This document shows, piece by piece, positions 1 to 64,000 of a DNA stretch of 64,000 nt. The position numbers and the translations under genes are program-made. Numbering within the stretch: the stretch's first letter is position 1; each line of letters starts with the position of its first letter. The DNA comes from Bryobacterales bacterium (GTDB lineage: Bacteria; Acidobacteriota; Terriglobia; Bryobacterales; Bryobacteraceae), in the NCBI GenBank assembly GCA_003170295.1, contig PNAJ01000147.1:1-64000 (forward strand), given 5' to 3'. The notes under the pieces are model-generated. The model worked only from the letters and a program-made list of their open reading frames with translations, was not told the origin of the DNA and searched no databases.

Positions 1-376
1 ACCGATAGAATCCTTCTCATTATAATGCCTTTATTATTCCGATAAACTGCCGTTAAGTCCAGGTTTTGCTTACCCGATCGCGCACTGAAATGTTTCGAAG
101 AATCTTCCCGCGACCGGTGGACACCGTCACTGAAGCAGGCGGCGGTCTAATTCCCGATGAAATTCCAATGCGGCAGGTGAGAGGCGAAAGATCCGGGCCG
201 ATGTCGACTTGTTGCGTGGGTGGCGCGAGCGAGAACAAACTCATGCCGGAGATGGTCGAGCGCTACTGAACGGCTCGGTCTATCTCTTCGGCGCGAGAGT
301 ACTTTCGAAGCGCGAGACGACGGCATTTGATGCCACGATGCGGATGGGCCACGCATGGACAGCTCGCTCCGCGAGT
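1..376. other. Spacer without recognisable gene
   Basis: I see no convincing coding sequence, RNA gene or repeat. Short open frames on both strands have no ribosome-binding site and no family resemblance. It lies downstream of the first PEP-CTERM gene, which is read leftward and ends just inside it. Confidence 0.5.
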
Positions 377-1087
377 TCAAATGAGAGGTCGGATGGCTGT
401 TGATCGTTCGTTGGTGCATCGCCGGCGCACGATAGCCATCCCAAGAACTCCGGCGATGATCAAAGCAACTGAGGAGGGCTCCGGCACAGAACTCTGAAAC
501 GCTATATTATCGATTGAAAAGTTCAGCGTGCGCGAGGGGTCGCTGCAAGGATGATACGAGATATCCAACTCTGCGATCGAAGTCGACTCTTGCAGTCCTG
601 CGAATCCTGCGAGACCAATTGGCGCGGAAGTTCCAGTGAAATCCTGGGTTTCGAGCAACTGATGACCGCTTCCGTAGGCGTCCAATTGAAGATAGGAATC
701 GATGCTACTTCCAAAATCAAACCCGACGCTCGCTACCTGTGCTGAAAACAAGATCTGAAACGGTTTGGCCGGCGGGTCACGAAGCATGCCGCCCTGTTTA
801 ACGAACAACAAATTCGTACCTGAGGCATTCGGGAATAAAGCAGTCAGATTCGAATCGGCCGTGTCCTGGCCCGGATAGCTCGGGTTATTGAACGCGATTC
901 CGAGGGATGAAAATTGATTGATTATCGACGGGCCGCAGAGGTTGCAGTCTCCGCCTATGAGGTTGTCGAGGTTGATGATGGTCGCATTGCTTGCGAAGTC
1001 GGACGACGTGATCGGGCTTCCTTTGAGAGAGAGGCCGGAGATCAACGTCCCCGCGAGCCACAGGCTGAATCGAGCTGATTTTGACAA
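377..1087 (-). CDS. PEP-CTERM sorting domain protein (secreted)
   Basis: Predicted secreted protein of 236 residues. The N-terminus has a basic start followed by a hydrophobic stretch (about residues 5-22), consistent with a signal peptide. The C-terminus has the tripartite PEP-CTERM anchor: VPEPSS, a hydrophobic segment of about 15 residues, then an Arg-rich end (IVRRR) and a short extra tail. Such tails are known substrates of exosortases, which process proteins at the outer envelope in exopolysaccharide-producing bacteria. The start used is TTG, with GGAAG about 9 bases upstream; no good ATG is closer. The middle (GGDCNLCGP near residue 45) resembles other secreted beta-rich PEP-CTERM proteins, but I recognise no enzymatic domain. 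No exosortase gene lies in this window, so processing would rely on an enzyme elsewhere. Confidence 0.8.
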   Translation of the reverse strand: MSKSARFSLWLAGTLISGLSLKGSPITSSDFASNATIINLDNLIGGDCNLCGPSIINQFSSLGIAFNNPSYPGQDTADSNLTALFPNASGTNLLFVKQGGMLRDPPAKPFQILFSAQVASVGFDFGSSIDSYLQLDAYGSGHQLLETQDFTGTSAPIGLAGFAGLQESTSIAELDISYHPCSDPSRTLNFSIDNIAFQSSVPEPSSVALIIAGVLGMAIVRRRCTNERSTAIRPLI

Positions 1088-1440
1088 GGGATTTTCTTCC
1101 GTTCTCTATTTTGCGCGGGCGGATTTCGGAACACACTAGGAAGTTGGGGCAGGGCGCTACAGGACTTCGGTACTCAAGATCGCAGAAACCTGTCAGCCCA
1201 GCACAGCGAAGTCCCTAGATTGTGCCTTTCGATGGATTTATCGGTTTGAGCGAATTATCCAAACTGGGCCTCATGAGAGCGATTCTGATTTTGCCCCGAC
1301 GCCGAGCTTAGGAGCACCTTCGAAACGACTGCAGGAGGCTCTCCGATTCTTCGGGTTACGAAATCCCTGGATTCTTATCCCACTGCCCCTTTGTTTCGGC
1401 ACGCGGGAAAGTTTGGGCTCCCGACATCACTTTCATAAGC

Positions 1441-1731
1441 ATGGAAGACGCAGCCGCCGCCGGGCTTATTTCGAAACAACTGGATGCTGAATTCTCCTCG
1501 ATGCAGCGCGTTGCTTTAAGCAAAGCGGAGGACCCAGCCATTTTCCGGTTTGCCCTGCGACTCCAGATGGCGGAACTTCTGGTTCCTCCGTTCAACCAAG
1601 ACCATCTGACAGAGACGCTTAAGCGGTTGACGGAGCATCTGAAAATCCATCCATCCAGCAGGGGAACGCTTGGAAAGTTTTACCGTTCGTGCCGGCGAGA
1701 GGAAAGCGATGGTTGGTTGTCAGCTCATTGA
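1441..1731 (+). CDS. Hypothetical small protein (doubtful)
   Basis: Open frame of 96 residues beginning MEDAAAAGL. The first 75 residues look helical and amphipathic with balanced charge, which is why it is listed, but the last 20 are compositionally odd. No clear ribosome-binding site precedes the ATG, and an overlapping minus-strand frame of similar length exists. I recognise no family. It may be a decayed gene end or a chance open frame. Confidence 0.2.
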   Translation: MEDAAAAGLISKQLDAEFSSMQRVALSKAEDPAIFRFALRLQMAELLVPPFNQDHLTETLKRLTEHLKIHPSSRGTLGKFYRSCRREESDGWLSAH

Positions 1732-1872
1732 CGAAGCCGTCGCCAGGGAAGATATCCCCTGTTCCTTTTTCGAGATCCTAGCTAATTTGTCCTGCGCTCC
1801 TTACACTGCTTCGCATTCAGCGGCCTGAGGTGGAAGGCGTGCAAAGGCGCGAAGGGCGATCCGCAGTTTGGC

Positions 1873-1899
1873 GGCAGTACAGGCAGTACAGGCAGTACA
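1873..1899. repeat. Tandem 9-bp repeat, three exact copies
   Basis: GGCAGTACA occurs three times head to tail, followed by one more G. It sits about 28 bases before the start codon of the next PEP-CTERM gene, within its probable leader, so a change in copy number would alter spacing there. Confidence 0.85.
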
Positions 1900-1926
1900 G
1901 TTCGTCATTGACTGCCGCAAGGATCT

Positions 1927-2697
1927 ATGCAAGCATGCCGTATGAGAAGTCTCAAGCTTGCAGCGTTTCTGGCAATGTGTGGCGTGACGGTTCCGGTGGC
2001 TTTTGGAAGCACTACCTTTACGAGTGGCCAATCAAACTATGTTATTTCGTTTTCGGACCTCTATTTTACTAATGCGAAGGCCCAGTACGATGCGGTAATT
2101 CAGGGTACAGGGAACGCGGGCGATACGGACCCCCTGACGGGTCTCTCCATCGTCCGGACAGCGTACTCGAATCTCTCGTTGACGGCCAGCGGAAACTTCT
2201 CCATCGACACACCCATTGTAGTCAATAGCGGGTTTACTTTTGACAACACGCTGTCCGATGTAAGCGGCGGCGCGGGCGGGTTCGACTTAGGTTACCAGAC
2301 GGCTTTCGGGACCGATTCAACCAGCTGGATCGTGGCGGGTGTCAGTGCTGGCGGGTTCGCCACGCTGGAACTTTTTCACGCGGGCGGCAACGGCATCGTC
2401 CAGGCGGGTAGTGTGTTTACGATAAACCTTACCCTCCCTGGCCACTGGAATGGCCCCGGGACGGCTCCAGGCTGCTACACCTTCACTCTGTACTCGCCAT
2501 GGAGCATCACCACGAACTTTGTGTACAACGGAACCAATACGATTGTCCAAGCCACCGATCTAAACTACGATGGATCAAGCTCGCCTGCCCTTGATGTCAT
2601 TCTGTACGGAGCTGCGGTTCCGGAGCCATCGGCGTTAGCGCTGTCCGGACTCGGCCTTGCGGCGCTCGGCGTGCTTGTCCTTCGGCGGCGCAATTAA
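1927..2697 (+). CDS. PEP-CTERM sorting domain protein (secreted)
   Basis: Predicted secreted protein of 256 residues. A signal peptide is visible (MRSLKLAAFLAMCG region, cleavage probably near VAFGS). The body is rich in Ser/Thr/Gly and hydrophobic beta-strand-like segments with no recognised catalytic motif. It ends with VPEPSALALSGLGLAALG and then VLVLRRRN, a textbook PEP-CTERM anchor. AAGGA lies 3-8 bases before the ATG at 1927, supporting that start; an in-frame ATG 15 bases later is a possible alternative. It is probably a surface or matrix protein sorted by exosortase. It is monocistronic, with more than 700 bases of gene-poor DNA downstream. Confidence 0.85.
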   Translation: MQACRMRSLKLAAFLAMCGVTVPVAFGSTTFTSGQSNYVISFSDLYFTNAKAQYDAVIQGTGNAGDTDPLTGLSIVRTAYSNLSLTASGNFSIDTPIVVNSGFTFDNTLSDVSGGAGGFDLGYQTAFGTDSTSWIVAGVSAGGFATLELFHAGGNGIVQAGSVFTINLTLPGHWNGPGTAPGCYTFTLYSPWSITTNFVYNGTNTIVQATDLNYDGSSSPALDVILYGAAVPEPSALALSGLGLAALGVLVLRRRN

Positions 2698-3429
2698 CTA
2701 ACGCCGCGTCTTTTCGCTCACGCTGAGGAGGGACCGGGAGACAGCAGCCACCCAAAATAGAGGGTCGCTAAAGCTCCTAGGTCTTCGACCGCGAGATCAG
2801 GTTCTATTGCCGGTGTGCCCGCTGGTCGCCATGCATAACCGCCTCGCACGAGAATTTATCTCCTTTCCTTTGCGAGCGTTGCGACTTTGCGTGAACCGTG
2901 CTGTTTTTTCCCCGTCGTACTCTTCCATCAGAAGGGGCTGACCATCGAGGTCCTTTTGACAGTTTTTTGCTGGCCAGCAAATGTCGTATTACGGTGGTCC
3001 TGAGCCTCCGCAGCCCGTCAGACAGCTTGCGCTGCCAACTACGGTATGGCGTCGACGGAGGAATTTGGGATCGATCTCATAAGATCACGGGACGGGCGGA
3101 TAGCGTTGATTGCCGCACCCGATTGGTTTCAGAGGGCTGTGCATCGAAAGCTCGGAATATCGGTACCCTTGAGGTCTGGTTCGTCAGCCACGATTGGATC
3201 CGGGACCCAGGGCTAGAGACAGTCCAATCCACTGGCGGCCGGTTGATCGCAAGGTCAGCCGGTCGCGCACGAATTTTCGTACAGCCGTAGTGTCTTCAGA
3301 GTGTCTGCGCCGCCGCGGAGCCAGATGAAAGGAACATAACCTCACGGTCGCAGACCTAGGTTCAATTGTTAGCGTCATCCTCGGGTTGACTCTTCAATGT
3401 ATTTGCCGCTTGTGCAGAAACAGTGCTAA
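2698..3429. other. Gene-poor spacer
   Basis: About 730 bases between two PEP-CTERM genes that converge here. A plus-strand open frame at 2898-3290 has no ribosome-binding site, unusual composition and no family resemblance, and I do not call it. I found no strong terminator hairpin with a T-run. Confidence 0.4.
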
Positions 3430-4173
3430 TCACATCCGATGCCGGTAACTGGTGGCGACGCCCGGACCTCGCTTCGCCCAGCGGCGCAGCCCAATAATCA
3501 CAAGTCCCGAGCTTATGAGCAACAGCGAGGCAGGTTCGGGAGTGTCGGTCACTACTAGGTCGTCTACGAGGATGGCTCCAGTTGCATCAGTCGCGTGAAA
3601 ATAAAACAACGTACAGTTACCGGACGGGCAAATAGTTAAATTCCATAGACCGCTAGTGTTTTGCGCTGTCTCTTGAAAAGTGTATTTGGTAAAGCCTTGT
3701 GCCTGGGAAGAATTACTGAATATTTTTCCACTTCCATCATTACTCATATCGATGTTGGTACCGCCGTACGGGTAGTAGCCCGAGTCCCATTCGGCAGTCA
3801 AATAGGTGTTTGAAACGCCATTCCCCACCAGCGCCGCCCAAAAGGAGATGGTGTAACTATCACCAGCGATGGTGGGGATGAACTGGCCAAGGCAGTCTTG
3901 CCCAGTGGTCGAGGACGACTGGAAAGCAACGTATTGACCGCCGCTGGTGTCGGGGTCCGCGAATCCGGGGAAAGCCGAAGCCAAGACGACGTTAACTTTG
4001 CTGTCCGACGGGTTGACCGGAGGCGCAAGAAACCAGGAATCCGGAAGGTTATCAGTCGCAGTGCCGAATGTCGAAAACTGCGTCCCCGCTTCGAAGTTCC
4101 CGTTCGCGACGACAGTGGCCTTAGCGCTGGCCGCCAACCAGCACAGTGACGATGCGATTATAACGATGCGCAC
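3430..4173 (-). CDS. PEP-CTERM protein with carbohydrate-binding-like fold
   Basis: Predicted secreted protein of 247 residues. The signal peptide covers about residues 1-19 (IVIIASSLCWLAASAKA). The mature start VVANGNFEAGTQF and later segments (YTISFWAAL, GAILVDDLVVTD) resemble the jelly-roll or DUF642-like modules common among PEP-CTERM proteins; that assignment is from pattern memory only. The C-terminal anchor is TPEPASLLLISSGLVIIG, followed by LRRWAKR and an unusually long polar tail of about 15 residues. Translation begins at GTG, with AAGGAG about 11 bases upstream. Function is probably in the cell surface or matrix. Confidence 0.8.
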   Translation of the reverse strand: MRIVIIASSLCWLAASAKATVVANGNFEAGTQFSTFGTATDNLPDSWFLAPPVNPSDSKVNVVLASAFPGFADPDTSGGQYVAFQSSSTTGQDCLGQFIPTIAGDSYTISFWAALVGNGVSNTYLTAEWDSGYYPYGGTNIDMSNDGSGKIFSNSSQAQGFTKYTFQETAQNTSGLWNLTICPSGNCTLFYFHATDATGAILVDDLVVTDTPEPASLLLISSGLVIIGLRRWAKRGPGVATSYRHRM

Positions 4174-4553
4174 GGTACCAAAGCTCCTTGCAGGAGCTTA
4201 TCACGCTCGACGGACTGTAGCAAGAGGGAAAAGCCACTTTGGAGTGAGTTTAGTACTTTCTGTAAATGCGGTTTCAGCCTCAAGAACGCTGGAGTTGAGG
4301 GCGATGCCTTGGCCGATCAGAAAACCCGCCTTTCGGCGAGAAATGGAGCGATCGGTGAATGCAACAGAGTCCTGGCGAACACAGAAGCGCGCAGGATCGT
4401 TGAAATATGGCGAAAGTACTAATAATCGTCCCCCCCGCGCTCTGGGCTACCGTCCACCGGCTATCAGTTTGGTAGGTGCTGCGCGTGGCATCTCCAGAAC
4501 CACAGCTTAAATTCGGCTCGTGCGGTGTTGGGTAGGGCATGTATAGTGAATGA
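4174..4553. other. Divergent promoter spacer
   Basis: About 380 bases between the leftward PEP-CTERM gene and the rightward aminotransferase. Promoters for both should lie here. A plus-strand open frame spanning 3947-4510 is antisense to the PEP-CTERM gene and is not supported. I cannot name a specific operator. Confidence 0.4.
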
Positions 4554-5933
4554 ATGACATTGGCCACTAACGACCTGGTGATAGCCGATCATGAGCACCT
4601 GATCCATCCGTTGCACCATCCGGTGGATCACGCTGAGCCTGTGATCTATGTCCGCGGGTGCGGCTCAACTGTCACGGACATCGGGGGGCGGGAGTATATT
4701 GATGGGCTCTCCGGACTTTGGAACGTCAACGTGGGTCATGGTCGCGCCGAATTGGCCGATGCGGCCGCGGAGCAGATGAAACAACTCGCCTACTGCTCAG
4801 GCTACATCGGCTCGTCCAACATCGCGGCGATTAGGCTCGCGGAACGCCTTGTTAAAATTGCTTCCGGGATGCAGGCGGTCTTCTTTACCTCCGGGGGCGC
4901 CGAAGCAAACGAATCGGCCTTCAAGACTGCGCGCTTTTACTGGAAGGCGCGTGGCAAACCCGAGAAGGTGAAGGTGGTCGCCCGCCATCATGGCTATCAC
5001 GGAGTTACCCTCCAGGCTATGAGCGCCACCTCAATGGGCTCGTTCTGGAAGATGTTTGAACCGCGCGTGCCTGGATTTGTTCACATCCAGACCTGCTATC
5101 CCTACAGGTTTGAAGGGGCGAAGCCCGGCGAGACAGTCGGGGAAGCTGCGGCCCGTGAGCTTGAGGAGATGATCCTGCGCGAGGGGCCGGATACCGTTGC
5201 CGCCTTTATCGGGGAGCCGATCCACGGGGCTGGCGGCGTGATTTATCCAACCGATGATTATTGGCCTCGCGTTCGCGAAGTGTGCACGCGCTATGACGTC
5301 CTATTGATCGCGGATGAAATTATCACTGGTTTCTGCCGCACGGGGCGCTGGTTCGCGTTAGAGCACTGGAACGTGACTGCCGACATTCTGTCCTTTGCAA
5401 AGGGTGTTACCTCGGGTTATCTCCCGCTCGGTGGGATTATGGTGAGCAAACAGATCAAGGACACGATGGATTCGGTCGAGCCCGCCAATCGTTGGATGCA
5501 CGCTTATACTTACTCGGCCCACCCCACCTGCTGCGCAGTTGGGTTGAAGAACATCGAGATTATGGAGCGTGAGGGGCTCTGCCAGAGGGCGGAGAAGATG
5601 GGCGAGCTACTCCACAGGCGACTAATGGAGGCTTTTGGAGATCATCCAAACGCGGGAGACATCCGAGGCGGCAAGGGGCTCCTCGCGGCAGTGGAGTGGG
5701 TGGAGGATCGGGGCACGAAGAAGAATTTTTCCGCCGACCGCAAGGTGGCGTCGCGTCTTCTCGCCGAGATGATGAAGCGCGGCGTTGTTACGCGGACGCG
5801 ACCTGCTGCTGGTCCAAATTCAGGACCTGGCGATATCTTGTTTTTTGCCCCTCCGCTTGTCATTACGGAGTCAGAGATCGAGACACTGGTCAACGTGTCA
5901 CGCGACGCCGCCCAAGTCGTTTTCGGCGCCTAG
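4554..5933 (+). CDS. Class III PLP-dependent aminotransferase
   Basis: Enzyme of 459 residues in the omega-amino acid/class III aminotransferase family, which moves an amino group between an amine or omega-amino acid and a keto acid using pyridoxal phosphate. Visible motifs: FFTSGGAEANE (about 110-120) for phosphate binding, HHGYHG (145-150), EPIHGAGGV (221-229), the PLP-nitrogen Asp in IADEI (D254) and the Schiff-base lysine in SFAKGVTSGYLPLGG (K283). The length is normal for the family. The N-terminal LWNVNVGHG segment is typical of the pyruvate-dependent omega-transaminase branch, but substrate cannot be deduced. It is read toward the minus-strand biosynthetic operon and ends about 240 bases from it, so it may supply or consume an amine in that pathway; this is an inference from proximity. 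Confidence 0.9.
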   Translation: MTLATNDLVIADHEHLIHPLHHPVDHAEPVIYVRGCGSTVTDIGGREYIDGLSGLWNVNVGHGRAELADAAAEQMKQLAYCSGYIGSSNIAAIRLAERLVKIASGMQAVFFTSGGAEANESAFKTARFYWKARGKPEKVKVVARHHGYHGVTLQAMSATSMGSFWKMFEPRVPGFVHIQTCYPYRFEGAKPGETVGEAAARELEEMILREGPDTVAAFIGEPIHGAGGVIYPTDDYWPRVREVCTRYDVLLIADEIITGFCRTGRWFALEHWNVTADILSFAKGVTSGYLPLGGIMVSKQIKDTMDSVEPANRWMHAYTYSAHPTCCAVGLKNIEIMEREGLCQRAEKMGELLHRRLMEAFGDHPNAGDIRGGKGLLAAVEWVEDRGTKKNFSADRKVASRLLAEMMKRGVVTRTRPAAGPNSGPGDILFFAPPLVITESEIETLVNVSRDAAQVVFGA

Positions 5934-6175
5934 CAGCGCGTGGTGAAAGGCTTCGCGAGTGTGACCTCGGGAGTGTTTTGATCGTCATCCTATTTTGGCG
6001 ATGGGACGACGAAGGAAGCGGGTCCGGCAAGAGGGTTTGTGGACGCCAACTGCGGCGCTGCCGATGGGTGCTAGCCATCCGTTTTACCAGCGGTTGAATC
6101 AGATCCTAGGCTGCCGCGTCGAGCTTTCCATAAACTGGCCTGCGAAACTGAACGATAAATGCGCACTCCGGCTCG

Positions 6176-7210
6176 TTACTCGCGGACGAGTGATGCGCTC
6201 CGACGGCGGGACTGGACCAATCCCTCGGGGGCGCAGACCAGTTCGAACGTTATTTCTGGTGCAATCCCCTTTTGTGCGCACAGATAGGCGAGCCAATTGG
6301 AGTAGATGCATGCACCTACCGAGCGCCACGTGTTTGCCACCTTGGTTTCCATCGAAGCGGTAGGGAAATCTGCGAGCGATGCGTCGCCGCGCTTAGACAG
6401 AAGCCGATCCTGGACGGCCGTCAGCGCGTCCGCCGTGTCGCAGTCGAAGTAACCAGATGGCATCGACGGATACGTGTTTCGCTCTCGTTTGAGATAACGT
6501 CCGACCTCGCGGCGATACTCGAGCAACAAGGTGTTGGCTTCGTACTCCGGGTGACCTTGGAAGTAGACGAACAAACTATTTCTCTGCCTGGCGAAAACGT
6601 CGACGCCTGCATCGTCGGAACGCGTGAGAATGTCATATCCGCAAGCGGTTAGTTCATTCTCCGCTACATCGTTCCACCTCGAATGGGGCATACTGAGGCG
6701 TGAAGAAGCGCCGGCCGTTAATGAGTTGTCCGATGCCGGAGCACATTCGAAGACGCCGAACAGTTTGTCATGCAGGCGCCGGCGGCTGATGCCATCGGTG
6801 TAGAGAATAGCCGCGTGGGCCGCCAGGCAGGACCAGACCGTCGAGTGGGTGTTCTGCTCAGCCCAGTCAGTGACTCTCGCGAAGGTATCCCAATATGGCT
6901 CGTCCTTCAAATTCGGGGTCCGCGGCTCCGTTCCCGTCACGATCAAGGCATCGAGTTCGCTGTCCCACAGATTCCCGATACTGGAATACAAACGTTTGAT
7001 GCGGTGCCGTCCGACGTCCGTTCGAGGCACTTCTGGCAACGCGTACAGCGAGAGACGTACATCCACTCTGCCAGCCACCGAATCGAGCAGTTTCAGAAAC
7101 TGGCGTTCCGTGGCTTCGAGCGCTCCATCCGGCATGTTATTAATCAGTCCGATGTGGATGCAGTTCTCTTCGGATCCAACAGGTGGATTGTGGTTCAAGT
7201 AGACAGGCAT
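6176..7210 (-). CDS. metA: Homoserine O-acyltransferase, MetA (HTS) family
   Basis: MetA-type enzyme of 344 residues that acylates homoserine with succinyl- or acetyl-CoA. Family marks: NNMPDGALEATERQFLKLL (24-42), VTGTEPRTPNLKDEPYW (91-107), the nucleophilic cysteine in STVWSCLAAHAA (C128), PHSRWNDV (175-182), and the His/Glu pair in YFQGHPEYE (H220, E222). The C-terminal WRSVGACIYSNWLAYL matches the family end. All three catalytic residues are present. It is the last gene of the minus-strand operon and its ATG lies 16 bases inside the 3' end of the MetY-like gene, so translation is probably coupled. MetA followed by MetY would give sulfur assimilation into homocysteine, but the operon context suggests a specialised role. 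Acyl donor (succinyl versus acetyl) cannot be told by eye. Confidence 0.88.
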   Translation of the reverse strand: MPVYLNHNPPVGSEENCIHIGLINNMPDGALEATERQFLKLLDSVAGRVDVRLSLYALPEVPRTDVGRHRIKRLYSSIGNLWDSELDALIVTGTEPRTPNLKDEPYWDTFARVTDWAEQNTHSTVWSCLAAHAAILYTDGISRRRLHDKLFGVFECAPASDNSLTAGASSRLSMPHSRWNDVAENELTACGYDILTRSDDAGVDVFARQRNSLFVYFQGHPEYEANTLLLEYRREVGRYLKRERNTYPSMPSGYFDCDTADALTAVQDRLLSKRGDASLADFPTASMETKVANTWRSVGACIYSNWLAYLCAQKGIAPEITFELVCAPEGLVQSRRRSASLVRE

Positions 7211-8490
7211 CGGTGCTCCTCCGTCGCGGCTAGCGCCTGATCGAGATCGGCGATGATATCGTCGGCGTGCTCGATCCCAACGCTAATGCGAATCATTTCC
7301 GGTTTCACTCCCGCATGGTGCTGTTCTTCGGCAGACATCTGCCGATGCGTGGTCGAGGCGGGATGGCAGGCGAGCGATTTGGCATCGCCCAGATTGACGA
7401 GCCGCTTGACGAGAGCGAGTGCATCATAAAACTTCTTCGCGGCTTCAAATCCACCCTTGATCCCGAAGGTCATCAGAGAACAAGCGCGGCCCGAAAGATA
7501 CTTCACTGCGAGAGCGTGATAAGGATTGTCGGGGAAGCCCGCGTAGTTGACCCACTCGACCCTCGGATGATTGCGCAGGAACTCCGCTACCCTTCTGCCG
7601 TTTTCGACATGACGCTCGACCCGGAGCGCGACCGTTTCAATTCCTTGCAGCAGCAGAAAGGAGCTTAGGGGCGACAGGACAGAGCCGGTGTTTCGCAAGT
7701 AAACGCCGCGGCATCGGCCAATATATGCGGCCCGGCCGAAATGGTCGGTGTAAACCAAGCCGTGATAGGAAGGGTCGGGCTGGCTGAACACTGGGAAACG
7801 CTTGACGTGCTCTTTCCAGGGGAAATTACCGCTATCGACAATGGCTCCGCCGAGCGTGGTGCCGTGTCCGCCCAGATACTTGGTGAGAGAATGCACCACA
7901 ATGTCCGCACCGTATTCGATGGGCCGCAGCAAGATAGGACTGGCTACGGTGTTGTCAACAATCAAAGGCACGCCGTGTTTGTGCGCCACGTGAGCCAGCG
8001 CCTCTATGTCGCAAATGTTTCCCGCAGGGTTGCCGACGCTCTCACAGAAGACTGCCCGTGTCTTGTCGTCAATGAGCTTCTCAATGGCCTCCGGCCGATC
8101 GTTCTCCGCGAAACGAACCGTTACGCCCTGGCTTGGCAGGAGATGGGCGAAGAGGGTATGCGTCGCACCGTAAAGTTGCGGGACTGAGATGATGTTGCCA
8201 CCCAATTCGCAGACATTCAGAGCAGCGTAGTTGACTGCCGCCTGGCCACAACTGACGCAGAGAGCGTCCACTCCGCCTTCCAGCGCCGCGACGCGCCGCT
8301 CCAATACTGCCGTCGTTGGATTGCTGATTCGGGTGTAACGATAGCCCTCGACTTCGAGGTTAAACAAAGCCGCACCGTGATCGGCGCTGTCGAAGGCGTA
8401 AGCTACCGTCTGATAGATCGGAACCGCCACGGATTTCGTCGTCGGATCGATTTCGTAGCCGGCATGCAGCGCGATCGTCTCAGGTCTCAT
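7195..8490 (-). CDS. metY: O-acylhomoserine sulfhydrylase-like PLP enzyme (MetY family)
   Basis: Enzyme of 431 residues of the Cys/Met-metabolism PLP family. Its opening (PETIALHAGYEIDPTT) and the segment YQTVAYAFDSADHGAALF are typical of MetY, which replaces the acyl-oxy group of O-acetyl- or O-succinyl-homoserine with a sulfur nucleophile. PLP ligands visible: D179 (IVDNT) and the Schiff-base lysine K204 in VVHSLTKYLGGHGTTLGG. RYTRISNPTT (51-60) supplies the phosphate-binding Tyr/Arg of the neighbouring subunit. Length and order are normal. It overlaps the decarboxylase upstream by 11 bases and MetA downstream by 16. Because MetY-like enzymes can also perform gamma-replacement with carbon or other nucleophiles in some natural-product pathways, a specialised function is possible here. 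Confidence 0.88.
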   Translation of the reverse strand: MRPETIALHAGYEIDPTTKSVAVPIYQTVAYAFDSADHGAALFNLEVEGYRYTRISNPTTAVLERRVAALEGGVDALCVSCGQAAVNYAALNVCELGGNIISVPQLYGATHTLFAHLLPSQGVTVRFAENDRPEAIEKLIDDKTRAVFCESVGNPAGNICDIEALAHVAHKHGVPLIVDNTVASPILLRPIEYGADIVVHSLTKYLGGHGTTLGGAIVDSGNFPWKEHVKRFPVFSQPDPSYHGLVYTDHFGRAAYIGRCRGVYLRNTGSVLSPLSSFLLLQGIETVALRVERHVENGRRVAEFLRNHPRVEWVNYAGFPDNPYHALAVKYLSGRACSLMTFGIKGGFEAAKKFYDALALVKRLVNLGDAKSLACHPASTTHRQMSAEEQHHAGVKPEMIRISVGIEHADDIIADLDQALAATEEHRCLST

Positions 8491-9865
8491 ATCGATCCTT
8501 GGTCCGAGCGATCCGGTTCATCTCGCCTACAACCCACGCAATATCGGCTTCGGTCGTTCGGAAACTGGTGACGCAAGCGCGTATCGCCGGAGTGTCGCGG
8601 AGGCGAACCTCGGACATCCACGCGATCTGCGCCCTTTGAAGCGCAGCGAGGAATTTGCCGACGTCCAGTCCGTCGCGAGTAAAACAGACTAGCGGTAACG
8701 GAGTGCTATTGGCAATCCGCCAGCCCGAGCGCTTTAGGGATGCGCGCAGCAAGCAGCCCATGCGGGTCTGGTGCTCGATCCTTGCGACACAGCCTGCTTC
8801 GCCCTCATGCGCCAGCGAAAAGAAGAGTTTCAAGCCGATGAATCGGCGAGACCACTGTATAGACGTCGTGTACGGATCCGCAACGGCATCGTGCGCGTGG
8901 GGCATGTAGGAATTGTCGGCGTGGAATGCTTCACGGACCGCGTCAGGATGCCGGCAAAAAAACATCCCTGCTCCTACCGGCACCGAAAACCATTTGTGGG
9001 CATCGCAGGTGATGGAGTCGGCTAACTCGATTCCGGCGAGATGAGCTTTTAGGGTCGGCGACAGGACCGCAGCGCCACCCCAGGCAGCGTCGGCATGAAA
9101 CCAGAGTCCTTCTGAACGGCAAAACTGGGCGAGATCCTGCAAGGGATCAATCGCGCCGGCTACGGTCGTGCCAGCACTGCCGACGACCATAAAAGGCGCG
9201 AAGCCATTCTCCCGGTCCTCCTCGACTCTTCTTGCGAGATCGGCAAGATCCATTTTCAGGTCGTGATCCGTGGCTACCCTTCGAACAGCATCCCGTCCCA
9301 GTCCTGTCACGTGAGCGATTTTGTTGAACGAGTGGTGTGCTTCAGTACTCAGATAGATCGTTGGCGCAGCGTGGAGAGAACGGAGTCCCTTGCCGCCATA
9401 GCGCGGAAAGCTCTTTGTCAAAGCAACGGCAACCGCTGAAAGATTCGCTTCCGCGCCGCCAGTGGTGAAACAAGCAGCGGTGTCAGCAAAGCCGAACTTT
9501 CCGGCGAGCCAGGAGAGTGTATGACGCTCAATCTCGTTTGCCGCAGGCGAAGTGCGCCAACTGGCCAACTGGGGGTTGTGCATCGCGACCAAAGTGTCCG
9601 CAACCACAGATGCGAGCGTCACGCTCGGATTGAACAGACCGAAGTAACGCGGGTGGGTGACTTGCACGTGCCAGCTTCGCATCATGCGTTCTACATCTGC
9701 GCCAATCTCATTCACATTTCCCGGAGTGCTGAAGTCATAGTGCGAGCAAAGATAGCTGCGTATCTCCTGAGGCGTGACAGTCGGGAAAAGCGGACCGTCC
9801 GCGATCTCGGAATCGAGCTTTTCTTTCGCGATGCGGATTGCGTCGAACATGGTTTCGGTGGTCAT
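8480..9865 (-). CDS. Group II PLP-dependent amino acid decarboxylase
   Basis: Protein of 461 residues related to aromatic-L-amino-acid/glutamate decarboxylases, which release CO2 from an amino acid to give an amine. Seen: HPRYFGLFNP (71-80) in the substrate region, FTTGGAEANLSA (133-144), HADAAWGG (257-264) with the PLP-binding D259, and the Schiff-base lysine in CDAHKWFSVPVG (K291). The start at 9865 is chosen because its ATG overlaps the stop of the preceding synthetase gene as ATGA; a longer version from 9898 would overlap by 37 bases. Some enzymes of this fold are aldehyde synthases rather than decarboxylases, which sequence alone does not exclude. Its product amine could be an acyl acceptor for the CoA- or ACP-bound acids made by its neighbours. 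Confidence 0.87.
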   Translation of the reverse strand: MTTETMFDAIRIAKEKLDSEIADGPLFPTVTPQEIRSYLCSHYDFSTPGNVNEIGADVERMMRSWHVQVTHPRYFGLFNPSVTLASVVADTLVAMHNPQLASWRTSPAANEIERHTLSWLAGKFGFADTAACFTTGGAEANLSAVAVALTKSFPRYGGKGLRSLHAAPTIYLSTEAHHSFNKIAHVTGLGRDAVRRVATDHDLKMDLADLARRVEEDRENGFAPFMVVGSAGTTVAGAIDPLQDLAQFCRSEGLWFHADAAWGGAAVLSPTLKAHLAGIELADSITCDAHKWFSVPVGAGMFFCRHPDAVREAFHADNSYMPHAHDAVADPYTTSIQWSRRFIGLKLFFSLAHEGEAGCVARIEHQTRMGCLLRASLKRSGWRIANSTPLPLVCFTRDGLDVGKFLAALQRAQIAWMSEVRLRDTPAIRACVTSFRTTEADIAWVVGEMNRIARTKDRYET

Positions 9866-11613
9866 ATCCTGATCACGCCGCTTTCGATTTGTTCGCACAG
9901 CATTCTATCCAGTGGAATGAACGCCTGACGCTCCGGATGATTGAAATAGATGATGTCGCTGGTCTGGGAAGGATCGTATCCTTGGGAGGCGAGGCCGGTC
10001 TTCGTGTATTTGAACGTGCCAGTCAATTCCAGCTCTTTCTGGATGCGTAGAAAAAGAGGACAAGCATACCCGGGCAGGCGCTTGATCAGGTCCGCCCGAA
10101 ATGCAGACAGGTCGAGCTGCCCTTCGAGGACGAGTGCGGCCATGCCAGCCCGACCGTCAGCATTCGGAATTGCGACCCCATAGACGATGGCCTGCTTCAC
10201 GCCTGGCTGTTCGCAAATCGCTTGAGATACTTCGGAAGCCGCGACATTCTCGCCCTTCCAGCGGAAAGTATCCCCAATCCGAGCGACGAAATAGAAAAAA
10301 CCTCTCTCATCCTTTCGCATCAGGTCGCCCGTCCGGAACCACGCATCGCCCTGACGGAAGACATTACGAATGATCCGTCCCTCCGAGTCTTCTGTGTTGA
10401 TGTAACCCTCGAATCGGGTACTGACATCCGACGCGCCGCTCACGAACGGCCCGATTGCCTCGCCAACTTCGTTCGGAAGGCACCGGATGCAGAATCCTTG
10501 CTCGTCCCGGATCGGTTCGTCTGCGTCAATGTCGAACCTTACCAGGACCGCGGGCGCTCGGTGTCCAAGAAACGAAGGAACACGCCCGATGGCCCCGATT
10601 TCCCCCTCGACGTTGAATAAGGAAACGGCACCTTCCGTCGCGGCGTAGAACTCGAAGATCTTCGGTATGCGAAAACGGTCCTGGAAGGAGCGCCATACAT
10701 CTGGGCTGAGGCCGTTTCCGCAGGCCAGGCGAATCCGATGCAGGGTCTCCCCTGGAGACGCTTCGTGGTGTAGAAGGTATCGGCAAAGCTCCCCGATGTA
10801 TTGAAAAAGAGTGCAGTCCCATCGCGCGATATCGGTCCAGAACTGGCTGGCGGAAAACTTGTCGCAAATCACCACGGAGCCGCCGCTCAGGAGAACCGAG
10901 ACGGGAGCCTGCACCCCGCCGACACTGTGATACATGGGCAGGCAATCGTACATTCGATCTGTCGAATGCGTGTCCATCATGCCCGCGAACCAGTTACCCC
11001 ACTGCAGGATTCGCCCATGACTGACATTGGCGGCCTTCGGAAGTCCCGTGGTGCCGGACGTATAAATACAGAGCGCTCGATCGTTTATGGTCAGCGGCCG
11101 GCGCTCGTCTTCGGTGAGTATTTCTCCAGAATGTTGCTCTATGTCCGGCTCGATCCAAACCCTGCCCAAGTCCGTGAGCCTGGATCTTAGACCGGCGCCA
11201 CAGATAATATGTTTGGGCGCGACAATATCGATGCAATGCGCGAGCGAGGGACCAGCCAGATTGGTGTTAAGGAGCGCAACGACTCCACCAACTTTAGTGA
11301 TACCCAACCAGATGGCCAAGTATTCAGGCCGGTTCGCCATGAACAGACCGACCGCATCGCCCTTGCCGAGGCCCTGGTCGAGTGCCCATCTCGCGTATTG
11401 GTTCGAACGCTCGGCAAGTGCACGATACGTGAGGCACTCGTGATCGGAAAGCAAAGCCGGTGCGTCACCGAACTTCGCCGCCAGCTCGTCGATCACCGCG
11501 GGAAGAGTCCGCTCGGGATGTTCTTTAATCGGCGCGGTCAATTGGAGCGCACGGAGCCACGCTTTAGCTGCAGAGTCGCGAACCGTCTCTGCACGTGTAG
11601 CGGCTTCCTTCAT
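9862..11613 (-). CDS. FATP-like AMP-forming acyl-CoA synthetase
   Basis: Protein of 583 residues of the ANL superfamily, most like the very-long-chain acyl-CoA synthetase/fatty-acid-transport-protein branch (FadD6-like). Motifs: A3 loop CIYTSGTTGLPKAANVSH (about 182-199), LPMYHSVGG, the A5-type FYAATEGAVSLFN, RTGDLMRKDERGFFYF and RIGDTFRWKGENVAASEV near the hinge and C-terminal domain. It would activate a carboxylic acid as the adenylate and pass it to CoA or another thiol. It starts with ATG overlapping the SDR stop (ATGA) and ends overlapping the decarboxylase start in the same way, the signature of translational coupling. The substrate is not predictable, although the FATP-like architecture favours a medium or long acyl chain. 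Confidence 0.88.
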   Translation of the reverse strand: MKEAATRAETVRDSAAKAWLRALQLTAPIKEHPERTLPAVIDELAAKFGDAPALLSDHECLTYRALAERSNQYARWALDQGLGKGDAVGLFMANRPEYLAIWLGITKVGGVVALLNTNLAGPSLAHCIDIVAPKHIICGAGLRSRLTDLGRVWIEPDIEQHSGEILTEDERRPLTINDRALCIYTSGTTGLPKAANVSHGRILQWGNWFAGMMDTHSTDRMYDCLPMYHSVGGVQAPVSVLLSGGSVVICDKFSASQFWTDIARWDCTLFQYIGELCRYLLHHEASPGETLHRIRLACGNGLSPDVWRSFQDRFRIPKIFEFYAATEGAVSLFNVEGEIGAIGRVPSFLGHRAPAVLVRFDIDADEPIRDEQGFCIRCLPNEVGEAIGPFVSGASDVSTRFEGYINTEDSEGRIIRNVFRQGDAWFRTGDLMRKDERGFFYFVARIGDTFRWKGENVAASEVSQAICEQPGVKQAIVYGVAIPNADGRAGMAALVLEGQLDLSAFRADLIKRLPGYACPLFLRIQKELELTGTFKYTKTGLASQGYDPSQTSDIIYFNHPERQAFIPLDRMLCEQIESGVIRI

Positions 11614-12344
11614 GCCGTATTCCCCGCGTCAACCGTAAGAACCGTACCGGTAATGCTGTTTGCCTTGTCGCTCAGCAAAAACTCGACAGCATTCGCGACA
11701 TCGTTGAGGCTGGTGAGCCGCCGAAGGGCGCTGCGTCGCACGATCTGTTGCCGCTTCTCGTCGCCGAGCTTCTGCGTCATGTCGGTGTCGACGAAACCAG
11801 GCGCGACCGCATTCACGTTGACTCCCATCTTCCCGACCTCTCGAGCCAGCGATCGGGTAAACCCCAGCAATGACGCCTTGGTTGCGCCATAAACGGAAAG
11901 CCCGCTATAACCCGTGGATCCGACGATAGACGCAATGTTTACGATCCGTCCACCGCCGTCGGCAATCATGGAGCGCACCGCATACTTGGTGAGGACAATC
12001 GGGGACAGCGTGTTCAAGCGGACCAACTGCTCAATCTTCGAATCGTGCATGAGAGCGAGGACGCCATCTGTACCTAAGGCAGCGTTGTTTACAAGACCGT
12101 AGATGGGGCCGAACTCTTTCCTCAATTTCCGGAGGAGGGAAGGAATTTCCTCGACGTTCGCCAAATCGAAGGGCACAAAGCGAATCGAGCCGGGACCGTT
12201 GCCTTCCCTCTCGAGAATCGCCGAGCTGAGCTGACTCGTCTCCTTTCGCGCGACCGCGATCACTTGAAATCCGATCTCGGCAAGCTTGCGAGCGATCGCG
12301 AGTCCCAGGCCGCGGCTCGCTCCGGTGACGAGAACGCTATGCAT
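11610..12344 (-). CDS. Short-chain dehydrogenase/reductase (FabG-like)
   Basis: Enzyme of 244 residues with a complete classical SDR layout: cofactor motif TGASRGLGLAIA near the N-terminus, NNAALG, catalytic Ser in NIASIVG, catalytic YGATK and the NAVAPGFVDTDM segment typical of 3-oxoacyl-ACP reductases. It probably reduces a keto group on an ACP- or CoA-bound intermediate with NADPH. The start at 12344 (MHSVLVTG) is preferred over one 30 bases upstream because it places the nucleotide-binding strand right at the N-terminus and overlaps the ligase stop by 8 bases. Its position between two acid-activating enzymes and an ACP suggests that it acts on a carrier-bound acyl chain. Confidence 0.88.
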   Translation of the reverse strand: MHSVLVTGASRGLGLAIARKLAEIGFQVIAVARKETSQLSSAILEREGNGPGSIRFVPFDLANVEEIPSLLRKLRKEFGPIYGLVNNAALGTDGVLALMHDSKIEQLVRLNTLSPIVLTKYAVRSMIADGGGRIVNIASIVGSTGYSGLSVYGATKASLLGFTRSLAREVGKMGVNVNAVAPGFVDTDMTQKLGDEKRQQIVRRSALRRLTSLNDVANAVEFLLSDKANSITGTVLTVDAGNTA

Positions 12345-13713
12345 ACTGCCGCGCCATTTTGCCCGTTTCAGCAACCGTCAGGGCGGGCACGAAGGTTATC
12401 ATTGCCGGAACCTTGTGGCGGGCAAGTGTGTTCCGGCAGAGTTCAAAAATCTCATGCCGAACTCCGTTTGAGGGTTCCCTGTCCAGAACGATGTCGGCGA
12501 CTACGATTGCACCGGTGATCGGGTTCCTTCTCGTATGGACAAGACACATCCGAACCTGGGGGTGCCGGTTGATGACCGCCTCAACTTCCTCAGGATGAAC
12601 TTTGAGACCGCCAACGTTAATCACTCCGTCTCGCCGCCCGGCAAAATAGTAACGGTCACCGCGCAGTTCGAGCATATCGCCGGTGTCAACGAATCCGTCT
12701 GGACCGCTGAGAGTTTTTTCCACGCGGCCGAGGTAACACGCCGCGGTACGGCTGGATCGGATTCGAAGGGAGCCATCCTCCACCTTCATTTCCACGCGAG
12801 CATCCGGCTGTTCGATGAACTTTGCCGGAAATCCGGCCAAGCCATCGTTGACATCAAACGCGACACCCGCCTCCGTCGAAGCGAAAGCGTGGCCGATCCT
12901 CGCCTGCGGATAGAAGCATCGAAGCTGGTTAAGGATCGCCTGGTCGACAATTTCCCCAGACAGACGGATATATTCCGGAGCAATCCTGTGCGCCTCCGCG
13001 CTCATGAGTTCCTGACGCCAATGAGAGGGCGTCCCGGAGATGTGCGTGACTCCATGAGCCCCAGCCCGGACCAAATAATCCGTCATCGGCTCCTTGGCAT
13101 TTGACAGAATGAGCGAGGCCCCAGAAAGAATCGTGCGCAAGAATATCTGGAGACCTCCATAACGCCGAATGTCGTAGAACGTGCCCCATACGATCTCGGG
13201 GTTCTTCGCATACTCGATCGCTCCGGCAAGACTCGCCAGAGTGTGCAACGCGAGTTTCGGCAAACCCGTCGTACCAGAGGTGAGGAGGATCCACTCTGTC
13301 TGGTGTGACGGGCGACGATCGACGTCGGCTGGAACGATCTTCGCGCTAACCGTGACGAGATTTCGAACCGAAGGAATGTCTGGTCCGAGCGTATCCCGAT
13401 CGGTCACGATGGCGTCCACCTCGGCTGCCTCCATGACGAATGGAAGATGCCGGACCGGCAAATCGGCAGGGCAAAGAACCACGCGCCGTGCAACCCCATC
13501 AAGCTCGACCAGTGCTAATGCCGCGGCGAGCTGGTCTGTACTCGCGATAAGGACTGACCGCCCGCGTAACTCCTCGCACCGGCCACCGAGAGACGACCCG
13601 TGAACCAAATCACTCAGCGCGACACGTGCCTGAGCTCCGCACAGAGCACTATTGGTTGTGCCCCCAAGGCTCGTGAGAGCGTTCCAAAGAGACACTTGCC
13701 TACCCGGCTGCAT
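12337..13713 (-). CDS. AMP-dependent ligase, short ANL enzyme (acyl-ACP ligase candidate)
   Basis: ANL-superfamily protein of 458 residues. The phosphate loop WILLTSGTTGLPKLALHT (141-158) is intact, followed by FASTEAGVAFDV, DTGDMLELRGDRYYFAGR (adenine/ribose and hinge region) and GGLKVHPEEVEAVINRHP, with a C-terminal ETGKMAR that supplies the catalytic lysine. The N-terminal domain is shorter than in usual acyl-CoA synthetases. The ATG at 13713 sits within the last codons of the ACP gene (14-base overlap); the same frame stays open further upstream, but that part reads as ACP antiphase and is not credible. Coupling to a stand-alone ACP suggests it loads an acid onto that carrier, as in other discrete ligase/ACP pairs. 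Confidence 0.83.
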   Translation of the reverse strand: MQPGRQVSLWNALTSLGGTTNSALCGAQARVALSDLVHGSSLGGRCEELRGRSVLIASTDQLAAALALVELDGVARRVVLCPADLPVRHLPFVMEAAEVDAIVTDRDTLGPDIPSVRNLVTVSAKIVPADVDRRPSHQTEWILLTSGTTGLPKLALHTLASLAGAIEYAKNPEIVWGTFYDIRRYGGLQIFLRTILSGASLILSNAKEPMTDYLVRAGAHGVTHISGTPSHWRQELMSAEAHRIAPEYIRLSGEIVDQAILNQLRCFYPQARIGHAFASTEAGVAFDVNDGLAGFPAKFIEQPDARVEMKVEDGSLRIRSSRTAACYLGRVEKTLSGPDGFVDTGDMLELRGDRYYFAGRRDGVINVGGLKVHPEEVEAVINRHPQVRMCLVHTRRNPITGAIVVADIVLDREPSNGVRHEIFELCRNTLARHKVPAMITFVPALTVAETGKMARQYA

Positions 13714-13984
13714 TTTCGTAAGACTTGACGAAATCGCCCAGTGTAACCGGAAAGGGCGAATCATCCGCGGCACTGAACGGATCCACACCGTACATATCCT
13801 CAAGCCTGGCGACGATGACGGCAAAACATAGCGAATCGAGGCCGGATTCCAGCAGCGGCAAATCGTCAACGAGCGGCGCCAACCGTCTGTTCTGTTCTTC
13901 GGCGACTTGCTTGAACTGGCTTAAGACCTCGGATCTTACCGAGATTAAGTGATCATTCTCTGATACTTGCATTTGTGTGGACAT
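13700..13984 (-). CDS. Acyl carrier protein, stand-alone
   Basis: Small acidic protein of 94 residues with the carrier-protein core: LPLLESGLDSLCFAVIVARL, in which S51 of GLDSL is the phosphopantetheine attachment site, followed by the helix LEDMYGVDPF. It would carry an acyl or aminoacyl group as a thioester during pathway steps. I chose the ATG at 13984; a TTG at 14014 in the same frame would overlap the upstream acyltransferase. It lies between the beta-helix acyltransferase and the AMP ligase and overlaps the latter by 14 bases. The sequence is divergent from fatty-acid-synthesis ACP, which argues for a dedicated biosynthetic carrier. Confidence 0.85.
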   Translation of the reverse strand: MSTQMQVSENDHLISVRSEVLSQFKQVAEEQNRRLAPLVDDLPLLESGLDSLCFAVIVARLEDMYGVDPFSAADDSPFPVTLGDFVKSYENAAG

Positions 13985-13991
13985 AGTGAGT

Positions 13992-15104
13992 TTATTGGAC
14001 CTGAGTCGAGCCAAAACGCGTCATTGCGATCCTGGGATAGCGCCCAGTTCGAACACCATATCTCTTGAGAAACGCAGCTACCTCGTCACCCAGATCATTC
14101 GAGGCGCGAGTCTGTTCTTTCTTAGCGATGTCGATCCACGTGATATTTCGGGAACTTAGCGAATCCCTTACGTCAGCAGGAATCTCCCAAAGACTGAGAA
14201 GTACATCGAGTTTGATTGCCGGCGAATCCTTAAGCATCTCGCGAACGTCTCCGTCTGTGGCCAATAACCGCCAAGGCCGGCTTTTCTTCCACCAGCGGCC
14301 TTTTGGCTGCGAGATCTCGTAGCAATCGCCGTTTTTTTGGCAACCCAAGCCCGACCCAACAAAGAAGCGGATCATCTCCGTTACGATGCTTCGGAACATC
14401 GCTACCTTCTCTTCATCTGAGACCTGCTTCGGAAAGACCGGCGCCTTCCCGACGATTCGAGCCGGATATCCCACCGCCAGGGAATTGGGCGGAATAATGC
14501 CCGATACCACCGAGTTTGCCCCTACCTTCACGCCGTCACCGATCTTTGAGCCCGAGAGAACAAACACTCTCCATCCCAAACCTACCCGGCTGCCAATCTC
14601 AATCGGCGCAAATTCGACCGGATAGCCCTCAAACTGGCTATGAAATGAAGAGTGGCCGAATATCAGACAGTGCCCGCCGATTCCGGAGTCATCACCAATC
14701 ACGATCGACTGCGCCGGATTGATAAAAGTCAGTTGCTGGATCTGACAGTTGCGGCCAACCACAAAGCGGGAGTCGGGGTTCTGCAGCCCACCCACAAATA
14801 CCTGCTCGTTAATCTTGGTGTCCTCGCCGATTTCGATGTACGGAGTATCCAGAAATGTCAACGATCCAATCTGGACGTGCGAACCCAGGCAGATTCCTTT
14901 TCCCCGAATAATCGTGAGAAATCCAATCGAGGTGTGATCACCCACTTCCACCTGTTCGCCAGATATCACCGACCCGAAACCGATCGATACGCCCTTTCCG
15001 ATCCGATGACCTTTTAGCCGGTAAAGAAGAACCTTGATAAATCCCGGCCACAACCCGTAGAGAAGGACGGAGCGGATAGGGATACGCGGCTTTTCGATAA
15101 GCAT
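13992..15104 (-). CDS. Left-handed beta-helix acyltransferase with extra C-terminal domain
   Basis: Protein of 370 residues. Residues from about 35 to 225 are imperfect hexapeptide repeats (IGKGVSIGFGSVIS, VEVGDHTSIGFLTIIRG, IEIGDRVG-like turns) ending in VGANSVVSGIIPPNSLAVGYPARIVG, the classic end of a xenobiotic/serine acetyltransferase-type beta-helix. The catalytic His is probably in the HCLIFGHSSFHSQF segment. After it come about 140 further residues (EEKVAMFRSIVTEMIRFF to the end) not typical of the family and not recognised. In family terms it transfers an acyl group from CoA or ACP to a hydroxyl or amine. Being directly upstream of the ACP gene, it may use the carrier-bound acyl group. 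Confidence 0.8.
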   Translation of the reverse strand: MLIEKPRIPIRSVLLYGLWPGFIKVLLYRLKGHRIGKGVSIGFGSVISGEQVEVGDHTSIGFLTIIRGKGICLGSHVQIGSLTFLDTPYIEIGEDTKINEQVFVGGLQNPDSRFVVGRNCQIQQLTFINPAQSIVIGDDSGIGGHCLIFGHSSFHSQFEGYPVEFAPIEIGSRVGLGWRVFVLSGSKIGDGVKVGANSVVSGIIPPNSLAVGYPARIVGKAPVFPKQVSDEEKVAMFRSIVTEMIRFFVGSGLGCQKNGDCYEISQPKGRWWKKSRPWRLLATDGDVREMLKDSPAIKLDVLLSLWEIPADVRDSLSSRNITWIDIAKKEQTRASNDLGDEVAAFLKRYGVRTGRYPRIAMTRFGSTQVQ

Positions 15105-15168
15105 TCTGCAATCGCGATCATGGCCGCCTTGAGTCGGCCTTATTTTAGGAGCCGCGTCGTGAATCTAG

Positions 15169-15837
15169 CTAGCGTTGAGTTGAATCCGGCTCGACGATTG
15201 TCTGGATCAAGGTGCGAAGCAAGTTCACCCCCTCGAGCAAGTTTTCTTCGGGCTCGGCGGGATTGAGCGCCATCTCCGCGCCCAGAGCGCGGAACAACCC
15301 CGCCGTATGGGCCACATCGCACACCCCGTGCACATCCGTGTAGACAAACTCCGCCGATCCCTGTGCGGCCGCAAGATCTGCCAAATAAGCCATGAATTTC
15401 TGAATGAACCCTTCAAAGAACGCCATCATAGCGAGGATCTGGACTCCGGAGAGCCGCCCTACGAACAGGCGAACGTTCGTCAGATCCCGGTGAACCGCAA
15501 TGGCGTCATGATCCGTCGGGATCGCGTGGGCAGCGAGAGCGAACTCTCGCAGCATTCTCGGGTGGGAATCACGAACCTCTTCATGAAGGTTCTCGATGAT
15601 GATCGAACGGGACTCTTCTGAGCTGACGGCGAGATAAGCGCCGGTCATCCAGTAAATAAAATTGCCCTCGAGCACGGCGGAATATCGGGCAATAATCCCG
15701 CGCCGCTGGTCGCTGGATACCTCTTTAGAATCTGGTAACCATGCCATGAGGTCTTCGATGGCACGCTCCACATCCTGTTGAACCGCTGTCTCGAGCGCCT
15801 GGCTCGCATTTTCTGTGATACTTGATACAGTAGTCAT
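15169..15837 (-). CDS. Putative heme-oxygenase-like diiron oxidase (HDO superfamily)
   Basis: All-helical protein of 222 residues. Metal-ligand-like residues fall in the HDO arrangement: E57 in VLEGNFIYW, E86/E87 and H92 in HEEVRDSHPRM, E142 in AFFEGFIQKF, and H170/D174/H177 in YTDVHGVCDVAHTAGLF. That H-x3-D-x2-H ending is typical of iron-containing redox enzymes related to UndA, BesC, CADD and PqqC, which do O2-dependent C-C cleavage, N-oxygenation or desaturation. The start at 15837 is preferred because GGGAGGA lies about 9 bases upstream; a longer frame from 15882 has none. It is the first gene of the packed operon, 64 bases before the acyltransferase. The family call is by eye from motif spacing. 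A TenA-like non-redox protein is the main alternative. Confidence 0.65.
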   Translation of the reverse strand: MTTVSSITENASQALETAVQQDVERAIEDLMAWLPDSKEVSSDQRRGIIARYSAVLEGNFIYWMTGAYLAVSSEESRSIIIENLHEEVRDSHPRMLREFALAAHAIPTDHDAIAVHRDLTNVRLFVGRLSGVQILAMMAFFEGFIQKFMAYLADLAAAQGSAEFVYTDVHGVCDVAHTAGLFRALGAEMALNPAEPEENLLEGVNLLRTLIQTIVEPDSTQR

Positions 15838-16285
15838 AAAGTCCGTCCTCCCGACGCTGTGATTCCCGCGCCCCCGTCCCACTTAACCAAGCCGCTCCAC
15901 ACTGGGGCACGCTACCGCCCTTCCGCTCCCATCAAAAGTATCTATTTCTCTGACCTGGGATAGGATACCAAGTAAAAGCAATTCGACGGCCAGACGGGCG
16001 ATCGGGCCTATCTCGCTGTTGCTAAAGCAGTTTTGGCGAATCTTCGTAGTGGGGATGCACCCTCCGGAGTACCAAATTCTACGACAAAATGAAGAAAGTT
16101 TGGAGAATATCGAGTCAATGCCGCTGAGAGGTTCCCATTACGGTTGGCTGCAATTCTTCATTTCTGAAACCTGCCGGTCTTCCATGCGAGCGATGCCGGC
16201 TAGGCCCATCTAAACCAAAGCTTTCGGGCTCTTCATTTCAATGCCACCCAGGCAATTAACTTCAAATTTGTCACTGCGACGCGCC
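15838..16285. other. Spacer upstream of the HDO operon
   Basis: About 450 bases between the P450 stop and the HDO start, both read leftward. It is long enough for a promoter driving the HDO-to-MetA operon separately from the P450. No clear promoter, operator or hairpin stood out. Small open frames inside are not convincing. Confidence 0.4.
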
Positions 16286-17578
16286 CTATTGAACTGCAGG
16301 CGCCTTTATTTCCGGGACCATGATGAAATCATGTTTGTTGCGCAAATTCACGCCCGCATCGAGCTCCACAATCGTCCTTCCAACGCACCGCAAGCGCAGC
16401 GACTTGGCGATCATAGCCATATGGATCTGCATCTCGATTCGAGCAAAGGATTCTCCAATACATTTCCTCGGTCCCGCTGAAAACGGTAGCATCGCGAGCG
16501 CATGCTGGCTTTGATCCTGCTCGGATCCGAACCGATCCGGGTCGAAGCGCTCTGGAGCCGTCCAAAGGTCAGGATGACGTTGGATCAAAAAAGGTGAAAT
16601 ATAGATTTCCGTTCCAGCGGGAACGATATAGTCGCCGAGTTTATCCTCCCTGAGCGCTCTACGCGTCATCAGCCAACCAGCCGGATACAAGCGCATCGTC
16701 TCTTCAATGACTTGGCGCGTGTAGGCGAGTTTTTGGAAATCGCGAAGTTCTAGAACCTCGATGCTCGGTAAACTACCGAGCTCCCTCGACAGCTTTTCCT
16801 CGACGTCAGGATGCTCCGAGAGCAGATACCAGGTCCAATTCAATGTGCTGGCGGTAGTTTCATGCCCTGCGACGATGAGGGTCATGATCTCACTGACCAA
16901 TTGGCGATCTGGCATACGCTCGCCCGTTTCCCGATCCCGCGCCTCCATGAGCATACCGAGAAGGTCCGCGCACATCCTGCTCTCTTTCCGCCTTCGTGTG
17001 GCAATCTGAACGACGATTTTCCCCAAAGCCCTGAATGCTTGGGCAAACTGCAAGTCGCGTGCCGATTCACTAGAAAGAATACTGAAAGGCTCAGCAACCT
17101 GCTCATAATCGTCTCCGAAGATAGAAATGAGCACCACCTCCAGAATCATCAGGCTAATGTCACGAGTGACATTAACAGTGCCTCGCTTCTGGGCCGCATC
17201 CTCCCATTTCCTGAGTAACTTGACGTTAGCCGTTGTAATGACATTCAGCAGGGCGCCCATGACGTCGCTGTGGAATGCCGGTTGAATCATGCGTCGCTGA
17301 CTCTTCCAAAATTCGCCTTCGCTCACCATGAGGCCATTTCCGAGAAGCAAGCCAACGCGTTTGATTGCCTGACCTTTCTTATAGTTCTGCCAGTTCTCGC
17401 GGAGGACGTAATGGGCGTACCGAGGGTCACTGACCACAAATACGTCGGAACCGTAGATCGACGCTTTAAAGAGGTTTCCGAATTGCGTGAAGTGATCACA
17501 CAGCCAACTCAAGAGATCTTGAGACGGGTCGAACTTCTCTGAGGGTCCAGACGGGACTCGCTTAGGCTTGGTAATCAT
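16286..17578 (-). CDS. Cytochrome P450
   Basis: Monooxygenase of 430 residues with all the P450 marks: oxygen-activating I-helix AGHETTAS (about 237-244), ExxR in IEETMRLYP (E293, R296), the PERF region (APERFDPDRF, 341-350) and the heme-ligand loop LPFSAGPRKCIGESFAR with C373. The style is that of bacterial CYP102/CYP4-like fatty-acid-type P450s rather than actinobacterial CYP105-like ones, judging by FSAGPRKCIGE and the long K-helix region. Start at 17578 is supported by AGGAAG upstream; an ATG at 17665 would add 29 very basic residues. It needs separate electron-transfer partners, not found here. It probably hydroxylates the product or an acyl intermediate of the adjoining operon. Confidence 0.9.
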   Translation of the reverse strand: MITKPKRVPSGPSEKFDPSQDLLSWLCDHFTQFGNLFKASIYGSDVFVVSDPRYAHYVLRENWQNYKKGQAIKRVGLLLGNGLMVSEGEFWKSQRRMIQPAFHSDVMGALLNVITTANVKLLRKWEDAAQKRGTVNVTRDISLMILEVVLISIFGDDYEQVAEPFSILSSESARDLQFAQAFRALGKIVVQIATRRRKESRMCADLLGMLMEARDRETGERMPDRQLVSEIMTLIVAGHETTASTLNWTWYLLSEHPDVEEKLSRELGSLPSIEVLELRDFQKLAYTRQVIEETMRLYPAGWLMTRRALREDKLGDYIVPAGTEIYISPFLIQRHPDLWTAPERFDPDRFGSEQDQSQHALAMLPFSAGPRKCIGESFARIEMQIHMAMIAKSLRLRCVGRTIVELDAGVNLRNKHDFIMVPEIKAPAVQ

Positions 17579-18302
17579 CACTACAGGCTTCTTCCTGTGA
17601 CCGAGTTCGCCGTTGCGACGGCGCTTCCGGTGATTGTAACGCCGATGTTTGTAGATGACAATCATTCTTTCGCGGACTTATAGAAAAAAAGTCACAGCAT
17701 AACGCGTCGGGATCCGCCCCGTAGTGACAAGATTTGCAATTTAACGACTGCCAGGAGGCTATTTTCGTGATGCTGACAAAGGAACCGCGCGAAATAAAAT
17801 TCAAGACTCAGGCGGTCGATCGTGGATAGTCGCGTTCCGATAACGGTTGCGATTGCGGCTACCTCATGGACCGCGCTTGAAATCGCCAATCTTAGGAATA
17901 TCGGCAAGGAAAACCAACGGGCTTCAGGCAGCTGACCTCTCGCCGGCCTAGAACGGGTGAGCACCAGCAAATTGGGAAACGGCTTCAAAATCTCCTCGTC
18001 TGTCATGGCAATCGGCACGGAAATATTGGGACTGGGATCAAATCCAATTGTTCGGCATCAGTTGCCTAAGTTTCCTCGTTTGGCTGCCAACGCGTTCGAA
18101 AGTCATCCCCAGTAAGTTATTGATTAATAGAGATATCTCCTTTTCCTTCCTTTTGGGCATTTACCTGCTTTGTTACGGACCAACCTCCGTTACAAGCTTG
18201 GAGCTTAGTCCCCGAACCGCGAGAGAAACAGCACGGAATGGGACCAAAAGGGCGGTAGCTTACCCAAACGTGTGACGGAGGGGCAGTCGCCGAGCCTTCA
18301 AA
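17579..18302. promoter_or_regulatory. Divergent control region between P450 and EPS locus
   Basis: About 720 bases separate the leftward P450 from the rightward NusG-like gene and should contain promoters and the leader of the exopolysaccharide operon. Two hairpin-like elements are visible in the leader: an 8-base arm pair with one mismatch (18172-18179 with 18186-18193, loop CCAACC), and AAGCT/AGCTT arms at 18194-18206. Neither is followed by a T-run. A minus-strand open frame of 108 codons at 17692-18018 has no support. Confidence 0.35.
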
Positions 18303-18845
18303 ATGATGCAGACCGAGCAGTCTAACCATCAGTGGTTTGCGCTCAGGGTGAAGTCCCGCCATGAAAAAGCCGTTGCCCTGGCTGCCCGCGGCAAAGGATT
18401 TGAGGAATTTCTACCGCTGTACCGATGGCGGCAGACCTGGTCGGATCGTTCGAAGTGGGTGGAAATGCCGCTGTTCCCCGGCTATGTCTTCTGCCGGTTG
18501 GACCCAGCTCGAAGGCTCCCGCTGTTGACGATTCCGGGTGTTCTAAATTTCGTCTCTATGGGAAGGACGCCAGTTCCTATCGAAGACGCGGAGATTGCCT
18601 CCGTGCAAGCGGCAATACGATCCGATCTGGTAACCGAGCCATGTTCGTTCGTCGATGGCGGCCAGCGCGTGCGGCTTGAGCGAGGGCCTTTGGCGGGCAC
18701 GGAAGGGGTTTTGATCGAAGCTGCAGAGCGGCACCAGGTGGTCGTGAGCCTAACTATTCTGAGGCGATCGATCGCGGTAAACATTGAACGCCGATGGGTC
18801 GAGCCTCTCTCGCTCCAGATGACCGCAGGAATCAACGGGATTTAA
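18303..18845 (+). CDS. NusG/RfaH-like (UpxY-type) transcription antiterminator
   Basis: Protein of 180 residues with a NusG N-terminal domain: WFALRVKSRHEKAVALAARGKGFEEFLPLY, then MPLFPGYVFCRLDP, and a C-terminal KOW-type module (about 118-150, FVDGGQRVRLERGPLAGTEGVL). Specialised NusG paralogs of this kind load onto RNA polymerase in the leader of long capsule and exopolysaccharide operons and prevent early termination. It is the first gene of a plus-strand run of roughly 40 kb, exactly where such a factor would act, and only 25 bases precede the sugar transferase. Its target sequence would be in the leader upstream or just inside the operon. The family is clear. Which operons it serves is inferred from position. 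Confidence 0.88.
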   Translation: MMQTEQSNHQWFALRVKSRHEKAVALAARGKGFEEFLPLYRWRQTWSDRSKWVEMPLFPGYVFCRLDPARRLPLLTIPGVLNFVSMGRTPVPIEDAEIASVQAAIRSDLVTEPCSFVDGGQRVRLERGPLAGTEGVLIEAAERHQVVVSLTILRRSIAVNIERRWVEPLSLQMTAGINGI

Positions 18846-18870
18846 CGAGTCGGGCAGGTTAAGTCAAGCC

Positions 18871-20016
18871 ATGTGGAAAATGCGACGCTCAAGATCAAAT
18901 TCTCGCTCCGAGGAAGACGGTAACTCGCTAAGCGACTGCGGGTTGGTCTCCGAGGAGTGCTTCGCCCAAATGCTGCATGTGGAGCAAAAGAGAACCGAGC
19001 GCTCCGGCAAATGCTTTGTGCTGATGCTGTTGGAATTCGGCAGCGTCCTCACGGCTGGGAAACAGAGCAGGGCCATTGAAAAGGTGCTTTCGGCTTTGTC
19101 TCATTCGACCCGCGAGACAGATGTCAAAGGATGGTACAAGAGTCGGTCCATCCTTGGAGTCGTTTTTACAGAGATCGTGCCTGCCGAGGCCGATTCTGTT
19201 GGGAGTTTTCTCCTGACCAAGATCCGAAGCCTCCTGGTCACCGCCTTAGCGGACCAAGAGCGCCACATTCAGATCTCCATCCGAGTTTTTCCGCATGACT
19301 GGGACAAGAAGGGGCCCGGTAATCACACCGGTTCGGCGCTACCTGCCGAGCTTCTGGATCACCGCAGTCAAAAGAAGGTCGCCCTCGGGATGAAAAGGTC
19401 TGTTGATGTCATTGGCAGCCTTCTAGCCGTCATTGCCTTTTCCCCTATCTTCGCCGCCATCGCGCTCGCGATCAAGTTGACATCCAAAGGTCCTGTTGTA
19501 TTTCGCCAGCAGAGAGTGGGTCACTACGGAGAACGATTTGAGTTTCTGAAATTCCGCTCGATGCGCGAAGGGAACAATCACGCAATTCACCAAGAGTTCG
19601 TGAAGGAGCTCATTGCAGGTAGTGTCGGAGCGGCAAGCGAGTCGAGTCGGCAGAAGCCAGTATACAAGCTAACAAACGACCCAAGGGTCACTTCGATCGG
19701 TAAATTTCTTCGGCGCTCGAGCCTCGACGAGCTACCCCAATTTCTGAACGTGCTGAAGGGCCAGATGTCGCTCGTAGGGCCGCGCCCGCCTATCCCCTAC
19801 GAGGTCGAATGCTATGAAATCTGGCACAGGCGGCGTTTGCTGGCTGTGAAGCCAGGGATTACTGGGTTGTGGCAGGTCAAGGGTCGAAGCAGAACAACAT
19901 TCGACGAGATGGTGCGACTGGATTTGCAATACGCCCGGACTTGGTCATTGTGGATGGACGTCCGGATTCTACTGCAAACTCCGCGGGCAATGGTGTCTGG
20001 CGACGGCGCACATTGA
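18871..20016 (+). CDS. Initiating sugar-phosphate transferase with degenerate N-terminal domain
   Basis: Protein of 381 residues. The C-terminal half is a bacterial sugar transferase (WcaJ/PglC type): one membrane segment (VIGSLLAVIAFSPIFAAIAL, about 176-195), then GPVVFRQQRVG, FLKFRSM, LRRSSLDELPQFLNVL, MSLVGPRPP and GITGLWQVKGRS. It transfers a sugar-1-phosphate to undecaprenyl phosphate at the cytoplasmic membrane and so begins repeat-unit assembly. The N-terminal 150 residues (EECFAQMLHVEQKRTERSGKCF onward) are soluble and look like a degenerate GGDEF-like domain, replacing the usual multi-spanning N-terminus of WcaJ. A signalling or scaffolding role for it is a guess. It directly follows the antiterminator. 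Confidence 0.88.
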   Translation: MWKMRRSRSNSRSEEDGNSLSDCGLVSEECFAQMLHVEQKRTERSGKCFVLMLLEFGSVLTAGKQSRAIEKVLSALSHSTRETDVKGWYKSRSILGVVFTEIVPAEADSVGSFLLTKIRSLLVTALADQERHIQISIRVFPHDWDKKGPGNHTGSALPAELLDHRSQKKVALGMKRSVDVIGSLLAVIAFSPIFAAIALAIKLTSKGPVVFRQQRVGHYGERFEFLKFRSMREGNNHAIHQEFVKELIAGSVGAASESSRQKPVYKLTNDPRVTSIGKFLRRSSLDELPQFLNVLKGQMSLVGPRPPIPYEVECYEIWHRRRLLAVKPGITGLWQVKGRSRTTFDEMVRLDLQYARTWSLWMDVRILLQTPRAMVSGDGAH

Positions 20017-20086
20017 GCCGGGAGTCTCTAAGGCAAGACTCTTACTCCCATAGATTCAATTCAAGACCGGAGGGCAGGAATAAATC

Positions 20087-21088
20087 ATGATCAAATTTGG
20101 CGTTATCGGCTATGGCTACTGGGGTCCGAACATCGTTCGCAATCTTCGCGCACTCGATACGGCAACAGTAGTCACAATCTGTGACAAGAGCTCCGCTGCT
20201 TTGCGGCGGGCAAAGCAGGCGCATCCTGACGTCCAGGTAACCTCTGATTTTACCGATGTGTTGTCGTCGCCCGACATAGATGCAGTGGCGGTCATCACTC
20301 CGGTATGGACACATTTTGAATTTGCGAAGAAGGCGCTTCAGAACGGCAAACACGTCTTTGTCGAGAAGCCGTTTACTACCACTTCGGCTCAGGCGCTGGA
20401 GCTTATCGAGCTTGCCGAGAGAAACAATCTCCAGATCATGGTAGATCACACGTTCCTCTTTACCGGCGCGGTCAAAAAAATCCATCAACTAATCGATGAC
20501 AGCACGCTCGGTAAGCTCTATTATTATGATTCAACCCGAGTCAATCTGGGCCTGTTTCAGCACGATGTCAATGTCCTCTGGGATCTCGCGCCACACGACC
20601 TCGCCATCGTCGACTATCTGATCGACCAGCAGCCCGAGGCGATTGTTGCCACTGGTCAAGCACACTTTAACGGCCTGACCGATGTAGCCTACCTGACCGT
20701 GTACTATCCGGACAACGTCATTGCTCATATCAACGTGAACTGGCTATCCCCCGTAAAAGTTCGGACGACCCTTATCGGCGGGGAGAAGAAGATGCTGGTC
20801 TGGGATGATCTCGAAGCTGACGAAAAAATCAAGGTTTACGATCGCGGTGTTCAGATGAATAGCCGAGAAGGCGTGTATGACCTCCTCGTGAGCTACCGCT
20901 CTGGAGATATGTGGTCGCCAAAGATTGAAAACGTGGAGGCCCTCAAGGCCGAGTTGTCCTACTTTGTTGGATGCATTACAAATAGCGACCGACCATTTAA
21001 CGATGGCATGTCCGGCCTGCGAGTCGTGAGGATGCTCGAAGCGGCCGAGGAATCGCTCAAGGGCAAAGGGGCGGCTGTTTACGCGTGA
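20087..21088 (+). CDS. Gfo/Idh/MocA-family sugar-nucleotide oxidoreductase (WbpB-like)
   Basis: NAD-dependent enzyme of 333 residues. It has the Rossmann start KFGVIGYGYWGPNIVRNL, the EKP motif with K94 (VFVEKPFTT), and the D166/H170 pair in LWDLAPHDLAIVDYL. Relatives oxidise C3 of UDP-GlcNAc or UDP-GlcNAcA so that an aminotransferase (WbpE) and acetyltransferase (WbpD) can install a 3-acetamido group. The stop overlaps a GTG that begins a 20-codon wbpD-like stub, so a wbpB-wbpD order existed here ancestrally. The functional wbpD-wbpE pair in this locus lies about 21 kb downstream. AGGGCAGGAATAA before the ATG provides a plausible ribosome-binding site. Confidence 0.85.
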   Translation: MIKFGVIGYGYWGPNIVRNLRALDTATVVTICDKSSAALRRAKQAHPDVQVTSDFTDVLSSPDIDAVAVITPVWTHFEFAKKALQNGKHVFVEKPFTTTSAQALELIELAERNNLQIMVDHTFLFTGAVKKIHQLIDDSTLGKLYYYDSTRVNLGLFQHDVNVLWDLAPHDLAIVDYLIDQQPEAIVATGQAHFNGLTDVAYLTVYYPDNVIAHINVNWLSPVKVRTTLIGGEKKMLVWDDLEADEKIKVYDRGVQMNSREGVYDLLVSYRSGDMWSPKIENVEALKAELSYFVGCITNSDRPFNDGMSGLRVVRMLEAAEESLKGKGAAVYA

Positions 21089-21144
21089 ACGACTACAGAT
21101 GCATTGCCCCAGACGTGAAGCTGGGGAAGAACGTCGAGCTTTCG
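21085..21144 (+). pseudogene. 5' stub of a second wbpD-like acetyltransferase gene
   Basis: Twenty codons from GTG read MNDYRCIAPDVKLGKNVELS, of which 16 match the start of the intact acetyltransferase at 41854 (MIDYVCIAPDVKLGKDVRLS); the DNA is about 75% identical over 60 bases. After the serine the resemblance stops abruptly and the frame runs into unrelated GC-rich sequence. The GTG overlaps the upstream stop as GTGA, the normal coupling seen in intact operons. It is therefore a truncated remnant left by deletion or insertion, not a chance match. Confidence 0.85.
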
Positions 21145-21570
21145 CAGCGGCACTTGCAGAAGGGTACGATTGGCTGGGCTACGCGCCCGGCACCTTCCCC
21201 ATCACCGACCCGTCGCAGGTGTCGTTACCCCGTCCACTCGGGTCTGGGGAGGGATGGGCTGTCGCGGGTGGCGGATGGGCTGGTGGGACACTTGTCCGAG
21301 CAGTCTGCGAGTGCCATTGCGGAACCTGTATAAGCTGACCAACCCAAATGGATAGACAGACATCAATGGATAGACAGACATCGAAGAATGCCTGCCCACT
21401 TTGCGCTGAAACCCAACCGGTCAACGCAAGGCGCCAATCATGAGCGCAGTACTCACTGCACAGTCGAATTGTGAGGCGATCCTTTCAATTTGGCAATCCT
21501 CGGGGATCGAGGTCAGCGAATGGAAATTGTCAACTGCGCCCGGTAAAGAAAACGGGAGAAGGTCGTTTTC
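21145..21570. other. Junction DNA with no recognisable gene
   Basis: About 425 bases between the wbpD stub and the asparagine synthetase gene. The first 170 bases are GC-rich and G-tract-rich and look unlike the neighbouring genes. An exact 18-base tandem repeat follows. No transposase, inverted terminal repeat or target duplication could be recognised. The final 60 bases carry the ribosome-binding site (GGGAGAAGG) of the next gene. Confidence 0.5.
21347..21382. repeat. Tandem 18-bp repeat, two exact copies
   Basis: AATGGATAGACAGACATC occurs twice head to tail in the junction behind the broken wbpD copy. It is non-coding. Such short tandem units at a breakpoint are compatible with replication slippage or scar formation. 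Confidence 0.9.
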
Positions 21571-23493
21571 ATGTGCGGAATAGTTGGCGTCCTAGGATTT
21601 CAGAATAGCAATTTTCGGGTTACGGAGCCGTATCTGGCCCGCCTGCGCGATCAGATGATTCATCGGGGGCCGGACGGCGCCGGTCTTTGGATCGACCAGG
21701 CCGTAAACGTCGGCTTAGGGCACCGTCGGCTCGCTATCGTCGACCTCTCGCCGGAGGCTGACCAGCCGATGTGCAATGAGGATGGGAGCCTCTGGGTTTC
21801 TTTCAACGGCGAGATCTACAATCACGCCGAGATTCGTCAGGATCTCAACCGCATCCGGCGGCGCCCTTGGAAAACCCATCACTCAGATACTGAGGTCATC
21901 CTCCAGGCTTTTGAAGAGTGGGGTATCGACTGCCTGAACCGGTTTCGCGGAATGTTCGCAATCGCGATCTGGGACGGTCGTTCCCGCGAGATGTGGCTGG
22001 TTCGCGACCGGATCGGCATAAAACCACTGTATTACACGCTGGACAACGGCCGGCTCGCGTTCGCGTCCGAGATCAAGGCGCTTTTCGCCGATCCCACCCA
22101 AAGGCGCGATATTGACGAAGAGTCGCTGTTCCACTATCTCTCGTTCCTCACGACCCCGGCGCCGCGCACCTTGTACCGTGGAATCCACAAACTTCCGCCA
22201 GGGACGTGGCTGCGCGTCCGCCCGGACGGAAGCGTTCAGGAACATCGTTATTGGGACGTCTGGGAGCACACCAATCCGCTCATAGGCGTTCCGGAGCCTG
22301 AACTTATGGAGCGCCTCATGGCCGAGCTCCGAACCGCCGTCCGTTTACGGAAGATGGCCGACGTTCCAGTCGGCGTCTTTCTTTCCGGTGGAATCGACTC
22401 AAGCTTGAACGCGGCCTTGTTCTCCGAGGGCGAATCCGAACCGGTGCGCACCTTCACTGTCGGGTACGAGGGCACCTTCGCATCCGCTCCTAGCGAGATT
22501 GGCTACGCTCGCCAAATGGCTGCCAGAGTCGGGGCAAGCCATCACGAGATCCTGTTGAACGTCCATGATGCGATCGGGTTCCTCGACCACATGGCCCGGC
22601 TCCAGGACGAACCCATAGCGGACCCTGTTTGCGTTCCCCTCTACTACCTGTCGAAGCTGGCTCGGGAACACGGATGCATCGTCTGCCAAGCCGGTGAAGG
22701 CTCGGATGAACTGTTCTGCGGCTATCCCCTCTGGCTCAGATATCTGCAGTTGCAGCGCGCCGACCGTCTTCCCGTGCCTTCCACGATCAAGCGATTGGGC
22801 TTGGGCGCAATGGCGGCCTGCGGCATGGATAGTGATTTCTATTACGAATGGCTACGGCGCGGGGCGACCGGTAAGCCGGTGTTTTGGGGCGCAGAGGAAG
22901 CCTTTCCGCATGTCCAGAAACTTCGATTGCTCCACCCCGACCTGCGGAAACAGTTCCGCGGTCTTACTTCGTGGGATGCGATTTCGCCCATTCGTGAACG
23001 GTTTCTCGCAACCGCATGGGACAAGTCCGATCTCCATTGGATGACATATCTGGAACTCAACCTTCGCCTCCCTGAGTTGCTACTAATGCGCCTTGATAAG
23101 ATGAGCATGGGCGTTAGTCTCGAAGCCCGAGTTCCTTTTCTCGATCATAAGTTCGTGGAACTCGTGCTCAGCATACCGACTGAGGCTAAACTAGGCTCCG
23201 GAGGGACGAAGTATCTTCTCAAGAAGGCCGTCCGCGGAATGTTGCCTGATGACCTCATCGACAGAAGAAAGCAGGGCTTCTCCGTTCCGCTGCCCGAGTG
23301 GTTCCACGGCGCACTTGGCGAGACTGCTCGGAGCGAGTTGCAGGATCTCTGCAGCAACACTTCTTTCCTGGACCATGGTGAAGTCATGAAGCTGCTGGAC
23401 GGCCCCGCGCGGGCGTCCGCCTGGTACCTCCTCAACTTCGCGCTGGCCGTCCGACATGCGCAACAGGGGGCCGAACCTGTCGCGGTTGTTTAG
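21571..23493 (+). CDS. Asparagine synthase (glutamine-hydrolysing) family amidotransferase
   Basis: Protein of 640 residues with both halves intact. The glutaminase domain starts MCGIVGVLGF, so the nucleophilic Cys2 is present after Met removal, with HRGPDGAG and FNGEIYNHAEIR as further active-site segments. The synthetase domain carries the ATP pyrophosphatase loop FLSGGIDSSLNA (about 270-281) and EGSDELFCGYPLW. It transfers glutamine-derived ammonia to an adenylated carboxylate. In polysaccharide loci such enzymes are thought to amidate uronic acids or modify sugars rather than make free asparagine. A good ribosome-binding site (GAGAAGG) precedes the ATG. It begins the region of glycosyltransferases. 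Confidence 0.9.
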   Translation: MCGIVGVLGFQNSNFRVTEPYLARLRDQMIHRGPDGAGLWIDQAVNVGLGHRRLAIVDLSPEADQPMCNEDGSLWVSFNGEIYNHAEIRQDLNRIRRRPWKTHHSDTEVILQAFEEWGIDCLNRFRGMFAIAIWDGRSREMWLVRDRIGIKPLYYTLDNGRLAFASEIKALFADPTQRRDIDEESLFHYLSFLTTPAPRTLYRGIHKLPPGTWLRVRPDGSVQEHRYWDVWEHTNPLIGVPEPELMERLMAELRTAVRLRKMADVPVGVFLSGGIDSSLNAALFSEGESEPVRTFTVGYEGTFASAPSEIGYARQMAARVGASHHEILLNVHDAIGFLDHMARLQDEPIADPVCVPLYYLSKLAREHGCIVCQAGEGSDELFCGYPLWLRYLQLQRADRLPVPSTIKRLGLGAMAACGMDSDFYYEWLRRGATGKPVFWGAEEAFPHVQKLRLLHPDLRKQFRGLTSWDAISPIRERFLATAWDKSDLHWMTYLELNLRLPELLLMRLDKMSMGVSLEARVPFLDHKFVELVLSIPTEAKLGSGGTKYLLKKAVRGMLPDDLIDRRKQGFSVPLPEWFHGALGETARSELQDLCSNTSFLDHGEVMKLLDGPARASAWYLLNFALAVRHAQQGAEPVAVV

Positions 23494-23660
23494 CAGATTG
23501 AGACGGCTATCCAAAAAATGGTCCCGAGAATGTCGACGAAGTCGTTCCACTGAGCGGGTTCACGAGGGGGCTTTATACTCAATCTAATTGAATTAGGCAG
23601 ATGCACGCATACAGGGCCCGATGATGGTTCGTTTCTCGTATACCCGGTAACTGCAATACG

Positions 23661-24770
23661 ATGTCATGCATGAGTGGGGTTATTCGAAGTGATACGCGGA
23701 AGGTGCTTCTCATTTCCAACCCGGTGATGCACTACAGAGTGCCGGTCTATAATTACTTTCACAAGAGATTTCGCGAGTCAGGTTATGAGTTTTCGGTGAT
23801 TGCGAACCGACTTCAAGAAGACAATCGAAAACCTATTGAGTTTGGCTTTCAACAACTTCCGTTTGATTTCCTGAAGTACCGCAAAGTTATCACTGATTTA
23901 AACCCATCGGCGATTATACTGTTCCTTCATATGAAGGACCGGATCATCTGGCCCCTGCTCCATTGGTTTAAGGTTCGAAGGATCCCCTTCGCATTCTGGA
24001 CGAAAGGCGGAAACTGGGACGATCCGGATAGCCGGTTCAAGTACTGCCTCTTTAACTACGTGCACGCACTCAGCGATGCCTTGATCCTATACTCTGCCGC
24101 TTGCAAGGACTACGTCCATCCACGCTTTCATTCAAAAGCATTCGTCGCGAACAACACGTTGAACTTCGAGTCCTTCCCGCGTCTTGCGGAGACCAAGGAG
24201 GAAATCAAGCGCGACCTGGGAATCGCCTTTCCCAAGACAGTCCTGTTTATGGGAAACATGGCCGCAGATAACGGGCGGAAGAGAGTTGAACACCTCATCG
24301 AGATCTTTGGTACCCTGGCGCGCGAGGACGTGGGGTTGGTGCTGGCAGGTCCGGGGATGAGTTCGGATTTGCAAGGGCGGCTTAATCCGCGAAATACACG
24401 CTACTTCGGCAACGTTCAGGACCCCGAGGACCGGCAGATCAGCCGCCTGTGCAAGATGGCCGACGTTTGCGCTATTCCCGGCCATGTGGGCCTTAGCCTC
24501 AACCAGGCTTTTTACTGGGGGTTGCCCGTTATTACCGAGGAGGGATACCACCCGCCGGAAATCGCCTATCTGAAGCCTGGCCGCAATGGGTTCATCGTTC
24601 CGAGCGGCGCGCTGGACGCATTCGCGGCGCGAATACTCTACGTGCTCGACCACGACGATGTCAGGGCGGAGTTGTCCAGAAACGCAACGATCGACATTCG
24701 CAGAGAAGCATCGACGGAGAACATGTTCCAGGGGTTCCGTAATTGCGTCGAGAGGCTCGCGGGACAGTAG
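23661..24770 (+). CDS. Glycosyltransferase family 4 (GT-B)
   Basis: Protein of 369 residues with a GT-B fold. The N-terminal acceptor domain starts at VLLISNPVMHYRVPVYNYF, and the C-terminal donor domain shows VLFMGNMAADNGRKRVEHLI, LVLAGPGMSSDLQGRL and ADVCAIPGHVGLSLNQAFYWGLPVI in place of the usual EX7E loop. It would add one sugar to the lipid-linked repeat unit on the cytoplasmic side. The start could be 23661 or the ATG nine bases later. About 165 bases of non-coding sequence precede it, so a separate promoter is possible. The donor sugar cannot be told. Confidence 0.85.
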   Translation: MSCMSGVIRSDTRKVLLISNPVMHYRVPVYNYFHKRFRESGYEFSVIANRLQEDNRKPIEFGFQQLPFDFLKYRKVITDLNPSAIILFLHMKDRIIWPLLHWFKVRRIPFAFWTKGGNWDDPDSRFKYCLFNYVHALSDALILYSAACKDYVHPRFHSKAFVANNTLNFESFPRLAETKEEIKRDLGIAFPKTVLFMGNMAADNGRKRVEHLIEIFGTLAREDVGLVLAGPGMSSDLQGRLNPRNTRYFGNVQDPEDRQISRLCKMADVCAIPGHVGLSLNQAFYWGLPVITEEGYHPPEIAYLKPGRNGFIVPSGALDAFAARILYVLDHDDVRAELSRNATIDIRREASTENMFQGFRNCVERLAGQ

Positions 24771-24804
24771 AACCAGCGTAGCCCACCAAAACTCTTTGGA
24801 AATT

Positions 24805-25710
24805 ATGAAACCCGAATCGAGCCACATCGCGGTATGCCTGTGTACCTACAAACGGCCACAGATGCTTAAGCGTCTCTTGGACGACCTGAGCGACCAGGAA
24901 ACGCACGGTGCGTTCACGTTCTCGATTGTGGTCGCGGATAATGATCAGTCCCAATCTGCCGAGGCTGTTGTATCGGCTTTCGCGACCAGGTCGAGTGTTC
25001 CGGTGACTTACTGCGTGGAGCCTCGGCAAGGTATTTGCTTCGCCCGTAATCGAGCCATTGAGCACGCCACCGGGAACTTCGTGGCGTTCATCGATGACGA
25101 CGAGTTTCCGGCTCGGTGCTGGCTGCTTGAGCTGTTCCGGGCATGCAGCGCTGATGGGGTGGACGGCGTCCTTGGGCCCGTTCTCAGGCACTTCGATGAA
25201 ACACCGCCGCAGTGGCTGATCAAGGGCAACTTCTACAAACGGCCGCGCCATTCGACGGGCTTCGTGATCCATTGGAGGGAGGGACGAACCGGCAATGTTC
25301 TGCTGAAACGCAGGGTTTTCGAGCCCGACGAGCCTCCGTTTGACCCGAACTTTCATAGAGGCGGGGACGTGGATTTCTTCAGACGAATGACTGAAAAGGG
25401 GCGCATTTTCATCTGGTGCGATGAGGCTGTTGTTTACGAGGTGGTACCGCCGGTACGTTGGACCCGTTCATTCATGCTGAAGAGGGCCTTACTGCGGGGG
25501 ACCATCGCTTCGAGGCGTGGACCTCTCCGGCTAAGCAGCATTGGAAGATCAATGGTCGCTGTACCGGCTTATGTCTTTGCCCTGCCGTTTGCGTTCGTGC
25601 TAGGACAACACCGTTTCATGGATCTGCTCATCCGGCTCTGCGATCACATCGGCAAACTCTCGGCACTGATGGGTTACAAACCCCTAAAGAACGAATACGT
25701 AACCGACTAA
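24805..25710 (+). CDS. Glycosyltransferase family 2 (GT-A)
   Basis: Protein of 301 residues with a GT-A fold: IAVCLCTYKRPQMLKRLLDDL at the N-terminus, VVADNDQSQSAEAVV, RNRAIEHATGNFVAFIDDDEFP with the metal-binding DDD, and GRTGNVLLKRRVF in the acceptor region. The C-terminal third has one or two hydrophobic segments (VPAYVFALPFAFVLG) that probably dock it to the membrane. The frame is open to 24586, but that part overlaps the previous glycosyltransferase in another phase; the ATG at 24805, 32 bases after that gene ends, is the credible start. It adds a sugar during repeat-unit assembly. Confidence 0.87.
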   Translation: MKPESSHIAVCLCTYKRPQMLKRLLDDLSDQETHGAFTFSIVVADNDQSQSAEAVVSAFATRSSVPVTYCVEPRQGICFARNRAIEHATGNFVAFIDDDEFPARCWLLELFRACSADGVDGVLGPVLRHFDETPPQWLIKGNFYKRPRHSTGFVIHWREGRTGNVLLKRRVFEPDEPPFDPNFHRGGDVDFFRRMTEKGRIFIWCDEAVVYEVVPPVRWTRSFMLKRALLRGTIASRRGPLRLSSIGRSMVAVPAYVFALPFAFVLGQHRFMDLLIRLCDHIGKLSALMGYKPLKNEYVTD

Positions 25711-25746
25711 CTAATCGGCACGGGTCTTCAAGCAACATAAACTGAA

Positions 25747-26655
25747 GTGGCTATGCTAACAATTGCTGGATATGATGTCTTAGTGGATCACAGGCGCCTG
25801 CTCCGAGTCGGCCGCATTGTCGGAGACAGCTATGTCGGCATCGACGATCCGAAGGCCGTTATCCAAGGGCTGAAGGGGTGTAGTACTCGGGTCGACCTGT
25901 TCACTTTCACGCAACTCCTACCTGACACCAGAGCGCACTTCAGCTTTCCCGTGGAGTGGGACAACTGGGCGGTCATCGAAGTGTCTACCTACGAGCACTG
26001 GTGGACCAAACAAGTCGACAACAAAACGAGGAACATGGTTCGCAAGGCCGAGAGGAAGGGCGTTGTTGTTCGTGAACTGCCTTTCGACGATCTCCTCATC
26101 GAGGGAATCCGGGCAGTTTACGACGAGTGCCCAGTCCGCCAAGGCAAGCGCAACCGGCATTACGGATTGGACCAGTCGACCGTGCGGAAGCTGGAAGCAA
26201 CCGTTCTCAACAACAGCATCTTCCTCGGCGCCTTTTGCGAGGACAAGATGATCGGCTTTGCAAAACTAGTGGTCGATGGTAGCCAGAAGCAGGCCAAGAT
26301 AATGAATCTGCTCGCCATGGTGGAGTACCGGGAGAAAGCCCCGATGAACGCGCTGGTCGCGGAGGCCGTCCGAACTTGCGCAGAGCGCGGGATACCCTAT
26401 TGCGTCTATGGAGGTTTCACGTACGGGAAGAAGCAGAACGATTCGTTTACGAGTTTCAAGTCAAATAACGGGTTTCAGCCTGTTATGATTCCTCGCTACT
26501 ACGTACCCCTGAATTCGATCGGCGCAATCGCCTTGCGGTTCGGGCTGCAACACAGGCTGCGGGATCATTTGCCCGAATGGTTCGCCTCCAGATTGCGAAT
26601 CCTGAGGAGCAAGTGGTACGACACAGCGCTGCGAACGTTTCGATCTGCCCAATAG
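25747..26655 (+). CDS. GNAT/FemAB-like acyl or aminoacyl transferase
   Basis: Protein of 302 residues with the double-GNAT look of FemAB-related proteins: WWTKQVDNKTRNMVRKAERKGV (about 84-105), which resembles the conserved K-x2-R-x2-I/V-R-x2 stretch of that group, and a C-terminal half with IFLGAFCEDKMIGFAKLVVDG, MNLLAMVEYREKAPMNAL and YCVYGGFTYGKKQNDSFTSFK. Family members transfer amino acids or acyl groups to cell-wall or sugar amines. Start is GTG at 25747 or ATG at 25753. It sits between a GT2 gene and an asparagine-synthase-like gene, so a role in decorating an amino sugar of the polymer is plausible but not shown. Confidence 0.7.
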   Translation: MAMLTIAGYDVLVDHRRLLRVGRIVGDSYVGIDDPKAVIQGLKGCSTRVDLFTFTQLLPDTRAHFSFPVEWDNWAVIEVSTYEHWWTKQVDNKTRNMVRKAERKGVVVRELPFDDLLIEGIRAVYDECPVRQGKRNRHYGLDQSTVRKLEATVLNNSIFLGAFCEDKMIGFAKLVVDGSQKQAKIMNLLAMVEYREKAPMNALVAEAVRTCAERGIPYCVYGGFTYGKKQNDSFTSFKSNNGFQPVMIPRYYVPLNSIGAIALRFGLQHRLRDHLPEWFASRLRILRSKWYDTALRTFRSAQ

Positions 26656-26667
26656 CGAAAATACGGA

Positions 26668-28479
26668 ATGCCTGGAATCGTAGGACTGATCACGCGAATG
26701 CCCCGAGAGTGGGCGGAGCCCTTGTTGCAGCGGATGGTGGAGAGCCTTCGTCACGAGTCATTCTATGTAACTGGAACCTGGATTGACGAGCCATTAGGCG
26801 TATATTGCGGATGGGTGGCTCGCGACAACTCGTTCTCCGCAAGCATGCCGCTCTGCGATCCGCGCGGCGAGGCTTTGTTGATTTTCTCGGGCGAAGAGTA
26901 CTCCGGCTCGGGCGCCTCGGCCCACCCGTCTGGGCGGCGCGACGAGGTGGACGGACCAAGGTACCTCCTTGATCGGGTGCAACAGGATCCCAAGTTTCCG
27001 GCAACTTTGAACGGCCGCTTCCAAGGGCTCCTCGCAGATCGGACGCGAGGTTCGGTCTTGTTGTTCAACGATCGATATGGAATGCACAGGCTGTACTATC
27101 ACGAATCCGGCGGAGCATTCTACTTCGCTGCGGAAGCCAAGGCCATTTTGGCCGTGTGCCCCGAACTCCGGCGGGCCGACCCCCGAGGCTTTGGGGAACT
27201 GGTTTCGTGCGGTTGCGTATTGGAGAATCGCTCCGTGTTCGAAGGCATCCAGGTTCTACCCCCCGCATCGGCGTGGACCTTTCGGCCAGGTGCGTCTGCC
27301 CAGAAGGCCGTCTATTTCCAGCCACGAGAATGGGAAGAACAGGAGCCGCTGGAACACGAGCCGTACTATGAAGAGCTAAAGTCCGTATTCACCCGCAACC
27401 TGCGCCATTATTTCGAAGGCAGAGAGCTTATCGGAATGTCCTTGACGGGAGGGTTCGACACCAGAGTGATCATGGCGTGGCGGAAACCCCCACCCGGATC
27501 GCTACCGTGCTACACGTTCGGGAGCACGTACCGAGACAATCGGGACGTGATCATCGCGCGGCGGGTAGCCCGCGCCTGTGGCCAGTCCCACCAGGTAATC
27601 GTCGCCGGCGACGAGTTGCTCAGGAATTTCCCTAGGTACGCTGAACGTACCGTCTATCTCACGGACGGTTGCGCGGGCGCCATCTCGGCTCCTGTCCTTT
27701 TCTCCACCGAAAAGGCGCGAGAGATTGCACCCGCAAGGATGACCGGAAACTATGGCGATCAGATACTCCTCCGCTGGAGAGCTTTCAAGCCGTCCAAACT
27801 AACGCCGAGCCTCTTTCATCCTGAGTTCTTCGCCCACGTCAATGCCGGCGCTGAGACGTATCGCACGGCAACCCGGATACACCCGCTTACCTTCGCGGCG
27901 TTTCGTCAGGCGCCTTGGTTTCATTACGGACTCTCGGCACTAGAGCATAGCCAGCTGACCCTGCGAACGCCATACCTGGATAACGACTTTGTGCGGACGA
28001 ATTACAGAGCGCCGCAGTCTGCCTGCACGAACAACGAACTGCGCCTGCGGTTGATTGCAGAAGGCAGCCCCGCCCTTCGGCAGATACCGACGGACCGCGC
28101 GAGCGGTGGGTCTGTGCACGTTGCCGCATCCTTGGTCCGCGCCTATCACGATCTGACCTTCAAGGCAGAATATACCTACGACTACGGTATGCCTCAACTT
28201 GCGGCCCGGGCCGACCATCTGGTGTCTTGGCTGCACTTCGAACGGCTCTTCCTCGGACGGCACAAGTATTACCACTTTCGAGTTTGGTATCGGGATGCCC
28301 TTTCGAAGTACATACGCGAGATGCTGCTTGACGAGCGGACGCTCTCCCGACCTTATTGGAACCGCCGCGCCGTTGAGGCCGTGGTTCGCGGTCACCTCCA
28401 GGAGGGCAGAAATTACACTCTTGAGATTCACACACTGCTCACCGTCGAGCTAATCCACCGTCTGTTCATCGACGCATGA
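26668..28479 (+). CDS. Asparagine-synthase-like protein lacking the glutaminase cysteine
   Basis: Protein of 603 residues with the two-domain layout of asparagine synthase, but altered at key points. It begins MPGIVGLITRM, so position 2 is Pro instead of the catalytic Cys and glutamine hydrolysis should be impossible. The ATP loop reads SLTGGFDTRVIMAW (about 258-271) rather than the usual SGGxDSS, although the GG and D are kept. NGRFQGLLADRTRGSVLLFNDRYGMHRLYYH and MTGNYGDQILLRW keep the overall pattern. It may use another nucleophile, such as an amine, ammonia or an intramolecular group, as in lasso-peptide and beta-lactam synthetases. It starts 12 bases after the GNAT-like gene. No ATG upstream would restore a Cys2. 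Confidence 0.8.
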   Translation: MPGIVGLITRMPREWAEPLLQRMVESLRHESFYVTGTWIDEPLGVYCGWVARDNSFSASMPLCDPRGEALLIFSGEEYSGSGASAHPSGRRDEVDGPRYLLDRVQQDPKFPATLNGRFQGLLADRTRGSVLLFNDRYGMHRLYYHESGGAFYFAAEAKAILAVCPELRRADPRGFGELVSCGCVLENRSVFEGIQVLPPASAWTFRPGASAQKAVYFQPREWEEQEPLEHEPYYEELKSVFTRNLRHYFEGRELIGMSLTGGFDTRVIMAWRKPPPGSLPCYTFGSTYRDNRDVIIARRVARACGQSHQVIVAGDELLRNFPRYAERTVYLTDGCAGAISAPVLFSTEKAREIAPARMTGNYGDQILLRWRAFKPSKLTPSLFHPEFFAHVNAGAETYRTATRIHPLTFAAFRQAPWFHYGLSALEHSQLTLRTPYLDNDFVRTNYRAPQSACTNNELRLRLIAEGSPALRQIPTDRASGGSVHVAASLVRAYHDLTFKAEYTYDYGMPQLAARADHLVSWLHFERLFLGRHKYYHFRVWYRDALSKYIREMLLDERTLSRPYWNRRAVEAVVRGHLQEGRNYTLEIHTLLTVELIHRLFIDA

Positions 28480-28498
28480 TACCCTTTGAGCACGCGAA

Positions 28499-29992
28499 AT
28501 GTCTCCTAGCCTCGCCACAGTTCTTCTCTATAGCGGTATTATCGGGCTCTTCTTGCTTGATCGGCCAGTCCGCAAGCGCACTTCGACCGGACTCTGGGTC
28601 GCCTTCGCCTGGTTGTTTTTTGTCCTGTCCAAGTCACCGGCGTTATGGCTCCAGAGCGGTACAGTGGAATACAATCGGAGCTACAATCTGGACTCGAACC
28701 CGCTCAACCTAATTGTATATTCGGCTCTTATCGTATTTGGCCTGATTGTTCTTGCCGCAAGGGGAAATCGAGTTGGAAAGTGCTTGCAAGCTAATTGGCC
28801 CATCCTGTTGTTCTACAGCTACTGTCTGATTAGCTGCGTCTGGTCAGATTACACTCTCGAAGTTTCCAAGAAATGGGTCAGATGCCTCGGCGATCCGATC
28901 ACAATCCTGATCATCCTCACGGAGATTGAACCCGCCACCGCTTTGAACCGCCTGTATGCCCGGCTCGGGTTCGTGCTGTTGCCCCTATCGGTCCTCTTCA
29001 TCAAGTATTACCCGGAATTGGGGCGCACCTTCAACAACAGCGGGGACTCCATGTTTCGTGGTGTAACCGACCACAAGAATACCCTTGGCGCTGTGTGCTG
29101 TGTGCTTGGCCTCGGATTCCTGTGGCGTTTTCTGGATCATTGCCAAAACAAGGGGGCTCTGCGTAGGCGCCGGTACCTATTGGCTGACAGCGCCATGCTC
29201 GCGACCACGGTCTGGCTGCTGTGGATTGCCAATTCCGCGACCTCTTCCGTATGTTTTGTTACTGGGGTCATGACCATTCTGGCGTGCCGCGTTGCGATGG
29301 TACGGCGAAGACGCTGGGCCTTACACCTCATCGTTGCGGCACTGGTGATCGTCCCCATATATGCGGCCTATTTCAACAGGGACCTCGTCACGAGTGTCGG
29401 CCGGAACCCGACGCTGACCGGACGCACTGACCTCTGGCGGCAATGCCTCAGCATCGCTGGTAACCCCTTGGTCGGTACCGGATTTGAGAGCTTTTGGCTT
29501 GGTTGGCGGGTACAGAGAATCTGGGACCTAAACGAAGGTATTCGACTGAACGAAGCTCACAATGGCTACCTCGAGGTCTATCTGCAACTCGGCTGGTGTG
29601 GAGTGGCACTCCTCGCTCTCGTAGTTGCAAAGAGCTATCCCAGAATCGCACGGGGTCTCCGATCGGACTTCTCATTGGGAGGGCTCAATCTGGCGTACTT
29701 AATTGCCGCACTGAACTTCAACCACTCGGAGTCCGACTTCAGGGTGCAATACTGCGTGTGGGTGTTCTTCCTGCTTGCGATTATGTCTGCACCCAGCTGG
29801 GCCAAGCCGTCCGGTACCCGCGTGCAGAATGAAGTCCGCACGGAGCACAAGAGCCTGCTGCTTCAGGCCGCAACAACTTCATTTGATGAGATGAGTCCGT
29901 CCCCCGAGCGGATGGGTTGGGAAGAGGCGCTGCTCGCATCGGCGAGGCCATCCGCCGAGTCAGGCGACGGAAGTGCGGGTTGGATGAAGTGA
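28499..29992 (+). CDS. O-antigen ligase/Wzy-like polymerase
   Basis: Integral membrane protein of 497 residues with about ten hydrophobic segments (first at LATVLLYSGIIGLFLL; later WPILLFYSYCLISCVWS, LGAVCCVLGLGFLWRF, LHLIVAALVIVPIYAAYF) and a large periplasmic region with TLTGRTDLWRQCLSIAGNPLVGTGFESFW. GRTDLW and the following NEAHNGYLEVYLQLGW are the hallmark of the Wzy_C/O-antigen ligase family. It would polymerise or ligate lipid-linked repeat units at the outer face of the inner membrane. The last 70 residues are cytoplasmic and low in complexity. It starts 19 bases after the preceding gene ends, consistent with one transcript. Confidence 0.87.
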   Translation: MSPSLATVLLYSGIIGLFLLDRPVRKRTSTGLWVAFAWLFFVLSKSPALWLQSGTVEYNRSYNLDSNPLNLIVYSALIVFGLIVLAARGNRVGKCLQANWPILLFYSYCLISCVWSDYTLEVSKKWVRCLGDPITILIILTEIEPATALNRLYARLGFVLLPLSVLFIKYYPELGRTFNNSGDSMFRGVTDHKNTLGAVCCVLGLGFLWRFLDHCQNKGALRRRRYLLADSAMLATTVWLLWIANSATSSVCFVTGVMTILACRVAMVRRRRWALHLIVAALVIVPIYAAYFNRDLVTSVGRNPTLTGRTDLWRQCLSIAGNPLVGTGFESFWLGWRVQRIWDLNEGIRLNEAHNGYLEVYLQLGWCGVALLALVVAKSYPRIARGLRSDFSLGGLNLAYLIAALNFNHSESDFRVQYCVWVFFLLAIMSAPSWAKPSGTRVQNEVRTEHKSLLLQAATTSFDEMSPSPERMGWEEALLASARPSAESGDGSAGWMK

Positions 29993-30088
29993 CGCTCTCA
30001 ATTCTAGACAAAGTTACAGTATGACAGCCGCGCCGATTTCCTAAATGGGAAGCGAAGGCGCCGGCCAGAAATAAGCTAAGGAGAATCT

Positions 30089-31441
30089 ATGAGTCGGCTA
30101 CGTATTTTGGTGTTAGGGCAGAATTGTGATCCAGAGAGCGTCAGCATTTCTTTGGTCACCTTTTATCACGCGGCAGCACTCGCCCAACTCCATGATGTTA
30201 CCCTGGTGGCCCGGTCGTCTGTTGAGGGCGCCCTGCGGCGCGTAAAGGCGCCGTTTCGCGCCATCGAGGTGGTCCGAACACCGCTGTCTGACCGCATCTG
30301 GAACTGGGTTTTGCGCTGGATACTCAAATACAACTATGACAGTCAGGCATTGACCGCTTTCAGATATCCGTTTTCTGTTGCCTTTGAATGGCGCGCCTGG
30401 CGACAGTTGCGGCGCCGCATCCGTGCGGGCGAGTTCGATGTGGTTCTACGCCTCAACCCGATGTCACCGGCGTTGCCAAGTCCTTTCGCTTTCTTCCTGC
30501 GCAACGGGTCTATTCCCTTCGTGATTGGGCCGCTCAATGGAGGTTTGCGCTCCGCGCCCGGTTTTAGCCAGCCGGACAAGAAGAACTTTCGTATGAGGAA
30601 TCTGTACCGGTTTATGCCTTTTGCCCGGTCCACCTATCGCCATGCGGCAGCGATCATAGCCGCTTCGTCCCACATGCGGGCCGAGTTTGCCCCGTATCGC
30701 GACAAGTTGTTCTTTATCCCGGAGAATGGCATTGCTCGCTCCCTGTGTGTCGCCGACTCGCGCAGGCCGGAGCCCGGCGCCAAACTTGAGCTGATTTTTG
30801 TGGGCGGCCTGGTTCCCCGGAAAGCTTGCTACCTCGGTCTGCGCGCGGCTGCGACGCTTCTGCGAAGCAATTTGGCGTGCTTTACGATCATCGGCGAGGG
30901 CCCGGAGCGAAACAACCTTGAGAAACTCGCGCGATCGCTTGGGGTTGAGAAGGCTGTTGTTTTCCTGGGCTGGCTCGACCACGCTGAAGTCCTCAGACGA
31001 TTACGATCCGCAGATGTGGTGGTGCTGCCAGCAATTCGCGAGGGTGGTGGGGGCGTGGTCTTTGAAGGTCTCGCGAATGGCTGCGTGCCTGTCATCCTTG
31101 ACTACGGCGGGCCCGGGGATATCGTTCACCCAGAAGTGGGGTACAAGGTTCCCCCTACCAGCGATGACGATGTGGCATCGCAGATGGAGAAGATTCTGAG
31201 GGATCTCGCGGGTGATCGGGGCCTACTCAATCGCCTGCGCCGGCAAGGTATGTCCTACGCGCGGGAATGCTTGACTTGGGAGGCGAAGGCGCAGAGCACG
31301 ACGCAAGTCCTGAATTGGGTTGTTGGGCGAGGTCCGAAGCCAGAGCTTCCCCCATCCAGGATGGCACGGGTAAAGTGTGTGATTGATCTTGAGAACGCTG
31401 GCGCGGGCAGCCTTCGAAGCGATGTCACAGCAGGCGCTTGA
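30089..31441 (+). CDS. Glycosyltransferase family 4 (GT-B)
   Basis: Protein of 450 residues. Donor domain motifs: LELIFVGGLVPRKACYLGL, FTIIGEGPERNNLEKLA, VVFLGWLDHAEVLRRL and the EX7E loop in AIREGGGGVVFEGLANG, followed by GGPGDIV. The N-terminal domain contains FVIGPLNGG, common in this subgroup. Start is clear: AAGGAGAATCT directly precedes the ATG. The C-terminus has about 50 extra residues (GRGPKPELPPSRMARV onward) not typical of the fold and perhaps disordered. It adds a sugar to the growing repeat; donor and linkage are unknown. Confidence 0.88.
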   Translation: MSRLRILVLGQNCDPESVSISLVTFYHAAALAQLHDVTLVARSSVEGALRRVKAPFRAIEVVRTPLSDRIWNWVLRWILKYNYDSQALTAFRYPFSVAFEWRAWRQLRRRIRAGEFDVVLRLNPMSPALPSPFAFFLRNGSIPFVIGPLNGGLRSAPGFSQPDKKNFRMRNLYRFMPFARSTYRHAAAIIAASSHMRAEFAPYRDKLFFIPENGIARSLCVADSRRPEPGAKLELIFVGGLVPRKACYLGLRAAATLLRSNLACFTIIGEGPERNNLEKLARSLGVEKAVVFLGWLDHAEVLRRLRSADVVVLPAIREGGGGVVFEGLANGCVPVILDYGGPGDIVHPEVGYKVPPTSDDDVASQMEKILRDLAGDRGLLNRLRRQGMSYARECLTWEAKAQSTTQVLNWVVGRGPKPELPPSRMARVKCVIDLENAGAGSLRSDVTAGA

Positions 31442-31495
31442 GGATCGGCGAGTGACTTGGCCGGGAAACATCGGAGAACACAGAGGAGGAAGGAA

Positions 31496-32641
31496 TTGGA
31501 GATTCACGAGCGGAAAAAGGTAATGGTCGTCATCGGAACGCGGCCTGAGGCGATCAAACTGGCACCGGTCGTGCTGGAATTGGAGAAGAATGGGGCGCAC
31601 TTTGAGACTCAGATCTGCGTTACCGGGCAGCACCGGGAAATGCTTGGCCAGATGCTACGAGTTTTCGGTCTGCGACCGGACCACGATCTAAGTGTTATGA
31701 AGGCGGGACAGGGCCTTGCCGAGGTGACGTCGGCCTGCCTGACCGGGCTCGACCGGGTCCTGCGGGACCAACGCCCGGACTTGGTGCTCGTGCAGGGGGA
31801 CACGACGACAACGCTTTCAGCCGCGCTCGCTTCTTACTACCACCACATTCCGGTTGGACACATCGAAGCTGGCCTGCGTACTGGGAAGAAGAATGATCCT
31901 TTTCCCGAAGAGGTCAACCGTCGCCTCGCGACCCACCTTTCGGATTTCCATTTCGCCCCCACGGAAGTCGCGCGGGACAACTTACTTTTAGAAGGGGTCC
32001 GACTGGAGGACATATTGGTAACAGGAAATACGGTTATCGATGCGTTGTTACTCGCGCAGGCGCGCTTGACTGAGGAACCAAGCCGGGCCGTCGATTGCTT
32101 GGGCGCGACCGACGGGTTGCGCATCATCCTAGTGACCGCTCATCGCAGAGAGAGTTTTGGTCTACCCTTTCGCCGAATCTGCGAAGCGATTCGAGCCATT
32201 GCAGAGAAACGACGAGACGTCCTGGTCGTTTATCCCGTTCACCTGAACCCCAACGTGCAGGCCCCGGTGCGCGAAATTCTCGACGGGTTGCCCAACGTCA
32301 AGCTGCTCGTGCCGCTTGACTACTTCTCCTTTGTGGCCTGCATGCAGCGTGCTTACATCTTGCTCACCGATTCCGGAGGGATTCAGGAAGAGGGACCCTC
32401 GCTTGGTAAGCCAGTTCTGGTGATGCGCGAAGTCTCAGAACGCCCCGAAGCAATCGCTGCCGGCACTGCGTGCCTCACGGGCACAAACCCCGAGCGAATT
32501 GTCGAAGCCGTGAGTTCGCTGCTTGACGACCCGGCGCGCTACAGGCAAATGACGAGCCGCCCCAATCCCTACGGCGATGGTCATGCTGCTGAGCGAATCG
32601 TCCAGTTCCTCACCACCCGGCTCATCAGCCCGCCATCTTAA
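31496..32641 (+). CDS. wecB: UDP-N-acetylglucosamine 2-epimerase (non-hydrolysing)
   Basis: Enzyme of 381 residues that interconverts UDP-GlcNAc and UDP-ManNAc. Diagnostic segments: VMVVIGTRPEAIKLAPVV at the N-terminus, CVTGQHREML, LVLVQGDTTTTLSAAL, HIEAGLRTGKKNDPFPEEVN, VTAHRRESFG, YPVHLNPNVQAPV and LTDSGGIQEEGPSLGKPVLV with REVSERPEAI. All match the WecB branch rather than WbpI. The TTG at 31496 is chosen as start because GAGGAGGAAGG lies just before it; an earlier in-frame TTG at 31457 has no such site. It would provide ManNAc-type residues or the precursor of ManNAc uronic acid for the polymer. Confidence 0.88.
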   Translation: MEIHERKKVMVVIGTRPEAIKLAPVVLELEKNGAHFETQICVTGQHREMLGQMLRVFGLRPDHDLSVMKAGQGLAEVTSACLTGLDRVLRDQRPDLVLVQGDTTTTLSAALASYYHHIPVGHIEAGLRTGKKNDPFPEEVNRRLATHLSDFHFAPTEVARDNLLLEGVRLEDILVTGNTVIDALLLAQARLTEEPSRAVDCLGATDGLRIILVTAHRRESFGLPFRRICEAIRAIAEKRRDVLVVYPVHLNPNVQAPVREILDGLPNVKLLVPLDYFSFVACMQRAYILLTDSGGIQEEGPSLGKPVLVMREVSERPEAIAAGTACLTGTNPERIVEAVSSLLDDPARYRQMTSRPNPYGDGHAAERIVQFLTTRLISPPS

Positions 32642-32969
32642 GCGGCATGCCTCATTGAGAGGCCGCAGCACACTACCACCTCCGCCGGTCGGCAGCGCGG
32701 GGGGCAGCTGGTGGGGCCACTCGCGGGGCGAAGGCGAAGGTTTCCTGCGCCTGGATTTGGCCTTGCCGCAGGATCCGAAGCCGGACCTCCCGTCACCGAC
32801 AACGTCGAACATGGAGCATGCCAAGTGATGAAGGTCGCCTTCTCGGCCGCGCACGCTCCGTCACCGAAGGGGTGGTCGCGCGCGGAGATTGCAGACCTCG
32901 GTGGCTGGAATGAGCCGGGCAAACAGAGCACGGGTGCCCTATTGTGGACGGCTAGACTTGGGAAAGACA
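32642..32969. other. Spacer without recognisable gene
   Basis: About 330 GC-rich bases between the epimerase and the flippase gene. The flippase frame is open back to 32889, but the first membrane-protein-like residues come after the ATG at 32970. An overlapping frame at 32711-32983 looks non-native. I see no hairpin with a T-run and no mobile element signature. Confidence 0.45.
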
Positions 32970-34529
32970 ATGACCCCATTTGACCCTAACGGCGCCTTCC
33001 GCCCTATTGCTGGAGCCAACGAACTGCGAGGCCTGGTAGTTCGTGGCGCAGCCGCGACGGTATCCGCCTCAGGGCTGGCGCTCGCGGCCCAGGTAATCAG
33101 CACGGTCACGCTGGCGCGCCTGTTGACGCCTGCCGACTTCGGCGTGGTGACCATGGTCACCACGTTCAGCCTCCTCTTGGCGAGCTTTGGCCTCAACGGG
33201 TTCACGGAGGTGGTCATCCAGTTCGATGAAATTGACCACTACACTGCCAGCAACTTGTTCTGGATCAACTCAGGCTCTGGGCTGGTTCTTGCGATCGCCT
33301 TCGCCGCAACGGGGAAGCTGCTCGCGCAATTCTACCGAAATCCGACTGTGGCGAGTGTCGCCACCGGCCTCTCGCTGGGGATCTTCATTGCCGCAGCCTC
33401 CGTCATACACTCGGCTCTCCTAAAGCGAGCCATGAAATTCGCGGCAACTTCCACCAACGACGTTGTGGGCCGAGCGGTAAATTCAGCTGTTGCAATCCTG
33501 CTGGCCTTGAGAGGTTGGGGGTATTGGGCACTGGTGGCAGGAATCGTTGCGCAACAGCTTAGCATGACGATCGGCGCTTGGTGGCTTTGCAGATGGCTTC
33601 CGAGCTTGCCGCGCCGGACGGGCAAGACAGGTACTACAGTGAAGTTTGCGGCGAAAGTCTACGGGCAATTCGGCCTCCGCTACGCCACGCAGAACATCGA
33701 CAACCTGCTGGTTGGGAGGCAATTCAATGCGGCGGCCCTTGGGTTTTACAAAAAGGCTTATGACTTGTTCGCGCTTTCGGCCAGCCAGCTGACGTCGCCG
33801 CTTGACAATGTCGCCCTGGCGGCGTTGAGCCGGCTGAATCAGGACCGCGCCCGCTTCAAGCGATACCTCGCGAATTCGCTTGGCATCATCTCACTCGTGG
33901 GCATGGCAGTGAGCGCGGAACTCACTCTGGTCGGCAAGGACGTAGTGCGCCTGGCGCTTGGACCCCAATGGTCGGAGTCCGGCAGAATCTTCGAGCGATT
34001 CGGACCGGGAATCGGAGCCATGCTTCTCTGTAGCACCGTTGGCTGGATCCATCTTTCCATCGGGAAACCGGGGCGATGGTTTCGCTGGACTCTAGTGGAG
34101 TTAGTGGTCACAGCCTCCTTGTTTCTCGTGGCGCTGCCTTGGGGGCCAGCCGCAATTGCCACGGCATGGAGCGTGTCCTACTGGACCCGTCTGATTCCCG
34201 CCTTCTGGTATGCCGGGCGACCAATCGGTCTTGGAGTTTCATTCTTGATAGCCGCTGTCTGGCGGTATGCTGCTGCGTCGCTGGTGGCAGGCTTAGCGAC
34301 TGCCGCCATCCGAGGCACGCCATTCTGGGGCACTCTTTCAGCCGCGAACTCTGCGTTAGGGGCAACTATCATCACCTCATCGCTGTTTTTCGCGCTTTAT
34401 CTGGGCACTGTTATCCTGTTGCACTGGGGCTGTACGCCGCTTCTCCAGCTTGCCAGTCTTCTGCGCGAGATCACTCCGTTACGGAAGGCCACGAGACCGG
34501 CCGCCGAACCCGTTGGAGCATGCAAATGA
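32970..34529 (+). CDS. Wzx-like oligosaccharide flippase (MOP superfamily)
   Basis: Membrane protein of 519 residues with about 13-14 hydrophobic segments and the polysaccharide-synthase signature: LAAQVISTVTLARLLTPADFGVV near the N-terminus, FGLNGFTEVVIQ, FGLRYATQNIDNLLVGRQFN and LGFYKKAYDLFALSASQLTSPL. It flips undecaprenyl-linked repeat units across the inner membrane for polymerisation by the Wzy-like protein. The ATG at 32970 is preferred to an upstream open region; GGGA lies about seven bases before it. The stop overlaps the deacetylase start by 10 bases, so these two genes are translationally coupled. Confidence 0.9.
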   Translation: MTPFDPNGAFRPIAGANELRGLVVRGAAATVSASGLALAAQVISTVTLARLLTPADFGVVTMVTTFSLLLASFGLNGFTEVVIQFDEIDHYTASNLFWINSGSGLVLAIAFAATGKLLAQFYRNPTVASVATGLSLGIFIAAASVIHSALLKRAMKFAATSTNDVVGRAVNSAVAILLALRGWGYWALVAGIVAQQLSMTIGAWWLCRWLPSLPRRTGKTGTTVKFAAKVYGQFGLRYATQNIDNLLVGRQFNAAALGFYKKAYDLFALSASQLTSPLDNVALAALSRLNQDRARFKRYLANSLGIISLVGMAVSAELTLVGKDVVRLALGPQWSESGRIFERFGPGIGAMLLCSTVGWIHLSIGKPGRWFRWTLVELVVTASLFLVALPWGPAAIATAWSVSYWTRLIPAFWYAGRPIGLGVSFLIAAVWRYAAASLVAGLATAAIRGTPFWGTLSAANSALGATIITSSLFFALYLGTVILLHWGCTPLLQLASLLREITPLRKATRPAAEPVGACK

Positions 34530-35365
34530 GCCAGCAAACAGTTCACTCGCAGAGAGCGGCCGCCGGCTACCTCGCAAGGGCACGAGGCCGGTTGTCGATA
34601 GAGGCAACCAGGGCCCTTTTCAGAAAGCCGCTCGCTGTAAAGACCGCGCTTCCCCTGATCTCCTTCACCTTCGATGACTTTCCCCGGTCCGCCTTCCTGG
34701 AGGCCGGATCGATGCTGAGGCGGTATGGGGCACTAGGAACGTATTACGTATCACTCAGCCTTATGGGAAAGCAATCTCATATGGGGCCGATGTTCCAGAC
34801 AGAGGATCTCAAAGAACTTGTCCATCTGGGGCACGAGCTCGGATGCCACACCTTCGGGCACTGCCATTCCTGGAGCACCCCTCCCGACGTATACGAGAGG
34901 GCAATCGTCGAGAACCAAGCGGCGCTTCGCGACGTGCTCCACGGGGCCTCGTTCCAGACCTTCTCGTACCCCTTCAGTGCGCCCCGGCTCGCGGTGAAGC
35001 AAGTTGCCGGCAGGCACTTCCTTTGCTGTCGTGGAGGGGGCCTGAGGGACGATCGCTATTTTTCTCGCCATTCTGGGGGAGGCCAGACGTTCAACTCCGG
35101 GATTACAGATCTCAACCTGCTTTGTGCCTTTTTCTTGGAAAAGAGCAGGGACAATCCTGAGGCCGTGAAGAGCCTGATCGATCAGAATGCCCGTGCCCGG
35201 GGATGGCTGATTTTTGCGACACACGACGTTTGCGGGGCCCCAAGCCCCTACGGGTGCACTCCCGATTTCTTCGAGCAGGTTGTGCAATGGGCTTTAGAAT
35301 CAGGCGCACGGATCCTCCCGGTTGTGGAGGCTGTGGAAGTACTCCGAGCCTCGCAGCCGAAGTGA
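34520..35365 (+). CDS. Polysaccharide deacetylase (NodB homology domain)
   Basis: Protein of 281 residues of carbohydrate esterase family 4. The first motif LISFTFDDFPRSAF carries the TFDD metal/base aspartates, GHELGCHTFGHCHSWSTPP carries the HxxxH-type zinc histidines, and SYPFSAPR is the third motif. GWLIFATHDVCGAPSPYGC supplies the late His motif. It would remove acetyl groups from an amino sugar. No signal peptide is evident, so it may act on lipid-linked or nucleotide intermediates in the cytoplasm. Starts at 34520 and 34526 are both possible; both follow TTGGAG. The 3' end takes part in the dispersed repeat described at 35324. Confidence 0.87.
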   Translation: MQMSQQTVHSQRAAAGYLARARGRLSIEATRALFRKPLAVKTALPLISFTFDDFPRSAFLEAGSMLRRYGALGTYYVSLSLMGKQSHMGPMFQTEDLKELVHLGHELGCHTFGHCHSWSTPPDVYERAIVENQAALRDVLHGASFQTFSYPFSAPRLAVKQVAGRHFLCCRGGGLRDDRYFSRHSGGGQTFNSGITDLNLLCAFFLEKSRDNPEAVKSLIDQNARARGWLIFATHDVCGAPSPYGCTPDFFEQVVQWALESGARILPVVEAVEVLRASQPK

Positions 35366-35413
35366 TGAACGCACGCTCCCTGCAGACAGGGCGTCGAGGC
35401 GTGCGGCGTGGAG
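35324..35413. repeat. Dispersed repeat, copy A (deacetylase 3' end plus spacer)
   Basis: Ninety bases covering the last 13 codons and stop of the deacetylase gene and the next 48 bases match 36744-36831 at about 75 of 90 positions by hand count, with two single-base gaps. The match runs equally through coding and non-coding sequence, so it reflects duplicated DNA rather than conserved protein. Confidence 0.8.
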
Positions 35414-35540
35414 GCCGCCGCCACTCTCTACTCAAAGAGCAGAGTCAAACAGGAAAAACAAGACAGGCAAAGGGTATAGCGGAGTGTTAACTTACGGGGG
35501 TCGACGAGGAGCCCAGAGAAGCCCTCCCGAGATCTCTGCG

Positions 35541-36638
35541 ATGCGTTTGACCTACAATTCGTTATCTTTGCCACGGCTTCAACCGGGTCGCCTCCGGAAT
35601 CTTCTGGAGGCCGCTGACCGATTGGGGAGGAAGATCTCTGACCTGGATATCGAACGACTGCCGCTTTCAGTCTACGGAAGAGAGGATGTCAGCAAAGTTC
35701 AATACCAGATCGAGGAGACGATCAGGAAATACGTCCACATTTTGGCGTGGCTGCAGTTCCCGGAGTATTCGGTTGCTCCAGATGTTTTCGTGGACTACGG
35801 CGGCGGCCACGGGCTCCTTGGCTGCTTGGCAAGGGAGGCTGGCTTCCCTTGCGTGATCTACAGCGACCTTTTCGAAGGCTGTGCAGACGACGCGCGCAAG
35901 CTTGCGGAGAGTCTTGGACTTGCGGCCGATTCCTACGTGTGCGGTGATATCCAGGCCGTTGCAGCCGCGATGAACTCCGAGCGGTCCAACTGGGCGACGC
36001 TGGCCTCGGTCAACGTCATCGAGCACATCTACGATATCGGTGACTTCATAAGGACCGCGTGTGCGCTTTCGTCCGGCCCGATGACGTTGGCGCTATCCAC
36101 GAGCGCAAACCCGCGGAACCCCTTGGTCGTGCGGCGACATCGCCGGCAGCACAGGGAATGGGAATTTACCGACGGTCCGCACAAAGGCAGTTACCCGATG
36201 GACACTCTGAAAGCGTTTTGTTCCGTGCGCCGCGACATTATTAGAGCGGCCGTTCCCGAACTGTCCGCTTCGGAGGTGGAGTCCCTTGTGACCGCGACGC
36301 GCGGGATGCGGAAGACTGACATCGAGAATTCCGTTCTGGTGTATCGCCAGACTATGGTGATGCCCGCAGTGCCGAAAGATCCAACGAATACCTGCGACCC
36401 ACTGACCGGGAGCTGGCAGGAACGGCTGCTGGACATCAAAGAGGTCCGCCAAAGATTCGGCGCCTGCAGGTTTGCCGTGCGCCTGATCGGCGGATACTAT
36501 GCCGGGCATGGATCCCGATCTACGACTCGCACTCTTAGCAAGGCCGTCGCGTATTGCCTAAACTATGGCATCAGCGTGCTTGGTTCTCAAGGGGCGCGCA
36601 TAGCTCCATGTATCATGTTCCATGCGACGCGGCGGTAG
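35541..36638 (+). CDS. SAM-dependent methyltransferase-like protein
   Basis: Protein of 365 residues. The class I methyltransferase motif I is FVDYGGGHGLLGCLAREAG, followed by VIYSDLFEGCADDARKLAESLG and the post-motif acidic region (VCGDIQAV), then SVNVIEHIYDIGDFI, resembling the motif III region of sugar or quinone methyltransferases. A C-terminal part of about 150 residues is not assignable. The frame is open to 35322, but the ATG at 35541 is the first that precedes credible protein; earlier residues are basic and overlap the repeat. It may methylate a sugar of the polymer. The flanks carry the two copies of the dispersed repeat. Confidence 0.7.
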   Translation: MRLTYNSLSLPRLQPGRLRNLLEAADRLGRKISDLDIERLPLSVYGREDVSKVQYQIEETIRKYVHILAWLQFPEYSVAPDVFVDYGGGHGLLGCLAREAGFPCVIYSDLFEGCADDARKLAESLGLAADSYVCGDIQAVAAAMNSERSNWATLASVNVIEHIYDIGDFIRTACALSSGPMTLALSTSANPRNPLVVRRHRRQHREWEFTDGPHKGSYPMDTLKAFCSVRRDIIRAAVPELSASEVESLVTATRGMRKTDIENSVLVYRQTMVMPAVPKDPTNTCDPLTGSWQERLLDIKEVRQRFGACRFAVRLIGGYYAGHGSRSTTRTLSKAVAYCLNYGISVLGSQGARIAPCIMFHATRR

Positions 36639-36743
36639 AATACCCGATCTCATCGTTCAACCAGCGCGATCCTGTCAATCAGGCGCCTGGGCGGCTCAAC
36701 TTTGGCTAGCAGTGACCACCATACAATATAGATCCATCCAGTC

Positions 36744-36831
36744 GTGGAGGCTTTGAAGGTCTCCGAGCCTTGCAGTCGAAGCGATAACGCACGCTCCATG
36801 CAGGAGAAGCGTCGAGTCGTGCGGCGTGGAG
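36744..36831. repeat. Dispersed repeat, copy B
   Basis: Second copy of the unit at 35324-35413. Read in the matching phase it gives VEALKVSEPCSRSDN, aligned with VEVLRASQPK and stop of the deacetylase, but a one-base deletion and substitutions have removed the stop. The copy ends within seven bases of the stop codon of the minus-strand beta-helix gene, marking a breakpoint where that gene was joined. Confidence 0.8.
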
Positions 36832-36837
36832 CAAAGG

Positions 36838-38448
36838 TCATTGAAGAATAACTGAGACGCTTGTGGGAGGTGCCGCAGAGGATGATGGAGCAAAGGTCGC
36901 GCCGATGTTCGGCGCACTCCCAACGAGCACCTGCCTCCCCGTGGAATCCGAATACAGCCACACAGCGTCGCCTACGGTCCGGCTGAATCCGCTCGCCATA
37001 GTGAGCGTTTTGGTTGAGTAGTTTACCGCCGTGATGCAGACATGATTGCCAACCGTCGTGACAGAGATGCAATCGCCATTGACGCCAATGATGCCCGAGC
37101 CATCTTGGAAATAATCGGCGTCGGTCACAACAAGTGAGGTTCCAGCACCAGAGTCGCCCGCCGCAACGGTTGTCAGATAGGTTCCAGCGGCAATGGCGGG
37201 TGAACCGGCCTGTAGGCGGAAATCATTTCCTGCAAGATTCACGAAGTTGGGGTTATTACTCGGTGATGCTCCTATATATCCCAGTAGGTTTCCCGGATCA
37301 CTCGTCCACAGTCCGCTCTGGTATACATGACTATATAATGCACAGTTGCCCGATCCGCTCGCATCGCAATACGCCAGGTCATGGCCCCAATTGCCAGTGC
37401 TGCATGTGGACGCATCACAAGAGACCGGGTTTCTGGGACCGCTGGAGGCGACCGCAAAACCATAATAATAGATGTTGTTTATGTCGGCGGGATAAGTCGA
37501 ATTGTGAGAGTAGTCGTTAGTCGCATTGGCGTACCCTGTATTTGACTCATTGGTGTTGACCCATGTGTTGTTATACGACTTGACGTGAGAGAAGCCTGGA
37601 TTCACACCGCTCTTCTGCGCGTTGTCGTCCGTGATGTTTCCGGCGTCGATATCGTAGCCGATGTTGAATCTGATAATCAAATTGAAGCAGTTACCAGCAC
37701 AAACATCACCTTGCGACAAGAGCCCTTTTGCATTGGGACCAATCGCGTGATGCTGGATGTTCCCCTCGATGACGTTATATTGGGTATGTTCATTGCTGGC
37801 AGGTTCGGCGAAAAAAGCATCCGTGTGCTGGCCGCTGTCGGTTTCAAACTGGTCGTGGAGTGTGTTGCTGCGAAAAATACTGTACTGGGAAGCGTAATAA
37901 TTGATTCCAAGGCGATAATGAGAGAGGTCGTTGTTCTCGATCAGTCCGTGAGTTCCGTTCCAACGGATTGCGTCACAAGCCGTACCGCTGGCTGGCGTCC
38001 GGCAAGCCCAGGAGAGCGTATTCCCCTTAATATAGATGTAGGACGCACTCGTGCCCGTGGTTATCATGGACCCGGAACCGCACTGTGTCATGATGTTGTT
38101 GGTGACATACGCATCGGTCGAATTACCGATACTCACGCATGCTCCACCACCTCCAGAAGTCTGGATTTGGAAGCCGATGATCTTGGTGTGGGAACTGACC
38201 GTGAAAGACAAAACGTACACCAAGTCAGACCCATTGACGTTAAGAGTTTTGTAATTGCCCACAGAACCGGCGGTTACCGTCACATTCTCGTTGTAAGTGC
38301 CCGCGTAAACCGTGCAGGTGTCGCCAGCGGACATCCCCGTGGCGCACGCTTGGATGGTTGTATAGTTGCCGCCGCCTCCGGACTTCACCGTATAGGTAGC
38401 TGCATCAAGCAAAATAGTCGAAAACAACAATAAGAATAACGTTTTCAT
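36838..38448 (-). CDS. Secreted right-handed parallel beta-helix protein (pectate-lyase-like fold)
   Basis: Protein of 536 residues. The signal peptide is MKTLFLLLFSTILLDA, then the mature chain begins ATYTVKSGGGGNYTTIQACATGM, the usual opening of right-handed beta-helix enzymes. Repeated N-rich turns (TDAYVTNNIMTQCG, HGLIENNDLSH, YSIFRSNTLHD, YNVIEGNIQHH) continue for about 300 residues, with many Cys pairs. A polysaccharide lyase or hydrolase acting on the exported polymer is likely by family; no specific catalytic set can be assigned. The start at 38448 is fixed by AAAGGAGAA upstream. It is the only minus-strand gene in this part of the locus, with its own promoter region shared with the divergent methyltransferase. 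Confidence 0.83.
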   Translation of the reverse strand: MKTLFLLLFSTILLDAATYTVKSGGGGNYTTIQACATGMSAGDTCTVYAGTYNENVTVTAGSVGNYKTLNVNGSDLVYVLSFTVSSHTKIIGFQIQTSGGGGACVSIGNSTDAYVTNNIMTQCGSGSMITTGTSASYIYIKGNTLSWACRTPASGTACDAIRWNGTHGLIENNDLSHYRLGINYYASQYSIFRSNTLHDQFETDSGQHTDAFFAEPASNEHTQYNVIEGNIQHHAIGPNAKGLLSQGDVCAGNCFNLIIRFNIGYDIDAGNITDDNAQKSGVNPGFSHVKSYNNTWVNTNESNTGYANATNDYSHNSTYPADINNIYYYGFAVASSGPRNPVSCDASTCSTGNWGHDLAYCDASGSGNCALYSHVYQSGLWTSDPGNLLGYIGASPSNNPNFVNLAGNDFRLQAGSPAIAAGTYLTTVAAGDSGAGTSLVVTDADYFQDGSGIIGVNGDCISVTTVGNHVCITAVNYSTKTLTMASGFSRTVGDAVWLYSDSTGRQVLVGSAPNIGATFAPSSSAAPPTSVSVILQ

Positions 38449-38498
38449 AGAAGAGTTCTCCTTTGCGCGAAGGGTTGCGCTGTGCGGCGCACCACGAG

Positions 38499-39074
38499 AT
38501 GAAAAAACCTTGGAACGACGAATCTGGAGACTGGCATGACCTCGATGGTCCTCTTCAGGCCGTGCGTTACCGAACCATAGCGCGGCTGGTCGCATCGGTC
38601 TGTCAGGGCTGGCCGAGGTCTATTCTGGATGTTGGTTGCGGCCAGGGTATTCTGCGGGACTACTTGCTGGAGTGCGACTACTTCGGCATTGAGCCATCGC
38701 GCATCGCTGCGCGAGCCGCTTCTGCAAGGAGCGGTCAAGACCACATTTTCTGTGGGGTTGCCGCTGAGTTTGGGCCAAACGGACGTACCTTCTCCGTCGT
38801 CGTGTTCAACGAAATGCTGTATTATACCCCTGATCCCGTCGCGATCCTGTGCAAATTCGCACCGCTTGCGCCCGTGTTCATAGTGTCGATCTTTCAACGA
38901 CGACTTTCGGTGAAAGAATGGCTCGAGCACCGGGTTAATCGGTCCATGACGAATGTGGGATGTACGCGACTTATTCTCAAATTTGCAGCCAACCACGGAT
39001 GGACAATCGAATCCGATGAACTGGTCGAGAACCGCTGGAGAATCTTCGCCATGAGGCCGCCGCCAGTCATTTGA
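38499..39074 (+). CDS. SAM-dependent methyltransferase (class I, small)
   Basis: Protein of 191 residues with motif I in SILDVGCGQGILRDYLLECDY, acidic loop YFGIEPSRIAARA, and VVVFNEMLYYTPDPVAIL in the motif II/III region. The length is on the short side but complete for the Methyltransf_11/23 type. It probably methylates a sugar hydroxyl. The ATG at 38499 is preferred to a TTG at 38463. Only 50 bases separate it from the divergent beta-helix gene, so the promoters overlap. A gene-poor kilobase follows. Confidence 0.8.
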   Translation: MKKPWNDESGDWHDLDGPLQAVRYRTIARLVASVCQGWPRSILDVGCGQGILRDYLLECDYFGIEPSRIAARAASARSGQDHIFCGVAAEFGPNGRTFSVVVFNEMLYYTPDPVAILCKFAPLAPVFIVSIFQRRLSVKEWLEHRVNRSMTNVGCTRLILKFAANHGWTIESDELVENRWRIFAMRPPPVI

Positions 39075-40158
39075 TCGCCATGACCTCGGTATTTCCAGCC
39101 GTAACCGCAACTGGTACCGTCGCCGCTGAATAGTACGTTCTGGCTGCAGTCTAATGCAGAGTATCGACTCCGGTGAGGGCATTTGGGTTCGCAACGCAGC
39201 GTATAGCACCTGCGATGTTCCTGCCATCTCACTGCCCCGAACCACACGGGCACACGACTTGAACGTCACCGAAAGGTCCCCCAAACGGTCCTTATCGGCC
39301 GAAGCGGTGGTGGCCGCCATTGAAAAGTTCAACGACCACGATGGTACCACGGTCCCAGAGCCAGAAGCAGGCTCAAGGCGACTCCTTGGGCTGCGGTACG
39401 CCAGCATAAGCAGGCGGATAGGACGCGATGAAATTGCCCAGCGTAACAACATGGTAGTACTACACGATCAAAAGTTTCTGCCCAAGATCGAATATACTGC
39501 TCAGCCTTGGTTCATGCCCATACTCAAAAAGCCTGATCTGCTCTCGGTAGAACTACTGAGATCCGATTCCGAGGATTTCCTACTCCGTGAGGGAACAAGG
39601 GGACGTCGAAAGGGCCACCCAAGGTGGCCAACTACTTTAGAATCAGTGCCAAAGGGGAGGCGAAGGCTAGTTAGCCGACTTGCTTCGCGCCGGCCCAGGC
39701 TGGCTTTGGCATTGGCGGCTTACATAAAACCGGGAGTCGCTTCGTCCGGGATTCGTTTCGTCCGCAATGCAGTTAGTTGAAGCAGACGCCGCTGATAGCC
39801 GCACCTGCATGCCTGTGGCCAACAATTGGAACTTACGCGGACCCCACCAGAAATACACCCCTCTTGAAGGAAGAACGTGTGCGCGTCGACGCGATCACTG
39901 TCTCGGCAAACCGTCCGAGAACAGAAAGACACGGAATGAAGGATTCGACCTGGGTCGGCCCAAGTAGGGACAACGAAGGTCTATTCCGCTTGAAGGACCA
40001 CTTGGCCATCGTCCACAGGACCTATCGTGCTGGAGGCGTCCGGGCCGGGAGCCCAGAAAACGCAAGGTCAAACGCCGGACCGTCAGTTAGTGTTCGTACG
40101 AAATCATTTTCATTCTCCGGTCGCCAGCGATCGGTCATTTTCTGAAAAGGAGAAGCAC
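39075..40158. other. Gene-poor kilobase with possible decayed PEP-CTERM tail
   Basis: About 1.1 kb with open frames but no credible intact gene. The plus frame from 39154 to 39780 (208 codons) includes, near 39350-39420, TVPEPEAGSRRLLGLRYAS followed by ISRR, which looks like a PEP-CTERM anchor whose hydrophobic residues have been replaced by Arg. The rest of that frame is not secreted-protein-like. The long minus-strand frame at 38445-39452 is antisense to the methyltransferase. The region probably contains debris of a former gene. The last 20 bases hold the ribosome-binding site of the dehydrogenase (AAAAGGAG). Confidence 0.35.
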
Positions 40159-41475
40159 TTGAAAATCAGCATCTTTGGGCTAGGTTATGTCGGCACCGTA
40201 TCGGCGGGATGCCTCGCCAAGAATGGTCATGAAGTGATTGGGGTCGATCCGGTTGCGACAAAGGTCGATCTCATAAACAGTGGTCGATGTCCCATTATCG
40301 AAGCCGACATCGCCGAAATCATTGCGCTAGGAGCCGCGCAAGGTCGACTGCGAGCGACTTCCGACGTGGAGCTAGCCGTCCGCGAAACAGAGATATCCTT
40401 AGTATGTGTTGGGACTCCGAGTCAGCTCAACGGGAACCTTGATCTCACCTACATCAGGCGTGTCTGCGAACAAATCGGCGAAGCGCTCAAAGAAAAAGAT
40501 GAGTGGCACACAGTCGTCATTCGCAGCACAATTCTGCCCGGAACGATGTGCAGCGTAGTTATTCCTGCATTGGAGTGTTCATCTGGAAAAACTGCGGGAA
40601 CTGATTTCGGCGTCTGTAACAACCCAGAGTTCCTGCGCGAGGGCTCGGCCGTAAAAGACTTCTATTGTCCTCCAAAGACCGTAATTGGGGAATCGGATTC
40701 GGTGAGCGGCGACCTGACCGCCCAGCTGTACGCAGGGATTCCGGGACCCGTGATTCGAACGGATATGAGAACGGCGGAGATGGTCAAGTATAGCGACAAC
40801 AGTTGGCATGCCCTGAAAATTGGCTTCGCGAACGAGATCGGAAATCTCTGCAAATCCTTCGGTATAGATGCTCACGAAGTGATGAACATCTTCTGTCAGG
40901 ATCGCAAACTAAACATTTCTACAGCTTATCTTTCGCCTGGGTTTGCCTTTGGTGGATCATGCCTGCCAAAGGACCTAAGAGCGCTTGCGTATCGGGCCAA
41001 GATGGACGATGTGGAACTCCCGATACTGAATTCCATTCTGGCGAGCAATGAGAAGCAGATTGCCCGGGGCGTCAGGTTGATAATGGACAAGGGCAACAAA
41101 CGGGTCGGCCTGCTGGGCCTTAGCTTCAAGGCTGGAACTGACGATCTTCGCGAGAGCCCCGTGATCGAGGTAACAGAGCGTCTCTTAGGTAAGGGGTACG
41201 ACCTTCGTATCTACGACAAAAACGTCAGGATCGCCAGTTTGATTGGCGCAAACCGAGATTTCATTCTAAACAAGATTCCGCACATATCGGGCCTCATGGT
41301 CGACCACATCGACGCCGTATTGGAGCATGCTCAAACAATTGTAATCGGCAACATGGATCCCGAGTATGGCGATGTGCCGAACCGGCTCCGCGACGATCAA
41401 GTGCTGGTGGATTTCGTTCGTGTGCCAGGAGTTAAAAGAGGCGCAGATGGCAGATACGAAGGTATTTGCTGGTGA
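40159..41475 (+). CDS. algD: GDP-mannose/UDP-sugar 6-dehydrogenase (AlgD-like)
   Basis: Enzyme of 438 residues that oxidises the C6 hydroxyl of a nucleotide sugar to a uronic acid in two NAD-dependent steps. It shows KISIFGLGYVGTVSAGCLAK (NAD site), ICVGTPS-like SLVCVGTPSQLNGNLDL, NPEFLREGSAVKDFYCPPKT, the catalytic cysteine loop FAFGGSCLPKDLRALAYRA and KAGTDDLRESPVIEV. The FAFGGSCLPKD form and DVELPILNSILASN favour the GDP-mannose branch over UDP-glucose dehydrogenase. The start is TTG at 40159, with AAAAGGAG eight bases upstream; no ATG fits. A decayed tail of a second copy lies at 43677. It would supply a uronic acid for an acidic polysaccharide. Confidence 0.87.
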   Translation: MKISIFGLGYVGTVSAGCLAKNGHEVIGVDPVATKVDLINSGRCPIIEADIAEIIALGAAQGRLRATSDVELAVRETEISLVCVGTPSQLNGNLDLTYIRRVCEQIGEALKEKDEWHTVVIRSTILPGTMCSVVIPALECSSGKTAGTDFGVCNNPEFLREGSAVKDFYCPPKTVIGESDSVSGDLTAQLYAGIPGPVIRTDMRTAEMVKYSDNSWHALKIGFANEIGNLCKSFGIDAHEVMNIFCQDRKLNISTAYLSPGFAFGGSCLPKDLRALAYRAKMDDVELPILNSILASNEKQIARGVRLIMDKGNKRVGLLGLSFKAGTDDLRESPVIEVTERLLGKGYDLRIYDKNVRIASLIGANRDFILNKIPHISGLMVDHIDAVLEHAQTIVIGNMDPEYGDVPNRLRDDQVLVDFVRVPGVKRGADGRYEGICW

Positions 41476-41537
41476 TCTGATCGAAGAATCCTGCGCGTTC
41501 GCCGATCGGTGAGGTGCTGAACGCGGAAGAAGGGGCG

Positions 41538-41857
41538 AGCGTCCTGAGCTATGTCTGGAAGTACGCCGTCGCCTTCTTTTTGTGAGCGCTTGTACGTGGT
41601 GGATTTATGTACGGCATGGATTCGAGCATATGCAAGGCTGTAATCTGCCTGACGGCATTTTCCTCGTTGCGCTTCCGTTCAAGTCGCTCGGAGTTGAGTA
41701 CATTTTCGATCATCATGACATCAACCCAGGGCTGGTCCTCGTGAAGCATAAAAGTAGGAGTTCTCTCTATAAAGCGCTTTCCGTGCTCGAAAAGCCGGCG
41801 TATTTGGTGAGTGATGCTGTTTGGGCTGAAAACCAAGGGAGGCTCGTTCAACTGTGA
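41538..41857 (+). pseudogene. Frameshifted middle fragment of a WbuB-like GT4 gene
   Basis: From about 41588 the frame reads TWWIYVRHGFEHMQGCNLPD, then LVALPFKSLGVEYIFDHHD and SLYKALSVLEKPAYLVSDAV. This tracks the intact GT4 at 49901 (TWWIYLRRGFHAIQGCNPPD, LIALPFKILGVKYIFDHHD, TLYKILVWLEKQTYRFSDVV) nearly residue for residue. The preceding piece SVLSYVWKYAVAFF is in another phase, so a frameshift lies near 41580. Both the N-terminal start and the whole donor domain are absent. It ends with TGA overlapping the GTG of the acetyltransferase gene, whose ribosome-binding site (AAGGGAGG) lies inside it. Confidence 0.85.
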
Positions 41858-42360
41858 TCGACTACGTCTGCATCGCACCGGACGTCAAGTTGGGTAAGGA
41901 CGTCAGACTTTCCAAATTCATCAACTTGTACGGTTGTGAGGTTGGTGATGGGACCAAGGTTGGAGCCTTCGTCGAGATCCAGAAGAACGCGAAGGTAGGC
42001 AACAACTGCAAAATATCGAGCCACAGCTTCATTTGTGAGGGCGTGTTGATCGAGGATAATGTCTTCATCGGGCATGGTGTGACATTCATTAACGATCCTT
42101 ACCCCCGGGCGGCGAACGCAGACGGAACACTCCAGACTGAGAAGGACTGGAAGGTGGAGCGCACAGTGATCAAGCGTGGAGCTTCCATCGGATCCGGTGC
42201 AACCATCCTTTGCAACGTGACCGTGGGTGAGCACGCGATTGTTGGTGCTGGCAGCACAGTCACCAAGGACGTTCCTGCACATGCGGTGGTCGCGGGAAAT
42301 CCAGCGCGCTTGTTGCGAAGACTTTCTGGCGTCGCTAACGCAAACGGAGAACAGTTATGA
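41854..42360 (+). CDS. wbpD: WbpD-like sugar-nucleotide N-acetyltransferase
   Basis: Left-handed beta-helix enzyme of 168 residues with hexapeptide repeats from about residue 7 to 150 (IAPDVKLGKDVRLSKFINLY, VGNNCKISSHSFICEGVLIE, IGSGATILCNVTVGEHAIVG, DVPAHAVVAGNPARLLRR). FIGHGVTFINDPYPRA is characteristic of UDP-2-acetamido-3-amino-2,3-dideoxy-sugar N-acetyltransferases. It would acetylate the 3-amino group installed by the aminotransferase encoded immediately downstream, whose start overlaps its stop (ATGA). Start is GTG at 41854 with AAGGGAGG upstream. It is the intact paralog of the 20-codon stub at 21085. Confidence 0.87.
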   Translation: MIDYVCIAPDVKLGKDVRLSKFINLYGCEVGDGTKVGAFVEIQKNAKVGNNCKISSHSFICEGVLIEDNVFIGHGVTFINDPYPRAANADGTLQTEKDWKVERTVIKRGASIGSGATILCNVTVGEHAIVGAGSTVTKDVPAHAVVAGNPARLLRRLSGVANANGEQL

Positions 42361-43541
42361 ACCAGAGCATTCCTTTCTTGGACCTCGCTACTCCTCATCA
42401 AGAGCTGAAGGAGGAACTTACCGAGGTCTTCACAAAGTCCCTCGACATTGGAGGTTTTGTCGGCGGTCCAATGGTCGAGCAGTTTGAGCGTGAGTTCGCC
42501 GCATTTTGCGACGCTGAACGCTGCGTGGGCGTATCGAATGGAACAGACGCCCTGCGGTTTGCTTTCATCGCCGCAGGCATCAAGCCAGGGGACACTGTAG
42601 TCACAGTTCCGAATACATTCATCGCGACCACCGAGGCTATCTCGCAAGCAGGCGCCCGGCCGGATTTCGTCGACATTGACGAACGTACGTACAACATGGA
42701 TCCAGAGAAGCTGCGCGAGTACTTAGAGACTCAATGCTGCCTCGACGATGGGGCACTGAAGAACCGCAAGACCGGACTCCGGGTAGCGGCCGTGGTGCCT
42801 GTTCATCTTTACGGGCAGATGGCTGATATGGATCCGATCCTCGAGCTTGCCGAGCGCTACAAGTTGATCGTCATCGAGGACGCATGCCAGGCACATGGCG
42901 CACAGTATTTCTCAAAGAAAGAAAATCGCTGGAGAAAAGCCGGCTCCATGGGCGTCGCGGCCGCGTTCAGCTTCTATCCCGGTAAGAACCTGGGTGCCTG
43001 TGGGGAAGGCGGAGCTGTTACGACCAATGATGTCGAAATAGATCGAAAGATCCGCACCCTGCGAGATCATGGCCAAAGCAAGAAATACTATCACGACGTC
43101 GAAGGCTACAACGGACGGTTGGATGCGATTCAAGCCGGGATCTTGAGTGTTAAGCTCAAGCGCTTGACGAGGTGGAACGAAGCGCGCTGCGAGGCCGCGT
43201 CTCGCTACCGTCAATTGTTCGGCATTATCGATCGAGGTGTTGTTCTGCCGGAGGCGTCGGCAAATACGCTACCTGTGTACCACCTGTTTGTCGTGCGCGT
43301 TCATGAGCGTGACAAATTGATGAAACATCTGGCGGCTGCGACAATAGGCACCGCGATCCACTATCCGATTCCTTTGCATCTGCAGCAGGCATATCGCCAT
43401 CTCGGCTTGCGCAACGGATCGTATCCAATATCTGAAAAGGTGGCCCTAGAAATTCTGTCCCTCCCTATGTTTCCCAGCCTGAAACCAGATGAACAGAAAA
43501 AAGTCTACATTGAGATTGCGGCCTTTGTTGCCGCTGAGTAG
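42357..43541 (+). CDS. wbpE: DegT/DnrJ/EryC1/StrS sugar aminotransferase (WbpE-like)
   Basis: PLP enzyme of 394 residues that aminates a keto-sugar nucleotide. Visible: VSNGTDALRFAF (59-70), PNTFIATTEAI (85-95), the PLP aspartate in VIEDACQAHGA (D175), the Schiff-base lysine in AFSFYPGKNLGACGEGGAV (K210) and RLDAIQAGILSVKL. This is the secondary-metabolism/lipopolysaccharide type. Together with the WbpB-like oxidoreductase at 20 kb and the WbpD-like enzyme just upstream, it makes a 3-acetamido sugar, probably a 2,3-diacetamido-uronic acid or its non-uronate relative. It overlaps wbpD by four bases. Confidence 0.9.
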   Translation: MNQSIPFLDLATPHQELKEELTEVFTKSLDIGGFVGGPMVEQFEREFAAFCDAERCVGVSNGTDALRFAFIAAGIKPGDTVVTVPNTFIATTEAISQAGARPDFVDIDERTYNMDPEKLREYLETQCCLDDGALKNRKTGLRVAAVVPVHLYGQMADMDPILELAERYKLIVIEDACQAHGAQYFSKKENRWRKAGSMGVAAAFSFYPGKNLGACGEGGAVTTNDVEIDRKIRTLRDHGQSKKYYHDVEGYNGRLDAIQAGILSVKLKRLTRWNEARCEAASRYRQLFGIIDRGVVLPEASANTLPVYHLFVVRVHERDKLMKHLAAATIGTAIHYPIPLHLQQAYRHLGLRNGSYPISEKVALEILSLPMFPSLKPDEQKKVYIEIAAFVAAE

Positions 43542-43676
43542 CGGGCATGTGCAGACTATTGAGGTGGCGGTGCCGATCCCACGGAGCAGCCATTTCACAT
43601 GAAGTTCTTTGCTTCTTTGGCTGCCCGCCCTATCTGCGGCGCCAAATGGGCCGCAAGACGGCGGCCTATCGGTTGG

Positions 43677-43915
43677 CGAATCGCGAGGATCGGACAACCG
43701 GGACTTTATCCTTAACCGTATTCCCCACATCTCCCGCTATTAGTCGACAGAAGAGATGCGGTCCTGAGTCACGCTCAAACGGATGTCGTGGGCAACAATG
43801 ATCCCGATTCTCAGGGCTGCCGCAACGATTGACTGACGATCAAGTCATGGTAGATTTCGTGCGAATTATCGATCAGAGGAGCAAACATGACAAATATGTC
43901 GGCATTTGCTGGTAA
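43677..43915 (+). pseudogene. Decayed C-terminal fragment of a second algD-like gene
   Basis: Reading across three phases gives RIARI, then DNRDFILNRIPHIS, then LLVDRRDAVLSHAQTDVVGN, and finally DDQVMVDFVR plus KYVGICW and stop. The intact dehydrogenase at 40159 ends GANRDFILNKIPHIS, LMVDHIDAVLEHAQTIVIGN, DDQVLVDFVR and RYEGICW in the same order. At least two frameshifts separate the blocks, and everything before the last 75 codons is missing. Its natural TAA is still there at 43913. The start codon of the next gene lies inside the fragment. Confidence 0.88.
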
Positions 43916-45104
43916 GGTGCCTGCTGCTAAAAGCCTCGGCAAAGAGGAGAAGGTTCGTGTCTACGAATCTATCTGCCGGCTGTCACAGTGGTTGGAAAGA
44001 AACGACTATCGCGGGTACGATACTTTCGACGGCCTGAGTTCGAAACTCCTCCGGCCGTTGACCTTCAACAACAAGTACCTGCACATCTTGCTCCAACAGG
44101 GTGTGCGGAGGTTCCCAATCAACTTACGCCCTCTAATAGGGGTTAAGAAAAGCCATTCTACCAAGGGTATGGGTTTTATAGCCAGGGGCTTTATCAGGAT
44201 GCACGAGGCGACAGGCGACGCCGCGTGGCAGGATAAGGCGGAGTTCGCGCTCCAATGGCTGATCGATAACCAGGAACCCGGCTACACCGGTGCGTCGTGG
44301 GCGAATCATTTCGATTACCAATCGCGAGCCTCATACGTGCCCAAAGGGTTGCCATCCGTCGTATGGACCTCCTTGATAGGTCATGCCTTCCTCGACGCTT
44401 ATGAACATTCGCGCGAGGATCGACTCCTGCAAGTATCCGTCAGCGCCTGCGAGCACATCTTGCACGACTTGGGCGCGATCACCGAAGGCGACTCCCTGTG
44501 CATCCGCTATTTCCCGGAACACAACGTTGAAGTTCATAACGCCAATTGTCTGGGGGCCGGCTTGTTGGCGCGCACGTACGCTTACACTCACAAAGAGGCG
44601 TACATGCTCTTGGCGCAGAAGGCGATTCAGTATACTGCCAAGCACCAGCGACCGGATTTCTCCTGGTATTACGGTGAACCATGGTACCTGCACTGGGTGG
44701 ACAACTTTCACACCGGTTACGTTTTAGACTCTTTCAAGCATTACGGCGAGGGCTCTGGCGACAAGCAGTTCGAGGAACAGTTGATGGCGGGCTATCGATA
44801 TTGGAAATCTACATTTTTTCTACCGGACGGGACGCCAAGGTACTACAATCATAAAACGCTGCCACTTGATATCCAGTGTTGTTCGCAGGCTATCGATACG
44901 CTGGTGTTCTTTCATGACCGGGACCCGGAAGCACTGGAATTGGCCCTCAAGGTGGCCCAATGGACGATCCGGCACATGCAAGATCGAACCGGCTATTTTT
45001 ACTATCGCCGGTATTCGAGCTGGGTAGTCAACAAGACGCCCACATTGCACTGGGGACAAGCAACCATGCTTTGCGCGCTCGCTGGACTTTATAAAGCTCT
45101 CTAA
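43887..45104 (+). CDS. (alpha/alpha)6-toroid protein of EPS loci, unknown activity
   Basis: Soluble protein of 405 residues, rich in Trp and Tyr, with the helical-hairpin repeats of six-hairpin glycosidase-type folds: KGMGFIARGFIRMHEATGD, ALQWLIDNQEPGYTGASWAN, VVWTSLIGHAFLDAYEHS, NANCLGAGLLARTYAYT and WVDNFHTGYVLDSFKHYGEG, then CSQAIDTLVFFHD. No signal peptide. Similar proteins occur in polysaccharide clusters and are often mislabelled; a glycan epimerase, hydrolase or lyase acting in the cytoplasm is conceivable, but I cannot assign a reaction. The ATG at 43887 lies within the algD remnant in another phase, so the first ten residues may be an acquired leader, with a second ATG (43896) three codons later. 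Confidence 0.75.
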   Translation: MTNMSAFAGKVPAAKSLGKEEKVRVYESICRLSQWLERNDYRGYDTFDGLSSKLLRPLTFNNKYLHILLQQGVRRFPINLRPLIGVKKSHSTKGMGFIARGFIRMHEATGDAAWQDKAEFALQWLIDNQEPGYTGASWANHFDYQSRASYVPKGLPSVVWTSLIGHAFLDAYEHSREDRLLQVSVSACEHILHDLGAITEGDSLCIRYFPEHNVEVHNANCLGAGLLARTYAYTHKEAYMLLAQKAIQYTAKHQRPDFSWYYGEPWYLHWVDNFHTGYVLDSFKHYGEGSGDKQFEEQLMAGYRYWKSTFFLPDGTPRYYNHKTLPLDIQCCSQAIDTLVFFHDRDPEALELALKVAQWTIRHMQDRTGYFYYRRYSSWVVNKTPTLHWGQATMLCALAGLYKAL

Positions 45105-45360
45105 ACATCTGTTCGACGTTCGAACAAACTGCCTTTTCATTCACAGAGCAATATCTTGTGTCTTCAGCGAGGCTTCCGCGACCGAAACCGGCTCCATGTC
45201 AGTCAGGAGTATGCCCGCCCGCACCGCGTGTGGCCAGACCGCGAGATTCCATCGAGGATTAGCCTGGCCGTAAGGCGTGTACTCGAGACTATCGGCTACT
45301 ATAAAGTAACCAACCGCGTGATGCACATCCAGGTGGCTTCGAAATGGCGGTAGGCTGCGC
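45105..45360. other. Short spacer, possible gene debris
   Basis: Between the toroid protein and FkbH-like genes. A plus frame ending at 45353 (ISLAVRRVLETIGYYKVTNR, then VMHIQVASKWR) has protein-like composition but no start and no recognised family; it may be the 3' end of a lost gene. Confidence 0.35.
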
Positions 45361-47106
45361 ATGAAACTGATTGATGCTCTTGAACGGCTGAAAGCACCGG
45401 TCGCAGAGAATGCGCCTCCGCTAAGAGTGTTTTTGGCTTGCGGTTTCACTCCGCTCCATCTGGAGACGTTTCTTACCGCGCATCTGCGTAATCTTTATCC
45501 GGCCCGCCGGGTAGAATTGAATTCTGGATTGTTCGGCGATCTAATCGGGAATGTGGAGTTGCTCCGGCCCGAAGAGCACGACGCGCTGGCGGTCGTGATC
45601 GAATGGGCGGACCTTGATTCACGGCTAGGCCTGCGAACCCTGGGCGGCTGGGAGGTCGAGAAGTTGCCCGATATTGTAGACTCGGTGAAGCGTAGTCTCG
45701 ACCGGCTAATGTGCACCCTGCAGAAAATTCCTGCGGTCCTTCCCACGTGTATTTGCCTGCCTACCCTGCCGCTGCCTCCGCTTTTTTACACAGGCACACA
45801 AACTAGTAGCGTCTTCGAGTTGACTCTTCGGCGGGACCTCGCCTCCTTCGCCGAGGCGATTTCCAGTCGCCGGCAGGTGCAGGTAGTCAGTGGACAGCGT
45901 TTGGATGAAAACTCGCCCATGGGCAAGAGGCATGACCTCCGAACCGAGATAAACCAGGGGTTTCCTTATAGAACTTTCCATGCTTCCGTGATGGGAGAGC
46001 TCTTGGCAGACCTCATGTTCCGGCGTGAACCCAAGAAAGGCTTGATCACGGATCTGGACGACACTTTGTGGGCAGGTATCCTTGGCGAAGTGGGCGTACA
46101 AGGGGTCCATTGGCGCCTCGACGAGCATGCCCAACTCCACGGGCTCTACCAGCAGTTCCTCGCGTCCCTTGCAAGCACCGGTATACTAATTGCCGTCGCC
46201 AGCAAGAACGACGCTGCTCTGGTTGAGCGTGCTTTCGAGCGAGACGACTTGCTGCTTTCAAGAAAGGGCGTGTTCCCTATCGAAGCTCATTGGAGGCCCA
46301 AGTCGGAATCGGTTCAACACATCTTAAAGAAATGGAATCTCCTGCAGGACTCGGTCGTGTTCGTCGATGATAGCCCGATGGAAGTCGCTGAAGTGCAGCG
46401 CGCCTTTCCGGAGATGGAATGTCTGCTATTTCCGAAGGACGACTATTCTGCGTTTTGGGGGCTGTTGAGCCACCTGCGGAATCGTTTCGCGAAACCCCGC
46501 ATTTCCGAAGAGGACTCTCTTCGATTACAGAGTATTCGGGACTCCAGCGCGTTCCTGGAGCCCGTGGACCGAGAACCCAACTCCCTGGATGACTTTCTAC
46601 AACAGGCGGAGGGGCGCTTGACGTTTCGCTGTGGTAAGCCTGTCGAGGACGCGCGCGCCTTCGAATTAATCAACAAGACTAACCAATTTAATCTGAATGG
46701 CAAACGGTACGATTGGGCCGCTTGGTCAAAGTTCCTCAAGGATTCCCAGAGGTGTCTGGTCACTGTTTCCTATGAGGATAAATTCGGCAAACTGGGGAAA
46801 GTTGCTGTGTTGATCGGCAGCTCGACGGCGACGAAATTTGTCGTGGAAAGCTGGGTGATGAGTTGCCGCGCTTTTTCGCGCCGGATCGAGTTCCATTCGC
46901 TGCAGTATATCTTTGATAAGTTCGGGGCAGATGAAATTGTTTTCGAACTCCAGGCGACAAACCGTAATGGTCCGTTGACCGCATTTCTTCAGGAATTGGT
47001 GGACGGGCCCGCCGGAGCAAACCCGCGGCTAACGAGGTCTTCGTTCCTGAGGAAGGCCCCGAAAACGCCGCACCATGTACAGGAGGAGGTATCTGCCGGT
47101 GGATGA
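45361..47106 (+). CDS. FkbH-like HAD-IIIC domain protein
   Basis: Protein of 581 residues. The N-terminal 200 residues resemble the SGNH-like region of long FkbH proteins. The HAD core starts GLITDLDDTLWAGILGEVG, with the DxDxT nucleophile motif at D231/D233/T235, followed by IAVASKNDAALVERAF and FVDDSPMEVAEVQRAFP. The C-terminal GNAT-like part has the family hallmark FELINKTNQFNLNGKRYDW. FkbH enzymes take a phosphoglyceryl group from 1,3-bisphosphoglycerate, remove the phosphate and place the glyceryl unit on a carrier protein. The carrier gene follows directly; the end of this gene overlaps the start of its first (broken) copy by eight bases. A carrier-bound glyceryl donor for polymer decoration is implied. 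Confidence 0.88.
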   Translation: MKLIDALERLKAPVAENAPPLRVFLACGFTPLHLETFLTAHLRNLYPARRVELNSGLFGDLIGNVELLRPEEHDALAVVIEWADLDSRLGLRTLGGWEVEKLPDIVDSVKRSLDRLMCTLQKIPAVLPTCICLPTLPLPPLFYTGTQTSSVFELTLRRDLASFAEAISSRRQVQVVSGQRLDENSPMGKRHDLRTEINQGFPYRTFHASVMGELLADLMFRREPKKGLITDLDDTLWAGILGEVGVQGVHWRLDEHAQLHGLYQQFLASLASTGILIAVASKNDAALVERAFERDDLLLSRKGVFPIEAHWRPKSESVQHILKKWNLLQDSVVFVDDSPMEVAEVQRAFPEMECLLFPKDDYSAFWGLLSHLRNRFAKPRISEEDSLRLQSIRDSSAFLEPVDREPNSLDDFLQQAEGRLTFRCGKPVEDARAFELINKTNQFNLNGKRYDWAAWSKFLKDSQRCLVTVSYEDKFGKLGKVAVLIGSSTATKFVVESWVMSCRAFSRRIEFHSLQYIFDKFGADEIVFELQATNRNGPLTAFLQELVDGPAGANPRLTRSSFLRKAPKTPHHVQEEVSAGG

Positions 47107-47332
47107 CCGCGACGATCACTTGATGCGCTGCTTTTCGTCAGCATTTCCCAGCGCAACTCGCGATGAGATTAGGACTGCCAAGACATTCGAAGCGATTCCC
47201 GGTTGGGATTCACTTCGGAGGGTAAACCTTCTTGCGATTCTCGACGTCTTCGTTACTGAGGAAGGCCCTGAAAACGCCGCACCATGTACAGGAGGAGGTA
47301 TCTGCCGGTGGATGACCGCGACGATCACTTGA
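47099..47332 (+). pseudogene. Truncated duplicate of the acyl carrier protein gene
   Basis: This starts like the intact carrier (GTG, same ribosome-binding site AGGAGGAGGT) and includes the phosphopantetheine motif IPGWDSLRRVNLLAILD. It then crosses the duplication joint and reads VFVTEEGPENAAPCTGGG and other out-of-phase FkbH sequence. The last helix of the carrier fold is missing, so it is unlikely to fold as a working ACP. Its ATG at 47075 or GTG at 47099 would still recruit ribosomes. Confidence 0.88.
47290..47298 (+). promoter_or_regulatory. Strong ribosome-binding site deciding the ACP start
   Basis: GGAGGAGGT lies nine bases before GTG 47308. It falls inside the longer reading frame that would begin at ATG 47284, which argues that the GTG is the real start. 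Confidence 0.8.
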
Positions 47333-47568
47333 TGCGCTGCTTTTCGTCAGCATTTCCCAGCGCAACTCGCGATGAGATTAGGACTGCCAAGACATTCGAA
47401 GCGATTCCCGGTTGGGATTCACTTCGGATGGTAAACCTTCTTGCGGTTCTCGACGATGAATTCGGCGTACAGATTGACTTGCCGGAGGTGCTCGAACTGG
47501 AGCCCTTTGACGCTGTTAAACGGCGTTTATTGGAGCGAGGCCTGACGGCTAAAGAGTTAGACGAGTGA
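47308..47568 (+). CDS. Acyl carrier protein of the FkbH module
   Basis: Acidic carrier protein of 86 residues. The attachment serine is S38 in EAIPGWDSLRMVNLLAVLDD, followed by EFGVQIDLPEVLELEPFDAV, the third and fourth helices of the carrier fold. It would be charged with a glyceryl or other small acyl unit by the FkbH-like enzyme and hand it to a transferase. GTG at 47308 is preferred over ATG at 47284 because of the strong ribosome-binding site between them. Its stop overlaps the GTG of the downstream beta-helix acyltransferase, so those two are translationally coupled. A nearly identical 5' duplicate sits immediately upstream. Confidence 0.88.
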   Translation: MDDRDDHLMRCFSSAFPSATRDEIRTAKTFEAIPGWDSLRMVNLLAVLDDEFGVQIDLPEVLELEPFDAVKRRLLERGLTAKELDE

Positions 47569-48047
47569 AGGAGAATTTCCTACGTCGAGCGATCAATAGA
47601 ATCCTTCAGATCTTCACGATGATTTTGCCCGGCGGCCAGACTCTCCGTCCGTCGTTGCACCGCGCGCGCGGGGTAAGCATCGGAAAGAATGTCTGGATTA
47701 GCTTCAATGTGGTTCTCGAAACAGAATACCCGCGGTTAATAACGATCGACGACGACGTTTTTGTCGGGGTTGGCGTTATCGTCATTGCGCACTTCAGAGA
47801 ATCACGCCGCGGCGTAAAGATTGGAAAACGAGCCTTCGTTGGACCGGGCGTAATCATTCTGCCGGACGTGGAGATTGGAGAGGGAGCCGTTGTAACAGCA
47901 GGGAGCGTTGTAACAAGCTCGGTGCCGGCAATGACGGTTGTCCAGGGCAACCCGGCAGTTCCCGTCGCCAAGTGTGGCGTGCCGCTGTGGCCGGACATCC
48001 CTTTGAAGGAATTCTCCAGACGGCTGAAGCCGGTTTCCAAAAGATAG
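47565..48047 (+). CDS. Left-handed beta-helix acyltransferase
   Basis: Protein of 160 residues with hexapeptide repeats (GVSIGKNVWISFNVVLETEY, ITIDDDVFVGVGVIVIAHF, VKIGKRAFVGPGVIILPDVE, IGEGAVVTAGSVVTSSVPA) and the end GNPAVPVAKCGVPL. The catalytic His is probably the one in IVIAHFRESRRG. This is the type of acyltransferase found beside FkbH/ACP pairs and in O-antigen acetylation. Four-base overlap with the ACP gene suggests that it moves the ACP-bound unit onto a sugar. The N-terminal helix (INRILQIFTMILPGG) may associate with membrane. Start is GTG. Confidence 0.83.
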   Translation: MKENFLRRAINRILQIFTMILPGGQTLRPSLHRARGVSIGKNVWISFNVVLETEYPRLITIDDDVFVGVGVIVIAHFRESRRGVKIGKRAFVGPGVIILPDVEIGEGAVVTAGSVVTSSVPAMTVVQGNPAVPVAKCGVPLWPDIPLKEFSRRLKPVSKR

Positions 48048-48075
48048 ACCGATCCTGTAAAGAAATGGGCCAAGT

Positions 48076-49854
48076 ATGAAACTGGTTGTCCCTTACATCG
48101 GTGAAGTGCGGGATCTGGATGCTCGGCTGGTCCGTCTTGCCGAGTTTCTCGGGATACCTTGCGAAACTCTTGCTCTGGCAAACGTGACGGAACCCGCAGC
48201 CTTTTTGGAAAAGATGGTTCCGGGTCAGTGCTCGTGCCTGGTTGTGAATCCGCAGGTGATCAAAGAGTGGGTAGGCCCTAAAGGGATCCCAACCGGCTTG
48301 GCGGCCTTTCTCAGTGCAAGGTTTAAACACCTCCTGGTTCATGGCTTGCGCGTGAATGCTTTCGACTCCGAACTGGTTGCGGCCCTGTCAGGGGGCAAAC
48401 TGAAGTCTGTGAATGCAGTCGGTGAACAGTGTGCAACATATGTAATCGCCAAGGATGCTACAGATGTCTGTGAGGCTTTTGCGGGACTTTCGTTTGGTTC
48501 CGTAAACCCCATCAACGACCATGTCATTTCCCTGAAGAGCAGCGACCAGGCCGTTCGGTCACTGATCTCGATTGGTGGTCGGCCATTTATGGTCTCGGTA
48601 CGGCTGGAAGGGGCCGAAGTTTTCTTTGTCGCCAGTGAGGACGTTGCGGACCTCGCCAGTGAGGTTGGCGACTCGCTCCTGTCCGAGTACTTTTCCAGGC
48701 TTCTACCCCACGCCATGGCTCTGCGCTATGTGGCCGGAGAACAGTGCTGGCGCCCATGTAAGACCCACGCCTCCATCATTATTGATGATCCCCTTTTGCG
48801 AAAGAGTTATGGGTTTCTGGATTTCGATTCTCTCCTTCGTCTCGCGAACCAACACAATTTCCACGCGGCAATTGCGTTTATTCCGCACAACTTCCAGAGG
48901 AGTTCGCCTCGAATTACTCGCATGTTTCGGGACAACGCCGCGCGCCTGTCGATCTGCTTTCACGGGAACGATCACACAAGCGGCGAGTTTGCTGCAACCG
49001 ACACGACTCTCCTAAACACGATGCTTGATATCGCGGAACACCGGATGCATTCACAACGCCAAAGGACTGGCCTCCCTTGTGACCGCGTGATGGTGTTTCC
49101 GCAGGGTCGCTTTTCCATAGAAGCAATGAAGGCCCTGAAAGCCCACAATTTCTACGCTGCGGTGAACACGGTTCCTCACCCTATGCAAAAGGCTGTTCGC
49201 CTCACAATCCGCGAACTCGCCCAACCCGCCGTGCTTCGATACGGAGGTTTTCCGTTGTTCCTTCGCAGACCTATAAGGCATACCCAAAGCCACGATATCG
49301 CTTTCAATGCGTTCTTTGGCAAACCGATTCTAATTGTAGAACACCATGACGTCTTTCAACGCTCAGAGGCTCTGGCCGAGATCGCCGGAAGGATTAACTC
49401 CGTGGCGCCGGAAGTACATTGGTCAAATCTCGCGACTGCAGTCAGCAACTCAATTCTCAGGCGGACAGCGCCCGATGGCGAGCATCATGTCCGCGCTTAT
49501 TCTGGTACAGTGGAACTGCCGAACCCATCGGGCTCGATCATGCCTCTCTCGCTCGAGTGGGACGCTTCTACTGACGCGGCGGTTGAGCAAGTGCTTATGA
49601 ACGACGCGCCTTGCTCTCGTTTTCAGGTTGATGACGCCGGAGTCCGGCTGTCGGTCGAATTACCTCCCGGCAACTCCCAGACATTCCGTTTGGTCCATCG
49701 GAATGAGCGCGCCGCCGTCACAACCCTCGGCATCCGATGGAATGCGCGCGCGTTTGTGCGAAGAAGGCTTTCTGAGGCTAGAGACAATTATCTCAGTAAA
49801 AACCGGCACCTCTTATCGGTCGCCAAAAGCATTCAGCGCTTAGTCAAATCCTGA
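48076..49854 (+). CDS. Large protein with polysaccharide-deacetylase-like domain
   Basis: Protein of 592 residues. Residues 1-220 are not recognised. From about 230 a NodB-like barrel can be traced: HASIIIDDPLLRKSYGFLDF (acidic pair in IDDP), NFHAAIAFIPHNF, the His motif SICFHGNDHTSGEF, DRVMVFPQGRFSIEAMKAL and PILIVEHHDVF. This resembles DUF2334-type or divergent CE4 proteins. The final 150 residues look beta-rich (SGTVELPNPSGSIMPLSLEW). There is no signal peptide. It may deacylate or otherwise hydrolyse a sugar amide. It starts with ATG 28 bases after the acyltransferase, probably in the same transcript. Confidence 0.65.
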   Translation: MKLVVPYIGEVRDLDARLVRLAEFLGIPCETLALANVTEPAAFLEKMVPGQCSCLVVNPQVIKEWVGPKGIPTGLAAFLSARFKHLLVHGLRVNAFDSELVAALSGGKLKSVNAVGEQCATYVIAKDATDVCEAFAGLSFGSVNPINDHVISLKSSDQAVRSLISIGGRPFMVSVRLEGAEVFFVASEDVADLASEVGDSLLSEYFSRLLPHAMALRYVAGEQCWRPCKTHASIIIDDPLLRKSYGFLDFDSLLRLANQHNFHAAIAFIPHNFQRSSPRITRMFRDNAARLSICFHGNDHTSGEFAATDTTLLNTMLDIAEHRMHSQRQRTGLPCDRVMVFPQGRFSIEAMKALKAHNFYAAVNTVPHPMQKAVRLTIRELAQPAVLRYGGFPLFLRRPIRHTQSHDIAFNAFFGKPILIVEHHDVFQRSEALAEIAGRINSVAPEVHWSNLATAVSNSILRRTAPDGEHHVRAYSGTVELPNPSGSIMPLSLEWDASTDAAVEQVLMNDAPCSRFQVDDAGVRLSVELPPGNSQTFRLVHRNERAAVTTLGIRWNARAFVRRRLSEARDNYLSKNRHLLSVAKSIQRLVKS

Positions 49855-49900
49855 CAGGCGAATATGCTTTTGCGCCCGCTGTAAACAACAATACCCTATT

Positions 49901-51163
49901 GTGAATAAAAAAGTACTCATCATCGTCGAAAACGCGCCGGTCCCGCTTGATCCGCGTGTATGGAAGGAAGCATTGTCGCTTCACGAGAATGGTTACAAGG
50001 TAACAGTGCTGTGTCCTCGGGACAAGGGGTATGAGCGAGGACATGAAGTTCTCGATGGCGTTCATATTTACCGTCATCCCAATCCTGGAGAAGGAAATAG
50101 CATCTTCGGGTACCTGTTGGAGTACAGTTGTGCTTTGTTCTGGCAGTTCTTCTACACGTGGTGGATCTATCTGCGCCGCGGATTCCACGCGATTCAGGGC
50201 TGTAATCCGCCCGACACTATTGTCCTGATTGCCTTGCCGTTCAAGATCCTGGGTGTGAAATACATCTTCGACCATCATGATGCAAATCCGGAGTTGTACC
50301 TTGCCAAATACGAAACCAAGGGGACGCTCTATAAGATACTAGTATGGCTGGAGAAGCAGACGTACCGCTTCAGTGACGTGGTGATGGCAACAAACCAGAG
50401 TTACCAAGACCTGGCGGTGTCCAGGGGCGGCATCGCTCCTGAGGATGTATTCGTTGTCCGGAATGGACCGGACTTGGGTACGTTGCGAGCTGTTCCGCCA
50501 ATCTCCGACCTGAAGTACGGCAAACGTTATCTGGTGGGATATGTCGGCAACATGAGCATCCAGGAGGGACTGGATATCTTGCTGGATGTGGCAGTAGCGA
50601 TCAAGAACCTGGGACGCCGAGATGTTCATTTCACTTGCGTCGGCGGGGGGCCGGGATTGGCCGGACTACGAAAGATGGTGCGGGACAAGGACCTTGAGGA
50701 CATGGTCAATTTCACCGGCCACGTTCCCTTCAAACAGTTGCTAGAGACTCTTTCGACCGCCGATGTCTGCGTGAATCCGGACAAGCCATGCCAGATGAAC
50801 GACATTTCCACGATGATTAAGATCATGGAATACATGGCGCTCAGCAAGCCCATCGTTCAATTCGATCTCAAAGAGGGGAGATTCAGTGCGAAGGATGCGT
50901 CTCTGTATGCCGACAGCCAGAACCAGGTAGCCGACTTCGCCTCCAAGATTCTTTGGTTACTCGACAACCCCGATACTCGTAGAACGATGGGAGCATTCGG
51001 GCTCAAAAGGGTTACCGAAAAACTGGCCTGGAAGTATTCAGTCCCGAATTTGCTATCGGCTTACGACAGGGCTTTCAGCAAGCTGAAAGATGGACGGTTG
51101 CCACCGGGGTCCGGAGGAGGCTACCGTCAAGAGGCGAAAAAGACCGAGGGCATGGTTAGGTGA
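49901..51163 (+). CDS. Glycosyltransferase family 4, WbuB-like
   Basis: GT-B enzyme of 420 residues. N-terminal domain: VLIIVENAPVPLDPRVWKEA, GYKVTVLCPRDKGYERG, YIFDHHDANPELYLAKY; donor domain: LVGYVGNMSIQEGLDILLDV, FTCVGGGPGLAGLRKMV, VNFTGHVPFKQLLETLSTAD and MIKIMEYMALSKPIVQFDL in the EX7E position. WbuB relatives often add FucNAc or another acetamido sugar. Start is GTG, with no good ATG. It is the intact relative of the GT4 fragment at 41538, and the similarity implies that a duplicated cassette once carried both. Confidence 0.88.
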   Translation: MNKKVLIIVENAPVPLDPRVWKEALSLHENGYKVTVLCPRDKGYERGHEVLDGVHIYRHPNPGEGNSIFGYLLEYSCALFWQFFYTWWIYLRRGFHAIQGCNPPDTIVLIALPFKILGVKYIFDHHDANPELYLAKYETKGTLYKILVWLEKQTYRFSDVVMATNQSYQDLAVSRGGIAPEDVFVVRNGPDLGTLRAVPPISDLKYGKRYLVGYVGNMSIQEGLDILLDVAVAIKNLGRRDVHFTCVGGGPGLAGLRKMVRDKDLEDMVNFTGHVPFKQLLETLSTADVCVNPDKPCQMNDISTMIKIMEYMALSKPIVQFDLKEGRFSAKDASLYADSQNQVADFASKILWLLDNPDTRRTMGAFGLKRVTEKLAWKYSVPNLLSAYDRAFSKLKDGRLPPGSGGGYRQEAKKTEGMVR

Positions 51164-51407
51164 CCTTATCGATGGATTGACACAGAAATGCTAAGAGCTA
51201 CGGATTCCACGAACGCTTAGGGAAGGGTCGGTTCTGATTGACGGCTTCCGATGCGCGGAGAGCTTCGAAGACCCCAAGTCAGAGGCCGAAAAGTGTGTGT
51301 GGCCGTTCATCGCTCCTCGGCTTTTTCGAAATGTCGCGCTACCGGCTAGTTCAGCGAGCGGTACTCGCTGTACTCGCTTGCAAATTCTCAAGGACTCCCT
51401 AAAAAAC

Positions 51408-53150
51408 ATGATCTTGCAAAATATATATTACGCCATCAAGCCGTTCCTCCCCTGGAGCGTACGAATATTCCTGCGACGACAGCGTGCGAGGTCGCGGAAG
51501 AGTAGTTTCTGCAATGTTTGGCCGATAGATCCAATTGCGGCGACAGCCCCCCCCAACTGGCCAGGTTGGCCTAACGGCAAGCGATTCGCTGTAGTTCTAA
51601 CCCACGACGTCGAAGGACCCAAGGGCCTTGGGAGAACCCTACAGCTCATGGAAGCCGAGAGCAGGCACGGTTTCCGCTCGTCATTTAATTTTGTTCCGAA
51701 AGGAGATTATCGAGTTGATGCTCTCCTACGCAGCACGCTAGATAGCGCGGGATTCGAGGTTGGAGTCCACGGGTTGGAGCATGATGGCAAGCTGTACAAA
51801 TCAAAAGCCGACTTTGTCCAGAAGGCGACGCAAATTCGAGAATACATGCGGAAGTGGAACGCCACGGGTTTTCGCTCGCCGCTTATGCAGCATAAGCTGG
51901 GATGGCTTCATCAACTCGGAGTGGAATACGACGCTTCCACATTTGACACTGATCCGTTCGAGCCACAATCCGACGGAGTCCGAACGATCTTTCCGTTCTG
52001 GGTGCCATCGCAGCAAGGCAGCGGCTATGTAGAGCTTCCGTATACACTAGTCCAGGATTTTACATTATTCACGATTCTCGGCCAAACAAATACGGACGTG
52101 TGGAAGGCAAAAGTAGATTGGATTGCCGCGCATGGAGGTATGGTATTACTCAATACTCACCCGGACTACATTTGCTTCGAGGGAACTCCACAGCGAGATG
52201 AGTATCCCCTTTCGTATTACGAGGAGTTTCTTACTCACCTGAGAGCGAAGTACAACAACCAGTTTTGGTCGGCATTGCCGCGAGAAGTCGCTGCTTTCTA
52301 CCGATCCACTTCGTCAACAGAATTGCGCAACACGAGACGAAGGGTCTGTATCGTTACCTACGGCAAAGGCGAAGCGGATAATCGGCTCAGGCACTATGCG
52401 GAGGCATTAGTCAAAAATGGAGACCATGTTGAGGTGATCGTTGTGGGGGCTGAAAATGGGTCGCCACCCACAGAGATCGTTTCCGGTATGGCAATCTGGC
52501 GCATCAGGCAGCGCAGGTCCCATGGAACTAATAAGTGGATCTATGCTTTGCACTTGCTGCAGCATCTGTGCATTCTGTCAGTGCGCTTGACGCTTCGCCA
52601 CAGCCGCATTCAGTACGACTTGATTCACTTTTGCGATGTTCCGAATTGCCTCGTTTTTTCCGCGTGGCATCCAAAACGAAGGGGCGCCAAATTACTTTTA
52701 GACCTCCGCGACACTACAGCAAAAGACACCACGAACGAACTTCAGTCGGGGTTGAAGATATACGCTAAATGTCTACGCGCGATCGAAACTGCATCTGCCA
52801 ATTTCGTCGATCATATTATTACCTCAAAAGAACTGTCGCACGGAAGGCCAACGCTCTCTTTCCCAAAGGAGAAGTGCACGGTATTGCGCGGTTGCCCCGA
52901 CGAGGACACAAACTCAGTAGGTTCGCAGAGAGAGAGTAGTTCACTTCGGTTCGATGAGACGTTAGTTCGGATTCTCGCTTCCGACGATGATGACCACGCG
53001 ATGACAGATGTGGTAATAGACATCAGCGACGACTTGGGAGACCGCGATCATGTGTTGACGCGAGGGCGCGAACAGATAGGCGACGCCGTGGAGCGCCGGA
53101 GGCGAGGTTATCTTGATATCGTCACTTCGTTATTAGTGGAGAGATTCTAA
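51408..53150 (+). CDS. Polysaccharide deacetylase fused to a truncated GT4 domain
   Basis: Protein of 580 residues in two parts. Residues 40 to about 320 form a CE4-like deacetylase: RFAVVLTHDVEGPKGLGRT carries the catalytic/metal Asp, FEVGVHGLEHDGK the zinc His pair, GFRSPLMQH and GMVLLNTHPDY later motifs. Residues 335-500 are the acceptor half of a GT4 enzyme (RRVCIVTYGKGEADNRLRHY, YDLIHFCDVPNCLVFSAW, FPKEKCTVLRGCPDE). The donor half is then missing, replaced by about 65 acidic/basic residues (ILASDDDDHAMTDVVIDISD onward) without GT features. The glycosyltransferase is therefore probably inactive, while the deacetylase may function. ATG 51408 is the first credible start. Confidence 0.75.
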   Translation: MILQNIYYAIKPFLPWSVRIFLRRQRARSRKSSFCNVWPIDPIAATAPPNWPGWPNGKRFAVVLTHDVEGPKGLGRTLQLMEAESRHGFRSSFNFVPKGDYRVDALLRSTLDSAGFEVGVHGLEHDGKLYKSKADFVQKATQIREYMRKWNATGFRSPLMQHKLGWLHQLGVEYDASTFDTDPFEPQSDGVRTIFPFWVPSQQGSGYVELPYTLVQDFTLFTILGQTNTDVWKAKVDWIAAHGGMVLLNTHPDYICFEGTPQRDEYPLSYYEEFLTHLRAKYNNQFWSALPREVAAFYRSTSSTELRNTRRRVCIVTYGKGEADNRLRHYAEALVKNGDHVEVIVVGAENGSPPTEIVSGMAIWRIRQRRSHGTNKWIYALHLLQHLCILSVRLTLRHSRIQYDLIHFCDVPNCLVFSAWHPKRRGAKLLLDLRDTTAKDTTNELQSGLKIYAKCLRAIETASANFVDHIITSKELSHGRPTLSFPKEKCTVLRGCPDEDTNSVGSQRESSSLRFDETLVRILASDDDDHAMTDVVIDISDDLGDRDHVLTRGREQIGDAVERRRRGYLDIVTSLLVERF

Positions 53151-53266
53151 ACGGCGAGCAGAAGTAGAAACAGGACGAAATCCGCCGACGGAGCTTGCTG
53201 TGAAGTTTGCATCTGAAATGATGGTGACCGCGATGCTGTTCTCCTCAATCGCGGCCGCGGAGAATT

Positions 53267-54337
53267 ATGATGGATACTCAGGCGACCAGTTATGAGATTC
53301 AACCGCTCGCGGACTCTAGATGGAGTGAGTTCGTCAACAGGCATCCGCGGTCGTCGGTCTTTCATACGGTTCCATGGCTGGAGGCGCTTCATAAGACATA
53401 TGGATACAAGCCGATTGCGTTCACGACTTCTCCGCCAGGAGCCGACTTGCAAAATGGTCTCCTCTTCTGCTACGTGAATAGCTGGCTAACGGGTCGCCGA
53501 CTGGTTTCAACTCCATTCTCGGATCACTGCGAGCCATTGGTTGATGACCCTGCCGTCTGGTCCGCTCTCTTTTCCCTCCTGGAGCGCCGGATGCGTCAGG
53601 AGAGATTAGCATATATTGAGGTCCGCCCCAAGCAGCAGGTATTTGCCGGGTCTACGGTGCTTTTCCATTCGACATTTCTTCAGTGTAGTCACCAGCTCGA
53701 TCTAAGACCGGACCTCAACACAGTTTTTAGAAGCTTTCACAAGGACTGCACACAAAGGAAGATTCGACGCGCTGAGCGTGAAGGATTGATCTACAAGGAA
53801 GGTCGCTCTGAATTACTCCTCGATACATTTCTTGGCCTCTACATTCCTACGCGCCGCCGCCACCAGGCCCCACCGCAGCCCAGGAGATGGTTCGAGAATT
53901 TGATCCTTTGCTTTGGCGAAGCGATGAAGATTCGGGTGGCGTTAAAGGCTGGTAAAGCTGTAGCTGCAATTGTTACGCTCCGCCACAATGGCACCCTTCT
54001 TTACAAATATGGTTGCTCCGATCCACTATCAAACAATCTCGGAGGAACGCACTTATTGCTCTGGCGCTCGATCGGCGAGGCTAAGCAGGAAGGGCTACAC
54101 ACGTTCGATTTGGGTCGCTCGGATCCCCAGAACACCGGACTAGTCACTTTTAAGGATCGCTGGAACGCCACGCGTTCAGTCCTGGCATACTCGAGATATA
54201 CTAGCTCTGAGCATTCGCCGGGGAACTACAAGAGCAGTACAGGCTGGAAGATTCGAATTGCAAAGAAGTTAGTATCACACTTGCCAGGGGCGATGTTTTC
54301 CTCTGTCGGGGATTTTTTATATAAGCACATCGGCTGA
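53267..54337 (+). CDS. FemAB/GNAT-type transferase
   Basis: Protein of 356 residues of the GNAT/FemAB group often found in exopolysaccharide clusters. The N-terminal half has HPRSSVFHTVPWLEALHKTYGY, where FHTxxWLEAL is typical; the middle has FRSFHKDCTQRKIRRAEREG, the conserved basic helix; the C-terminal half has KAGKAVAAIVTLRHNGTLLY, GGTHLLLWRSIGEAKQEGL and TFDLGRSDPQNTGLVTFKDRW. That final motif is a family signature. It probably transfers an acyl or aminoacyl group to an amino sugar. GCGGAGAA precedes tandem ATGs. It is the second such protein in the locus. Confidence 0.78.
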   Translation: MMDTQATSYEIQPLADSRWSEFVNRHPRSSVFHTVPWLEALHKTYGYKPIAFTTSPPGADLQNGLLFCYVNSWLTGRRLVSTPFSDHCEPLVDDPAVWSALFSLLERRMRQERLAYIEVRPKQQVFAGSTVLFHSTFLQCSHQLDLRPDLNTVFRSFHKDCTQRKIRRAEREGLIYKEGRSELLLDTFLGLYIPTRRRHQAPPQPRRWFENLILCFGEAMKIRVALKAGKAVAAIVTLRHNGTLLYKYGCSDPLSNNLGGTHLLLWRSIGEAKQEGLHTFDLGRSDPQNTGLVTFKDRWNATRSVLAYSRYTSSEHSPGNYKSSTGWKIRIAKKLVSHLPGAMFSSVGDFLYKHIG

Positions 54338-54715
54338 AGCGCTTGAGGACACGGTGACCAGCTACCGAGATTTGTGCCAATCGAGACTAGGATCCTCGGC
54401 CCTCCCGCGCTGCTTGAGGCATTCGATGAAGCCATTCTCCACACGCCTGCCAGGCCGGATGAAGCAAGTTGCACATCGGTTTGCAATGGTCCGGGATTCC
54501 ACCGCACGCGGCGAACTCGTTGCCATTATCGGGAGTCGTGCTGTGCGATGCGGCACCGCGCTCGGCCATTCGCGACAATGAGCTGGCGTGGCTCGAAGCG
54601 CTCTCGGAGCCGGAGCCGCAACTGTCGGGCACCGTGTATGTGACAGAGCTATAATAGGTTATAGTTGCTTTTAAGATAGAGATAGAACTAAAAGCGTACA
54701 AATTTGGAGGTCTCA
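54338..54715. other. Spacer with gene debris and an inverted repeat before wzz
   Basis: About 380 bases. Protein-like segments occur in three phases (PIETRILGPPALLEAFDEAI; GELVAIIGSRAVRCGTAL; SAIRDNELAWLEALSEPEPQ), suggesting a frameshifted remnant of a gene I cannot name. The last of these ends at TAA 54653. CTATAA-TAGG-TTATAG (54649-54664) is a perfect six-base inverted repeat just upstream of an AT-rich tract, a candidate operator or promoter element for wzz. GGAGG at 54706 is the wzz ribosome-binding site. Confidence 0.45.
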
Positions 54716-56218
54716 TTGCCGGAAGAGGAACGCAGCCTAAACGAAACCATTGGCCGAGTTGTGGGCTCTGTCACTAGACGAAGATGGTGGATCATATCGA
54801 TTGCCTTTGGCACGGCTCTGGCCACCGTCGGTATCACAATGATGCTTCCTGATCGCTACAGTTCGGAAGCGATACTCTCGGTCGTGCAGCAGCAGGTCTC
54901 TCAGCACTACGTTGAATCTGGTGTGACTACGGCTCCTGCGGCAGTCCGCCTCCAAGCTATTAGCCGAGAAATACTAACCCGCAACAGATTGCTTGGAATT
55001 ATCGATGAGCTTGGTTTGTATGCGAAGGACAGGCAACGCTTAACTTCGGAAGCGCTAGCAGAAAGAATGCAGAATGACTTGGTCATTGACCCCCTAGACG
55101 ACGCCGGGCGAAATGATTTCAGGGCTTTCAAGATTACTTTCACTGCGGGGAGTCCGCAGTTGGCACAGGCGACAGCCAGTCGGCTCACTTCCCTCTTTAT
55201 TGAAGAGGACTTGAAAACGCGTGGTGACCAGGCAGTTCGGACGACGAACTTCCTGACGACGGCACTGGAAGAGGCGCAGAGGAAGCTTGCACAACAAGAG
55301 CAGCGCTTGCAGGACTTTAAGATGCACAATCTGAGCGAGCTTCCGGAGCAACAGCAGGGTAACTTCGCAATCCTGACTGATCGCCGGATGCAACTGCAGA
55401 TGGTGACGGCCAATTTGAGTCGTTTTCAACAGCAGCGCCTATCTTTAGAGTCATCAATCAATGGAAATCTTGCGATCTTACAGTCAGAGCGATCAAACCT
55501 GCTCACTCGGTTCACGCCACGACATTCTGAAGTGATCAAGAAAGATGAACAGATCGCGCGGGTGCAGGCCGTCCTCGATCGTATCAAAGCAGGTAACAGG
55601 GGGATCGCAAGCGCATCAGGTGGAGCCCTGCCCCCTGATCCGTCTATCGCCCAATGGGAGAGTCAGGCTGATTCTATCGCATCCGAGACGCAGACGCTCT
55701 CTCAAGATAGAGAGAGGCTCCATGCGGAAATTGCGACATACCAAAACCGCATGAACCTTACACCGGTTAGGGAAGGTCAGTTGGCTAATATTCTCCGCGA
55801 CTACGATCTATATAAGAAGGAGTACACTGACCTGCTCGGGAAGCAGCTCCAGTCCCAGCAGACGGTCAGCCTGGAAGAGCGTCAGGAGGGCCAGAGGTTC
55901 CGTCTTGTGGACCCACCCACCCTTCCTGCATTGCCCTCCAGCCCGAACCGCCTCAAGATCAGCCTCGGTGGCGCTGGGGTGGGACTCGCCTTAGGGCTTG
56001 CGCTCGCTTTCTTGATGGACGCTAAGAGGCGCTCCTTCCATATGGAGAAGGAGATCAGCCAGAGCTTTTCCTTGCCGCTCGTAGTAGCTGTACCTTTGCT
56101 TCTCACCCCCGCCGAGAAACATAGGCGCACCTGGACGAGGGCTGGGGAGGCTGCGGCTGCAAGCGTGATGATCCTAGCCGTGCTTGCTGCCGAGTTTTAT
56201 GCCTATCGCCATGGATAG
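54716..56218 (+). CDS. Wzz/GumC-type polysaccharide chain-length determinant
   Basis: Inner-membrane co-polymerase of 500 residues. Transmembrane segment 1 is WWIISIAFGTALATVGITMM (about 24-43). A long periplasmic region contains a coiled coil (about 170-290, EEAQRKLAQQEQRLQDFKM onward), and PPTLPALPSSPNRLKISLGG leads into transmembrane segment 2 (GGAGVGLALGLALAFLMDA). A third hydrophobic stretch lies at the very C-terminus (ASVMILAVLAAEFYAYR), as in GumC/XrtA-system Wzz proteins. It controls polymer length with the adjacent BY-kinase. The TTG at 54716 is taken as start because GGAGG lies just before it; an in-frame TTG at 54704 would place that site inside the gene. Confidence 0.88.
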   Translation: MPEEERSLNETIGRVVGSVTRRRWWIISIAFGTALATVGITMMLPDRYSSEAILSVVQQQVSQHYVESGVTTAPAAVRLQAISREILTRNRLLGIIDELGLYAKDRQRLTSEALAERMQNDLVIDPLDDAGRNDFRAFKITFTAGSPQLAQATASRLTSLFIEEDLKTRGDQAVRTTNFLTTALEEAQRKLAQQEQRLQDFKMHNLSELPEQQQGNFAILTDRRMQLQMVTANLSRFQQQRLSLESSINGNLAILQSERSNLLTRFTPRHSEVIKKDEQIARVQAVLDRIKAGNRGIASASGGALPPDPSIAQWESQADSIASETQTLSQDRERLHAEIATYQNRMNLTPVREGQLANILRDYDLYKKEYTDLLGKQLQSQQTVSLEERQEGQRFRLVDPPTLPALPSSPNRLKISLGGAGVGLALGLALAFLMDAKRRSFHMEKEISQSFSLPLVVAVPLLLTPAEKHRRTWTRAGEAAAASVMILAVLAAEFYAYRHG

Positions 56219-56269
56219 GGGAATAAAGAGCATTCTTTGGGTGGCTGAAGCTCAAAAAAGTAAAAGCGC

Positions 56270-57082
56270 ATGATTAACTTCTCCGAGCTTCTCTGGAAAC
56301 CCCAACGATTGAAGGGGAGTGAACTATCGGATTTGGATGGGTCCGTCGCGGAAGACTTGGACCAGACCTCTGAGCTTCACAGTATACCAGTCGAGGAGGT
56401 TCGGATCCGGCCTGATCTCCGCATCGCCCTTCTGACCGATCCGAGAAGTCCGGGTGCCGACCGGTTCCGATTTCTCCGAATGCGTCTTCGCGAGTTGAAG
56501 GCTGCCGTAAATCTGCGAAAGCTCCTGATTACCAGCCCCTTGCCGCAAGATGGCAAGTCCACGGTTGCTCTCAACCTCGCAACCGCACTGGCAGAAGGAG
56601 GTAAACGCAGCGTGTTGGTGATAGAAGCTGACCTATATCATCCAACGTTGGCTCAAAGACTGGAACTCCCGATCCGCCCAGGGTTAGGGGAATGCCTCGA
56701 GAAGGGCTTAGATCCCTTGTCAGCGATTCGCCATCTCGAGCCTTTGGGATGGTATCTACTTGCCGCAGGTGAATCGTCTGCAAATCCGACAGAACTATTG
56801 CAATCGGAGGCTCTTGCCCAAGTATTGCAACGGCTGTCTTCTCACTTCGACTGGATTCTGTTCGATACTCCGCCGGTGGCCCCGCTTACCGATGCCGTGT
56901 CCCTTTCTCGGCACGTAGATGCTAGCTTATTGATCGTGCGCGCGGGATGCACGCCCCAGGAATCTGTGAAGGAAGCACTTGCAGCCCTTGGGCAGAAGCA
57001 TGTACTAGGTATTATTTTTAATGCCGCTGAAGGGCTCAATCGGCTTTATTCTGAATACTATGGATATTATGAGAAGAAGTGA
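56270..57082 (+). CDS. BY-kinase (CpsD/Wzc-C-type tyrosine autokinase)
   Basis: Cytoplasmic tyrosine kinase of 270 residues. Walker A is ITSPLPQDGKSTVALNLA (about 87-104), Walker A' is VLVIEADLYHP (115-125), where the second Asp of the usual DxD is replaced by Glu-Ala-Asp order, and Walker B is WILFDTPPVAPL. The C-terminal tail LYSEYYGYYEKK is the tyrosine cluster that is autophosphorylated. It partners the separately encoded Wzz protein directly upstream (51-base gap), a split arrangement common outside Proteobacteria. Phosphorylation cycles set polymer length and export. Confidence 0.9.
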   Translation: MINFSELLWKPQRLKGSELSDLDGSVAEDLDQTSELHSIPVEEVRIRPDLRIALLTDPRSPGADRFRFLRMRLRELKAAVNLRKLLITSPLPQDGKSTVALNLATALAEGGKRSVLVIEADLYHPTLAQRLELPIRPGLGECLEKGLDPLSAIRHLEPLGWYLLAAGESSANPTELLQSEALAQVLQRLSSHFDWILFDTPPVAPLTDAVSLSRHVDASLLIVRAGCTPQESVKEALAALGQKHVLGIIFNAAEGLNRLYSEYYGYYEKK

Positions 57083-57141
57083 GCTGCGGCGAGACTCCAG
57101 GTCAAGGCTGTGTGAGGCATTAAGGAAGGGCGGTTATTATT

Positions 57142-58384
57142 TTGACAACCTCGGAACTCAAGATTGGCTCGAAGCTCCCCGCAGCACATTCCGACAGATC
57201 GCCTTCGCCAGACTATGATGTCACTGTGATCGGCGCAGGTCCTTTTGGTCTATCGGCTGGAGTCCATCTCCGGGCCAGAGGATTTTCGGTAAAGGTTTTT
57301 GGCGAGCCGATGGAATTTTGGGCCAACAAGATGCCTTCTGGGATGCTCCTGAGGTCGCCCAGGGCGGGCTCAAGTCTTTCGGACCCGCGAGGCGCCTACG
57401 ATAGGGGCATTCGAGCAGGCCACTGGAGCTAGACCTGCGGCGCCTTTACCCTTGAGCACCTTTATTGAGTATGGACTGTGGTTCCGGCGTCAATTAGGAT
57501 CAGACCTGCAGGCAACCACTGTTACTCGGGTCGAACGGAATGATTCGCTATTTCGCCTCAGCTTGCAGGAGGGTGGCAGTGTTACAAGCCGGCGCGTGGT
57601 GATCGCCGCAGGGATTGAATCCTTTAAGAGGGTACCGGCCGTTTTCGCTAACTTGCCGTCGGCCCAGGCCTCGCATTCTTACGAAGGCCGAACGATCGCT
57701 TCCCTTAAGGGGAAACGAGTGGCAGTCATTGGGGCAGGGCAGAGCGCTTTGGAGTCAGCAGCCCTCCTGCATGAAGCTGGATCAGACGTGGAGATCATTG
57801 CAGCGATCTCAGATCTCAGATGGATCGGACAGCATGGCTGGCTGCATCATCTCGGGCTAGTCTCGACGATGCTCTATTCAAAATATGATGTTGGGCCAGC
57901 CGGAATAAGTCGCTTGGTTGCCAATCCAGTTCTCGTACACCGGATTCCGATGAGACTCAGAGATAAGATCCGCACGAGGGCTGTCAGGCCGGCCGGCTCC
58001 ACTTGGCTTCCGGAGCGTTTGGCGTCCGTAAAAACAAGTACGGGACGAATCGTTCAAGAAGCTACTTACGCCGGTCAGGAGATTCGCTTGAAACTTAACG
58101 ATGGCAGTGAAAGACGGGTTGACCATGTGCTCTTGGGAACTGGTTACGACGTCGATATCCAGCGGTACAGTTTTCTGGCGCCTGAATTGGTGCAACAAAT
58201 ACGCTGTCTGGATGGTTACCCGGACCTCGGTCCTGGATTCTCCAGTTCCGTTTCCGGTCTACACTTCATCGGAGCGACCGCTGCCCGGAGCTTCGGTCCC
58301 CTTCTTTACTTCGTTGCAGGTACGGAATTTGCCGCGAGAGAGTTGACAAGGTATATTCATCAAACCCAAATCGTTTCTCAATGA
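57142..58384 (+). pseudogene. FAD-dependent oxidoreductase gene split by a frameshift
   Basis: The first part reads YDVTVIGAGPFGLSAGVHLR, an FAD-binding GxGxxG motif, then MEFWANKMPSGMLLRSPR before it stops at 57432 in the wrong phase. The second part continues naturally: GAFEQATGARPAAPLPLSTF, then FIEYGLWFRRQ, the NADPH site VAVIGAGQSALESAALLHEA and the end GLHFIGATAARSFGPLLYFV. The phase change falls near 57397-57404 (a +1 or -2 event). Apart from that, all of a flavin-dependent monooxygenase/oxidoreductase of about 410 residues is present. It may be a recent pseudogene or a sequencing error. Start is probably TTG 57142. Its former role could be sugar oxidation or N-oxygenation. Confidence 0.8.
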
Positions 58385-58494
58385 GTAGGAGTCGTGGAGT
58401 TTGCGGTCAAAGTAATGACATCGGAAAACTGAGCGAGATCTTGGGTTTAGCTCCTTTGAAGCGATGAACGTATGGTCATCTCTGAAAGTATATC

Positions 58495-59700
58495 GTGCTG
58501 GTTGAGCCCTCTAACAATTACCCCCGCGTAGAAGCAGCGGATATAGGAGCCCTTGTCATAGGCGGTGAGCATCCAGGGTTGGGTGTGGCGCGGAGCCTAG
58601 GCCGAAGGGGGATTCCGGTTTACGTGCTGGATGACCAACAATCCATATCCTCATTTTCTCGTTACGTCACGCGAACAGTGCGAACGCAAGATCTACGGGA
58701 TGAACGAAAGACTATCGACGCCGTACTGGAAACTGGCCATCGCTTCAACCTAAGGAATTGGGTGCTGTTTCCCACGCGTGATGAGACGGTTGCAGCGTTC
58801 TCGCGTCACCGTGAAGAACTCGCCGACTTTTTCAGGGTCACCACACCAGATTGGTCCACAATAGAATGGGCTTGGGATAAGAAGAAGAGCTATGAACTTG
58901 CCACCGAGCTAGGCATTCCGTGTCCCCAAACGTTTAACCCCCTCAGTTCAGATGACCTAGTACCTCTTTATCCGAAGCTGCCGCTCGCGATCAAACCGGC
59001 TGTCAAAGAAAACTTCTTCTATGCCACGGGAGCAAAAGCTTGGCGCGCGGACACGGCAGCCCAATTGCATGAGTTGTATGACAGGGCCGCTCGCCAGATC
59101 CGGCCGGAAGAAATCCTGGTGCAAGAAATCATCCCCGGCGATGGGAGCGAGCAAGTCTCGTATTGCGCCTTTTTTCGAGATGGGCAGGCCCACGGCACCC
59201 TTGTAGCCTGTCGCGCTCGCCAGCATCCCCGCGAATTTGGGCGCGCTGCGACGTATGTAGAAAGTATCGATTTGCCGGAGATTGAGGAGCTCTCCATTCG
59301 ATTTCTCAATGCGATTAATTATTACGGGTTAGTAGAGGTGGAGTTCAAGCGGGATCCCCGGGATGGTCAGTACAAGTTGCTGGATGTCAATGCGAGGACC
59401 TGGGGCTTTCATTCTCTTGGGTGTCCTGCGGGCGTTGACTTTCCGTACTTGTTATTCGCAGACCAAATGGGAGCATCTGTGACAGAGTGCCGCGGAAGAG
59501 CTGGAATTGGATGGTTACGATTGCTAACGGATGTGCCAGCCGCAGCATCCGATATGCTCCATGGCCACCTTAACCTGCGTTCATACTGGACATCGGTCAC
59601 CAGAGCACGAATTGAGTCGGTCTTCTGCCGGCAAGACCCTCTGCCTTCGCTTGCGGAGCTCATGCTGCTTCCTTCCTTGACAGCAAAGAAATATCGTTAG
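58495..59700 (+). CDS. ATP-grasp carboxylate-amine ligase
   Basis: Protein of 401 residues with a pre-ATP-grasp domain (ALVIGGEHPGLGVARSLGRR) and the ATP-grasp core: DKKKSYELATELGIPCPQTF, LPLAIKPAVKENFFYATGAK (ATP-binding Lys), EEILVQEIIPGDGSEQVSYC, VEVEFKRDPRDGQYKLLDVN with the metal-binding Glu, and NARTWGFHSLGCPAGVDFPY. It would join a carboxylate to an amine through an acyl phosphate. The type is common at ends of exopolysaccharide loci, where an amide on a uronic acid or a peptide-like substituent is suspected. GTG start. It is convergent with the dockerin gene, 24 bases away, so it is the end of the locus. Confidence 0.85.
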   Translation: MLVEPSNNYPRVEAADIGALVIGGEHPGLGVARSLGRRGIPVYVLDDQQSISSFSRYVTRTVRTQDLRDERKTIDAVLETGHRFNLRNWVLFPTRDETVAAFSRHREELADFFRVTTPDWSTIEWAWDKKKSYELATELGIPCPQTFNPLSSDDLVPLYPKLPLAIKPAVKENFFYATGAKAWRADTAAQLHELYDRAARQIRPEEILVQEIIPGDGSEQVSYCAFFRDGQAHGTLVACRARQHPREFGRAATYVESIDLPEIEELSIRFLNAINYYGLVEVEFKRDPRDGQYKLLDVNARTWGFHSLGCPAGVDFPYLLFADQMGASVTECRGRAGIGWLRLLTDVPAAASDMLHGHLNLRSYWTSVTRARIESVFCRQDPLPSLAELMLLPSLTAKKYR

Positions 59701-59724
59701 CGGGCTGAACAGCGCTTCTGAAGG

Positions 59725-60240
59725 CTATGGCGTCGGAATAGCCGCCTGCACTGGCGGACTCGAGTACACACTCTCATTGGCGCTCGTGTCAACTGCGGTA
59801 GCAACATAGAAATACGTCTGCCCAGGTTGGGACGAGGCATCTGTAAACGTCGTCCCGGCGACCAGGGAGGAATTCAACTTCGTGTAGGTGCCCCCAGAAG
59901 TGGTCGACCTGTAGACATTGTAGCCTGCGATATTTGGGGACGTGCTCGCCACCCAATTCAATATCGTCGGGTGGCATGTTCCGCCCGGTAAGGAGGCGTC
60001 AACCACTCGCTGCACCATGACCACATTACACCCTCCGGTCCCGGTGATACTGGCAGTGCACGACGACAGCCCTAACGCCATGTTCACGGCCAACGTGACA
60101 TCTGCAACGTTCACCGATCCATCCTTGTTCAAATCACAAGGGCTTTGAGCCCATAAGGAGAACGGATGGCAAAAAGAACCAGCGACTAGACTCAAGAGGA
60201 GGACGCGCATAAGTTGGCGGAAATGTTGGATGCGATTCAT
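59725..60240 (-). CDS. Secreted dockerin-like plus fibronectin type III protein
   Basis: Protein of 171 residues. The signal peptide is about residues 1-31 (LMRVLLLSLVAGSFC region). Next comes CDLNKDGSVNVADVTLAVNM, a perfect type I dockerin calcium loop (D36, N38, D40, D47); the second half (GTGGCNVVMVQRVVDASLPG) keeps the helix but has lost most calcium ligands. Residues about 88-171 form a fibronectin type III domain (NWVASTSPNIAGYNVYRSTT to TYFYVATAVDTSANESVYSS). It would be exported and might bind a cohesin. A cohesin-bearing protein is encoded about 1.5 kb away. Its ATG lies before a T-rich stretch; the promoter is not identified. Confidence 0.83.
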   Translation of the reverse strand: MNRIQHFRQLMRVLLLSLVAGSFCHPFSLWAQSPCDLNKDGSVNVADVTLAVNMALGLSSCTASITGTGGCNVVMVQRVVDASLPGGTCHPTILNWVASTSPNIAGYNVYRSTTSGGTYTKLNSSLVAGTTFTDASSQPGQTYFYVATAVDTSANESVYSSPPVQAAIPTP

Positions 60241-60490
60241 GGGATTGAACTCCTATCTTTTTTTGCTCGAACGCTCCGGACGCGAATCATCGACACGCGT
60301 CCTAGACAATGATCGGGTGCTGCGATGGTTTTCTTTAGCCCGAGAGTACCGGTGCTGAAACAACCGATTGGGAGACTTCCCATGAGGGGATTCCGTTACA
60401 AAATAGATTACTCCTGAGATTGTCCGCCTGCACGCCGGTTTTGTCCTGGGGCACTACCGCAACCTGCTGCGTCTAAAGCAATTACTCGCG

Positions 60491-61192
60491 CTATTGAACC
60501 GCCGGGTCGCTCGGGAGGGCATCCGAATCCGGGTCCGTTTCGACACTGCCGTGCTTGGCGTATCGAATCGCTCCCGCCCGCGTTTCGACGCCGATTTTCG
60601 AATACAGGCTCCGCAAATGCCAGCGAACGGTTTCACGGCTGATGAACAAATGTTCGGCGATTTGTTGATTTGTGAAACCCAGGCATATTAGTTTGAAAAT
60701 CTCTGATTCTCTTTGAGTTATCTTCCGGGTCGTGCCTTTTACGAACGCATCGTGAGCAATTTTGGAAAGAACCCGACGGGGTAACCACAACTCTCCCTCA
60801 CAGATTGCCAGAACGGCCCTTTGCAGGATCTGAGTCGTCACGTTATAGGGAACAACACCCTGACATCCCTTGTGGAAAAAATCGGCATACGCGGCGTCGT
60901 CCAATTTGTCGGAAAACACGAGGATTTGGATGTCCCTTCGGCTAATTAAATCACGAAGTTGTTTAAATGGAATAACTTGAATGCGGCTATCTTCAATCAC
61001 CACGAGGGCCGGCACCAAACGCCTACACAGGGCGAGGACTTCCGAAGGGCCTTCCCCGGACCGAGCGAATATGAAGTCCGAGGAATCCGCGGTTCCCTCT
61101 AGAGACCTCTTCACCAGCTCCCAGAGTTTGCGGGAACCCTCCAGGCAAATGACTGCCGTCGGCCTTTTCTCTGAGATTTTGACATCCGGCAT
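60491..61192 (-). CDS. LuxR-family response regulator
   Basis: DNA-binding protein of 233 residues. The N-terminal 120 residues resemble a receiver domain (AVICLEGSRKLWELVKRSLE, ALVVIEDSRIQVIPFKQL, IQILVFSDKLDDAAYADFF), but the strand-3 phospho-acceptor site reads VIEDSR, so the usual Asp is replaced or shifted. The C-terminal LuxR/NarL HTH is complete: ITQRESEIFKLICLGFTNQQ and IAEHLFISRETVRWHLRSLY, then SKIGVETRAGAI. A sensor kinase is not adjacent. It could control the neighbouring dockerin or PilZ genes or the polysaccharide locus; the divergent PilZ gene makes this spacer a candidate target. Confidence 0.87.
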   Translation of the reverse strand: MPDVKISEKRPTAVICLEGSRKLWELVKRSLEGTADSSDFIFARSGEGPSEVLALCRRLVPALVVIEDSRIQVIPFKQLRDLISRRDIQILVFSDKLDDAAYADFFHKGCQGVVPYNVTTQILQRAVLAICEGELWLPRRVLSKIAHDAFVKGTTRKITQRESEIFKLICLGFTNQQIAEHLFISRETVRWHLRSLYSKIGVETRAGAIRYAKHGSVETDPDSDALPSDPAVQ

Positions 61193-61340
61193 AGCATTAA
61201 CCGAACAGTAGTCTTACTCAGCGTTTGGCGAATGAATGGCGAATAATGTATGGCTGGTGACGTGCATTCGGTCCGCGCTGAAGCTGGTAAGCTACACTTA
61301 TACAATAACCGGGATAGAGGGAAAATCCCATAGTCTTACG

Positions 61341-61364
61341 GAAGTACCTAACTTTTAGTACTTC
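61341..61364. promoter_or_regulatory. Perfect 7-bp inverted repeat upstream of the PilZ gene
   Basis: GAAGTAC, ten-base spacer, GTACTTC, ending 20 bases before the GTG of the PilZ protein. The size and symmetry suit a dimeric regulator such as a LuxR/NarL protein, and such a protein is encoded divergently next door. An RNA hairpin in the 5' leader is the alternative. Confidence 0.45.
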
Positions 61365-61384
61365 TTACCCAGACAGGGTCTACC

Positions 61385-61780
61385 GTGACAAATGAAGATC
61401 GACGAGAGCGCACGCGGCTTCGCCTAAGGCTCCCGGTCCTGGTGCTGAGGACGGAATCCGAGGCTCCCTTGCGCACTGAGACCGTGGACATAAGCAACAA
61501 CGGGTTTTATTGTAACACCACGCAGCCCTTTGCACCGGGAGAGAAGTTAACCTGTTTGATCGGGTTGCCTACCCGATCGACCGCCTCGCCTGCTTTTGGC
61601 GACCGACTTTATTTGTTGGCGGACGTGGCAGTTGTCAGGATCGTCGTAGACAACAGCAGCGGCTTTGGCGTTGGGTGCCGCATCTCCGAATTCCGGGTAC
61701 TCACGAACGAGGCCATCCCTTCGTGGGCACTGGCGCAACCGGAACGGACGGCCACACCGGTTATTGAACAGCCAACGTAA
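61385..61780 (+). CDS. PilZ domain protein
   Basis: Protein of 131 residues, essentially one PilZ domain. The cyclic-di-GMP-binding Arg-rich motif appears as DRRERTRLRLRLPVLV near the N-terminus, although a strict RxxxR at the correct spacing is RRERTR/RTRLR. It is followed by VDISNNGFYCNTTQPFAPGE, equivalent to the D/NxSxxG motif (DISNNG). It probably senses cyclic-di-GMP and may adjust polysaccharide production or secretion. Start is GTG. Its 3' end overlaps the convergent cohesin gene by 20 bases. A symmetrical DNA element lies just upstream. Confidence 0.83.
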   Translation: MTNEDRRERTRLRLRLPVLVLRTESEAPLRTETVDISNNGFYCNTTQPFAPGEKLTCLIGLPTRSTASPAFGDRLYLLADVAVVRIVVDNSSGFGVGCRISEFRVLTNEAIPSWALAQPERTATPVIEQPT

Positions 61781-63002
61781 CGCCGGGGCTGCTGACTGTT
61801 CCCACGGTCAGAACAAGCGAAACAGCGTAACCGGGAGCTACATTCTCCGGAACCCGGCAGTTCACTTGAAGAACACCGGTGGTCAATCCGGGAGCGGTGC
61901 CCGCATAAAGAACCTCCGCATCAATACCGCCAATTTGGACGGAGACGGGCAACACGGGCTTGAACGGAACCGTCCCGGCAATCAGTCCATCCGCCCCAGC
62001 CGGGTTCGTCAGCCCAGATCCAGTCGCGAATAGAGCCACTATGGTTCCCCTCGCTGCGGGACTTGAGGGAGAATTCACAGTAGAGTCCTGGTTGAGAATC
62101 GCCCCTTGCCCCGCCCCGCTTCCATCAAGTACAAAGATTGCGGGTGCTTGTGGCGCTACCGGCACGACCAGATCCGAAATGACCTGGCCTCCGGTGGTGA
62201 TCTCCAAGCGCGTGACCGAGCGTCCGGCAAGCTCATAAGGAGTCATTCCGTTGATCTGGTTGCTTGCCGTGTAAAAAAGGCTTGCGGCAAATCCGTCGAA
62301 AGACACTACTGCGGAAGTCGAGCCAATGTTTGAGCCGACAAGTGTGAAGATCTCTCCGGGTGCGAGAGGTCCGGAAACGAAGCTCGCAGCATTAAGGACC
62401 CCGGCTATTTGTAGCGGCACGCTCTGAACGATCGTGCCCGCGATGGTGACAGCGCCATCAGAACCGGTAATTGCAGCGGGAATACCACCGGGAGATGTCC
62501 CCGCCACATTGGAAACGGTAAGCGGGAAAACGCCGGCCGGGGCATTCGGACTTAGATTGACGAAAATATTAATCAAGGTACCACTCGCAATCGGGTTCGA
62601 GTTGAGCCCGACGATCAGAAACCTCCTTGTGTTCGGAGCCAGATCCACTTCATAAAGGAGCTTTCCAGAACTCCTGGCGGCATCGCCCAGATTCGCAATG
62701 AGGCTCATCGCAGAGTTGTCGTACTGGATATCGAATTGGACGCCGCTAACAGCGTCGGTGCTCAATTGAAACGCCACTGGAATGATGATGCTGCTGCCCG
62801 GAGCCGCGGTCTGGCTGGAAAGAGACACGAGCGCCTGCCCGGTCAACCCAATCGACAGGAGCAGCAATGCGCCTATCCTTGGGATGCTGGACGGGAAGCT
62901 GGGCCCAAAAATTGCAATCTGAGCTAACTCTGTCGCTCTTTGGGGGATGTACCTTGGCAATGGCAAAAACTTGTGCAACTGAAGGTCCGGAATTTGGGAC
63001 AC
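61761..63002 (-). CDS. Cohesin domain protein with Solibacter-type C-terminal domain
   Basis: Secreted protein of 413 residues as drawn. A hydrophobic signal segment (RIGALLLLSIGLTGQA) lies at about 42-57, which suggests that the real start is downstream of the one listed, perhaps at a non-ATG codon. Residues about 60-185 are cohesin-like (APGSSIIIPVAFQLSTDAVS, GVQFDIQYDNSAMSLI, LINIFVNLSPNAPAGVFPLT). From about 200 to the end is the TIGR03437-like domain characteristic of Solibacteres (GVLNAASFVSGPLAPGEIFT, LVGSNIG, LFYTASNQINGMTPYELAG, GTIVALFATGSGLTNPAGAD, VLQVNCRVPENVAPG). The function is probably surface assembly or carbohydrate interaction. It is convergent with PilZ. Confidence 0.83.
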   Translation of the reverse strand: MSQIPDLQLHKFLPLPRYIPQRATELAQIAIFGPSFPSSIPRIGALLLLSIGLTGQALVSLSSQTAAPGSSIIIPVAFQLSTDAVSGVQFDIQYDNSAMSLIANLGDAARSSGKLLYEVDLAPNTRRFLIVGLNSNPIASGTLINIFVNLSPNAPAGVFPLTVSNVAGTSPGGIPAAITGSDGAVTIAGTIVQSVPLQIAGVLNAASFVSGPLAPGEIFTLVGSNIGSTSAVVSFDGFAASLFYTASNQINGMTPYELAGRSVTRLEITTGGQVISDLVVPVAPQAPAIFVLDGSGAGQGAILNQDSTVNSPSSPAARGTIVALFATGSGLTNPAGADGLIAGTVPFKPVLPVSVQIGGIDAEVLYAGTAPGLTTGVLQVNCRVPENVAPGYAVSLVLTVGTVSSPGVTLAVQ

Positions 63003-63088
63003 GGGTGCTATCGCATCTTGATCGCCGAGCTTATCGCCATTCGGGCATCCCAGAAATGACGTGGTTTAGCCCGCGGATCAACATGCAG

Positions 63089-64000
63089 TCACCCGAGGCT
63101 CTTCTTATCGCCAATCCCGAGCTTCTTCATCTTGTAAAGCAGCGCTTTATATTCGATCTTAAGCAACGTTGCCGCCTGCTTCCGGTTCCACAGCGCGGCG
63201 TTTAATGCAGCGATGATCACTTCTGCCTCGGCCGCCCGGTGCGCGGTATCGACGCCCTTGAGGATCGAGGAATCCAGGGGCTCCGGCGCGCTCGGCTCCT
63301 TCTCTGATCCTCCATTGAGCCGTGGAGATCCTGAGTTTGCGGCACCCGCATCACCCACCACCGCTCGTTGCGCTGTCAGCGGCGCTCGTCCTAGCGCGAT
63401 GCTTCTCCTGTGGGCCCTCCGAAACAGATCGTCCGCGACTGCTTCGTCATTCCGCAAGACCAAATACCTGCGCATCACATTTTCGAGCTCCCGGATATTT
63501 CCCGGCCACTCGTGTTCGAGCAACGCATCTCGCAGCATGCGCGAAAGCGAGAGCGGCGGCTTATCCGGCGTCGCATGCGTGCGAAGAAAATAATCTGCCA
63601 GCGGCAGAATCTCATCCCGCCGGTCGCGCAAGGGCGGGATCTGAATGTCAATGATATTCAGCCGGTAGTAGAGATCCTCCCGAAAGCGGCCCTCGACGAT
63701 CGCTTGTTCCAGGTTGCAGTGCGTCGCAGCCATTACCCTCACATCGACTTTAACGGTTTCCTTGGCTCCCAGACGCAAAAACTCATGATCCTGAACGACC
63801 TGCAGTAGCTTTGCCTGAAGCTTGAAGTCCATGTCTCCGATCTCATCGAGGAGGATGGTACCTTGATTTGCCATCTCGAACTTGCCCGGCGTGTTCTTGA
63901 ATGCTCCCGTGAACGCACCCCGTTCATAACCGAAAAGTTCGCTTTCCACAAGCTCTGACGGCAGGGCTGCGCAGTTCAGCTTTAAGAAGGGACGACCGGC
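63089..64000 (-). CDS. Sigma-54-dependent transcriptional activator (partial, N-terminus outside window)
   Basis: C-terminal part, about 303 codons within the window; the frame stays open to the edge at 64000, where [20 protein letters not shown] can be read. It shows the sigma-54 contact loop GAFTGA, Walker [61 protein letters not shown] and [20 protein letters not shown], and a Fis-type C-terminal HTH ([37 protein letters not shown]). AAA+ activators of this type (PrsR-like) regulate exopolysaccharide and PEP-CTERM genes in exosortase bacteria, so control over genes in this window is plausible. The input domain is not visible. Confidence 0.9.

Follow-up and report, generated by a model that had tools for sequence, protein, structure and literature searches.

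Acyl-ACP-dependent N- and O-acylation of sugars in bacterial surface polysaccharides relies on gene sets that combine a ligase, an acyl carrier protein (ACP), a FabG-like SDR and a hexapeptide transferase. The exosortase A (XrtA/PEP-CTERM) set also includes an ACP and a PLP decarboxylase, the latter presumably of a different fold from group II enzymes; to our knowledge, neither haem-oxygenase-like diiron oxidases (HDOs) nor MetA/MetY belong to it. Among natural-product pathways, Fub7 acts in fusaric acid biosynthesis, which is fungal and built around a PKS. We know of no HDO previously found working for a polysaccharide, and such a case would be the first. In its available sections, a review counts about a dozen characterised HDOs, ties most of them to fatty- or amino-acid-type substrates and names none linked to polysaccharides (PMC13108848). 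In rhizobitoxine biosynthesis, the C-terminus of RtxA is 41% identical to an OAH sulfhydrylase, according to the accessible part of its description (PMC3222319).

Gene content and layout of the operon

The window, the whole 64,000-nucleotide stretch analysed here, comes from a Bryobacterales bacterium and carries ten intact, in-frame genes on the minus strand between 17578 and 6176, divergent from an exopolysaccharide locus (Table 1). Six overlaps of 4–16 bases (ACP/LIG1 14, LIG1/SDR 8, SDR/LIG2 4, LIG2/DEC 4, DEC/METY 11, METY/META 16), one 7-base gap (LbH/ACP) and one 64-base gap (HDO/LbH) link the genes downstream of the P450, which lies 448 bases from HDO. The ten same-strand genes are in place as initially annotated, with a slightly looser coupling than described. 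The enzyme families then proposed are borne out by profile scores for HDO, Hexapep, PP-binding, AMP-binding, SDR, PF00282, OAH sulfhydrylase, HTS and P450.

Table 1. Features of the operon and its flanks in the window, with best profile evidence
Feature	Assignment	Position	Strand	Profile evidence
Aminotransferase	class III aminotransferase, possible accessory	4554..5933	+	NF005682 434 bits, under cut 510
META	homoserine O-acyltransferase (HTS family), core	6176..7210	-	NF003776 405.3 bits, cut 358
METY	O-acylhomoserine gamma-replacement enzyme, core	7195..8490	-	OAH sulfhydrylase TIGR01326 618.7 bits, cut 495.1
DEC	group II PLP amino-acid decarboxylase, core	8480..9865	-	PF00282 214 bits
LIG2	FATP/FadD6-like acyl-CoA synthetase, core	9862..11613	-	NF006134 713.9 bits, cut 625
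SDR	FabG-like ketoreductase, core	11610..12344	-	TIGR01830 213 bits, under cut 298
LIG1	stand-alone AMP-forming ligase, core	12337..13713	-	AMP-binding 55.8, AMP-binding_C 46 bits
ACP	acyl carrier protein, core	13700..13984	-	PP-binding 21.6 bits (cut 20.8, weak)
LbH	left-handed beta-helix (hexapeptide) acyltransferase, accessory	13992..15104	-	Hexapep 36.2 bits (cut 27)
HDO	haem-oxygenase-like diiron oxidase, core	15169..15837	-	PF14518 38.7 bits (cut 28.9)
P450	cytochrome P450, accessory oxidase	16286..17578	-	PF00067 249.6 bits
Exopolysaccharide locus	divergent from operon; some inner frames minus-strand or unassigned	18303..41475	+	

Residues E57, E87, H92, E142, H170, D174 and H177 of HDO are invariant in 49/49 aligned sequences (L098 and L014, apparently one contig, being counted twice) and position 82 is Asp or Glu in 48/49, so that the alignment displays the three-histidine, three- or four-carboxylate ligand set of the HDO superfamily; a fourth carboxylate ligand would make the enzyme similar to the N-oxygenase SznF. 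The AF2 model (pLDDT 92.4) matched the CADD/UndA/SznF-type fold in Foldseek (CADD 1rcw TM 0.67, RohS 0.66, PolF 0.64, UndA 0.63, prob 1.00), with no match at E 0.001 or better. CADD, HrmI, UndA, RohS, PolF and AetD figured among the best 50 of 586 matches, and BesC, SznF and MboA were absent from these 50. By sequence, solved structures (compared with HDO, LIG1, DEC, METY and META) included no HDO relative at E 10, and a plasmid collection returned no HDO match.

The remaining core enzymes also retain their catalytic signatures. The GLDSL motif of ACP is present in 39/39 aligned sequences, and LIG1, the presumed ACP loader, adjoins ACP in most loci and keeps its adenylation motifs and TFYDIRRYGGL in at least 97% of 40 aligned sequences; its apparent split in L031 comes from a run of Ns at an assembly gap and not from a lesion. 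SDR retains the catalytic N, S, Y and K, and LIG2 carries an AMP-binding domain and passes the cut-off of its FATP/FadD6-like acyl-CoA synthetase model. Both its PF00282 match and the PLP-lysine motif CDAHKW place DEC among group II decarboxylases, and its nearest solved structures are PLP decarboxylases of the same group. The active-site Cys, His and Glu motifs of META are retained, and METY is 76–86% identical to its counterparts in other clusters.

This MetA/MetY pair is not the sole homocysteine route of its genome, which at other places encodes a second MetY (C107, 53%) and a MetX-like protein (C64; 457 bits, cut 500); in addition, neither of two same-genus genomes searched had HDO or HTS matches. 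The pair therefore represents extra copies rather than the housekeeping set, and a housekeeping methionine operon was discarded on these grounds.

Conservation of an eight-gene block

Eight genes (HDO, ACP, LIG1, SDR, LIG2, DEC, MetY and MetA) are all present in the window, in a further 19 of the 49 loci found with HDO and in G370, a complete genome from the same class. Gene content was checked in 48 of the 49 loci, L053 being a 58-residue end fragment, and was counted from tblastn places, as simple ORF calling gave antisense shadow ORFs in GC-rich loci. Among the 30 incomplete loci, 23 stop at a contig or retrieved-stretch boundary. Hosts of the complete core belong to Acidobacteria, Rokubacteria and one planctomycete genome, and gene order shuffles across the 19 full loci while the genes remain together. 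The arrangement thus exceeds chance, and a fortuitous juxtaposition of the core genes was ruled out by their conservation as a block. By contrast with the ten-gene unit of the initial annotation, the conserved unit comprises eight genes, P450 orthologues occurring in 3/49 loci and the long LbH in 1/49. Its proposal of a dedicated pathway devoid of PKS or NRPS modules gains support from this conservation, and orthologues were not found scattered in related genomes. The product it put forward, an N-acyl amine or a homoserine-derived lipid, is one candidate among others.

Between-gene distances correlate in all 28 comparisons (r 0.34–0.88; 0/500 permutations reaching the observed value in each), a pattern that also arises from shared descent alone. 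Across 396 genomes of the phylum, LIG1 matches of at least 60% and MetA matches of at least 52% each occur in three, the same three that hold closely related HDOs. DEC was rejected as a functional marker since PF00282-type relatives are too common (277/396 phylum genomes at E 1e-40). Its closest relatives outside the cluster (41–48%) occur in seven genomes (G051, G067, G090, G133, G152, G222, G229), with no other core gene in the neighbouring stretches examined (3.1 kb for G229, the downstream side for G051); single LbH and P450 matches were seen there in G067 and G222, at 29% and 21%.

Some loci depart from the full set: L023 and L025 are without ACP and SDR, L018 without LIG2, and in L033 HDO stands by itself, which implies that no pathway step is strictly obligatory. 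Conversely, G335 and G208 have the trio of ACP, LIG1-like ligase and SDR unaccompanied by HDO. In both, a protein is encoded upstream of the trio; the two proteins are homologous (402 bits between them) and have no Pfam match, and an acyltransferase function for them is a guess. One L159 frame gave no family match in the profile scan.

A limited literature search returned no description of an equivalent cluster. That eight enzymes persist as a block in Acidobacteria, in Rokubacteria and in one planctomycete genome points to a product under selection. The HDO family of the window is distinct and open to experiment: its gene neighbourhood is fixed, and some of its hosts are in culture (L007, L029 from Terracidiphilus gabretensis S55, and L031), Granulicella sp. 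L46 and Acidipila rosea DSM 103428 being among the cultured strains.

Polysaccharide context and exchangeable acyltransferases

The exopolysaccharide locus facing the operon encodes an UpxY antiterminator, a polyprenyl glycosylphosphotransferase, an AsnB-like amidotransferase, GT4 and GT2 glycosyltransferases, a GlcNAc 2-epimerase, a Wzx-like flippase and a nucleotide-sugar dehydrogenase; the initial annotation had drawn no link to polysaccharide synthesis. At least two polysaccharide families lie within 10 kb upstream of 10/27 clusters versus 0/80 control pieces (p=2.4e-7). No marker was found over the same distance in 13/27 loci; the window falls among them by construction, as its proteins served as queries and were left out of the count. 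In G370, GT2, Wzx, hexapeptide and RmlC/RmlD genes surround the cluster on the same strand. The wider flanks retrieved for the Granulicella L46, Acidipila rosea and Pirellulales clusters held no polysaccharide markers. Some clusters are thus freestanding and, together with the marker-less loci, they indicate that a polysaccharide cannot be the sole target. A weak GT4 match (30%) appeared in L017 at a looser E-value, this locus having none in the 10-kb upstream count.

The loci carry exchangeable acyltransferases. Hexapeptide proteins occur inside or before the core in the window, L005, L009, L014, L015, L021 (below cut-off), L022, L027, L029, L040 and G370, where the protein lies ~1.9 kb before ACP; the long LbH of the window has its only orthologue among the 49 loci in L005 (73%). 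A GNAT lies directly upstream in L020, and Acyl_transf_3 is present in L040 and L043. Inside the core of L018, L034, L041, L042 and L047, another family (c12) gave a poor model (pLDDT 51) whose best 50 fold matches are, with few exceptions, GNAT, NMT and Eis structures (TM ~0.2–0.3), and these weak but consistent matches suggest a GNAT-type protein. The complete clusters L017, L031 and L035 have no recognised acyltransferase. Alpha/beta hydrolases sit between HDO and ACP in L011, L032 and L037 (by Pfam) and in L039 and L051 (by clustering). Of all the cluster's components, the acyltransferase varies most between loci, which fits a transfer step differing among hosts.

When loci were sorted by hand, hexapeptide acyltransferases were found in 7/10 with a polysaccharide context (the window, L009, L012, L021, L027, L029, L040, L041, L046, G370) versus 1/9 others (L017, L023, L030, L031, L032, L037, L042, L047, L098), with p=0.015 (one-sided) among loci that are related. 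Other accessory genes are sporadic: P450 orthologues (58–67%) are part of the cluster or its immediate neighbours in L005, L009 (partial) and L012, and relatives of the aminotransferase (69–73%) lie beyond META in L008, L021 and L035.

Candidate pathway and comparison with known systems

We tentatively propose, at somewhat below even probability, that the eight core genes form one dedicated pathway, in which an oxidised acyl or aminoacyl group of amino-acid origin is built on ACP and passed on by a locus-specific acyltransferase, here most likely to a sugar of the neighbouring exopolysaccharide. In the scheme that we infer, including its order of steps, all its substrates, the tethering to ACP and the sugar acceptor, MetA would activate homoserine as an O-acyl ester and MetY would swap the ester for a nucleophile, yielding a gamma-substituted amino acid from which DEC may remove CO2, unless DEC makes an amine nucleophile. 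LIG2 would activate a second acid as acyl-AMP/CoA and LIG1 would load a carboxylate on ACP, where HDO (diiron) may oxidise, and SDR reduce or oxidise, the tethered group. Transfer would fall to the beta-helix protein in the window and to other acyltransferases elsewhere, and tailoring by the P450 would be optional.

A somewhat less probable rival is a freestanding small-molecule cluster, with the same eight genes releasing a metabolite (e.g. an N-acyl amine, a metallophore or a reactive amino-acid derivative), with polysaccharide loci as opportunistic neighbours. The Granulicella, Acidipila and Pirellulales clusters and the 13 marker-less loci (the window included by construction) agree with it, the alpha/beta hydrolases of five loci could release such a product, and the substrates of characterised HDOs, as summarised in the available sections of the review, are mostly of fatty- or amino-acid type (PMC13108848). 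It accounts poorly, however, for the enrichment of polysaccharide genes upstream, for the embedding of the G370 cluster among same-strand sugar genes and for the hand-sorted association with hexapeptide acyltransferases. A homoserine ester or amide lipid, in which LIG2 would supply long-chain acyl-CoA as a new donor for MetA acting on homoserine and MetY and DEC would convert the head group, appears improbable: LIG2 does fall in the long-chain FATP/FadD6 group, and the 23 cluster MetAs listed have Arg, Val, Ser, Leu, Lys or Ile at the position whose residue, we assume, separates acetyl (Glu) from succinyl (Gly) donors, but ordinary MetAs of that subgroup may also differ at this position, MetA passes the ordinary homoserine O-succinyltransferase cut-off, and ACP, LIG1 and SDR would be left without a role.

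Slightly less probable still is a variant of the XrtA ligase-ACP-decarboxylase-hydrolase set, with its decarboxylase swapped for a group II enzyme and an HDO branch added. An XrtA-type ATPase (292 bits, cut 324.5) and a chain-length protein (233, cut 279) in L016, a FemAB-like protein in L027 (112 bits, cut 260) and weak matches of LIG1 and two L037 hydrolases to XrtA ligase and hydrolase models point that way, yet every score is under its curated cut-off (hydrolases 50 and 59 versus 168 and 203). Primary sulphur metabolism, with an ordinary MetA-MetY methionine pair beside unrelated genes, is very improbable and was already disfavoured: both proteins pass models of ordinary methionine enzymes (TIGR01326, NF003776), but the same genome has separate MetY and MetX-like genes, same-genus genomes without HDO have no HTS match, and the genes stay together in 19 loci despite shuffled order.

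In its full form, the proposal of an ACP-bound group passed to a sugar would amount to a new type of polysaccharide decoration. A diiron HDO and a repurposed MetA/MetY pair would make the group, oxidised and derived from homoserine and either acyl or aminoacyl in kind, on a stand-alone carrier protein; exchangeable acyltransferases would then attach it to the slime polysaccharide of Acidobacteria, Rokubacteria and a planctomycete. We regard this full form as rather unlikely; if exopolysaccharide is indeed decorated in this way, an oxidase family of natural-product pathways would be linked with surface chemistry in common soil bacteria.

Compared with described systems, the window HDO shares the fold and the histidine/carboxylate ligand type of CADD, HrmI, UndA, RohS, PolF and AetD, but only 12–15% sequence identity among the best 50 of 586 Foldseek matches. 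METY matches the Fub7 structure at 2.5e-130 and shares its fold, within a bacterial cluster without PKS, unlike the fungal PKS-centred pathway of Fub7. The rhizobitoxine pathway (rtxACDEFG) likewise places a MetY-like enzyme domain at the service of a natural product, whereas the accessible part of its description mentions no HDO, ACP or paired ligases (PMC3222319). The XrtA/PEP-CTERM set (TIGR03098, TIGR03100, TIGR03101) resembles the cluster in having a ligase and hydrolases in an exopolysaccharide locus, but all scores of the cluster proteins against its models are below cut-off, LIG1 reaching 65.5 bits versus 592 for the ligase model TIGR03098. Sugar acylation sets similarly bring an ACP, an AMP ligase, an SDR and a hexapeptide acyltransferase together within or next to a polysaccharide locus; the cluster described here has HDO, a second ligase, a decarboxylase and MetA/MetY on top of these, and differs further in that some of its copies are freestanding.

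Composition and distribution of the core

The initial annotation proposed a ten-gene operon, and all ten genes were found intact on one strand (Table). Its tight coupling stood in part: 4–16-base overlaps join six neighbouring pairs and 7 bases separate the left-handed beta-helix acyltransferase gene (LbH) from the ACP gene, but the gap from the haem-oxygenase-like diiron oxidase gene (HDO) to LbH measures 64 bases and the P450 gene is set off, ending 448 bases from HDO. Profile searches upheld the enzyme families named from sequence, the weakest being HDO (38.7 bits against a cut of 28.9) and ACP (21.6 against 20.8). The predicted fold supports the HDO assignment, as the AlphaFold model (pLDDT 92.4) matched CADD, HrmI, UndA, RohS and PolF with probability 1.00 among the matches listed, no match of this search reaching E ≤0.001. 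The seven likely ligand residues of HDO are invariant in 49/49 aligned sequences, and catalytic motifs are retained in all eight core enzymes.

A single pattern-based scan of GTDB species genomes, detecting close relatives only, yielded 49 HDO loci, which record titles place in Acidobacteria or their subgroups (31/49), Rokubacteria (16/49), a Pirellulales MAG and a Formivibrio MAG (one each, the latter a 58-residue fragment). The suggested co-occurrence of HDO, ACP, PLP decarboxylase (DEC) and METY was confirmed, with the full eight-gene core present in 19 of the 49 loci (L008, L009, L011, L012, L014, L017, L021, L029, L030, L031, L032, L034, L035, L037, L040, L041, L042, L046 and L047), as well as in the window and in G370, a complete genome of the same class. 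The commonest order was HDO-ACP-LIG1-SDR-LIG2-DEC-METY-META, where LIG1 is a stand-alone AMP-forming ligase and LIG2 a FATP/FadD6-like acyl-CoA synthetase; META, DEC and METY were rearranged in some loci, HDO was relocated in L014, L045 and G370, and META came first in L046. Among the 30 loci without the full core, 23 stop at the end of the contig or retrieved stretch before the missing genes. LIG2 appeared truly absent from L018, ACP and SDR from L023 and L025, and every core gene except HDO from L033; L016 appeared devoid of LIG2 and most of SDR, perhaps through assembly, and L010 and L038 are 3 kb contigs carrying HDO alone. Eight assemblies contributed two loci each. One of them, from Rokubacteria, holds both a complete cluster and a second without ACP and SDR, a natural test of which core genes are dispensable. 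Integrase-type and transposase genes adjoining HDO in two loci are a possible sign of mobility.

Coordinates of clusters and neighbouring features
Feature	Locus	Coordinates	Strand	Remark
Ten-gene operon	window	17578-6176	minus	
Complete cluster, Rokubacteria	L012	10001-20128		
Second cluster, same assembly	L023	10001-17664		no ACP, SDR
Integrase-type and transposase genes adjoining HDO	L010	1737-2741		
Integrase-type and transposase genes adjoining HDO	L051	61-1527		
Second, weak asparagine-synthase-like protein in polysaccharide locus	window	26668-28479	plus	PF00733, 49.7 bits
Secreted-looking protein, C-terminal PEP-type sorting motif (by eye)	window	3430-4173	minus	no NCBIfam match at 1e-6

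Within the window's phylum, HDO gave matches in 4/396 genomes; since one match (G219) is only a 36% fragment, a close orthologue occurs in three genomes, the window's own included. Exactly these three carry LIG1 at ≥60%, MetA at ≥52% and DEC at ≥69%. For the L012 genome's phylum, HDO was found in 11/95 genomes, five of which bear it on two separate contigs. DEC relatives at 41–48% identity occur in L092, L093, L094, L096 and L097, with no other core gene beside them in the stretches examined.

The MetA and MetY of the cluster are additional copies. At 83% completeness, the window's genome also encodes a second MetY (53% identity) and a MetX-like protein (457 bits, under the cut-off of 500). 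Two same-genus genomes gave no match to HTS, the MetA family, and one of them has MetY at 50%. HTS proteins occur in 34 of the 396 phylum genomes, those outside the three cluster genomes reaching at most 37% identity.

Acyltransferases and polysaccharide surroundings

Loci differ in the acyltransferase-type genes that lie within the core or next to it. The LbH family of the window recurs in L005, other hexapeptide proteins occur in L009, L014, L015, L021 (below cut-off), L022, L027, L029, L040 and G370, a GNAT in L020 and Acyl_transf_3 in L040 and L043. The c12 family, without Pfam match, is found in L018, L034, L041, L042, L047 and partly L007; its model is weak (pLDDT 51), and GNAT-type or N-myristoyltransferase structures make up nearly all of the 50 fold matches listed. 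Alpha/beta hydrolase genes lie between HDO and ACP in L011, L032, L037 (Pfam), L039 and L051 (clustering), at the position of the acyltransferase in other loci; those of L037 weakly resemble XrtA hydrolases 1 and 2. ACP, a LIG1-like ligase and SDR also occur together at 33–45% identity in two genomes without HDO match (G335 and G208), the four-gene set of such genomes (L159 and L160) comprising these three and a protein of ~390–420 residues outside any Pfam family. The proteins just upstream of the G335 and G208 trios are homologous (402 bits) and match no Pfam family, and the one from G335 also shows weak similarity (1.7e-4) to the protein that follows META in the Pirellulales locus; that they are acyltransferases is a guess.

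In the window, an exopolysaccharide locus starts divergently from the operon. It encodes an UpxY antiterminator at 101.6 bits (cut 100) and, slightly below its cut of 295.55, a polyprenyl glycosylphosphotransferase at 295.2 bits, together with an AsnB-like amidotransferase, glycosyltransferases of types GT4 and GT2, a Wzx-like protein and a GlcNAc 2-epimerase. The G370 cluster, with all its genes on one strand, is flanked by GT2, methyltransferase, Wzx, hexapeptide and alpha/beta-hydrolase genes on one side and by RmlC, an epimerase and RmlD on the other; two frames in its surroundings had no Pfam match. Upstream of L016 lie a polysaccharide export gene and XrtA-type chain length and ATPase genes, the latter two under their cut-offs.

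Enrichment was tested with 23 proteins from 17 polysaccharide families on the 10 kb upstream of 27 clusters (≥8 kb available each), excluding self hits, which leaves the window's own row empty. At least two families were found in 10/27 clusters against 0/80 control pieces of 10 kb (p=2.4e-7), and at least one in 14/27 against 5/80 (p=9.4e-7), the tested loci being related to one another and the controls coming from only two genomes, G370 and Terracidiphilus, both cluster-bearing. The other 13 clusters, window included, had no such family within 10 kb upstream. Markers were absent even from wider flanks in Granulicella sp. L46 (~27 kb upstream, 20 kb downstream), Acidipila rosea (~30 kb upstream, the contig ending downstream) and the Pirellulales MAG (10 kb upstream, 20 kb downstream), so freestanding versions exist.

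Proposed chemistry and known systems

The composition, conservation, intact active sites and context of the cluster are observed; the step order, substrates, tethering to the ACP and acceptor are inferred. The output would be an ACP-bound group passed to an acyltransferase, a reading that owes most to the modular pattern of varied acyltransferases and HDO-less trios. ANL ligases load acids onto carriers or CoA, amino acids are the substrates of group II decarboxylases, MetA produces O-acylhomoserine and MetY-type enzymes exchange its gamma substituent. The LIG1 stretch TFYDIRRYGGL, which we take to lie near the acid-binding place of ANL ligases, is kept in ≥97% of 40 aligned sequences (L031, excluded for an N gap, reads TLYDIRRYGGL), and its two arginines could accommodate an anionic substrate. 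Beyond META, on the opposite strand, the window, L008, L021 and L035 carry an aminotransferase (69–73%), and aldehyde dehydrogenase genes are found directly after META in L031, directly after METY in L034 and upstream of HDO in L037; we tentatively suggest that these might together convert a decarboxylation product into an acid for LIG1.

The initial annotation knew of no described cluster with this composition, and the open-access papers searched yielded none. The eight-gene set is solidly a conserved pathway, any surprising chemistry in it being hypothetical. Fub7, a MetY relative with a role in a natural-product pathway, is among the structure matches of METY. The C-terminus of RtxA is likewise a MetY relative serving such a pathway (PMC3222319), and the substrates to which HDOs have been linked are mostly of fatty- and amino-acid type (PMC13108848). 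Both the enzyme kinds and acyl decoration as an idea are known already; their combination, so far as testable, is not.
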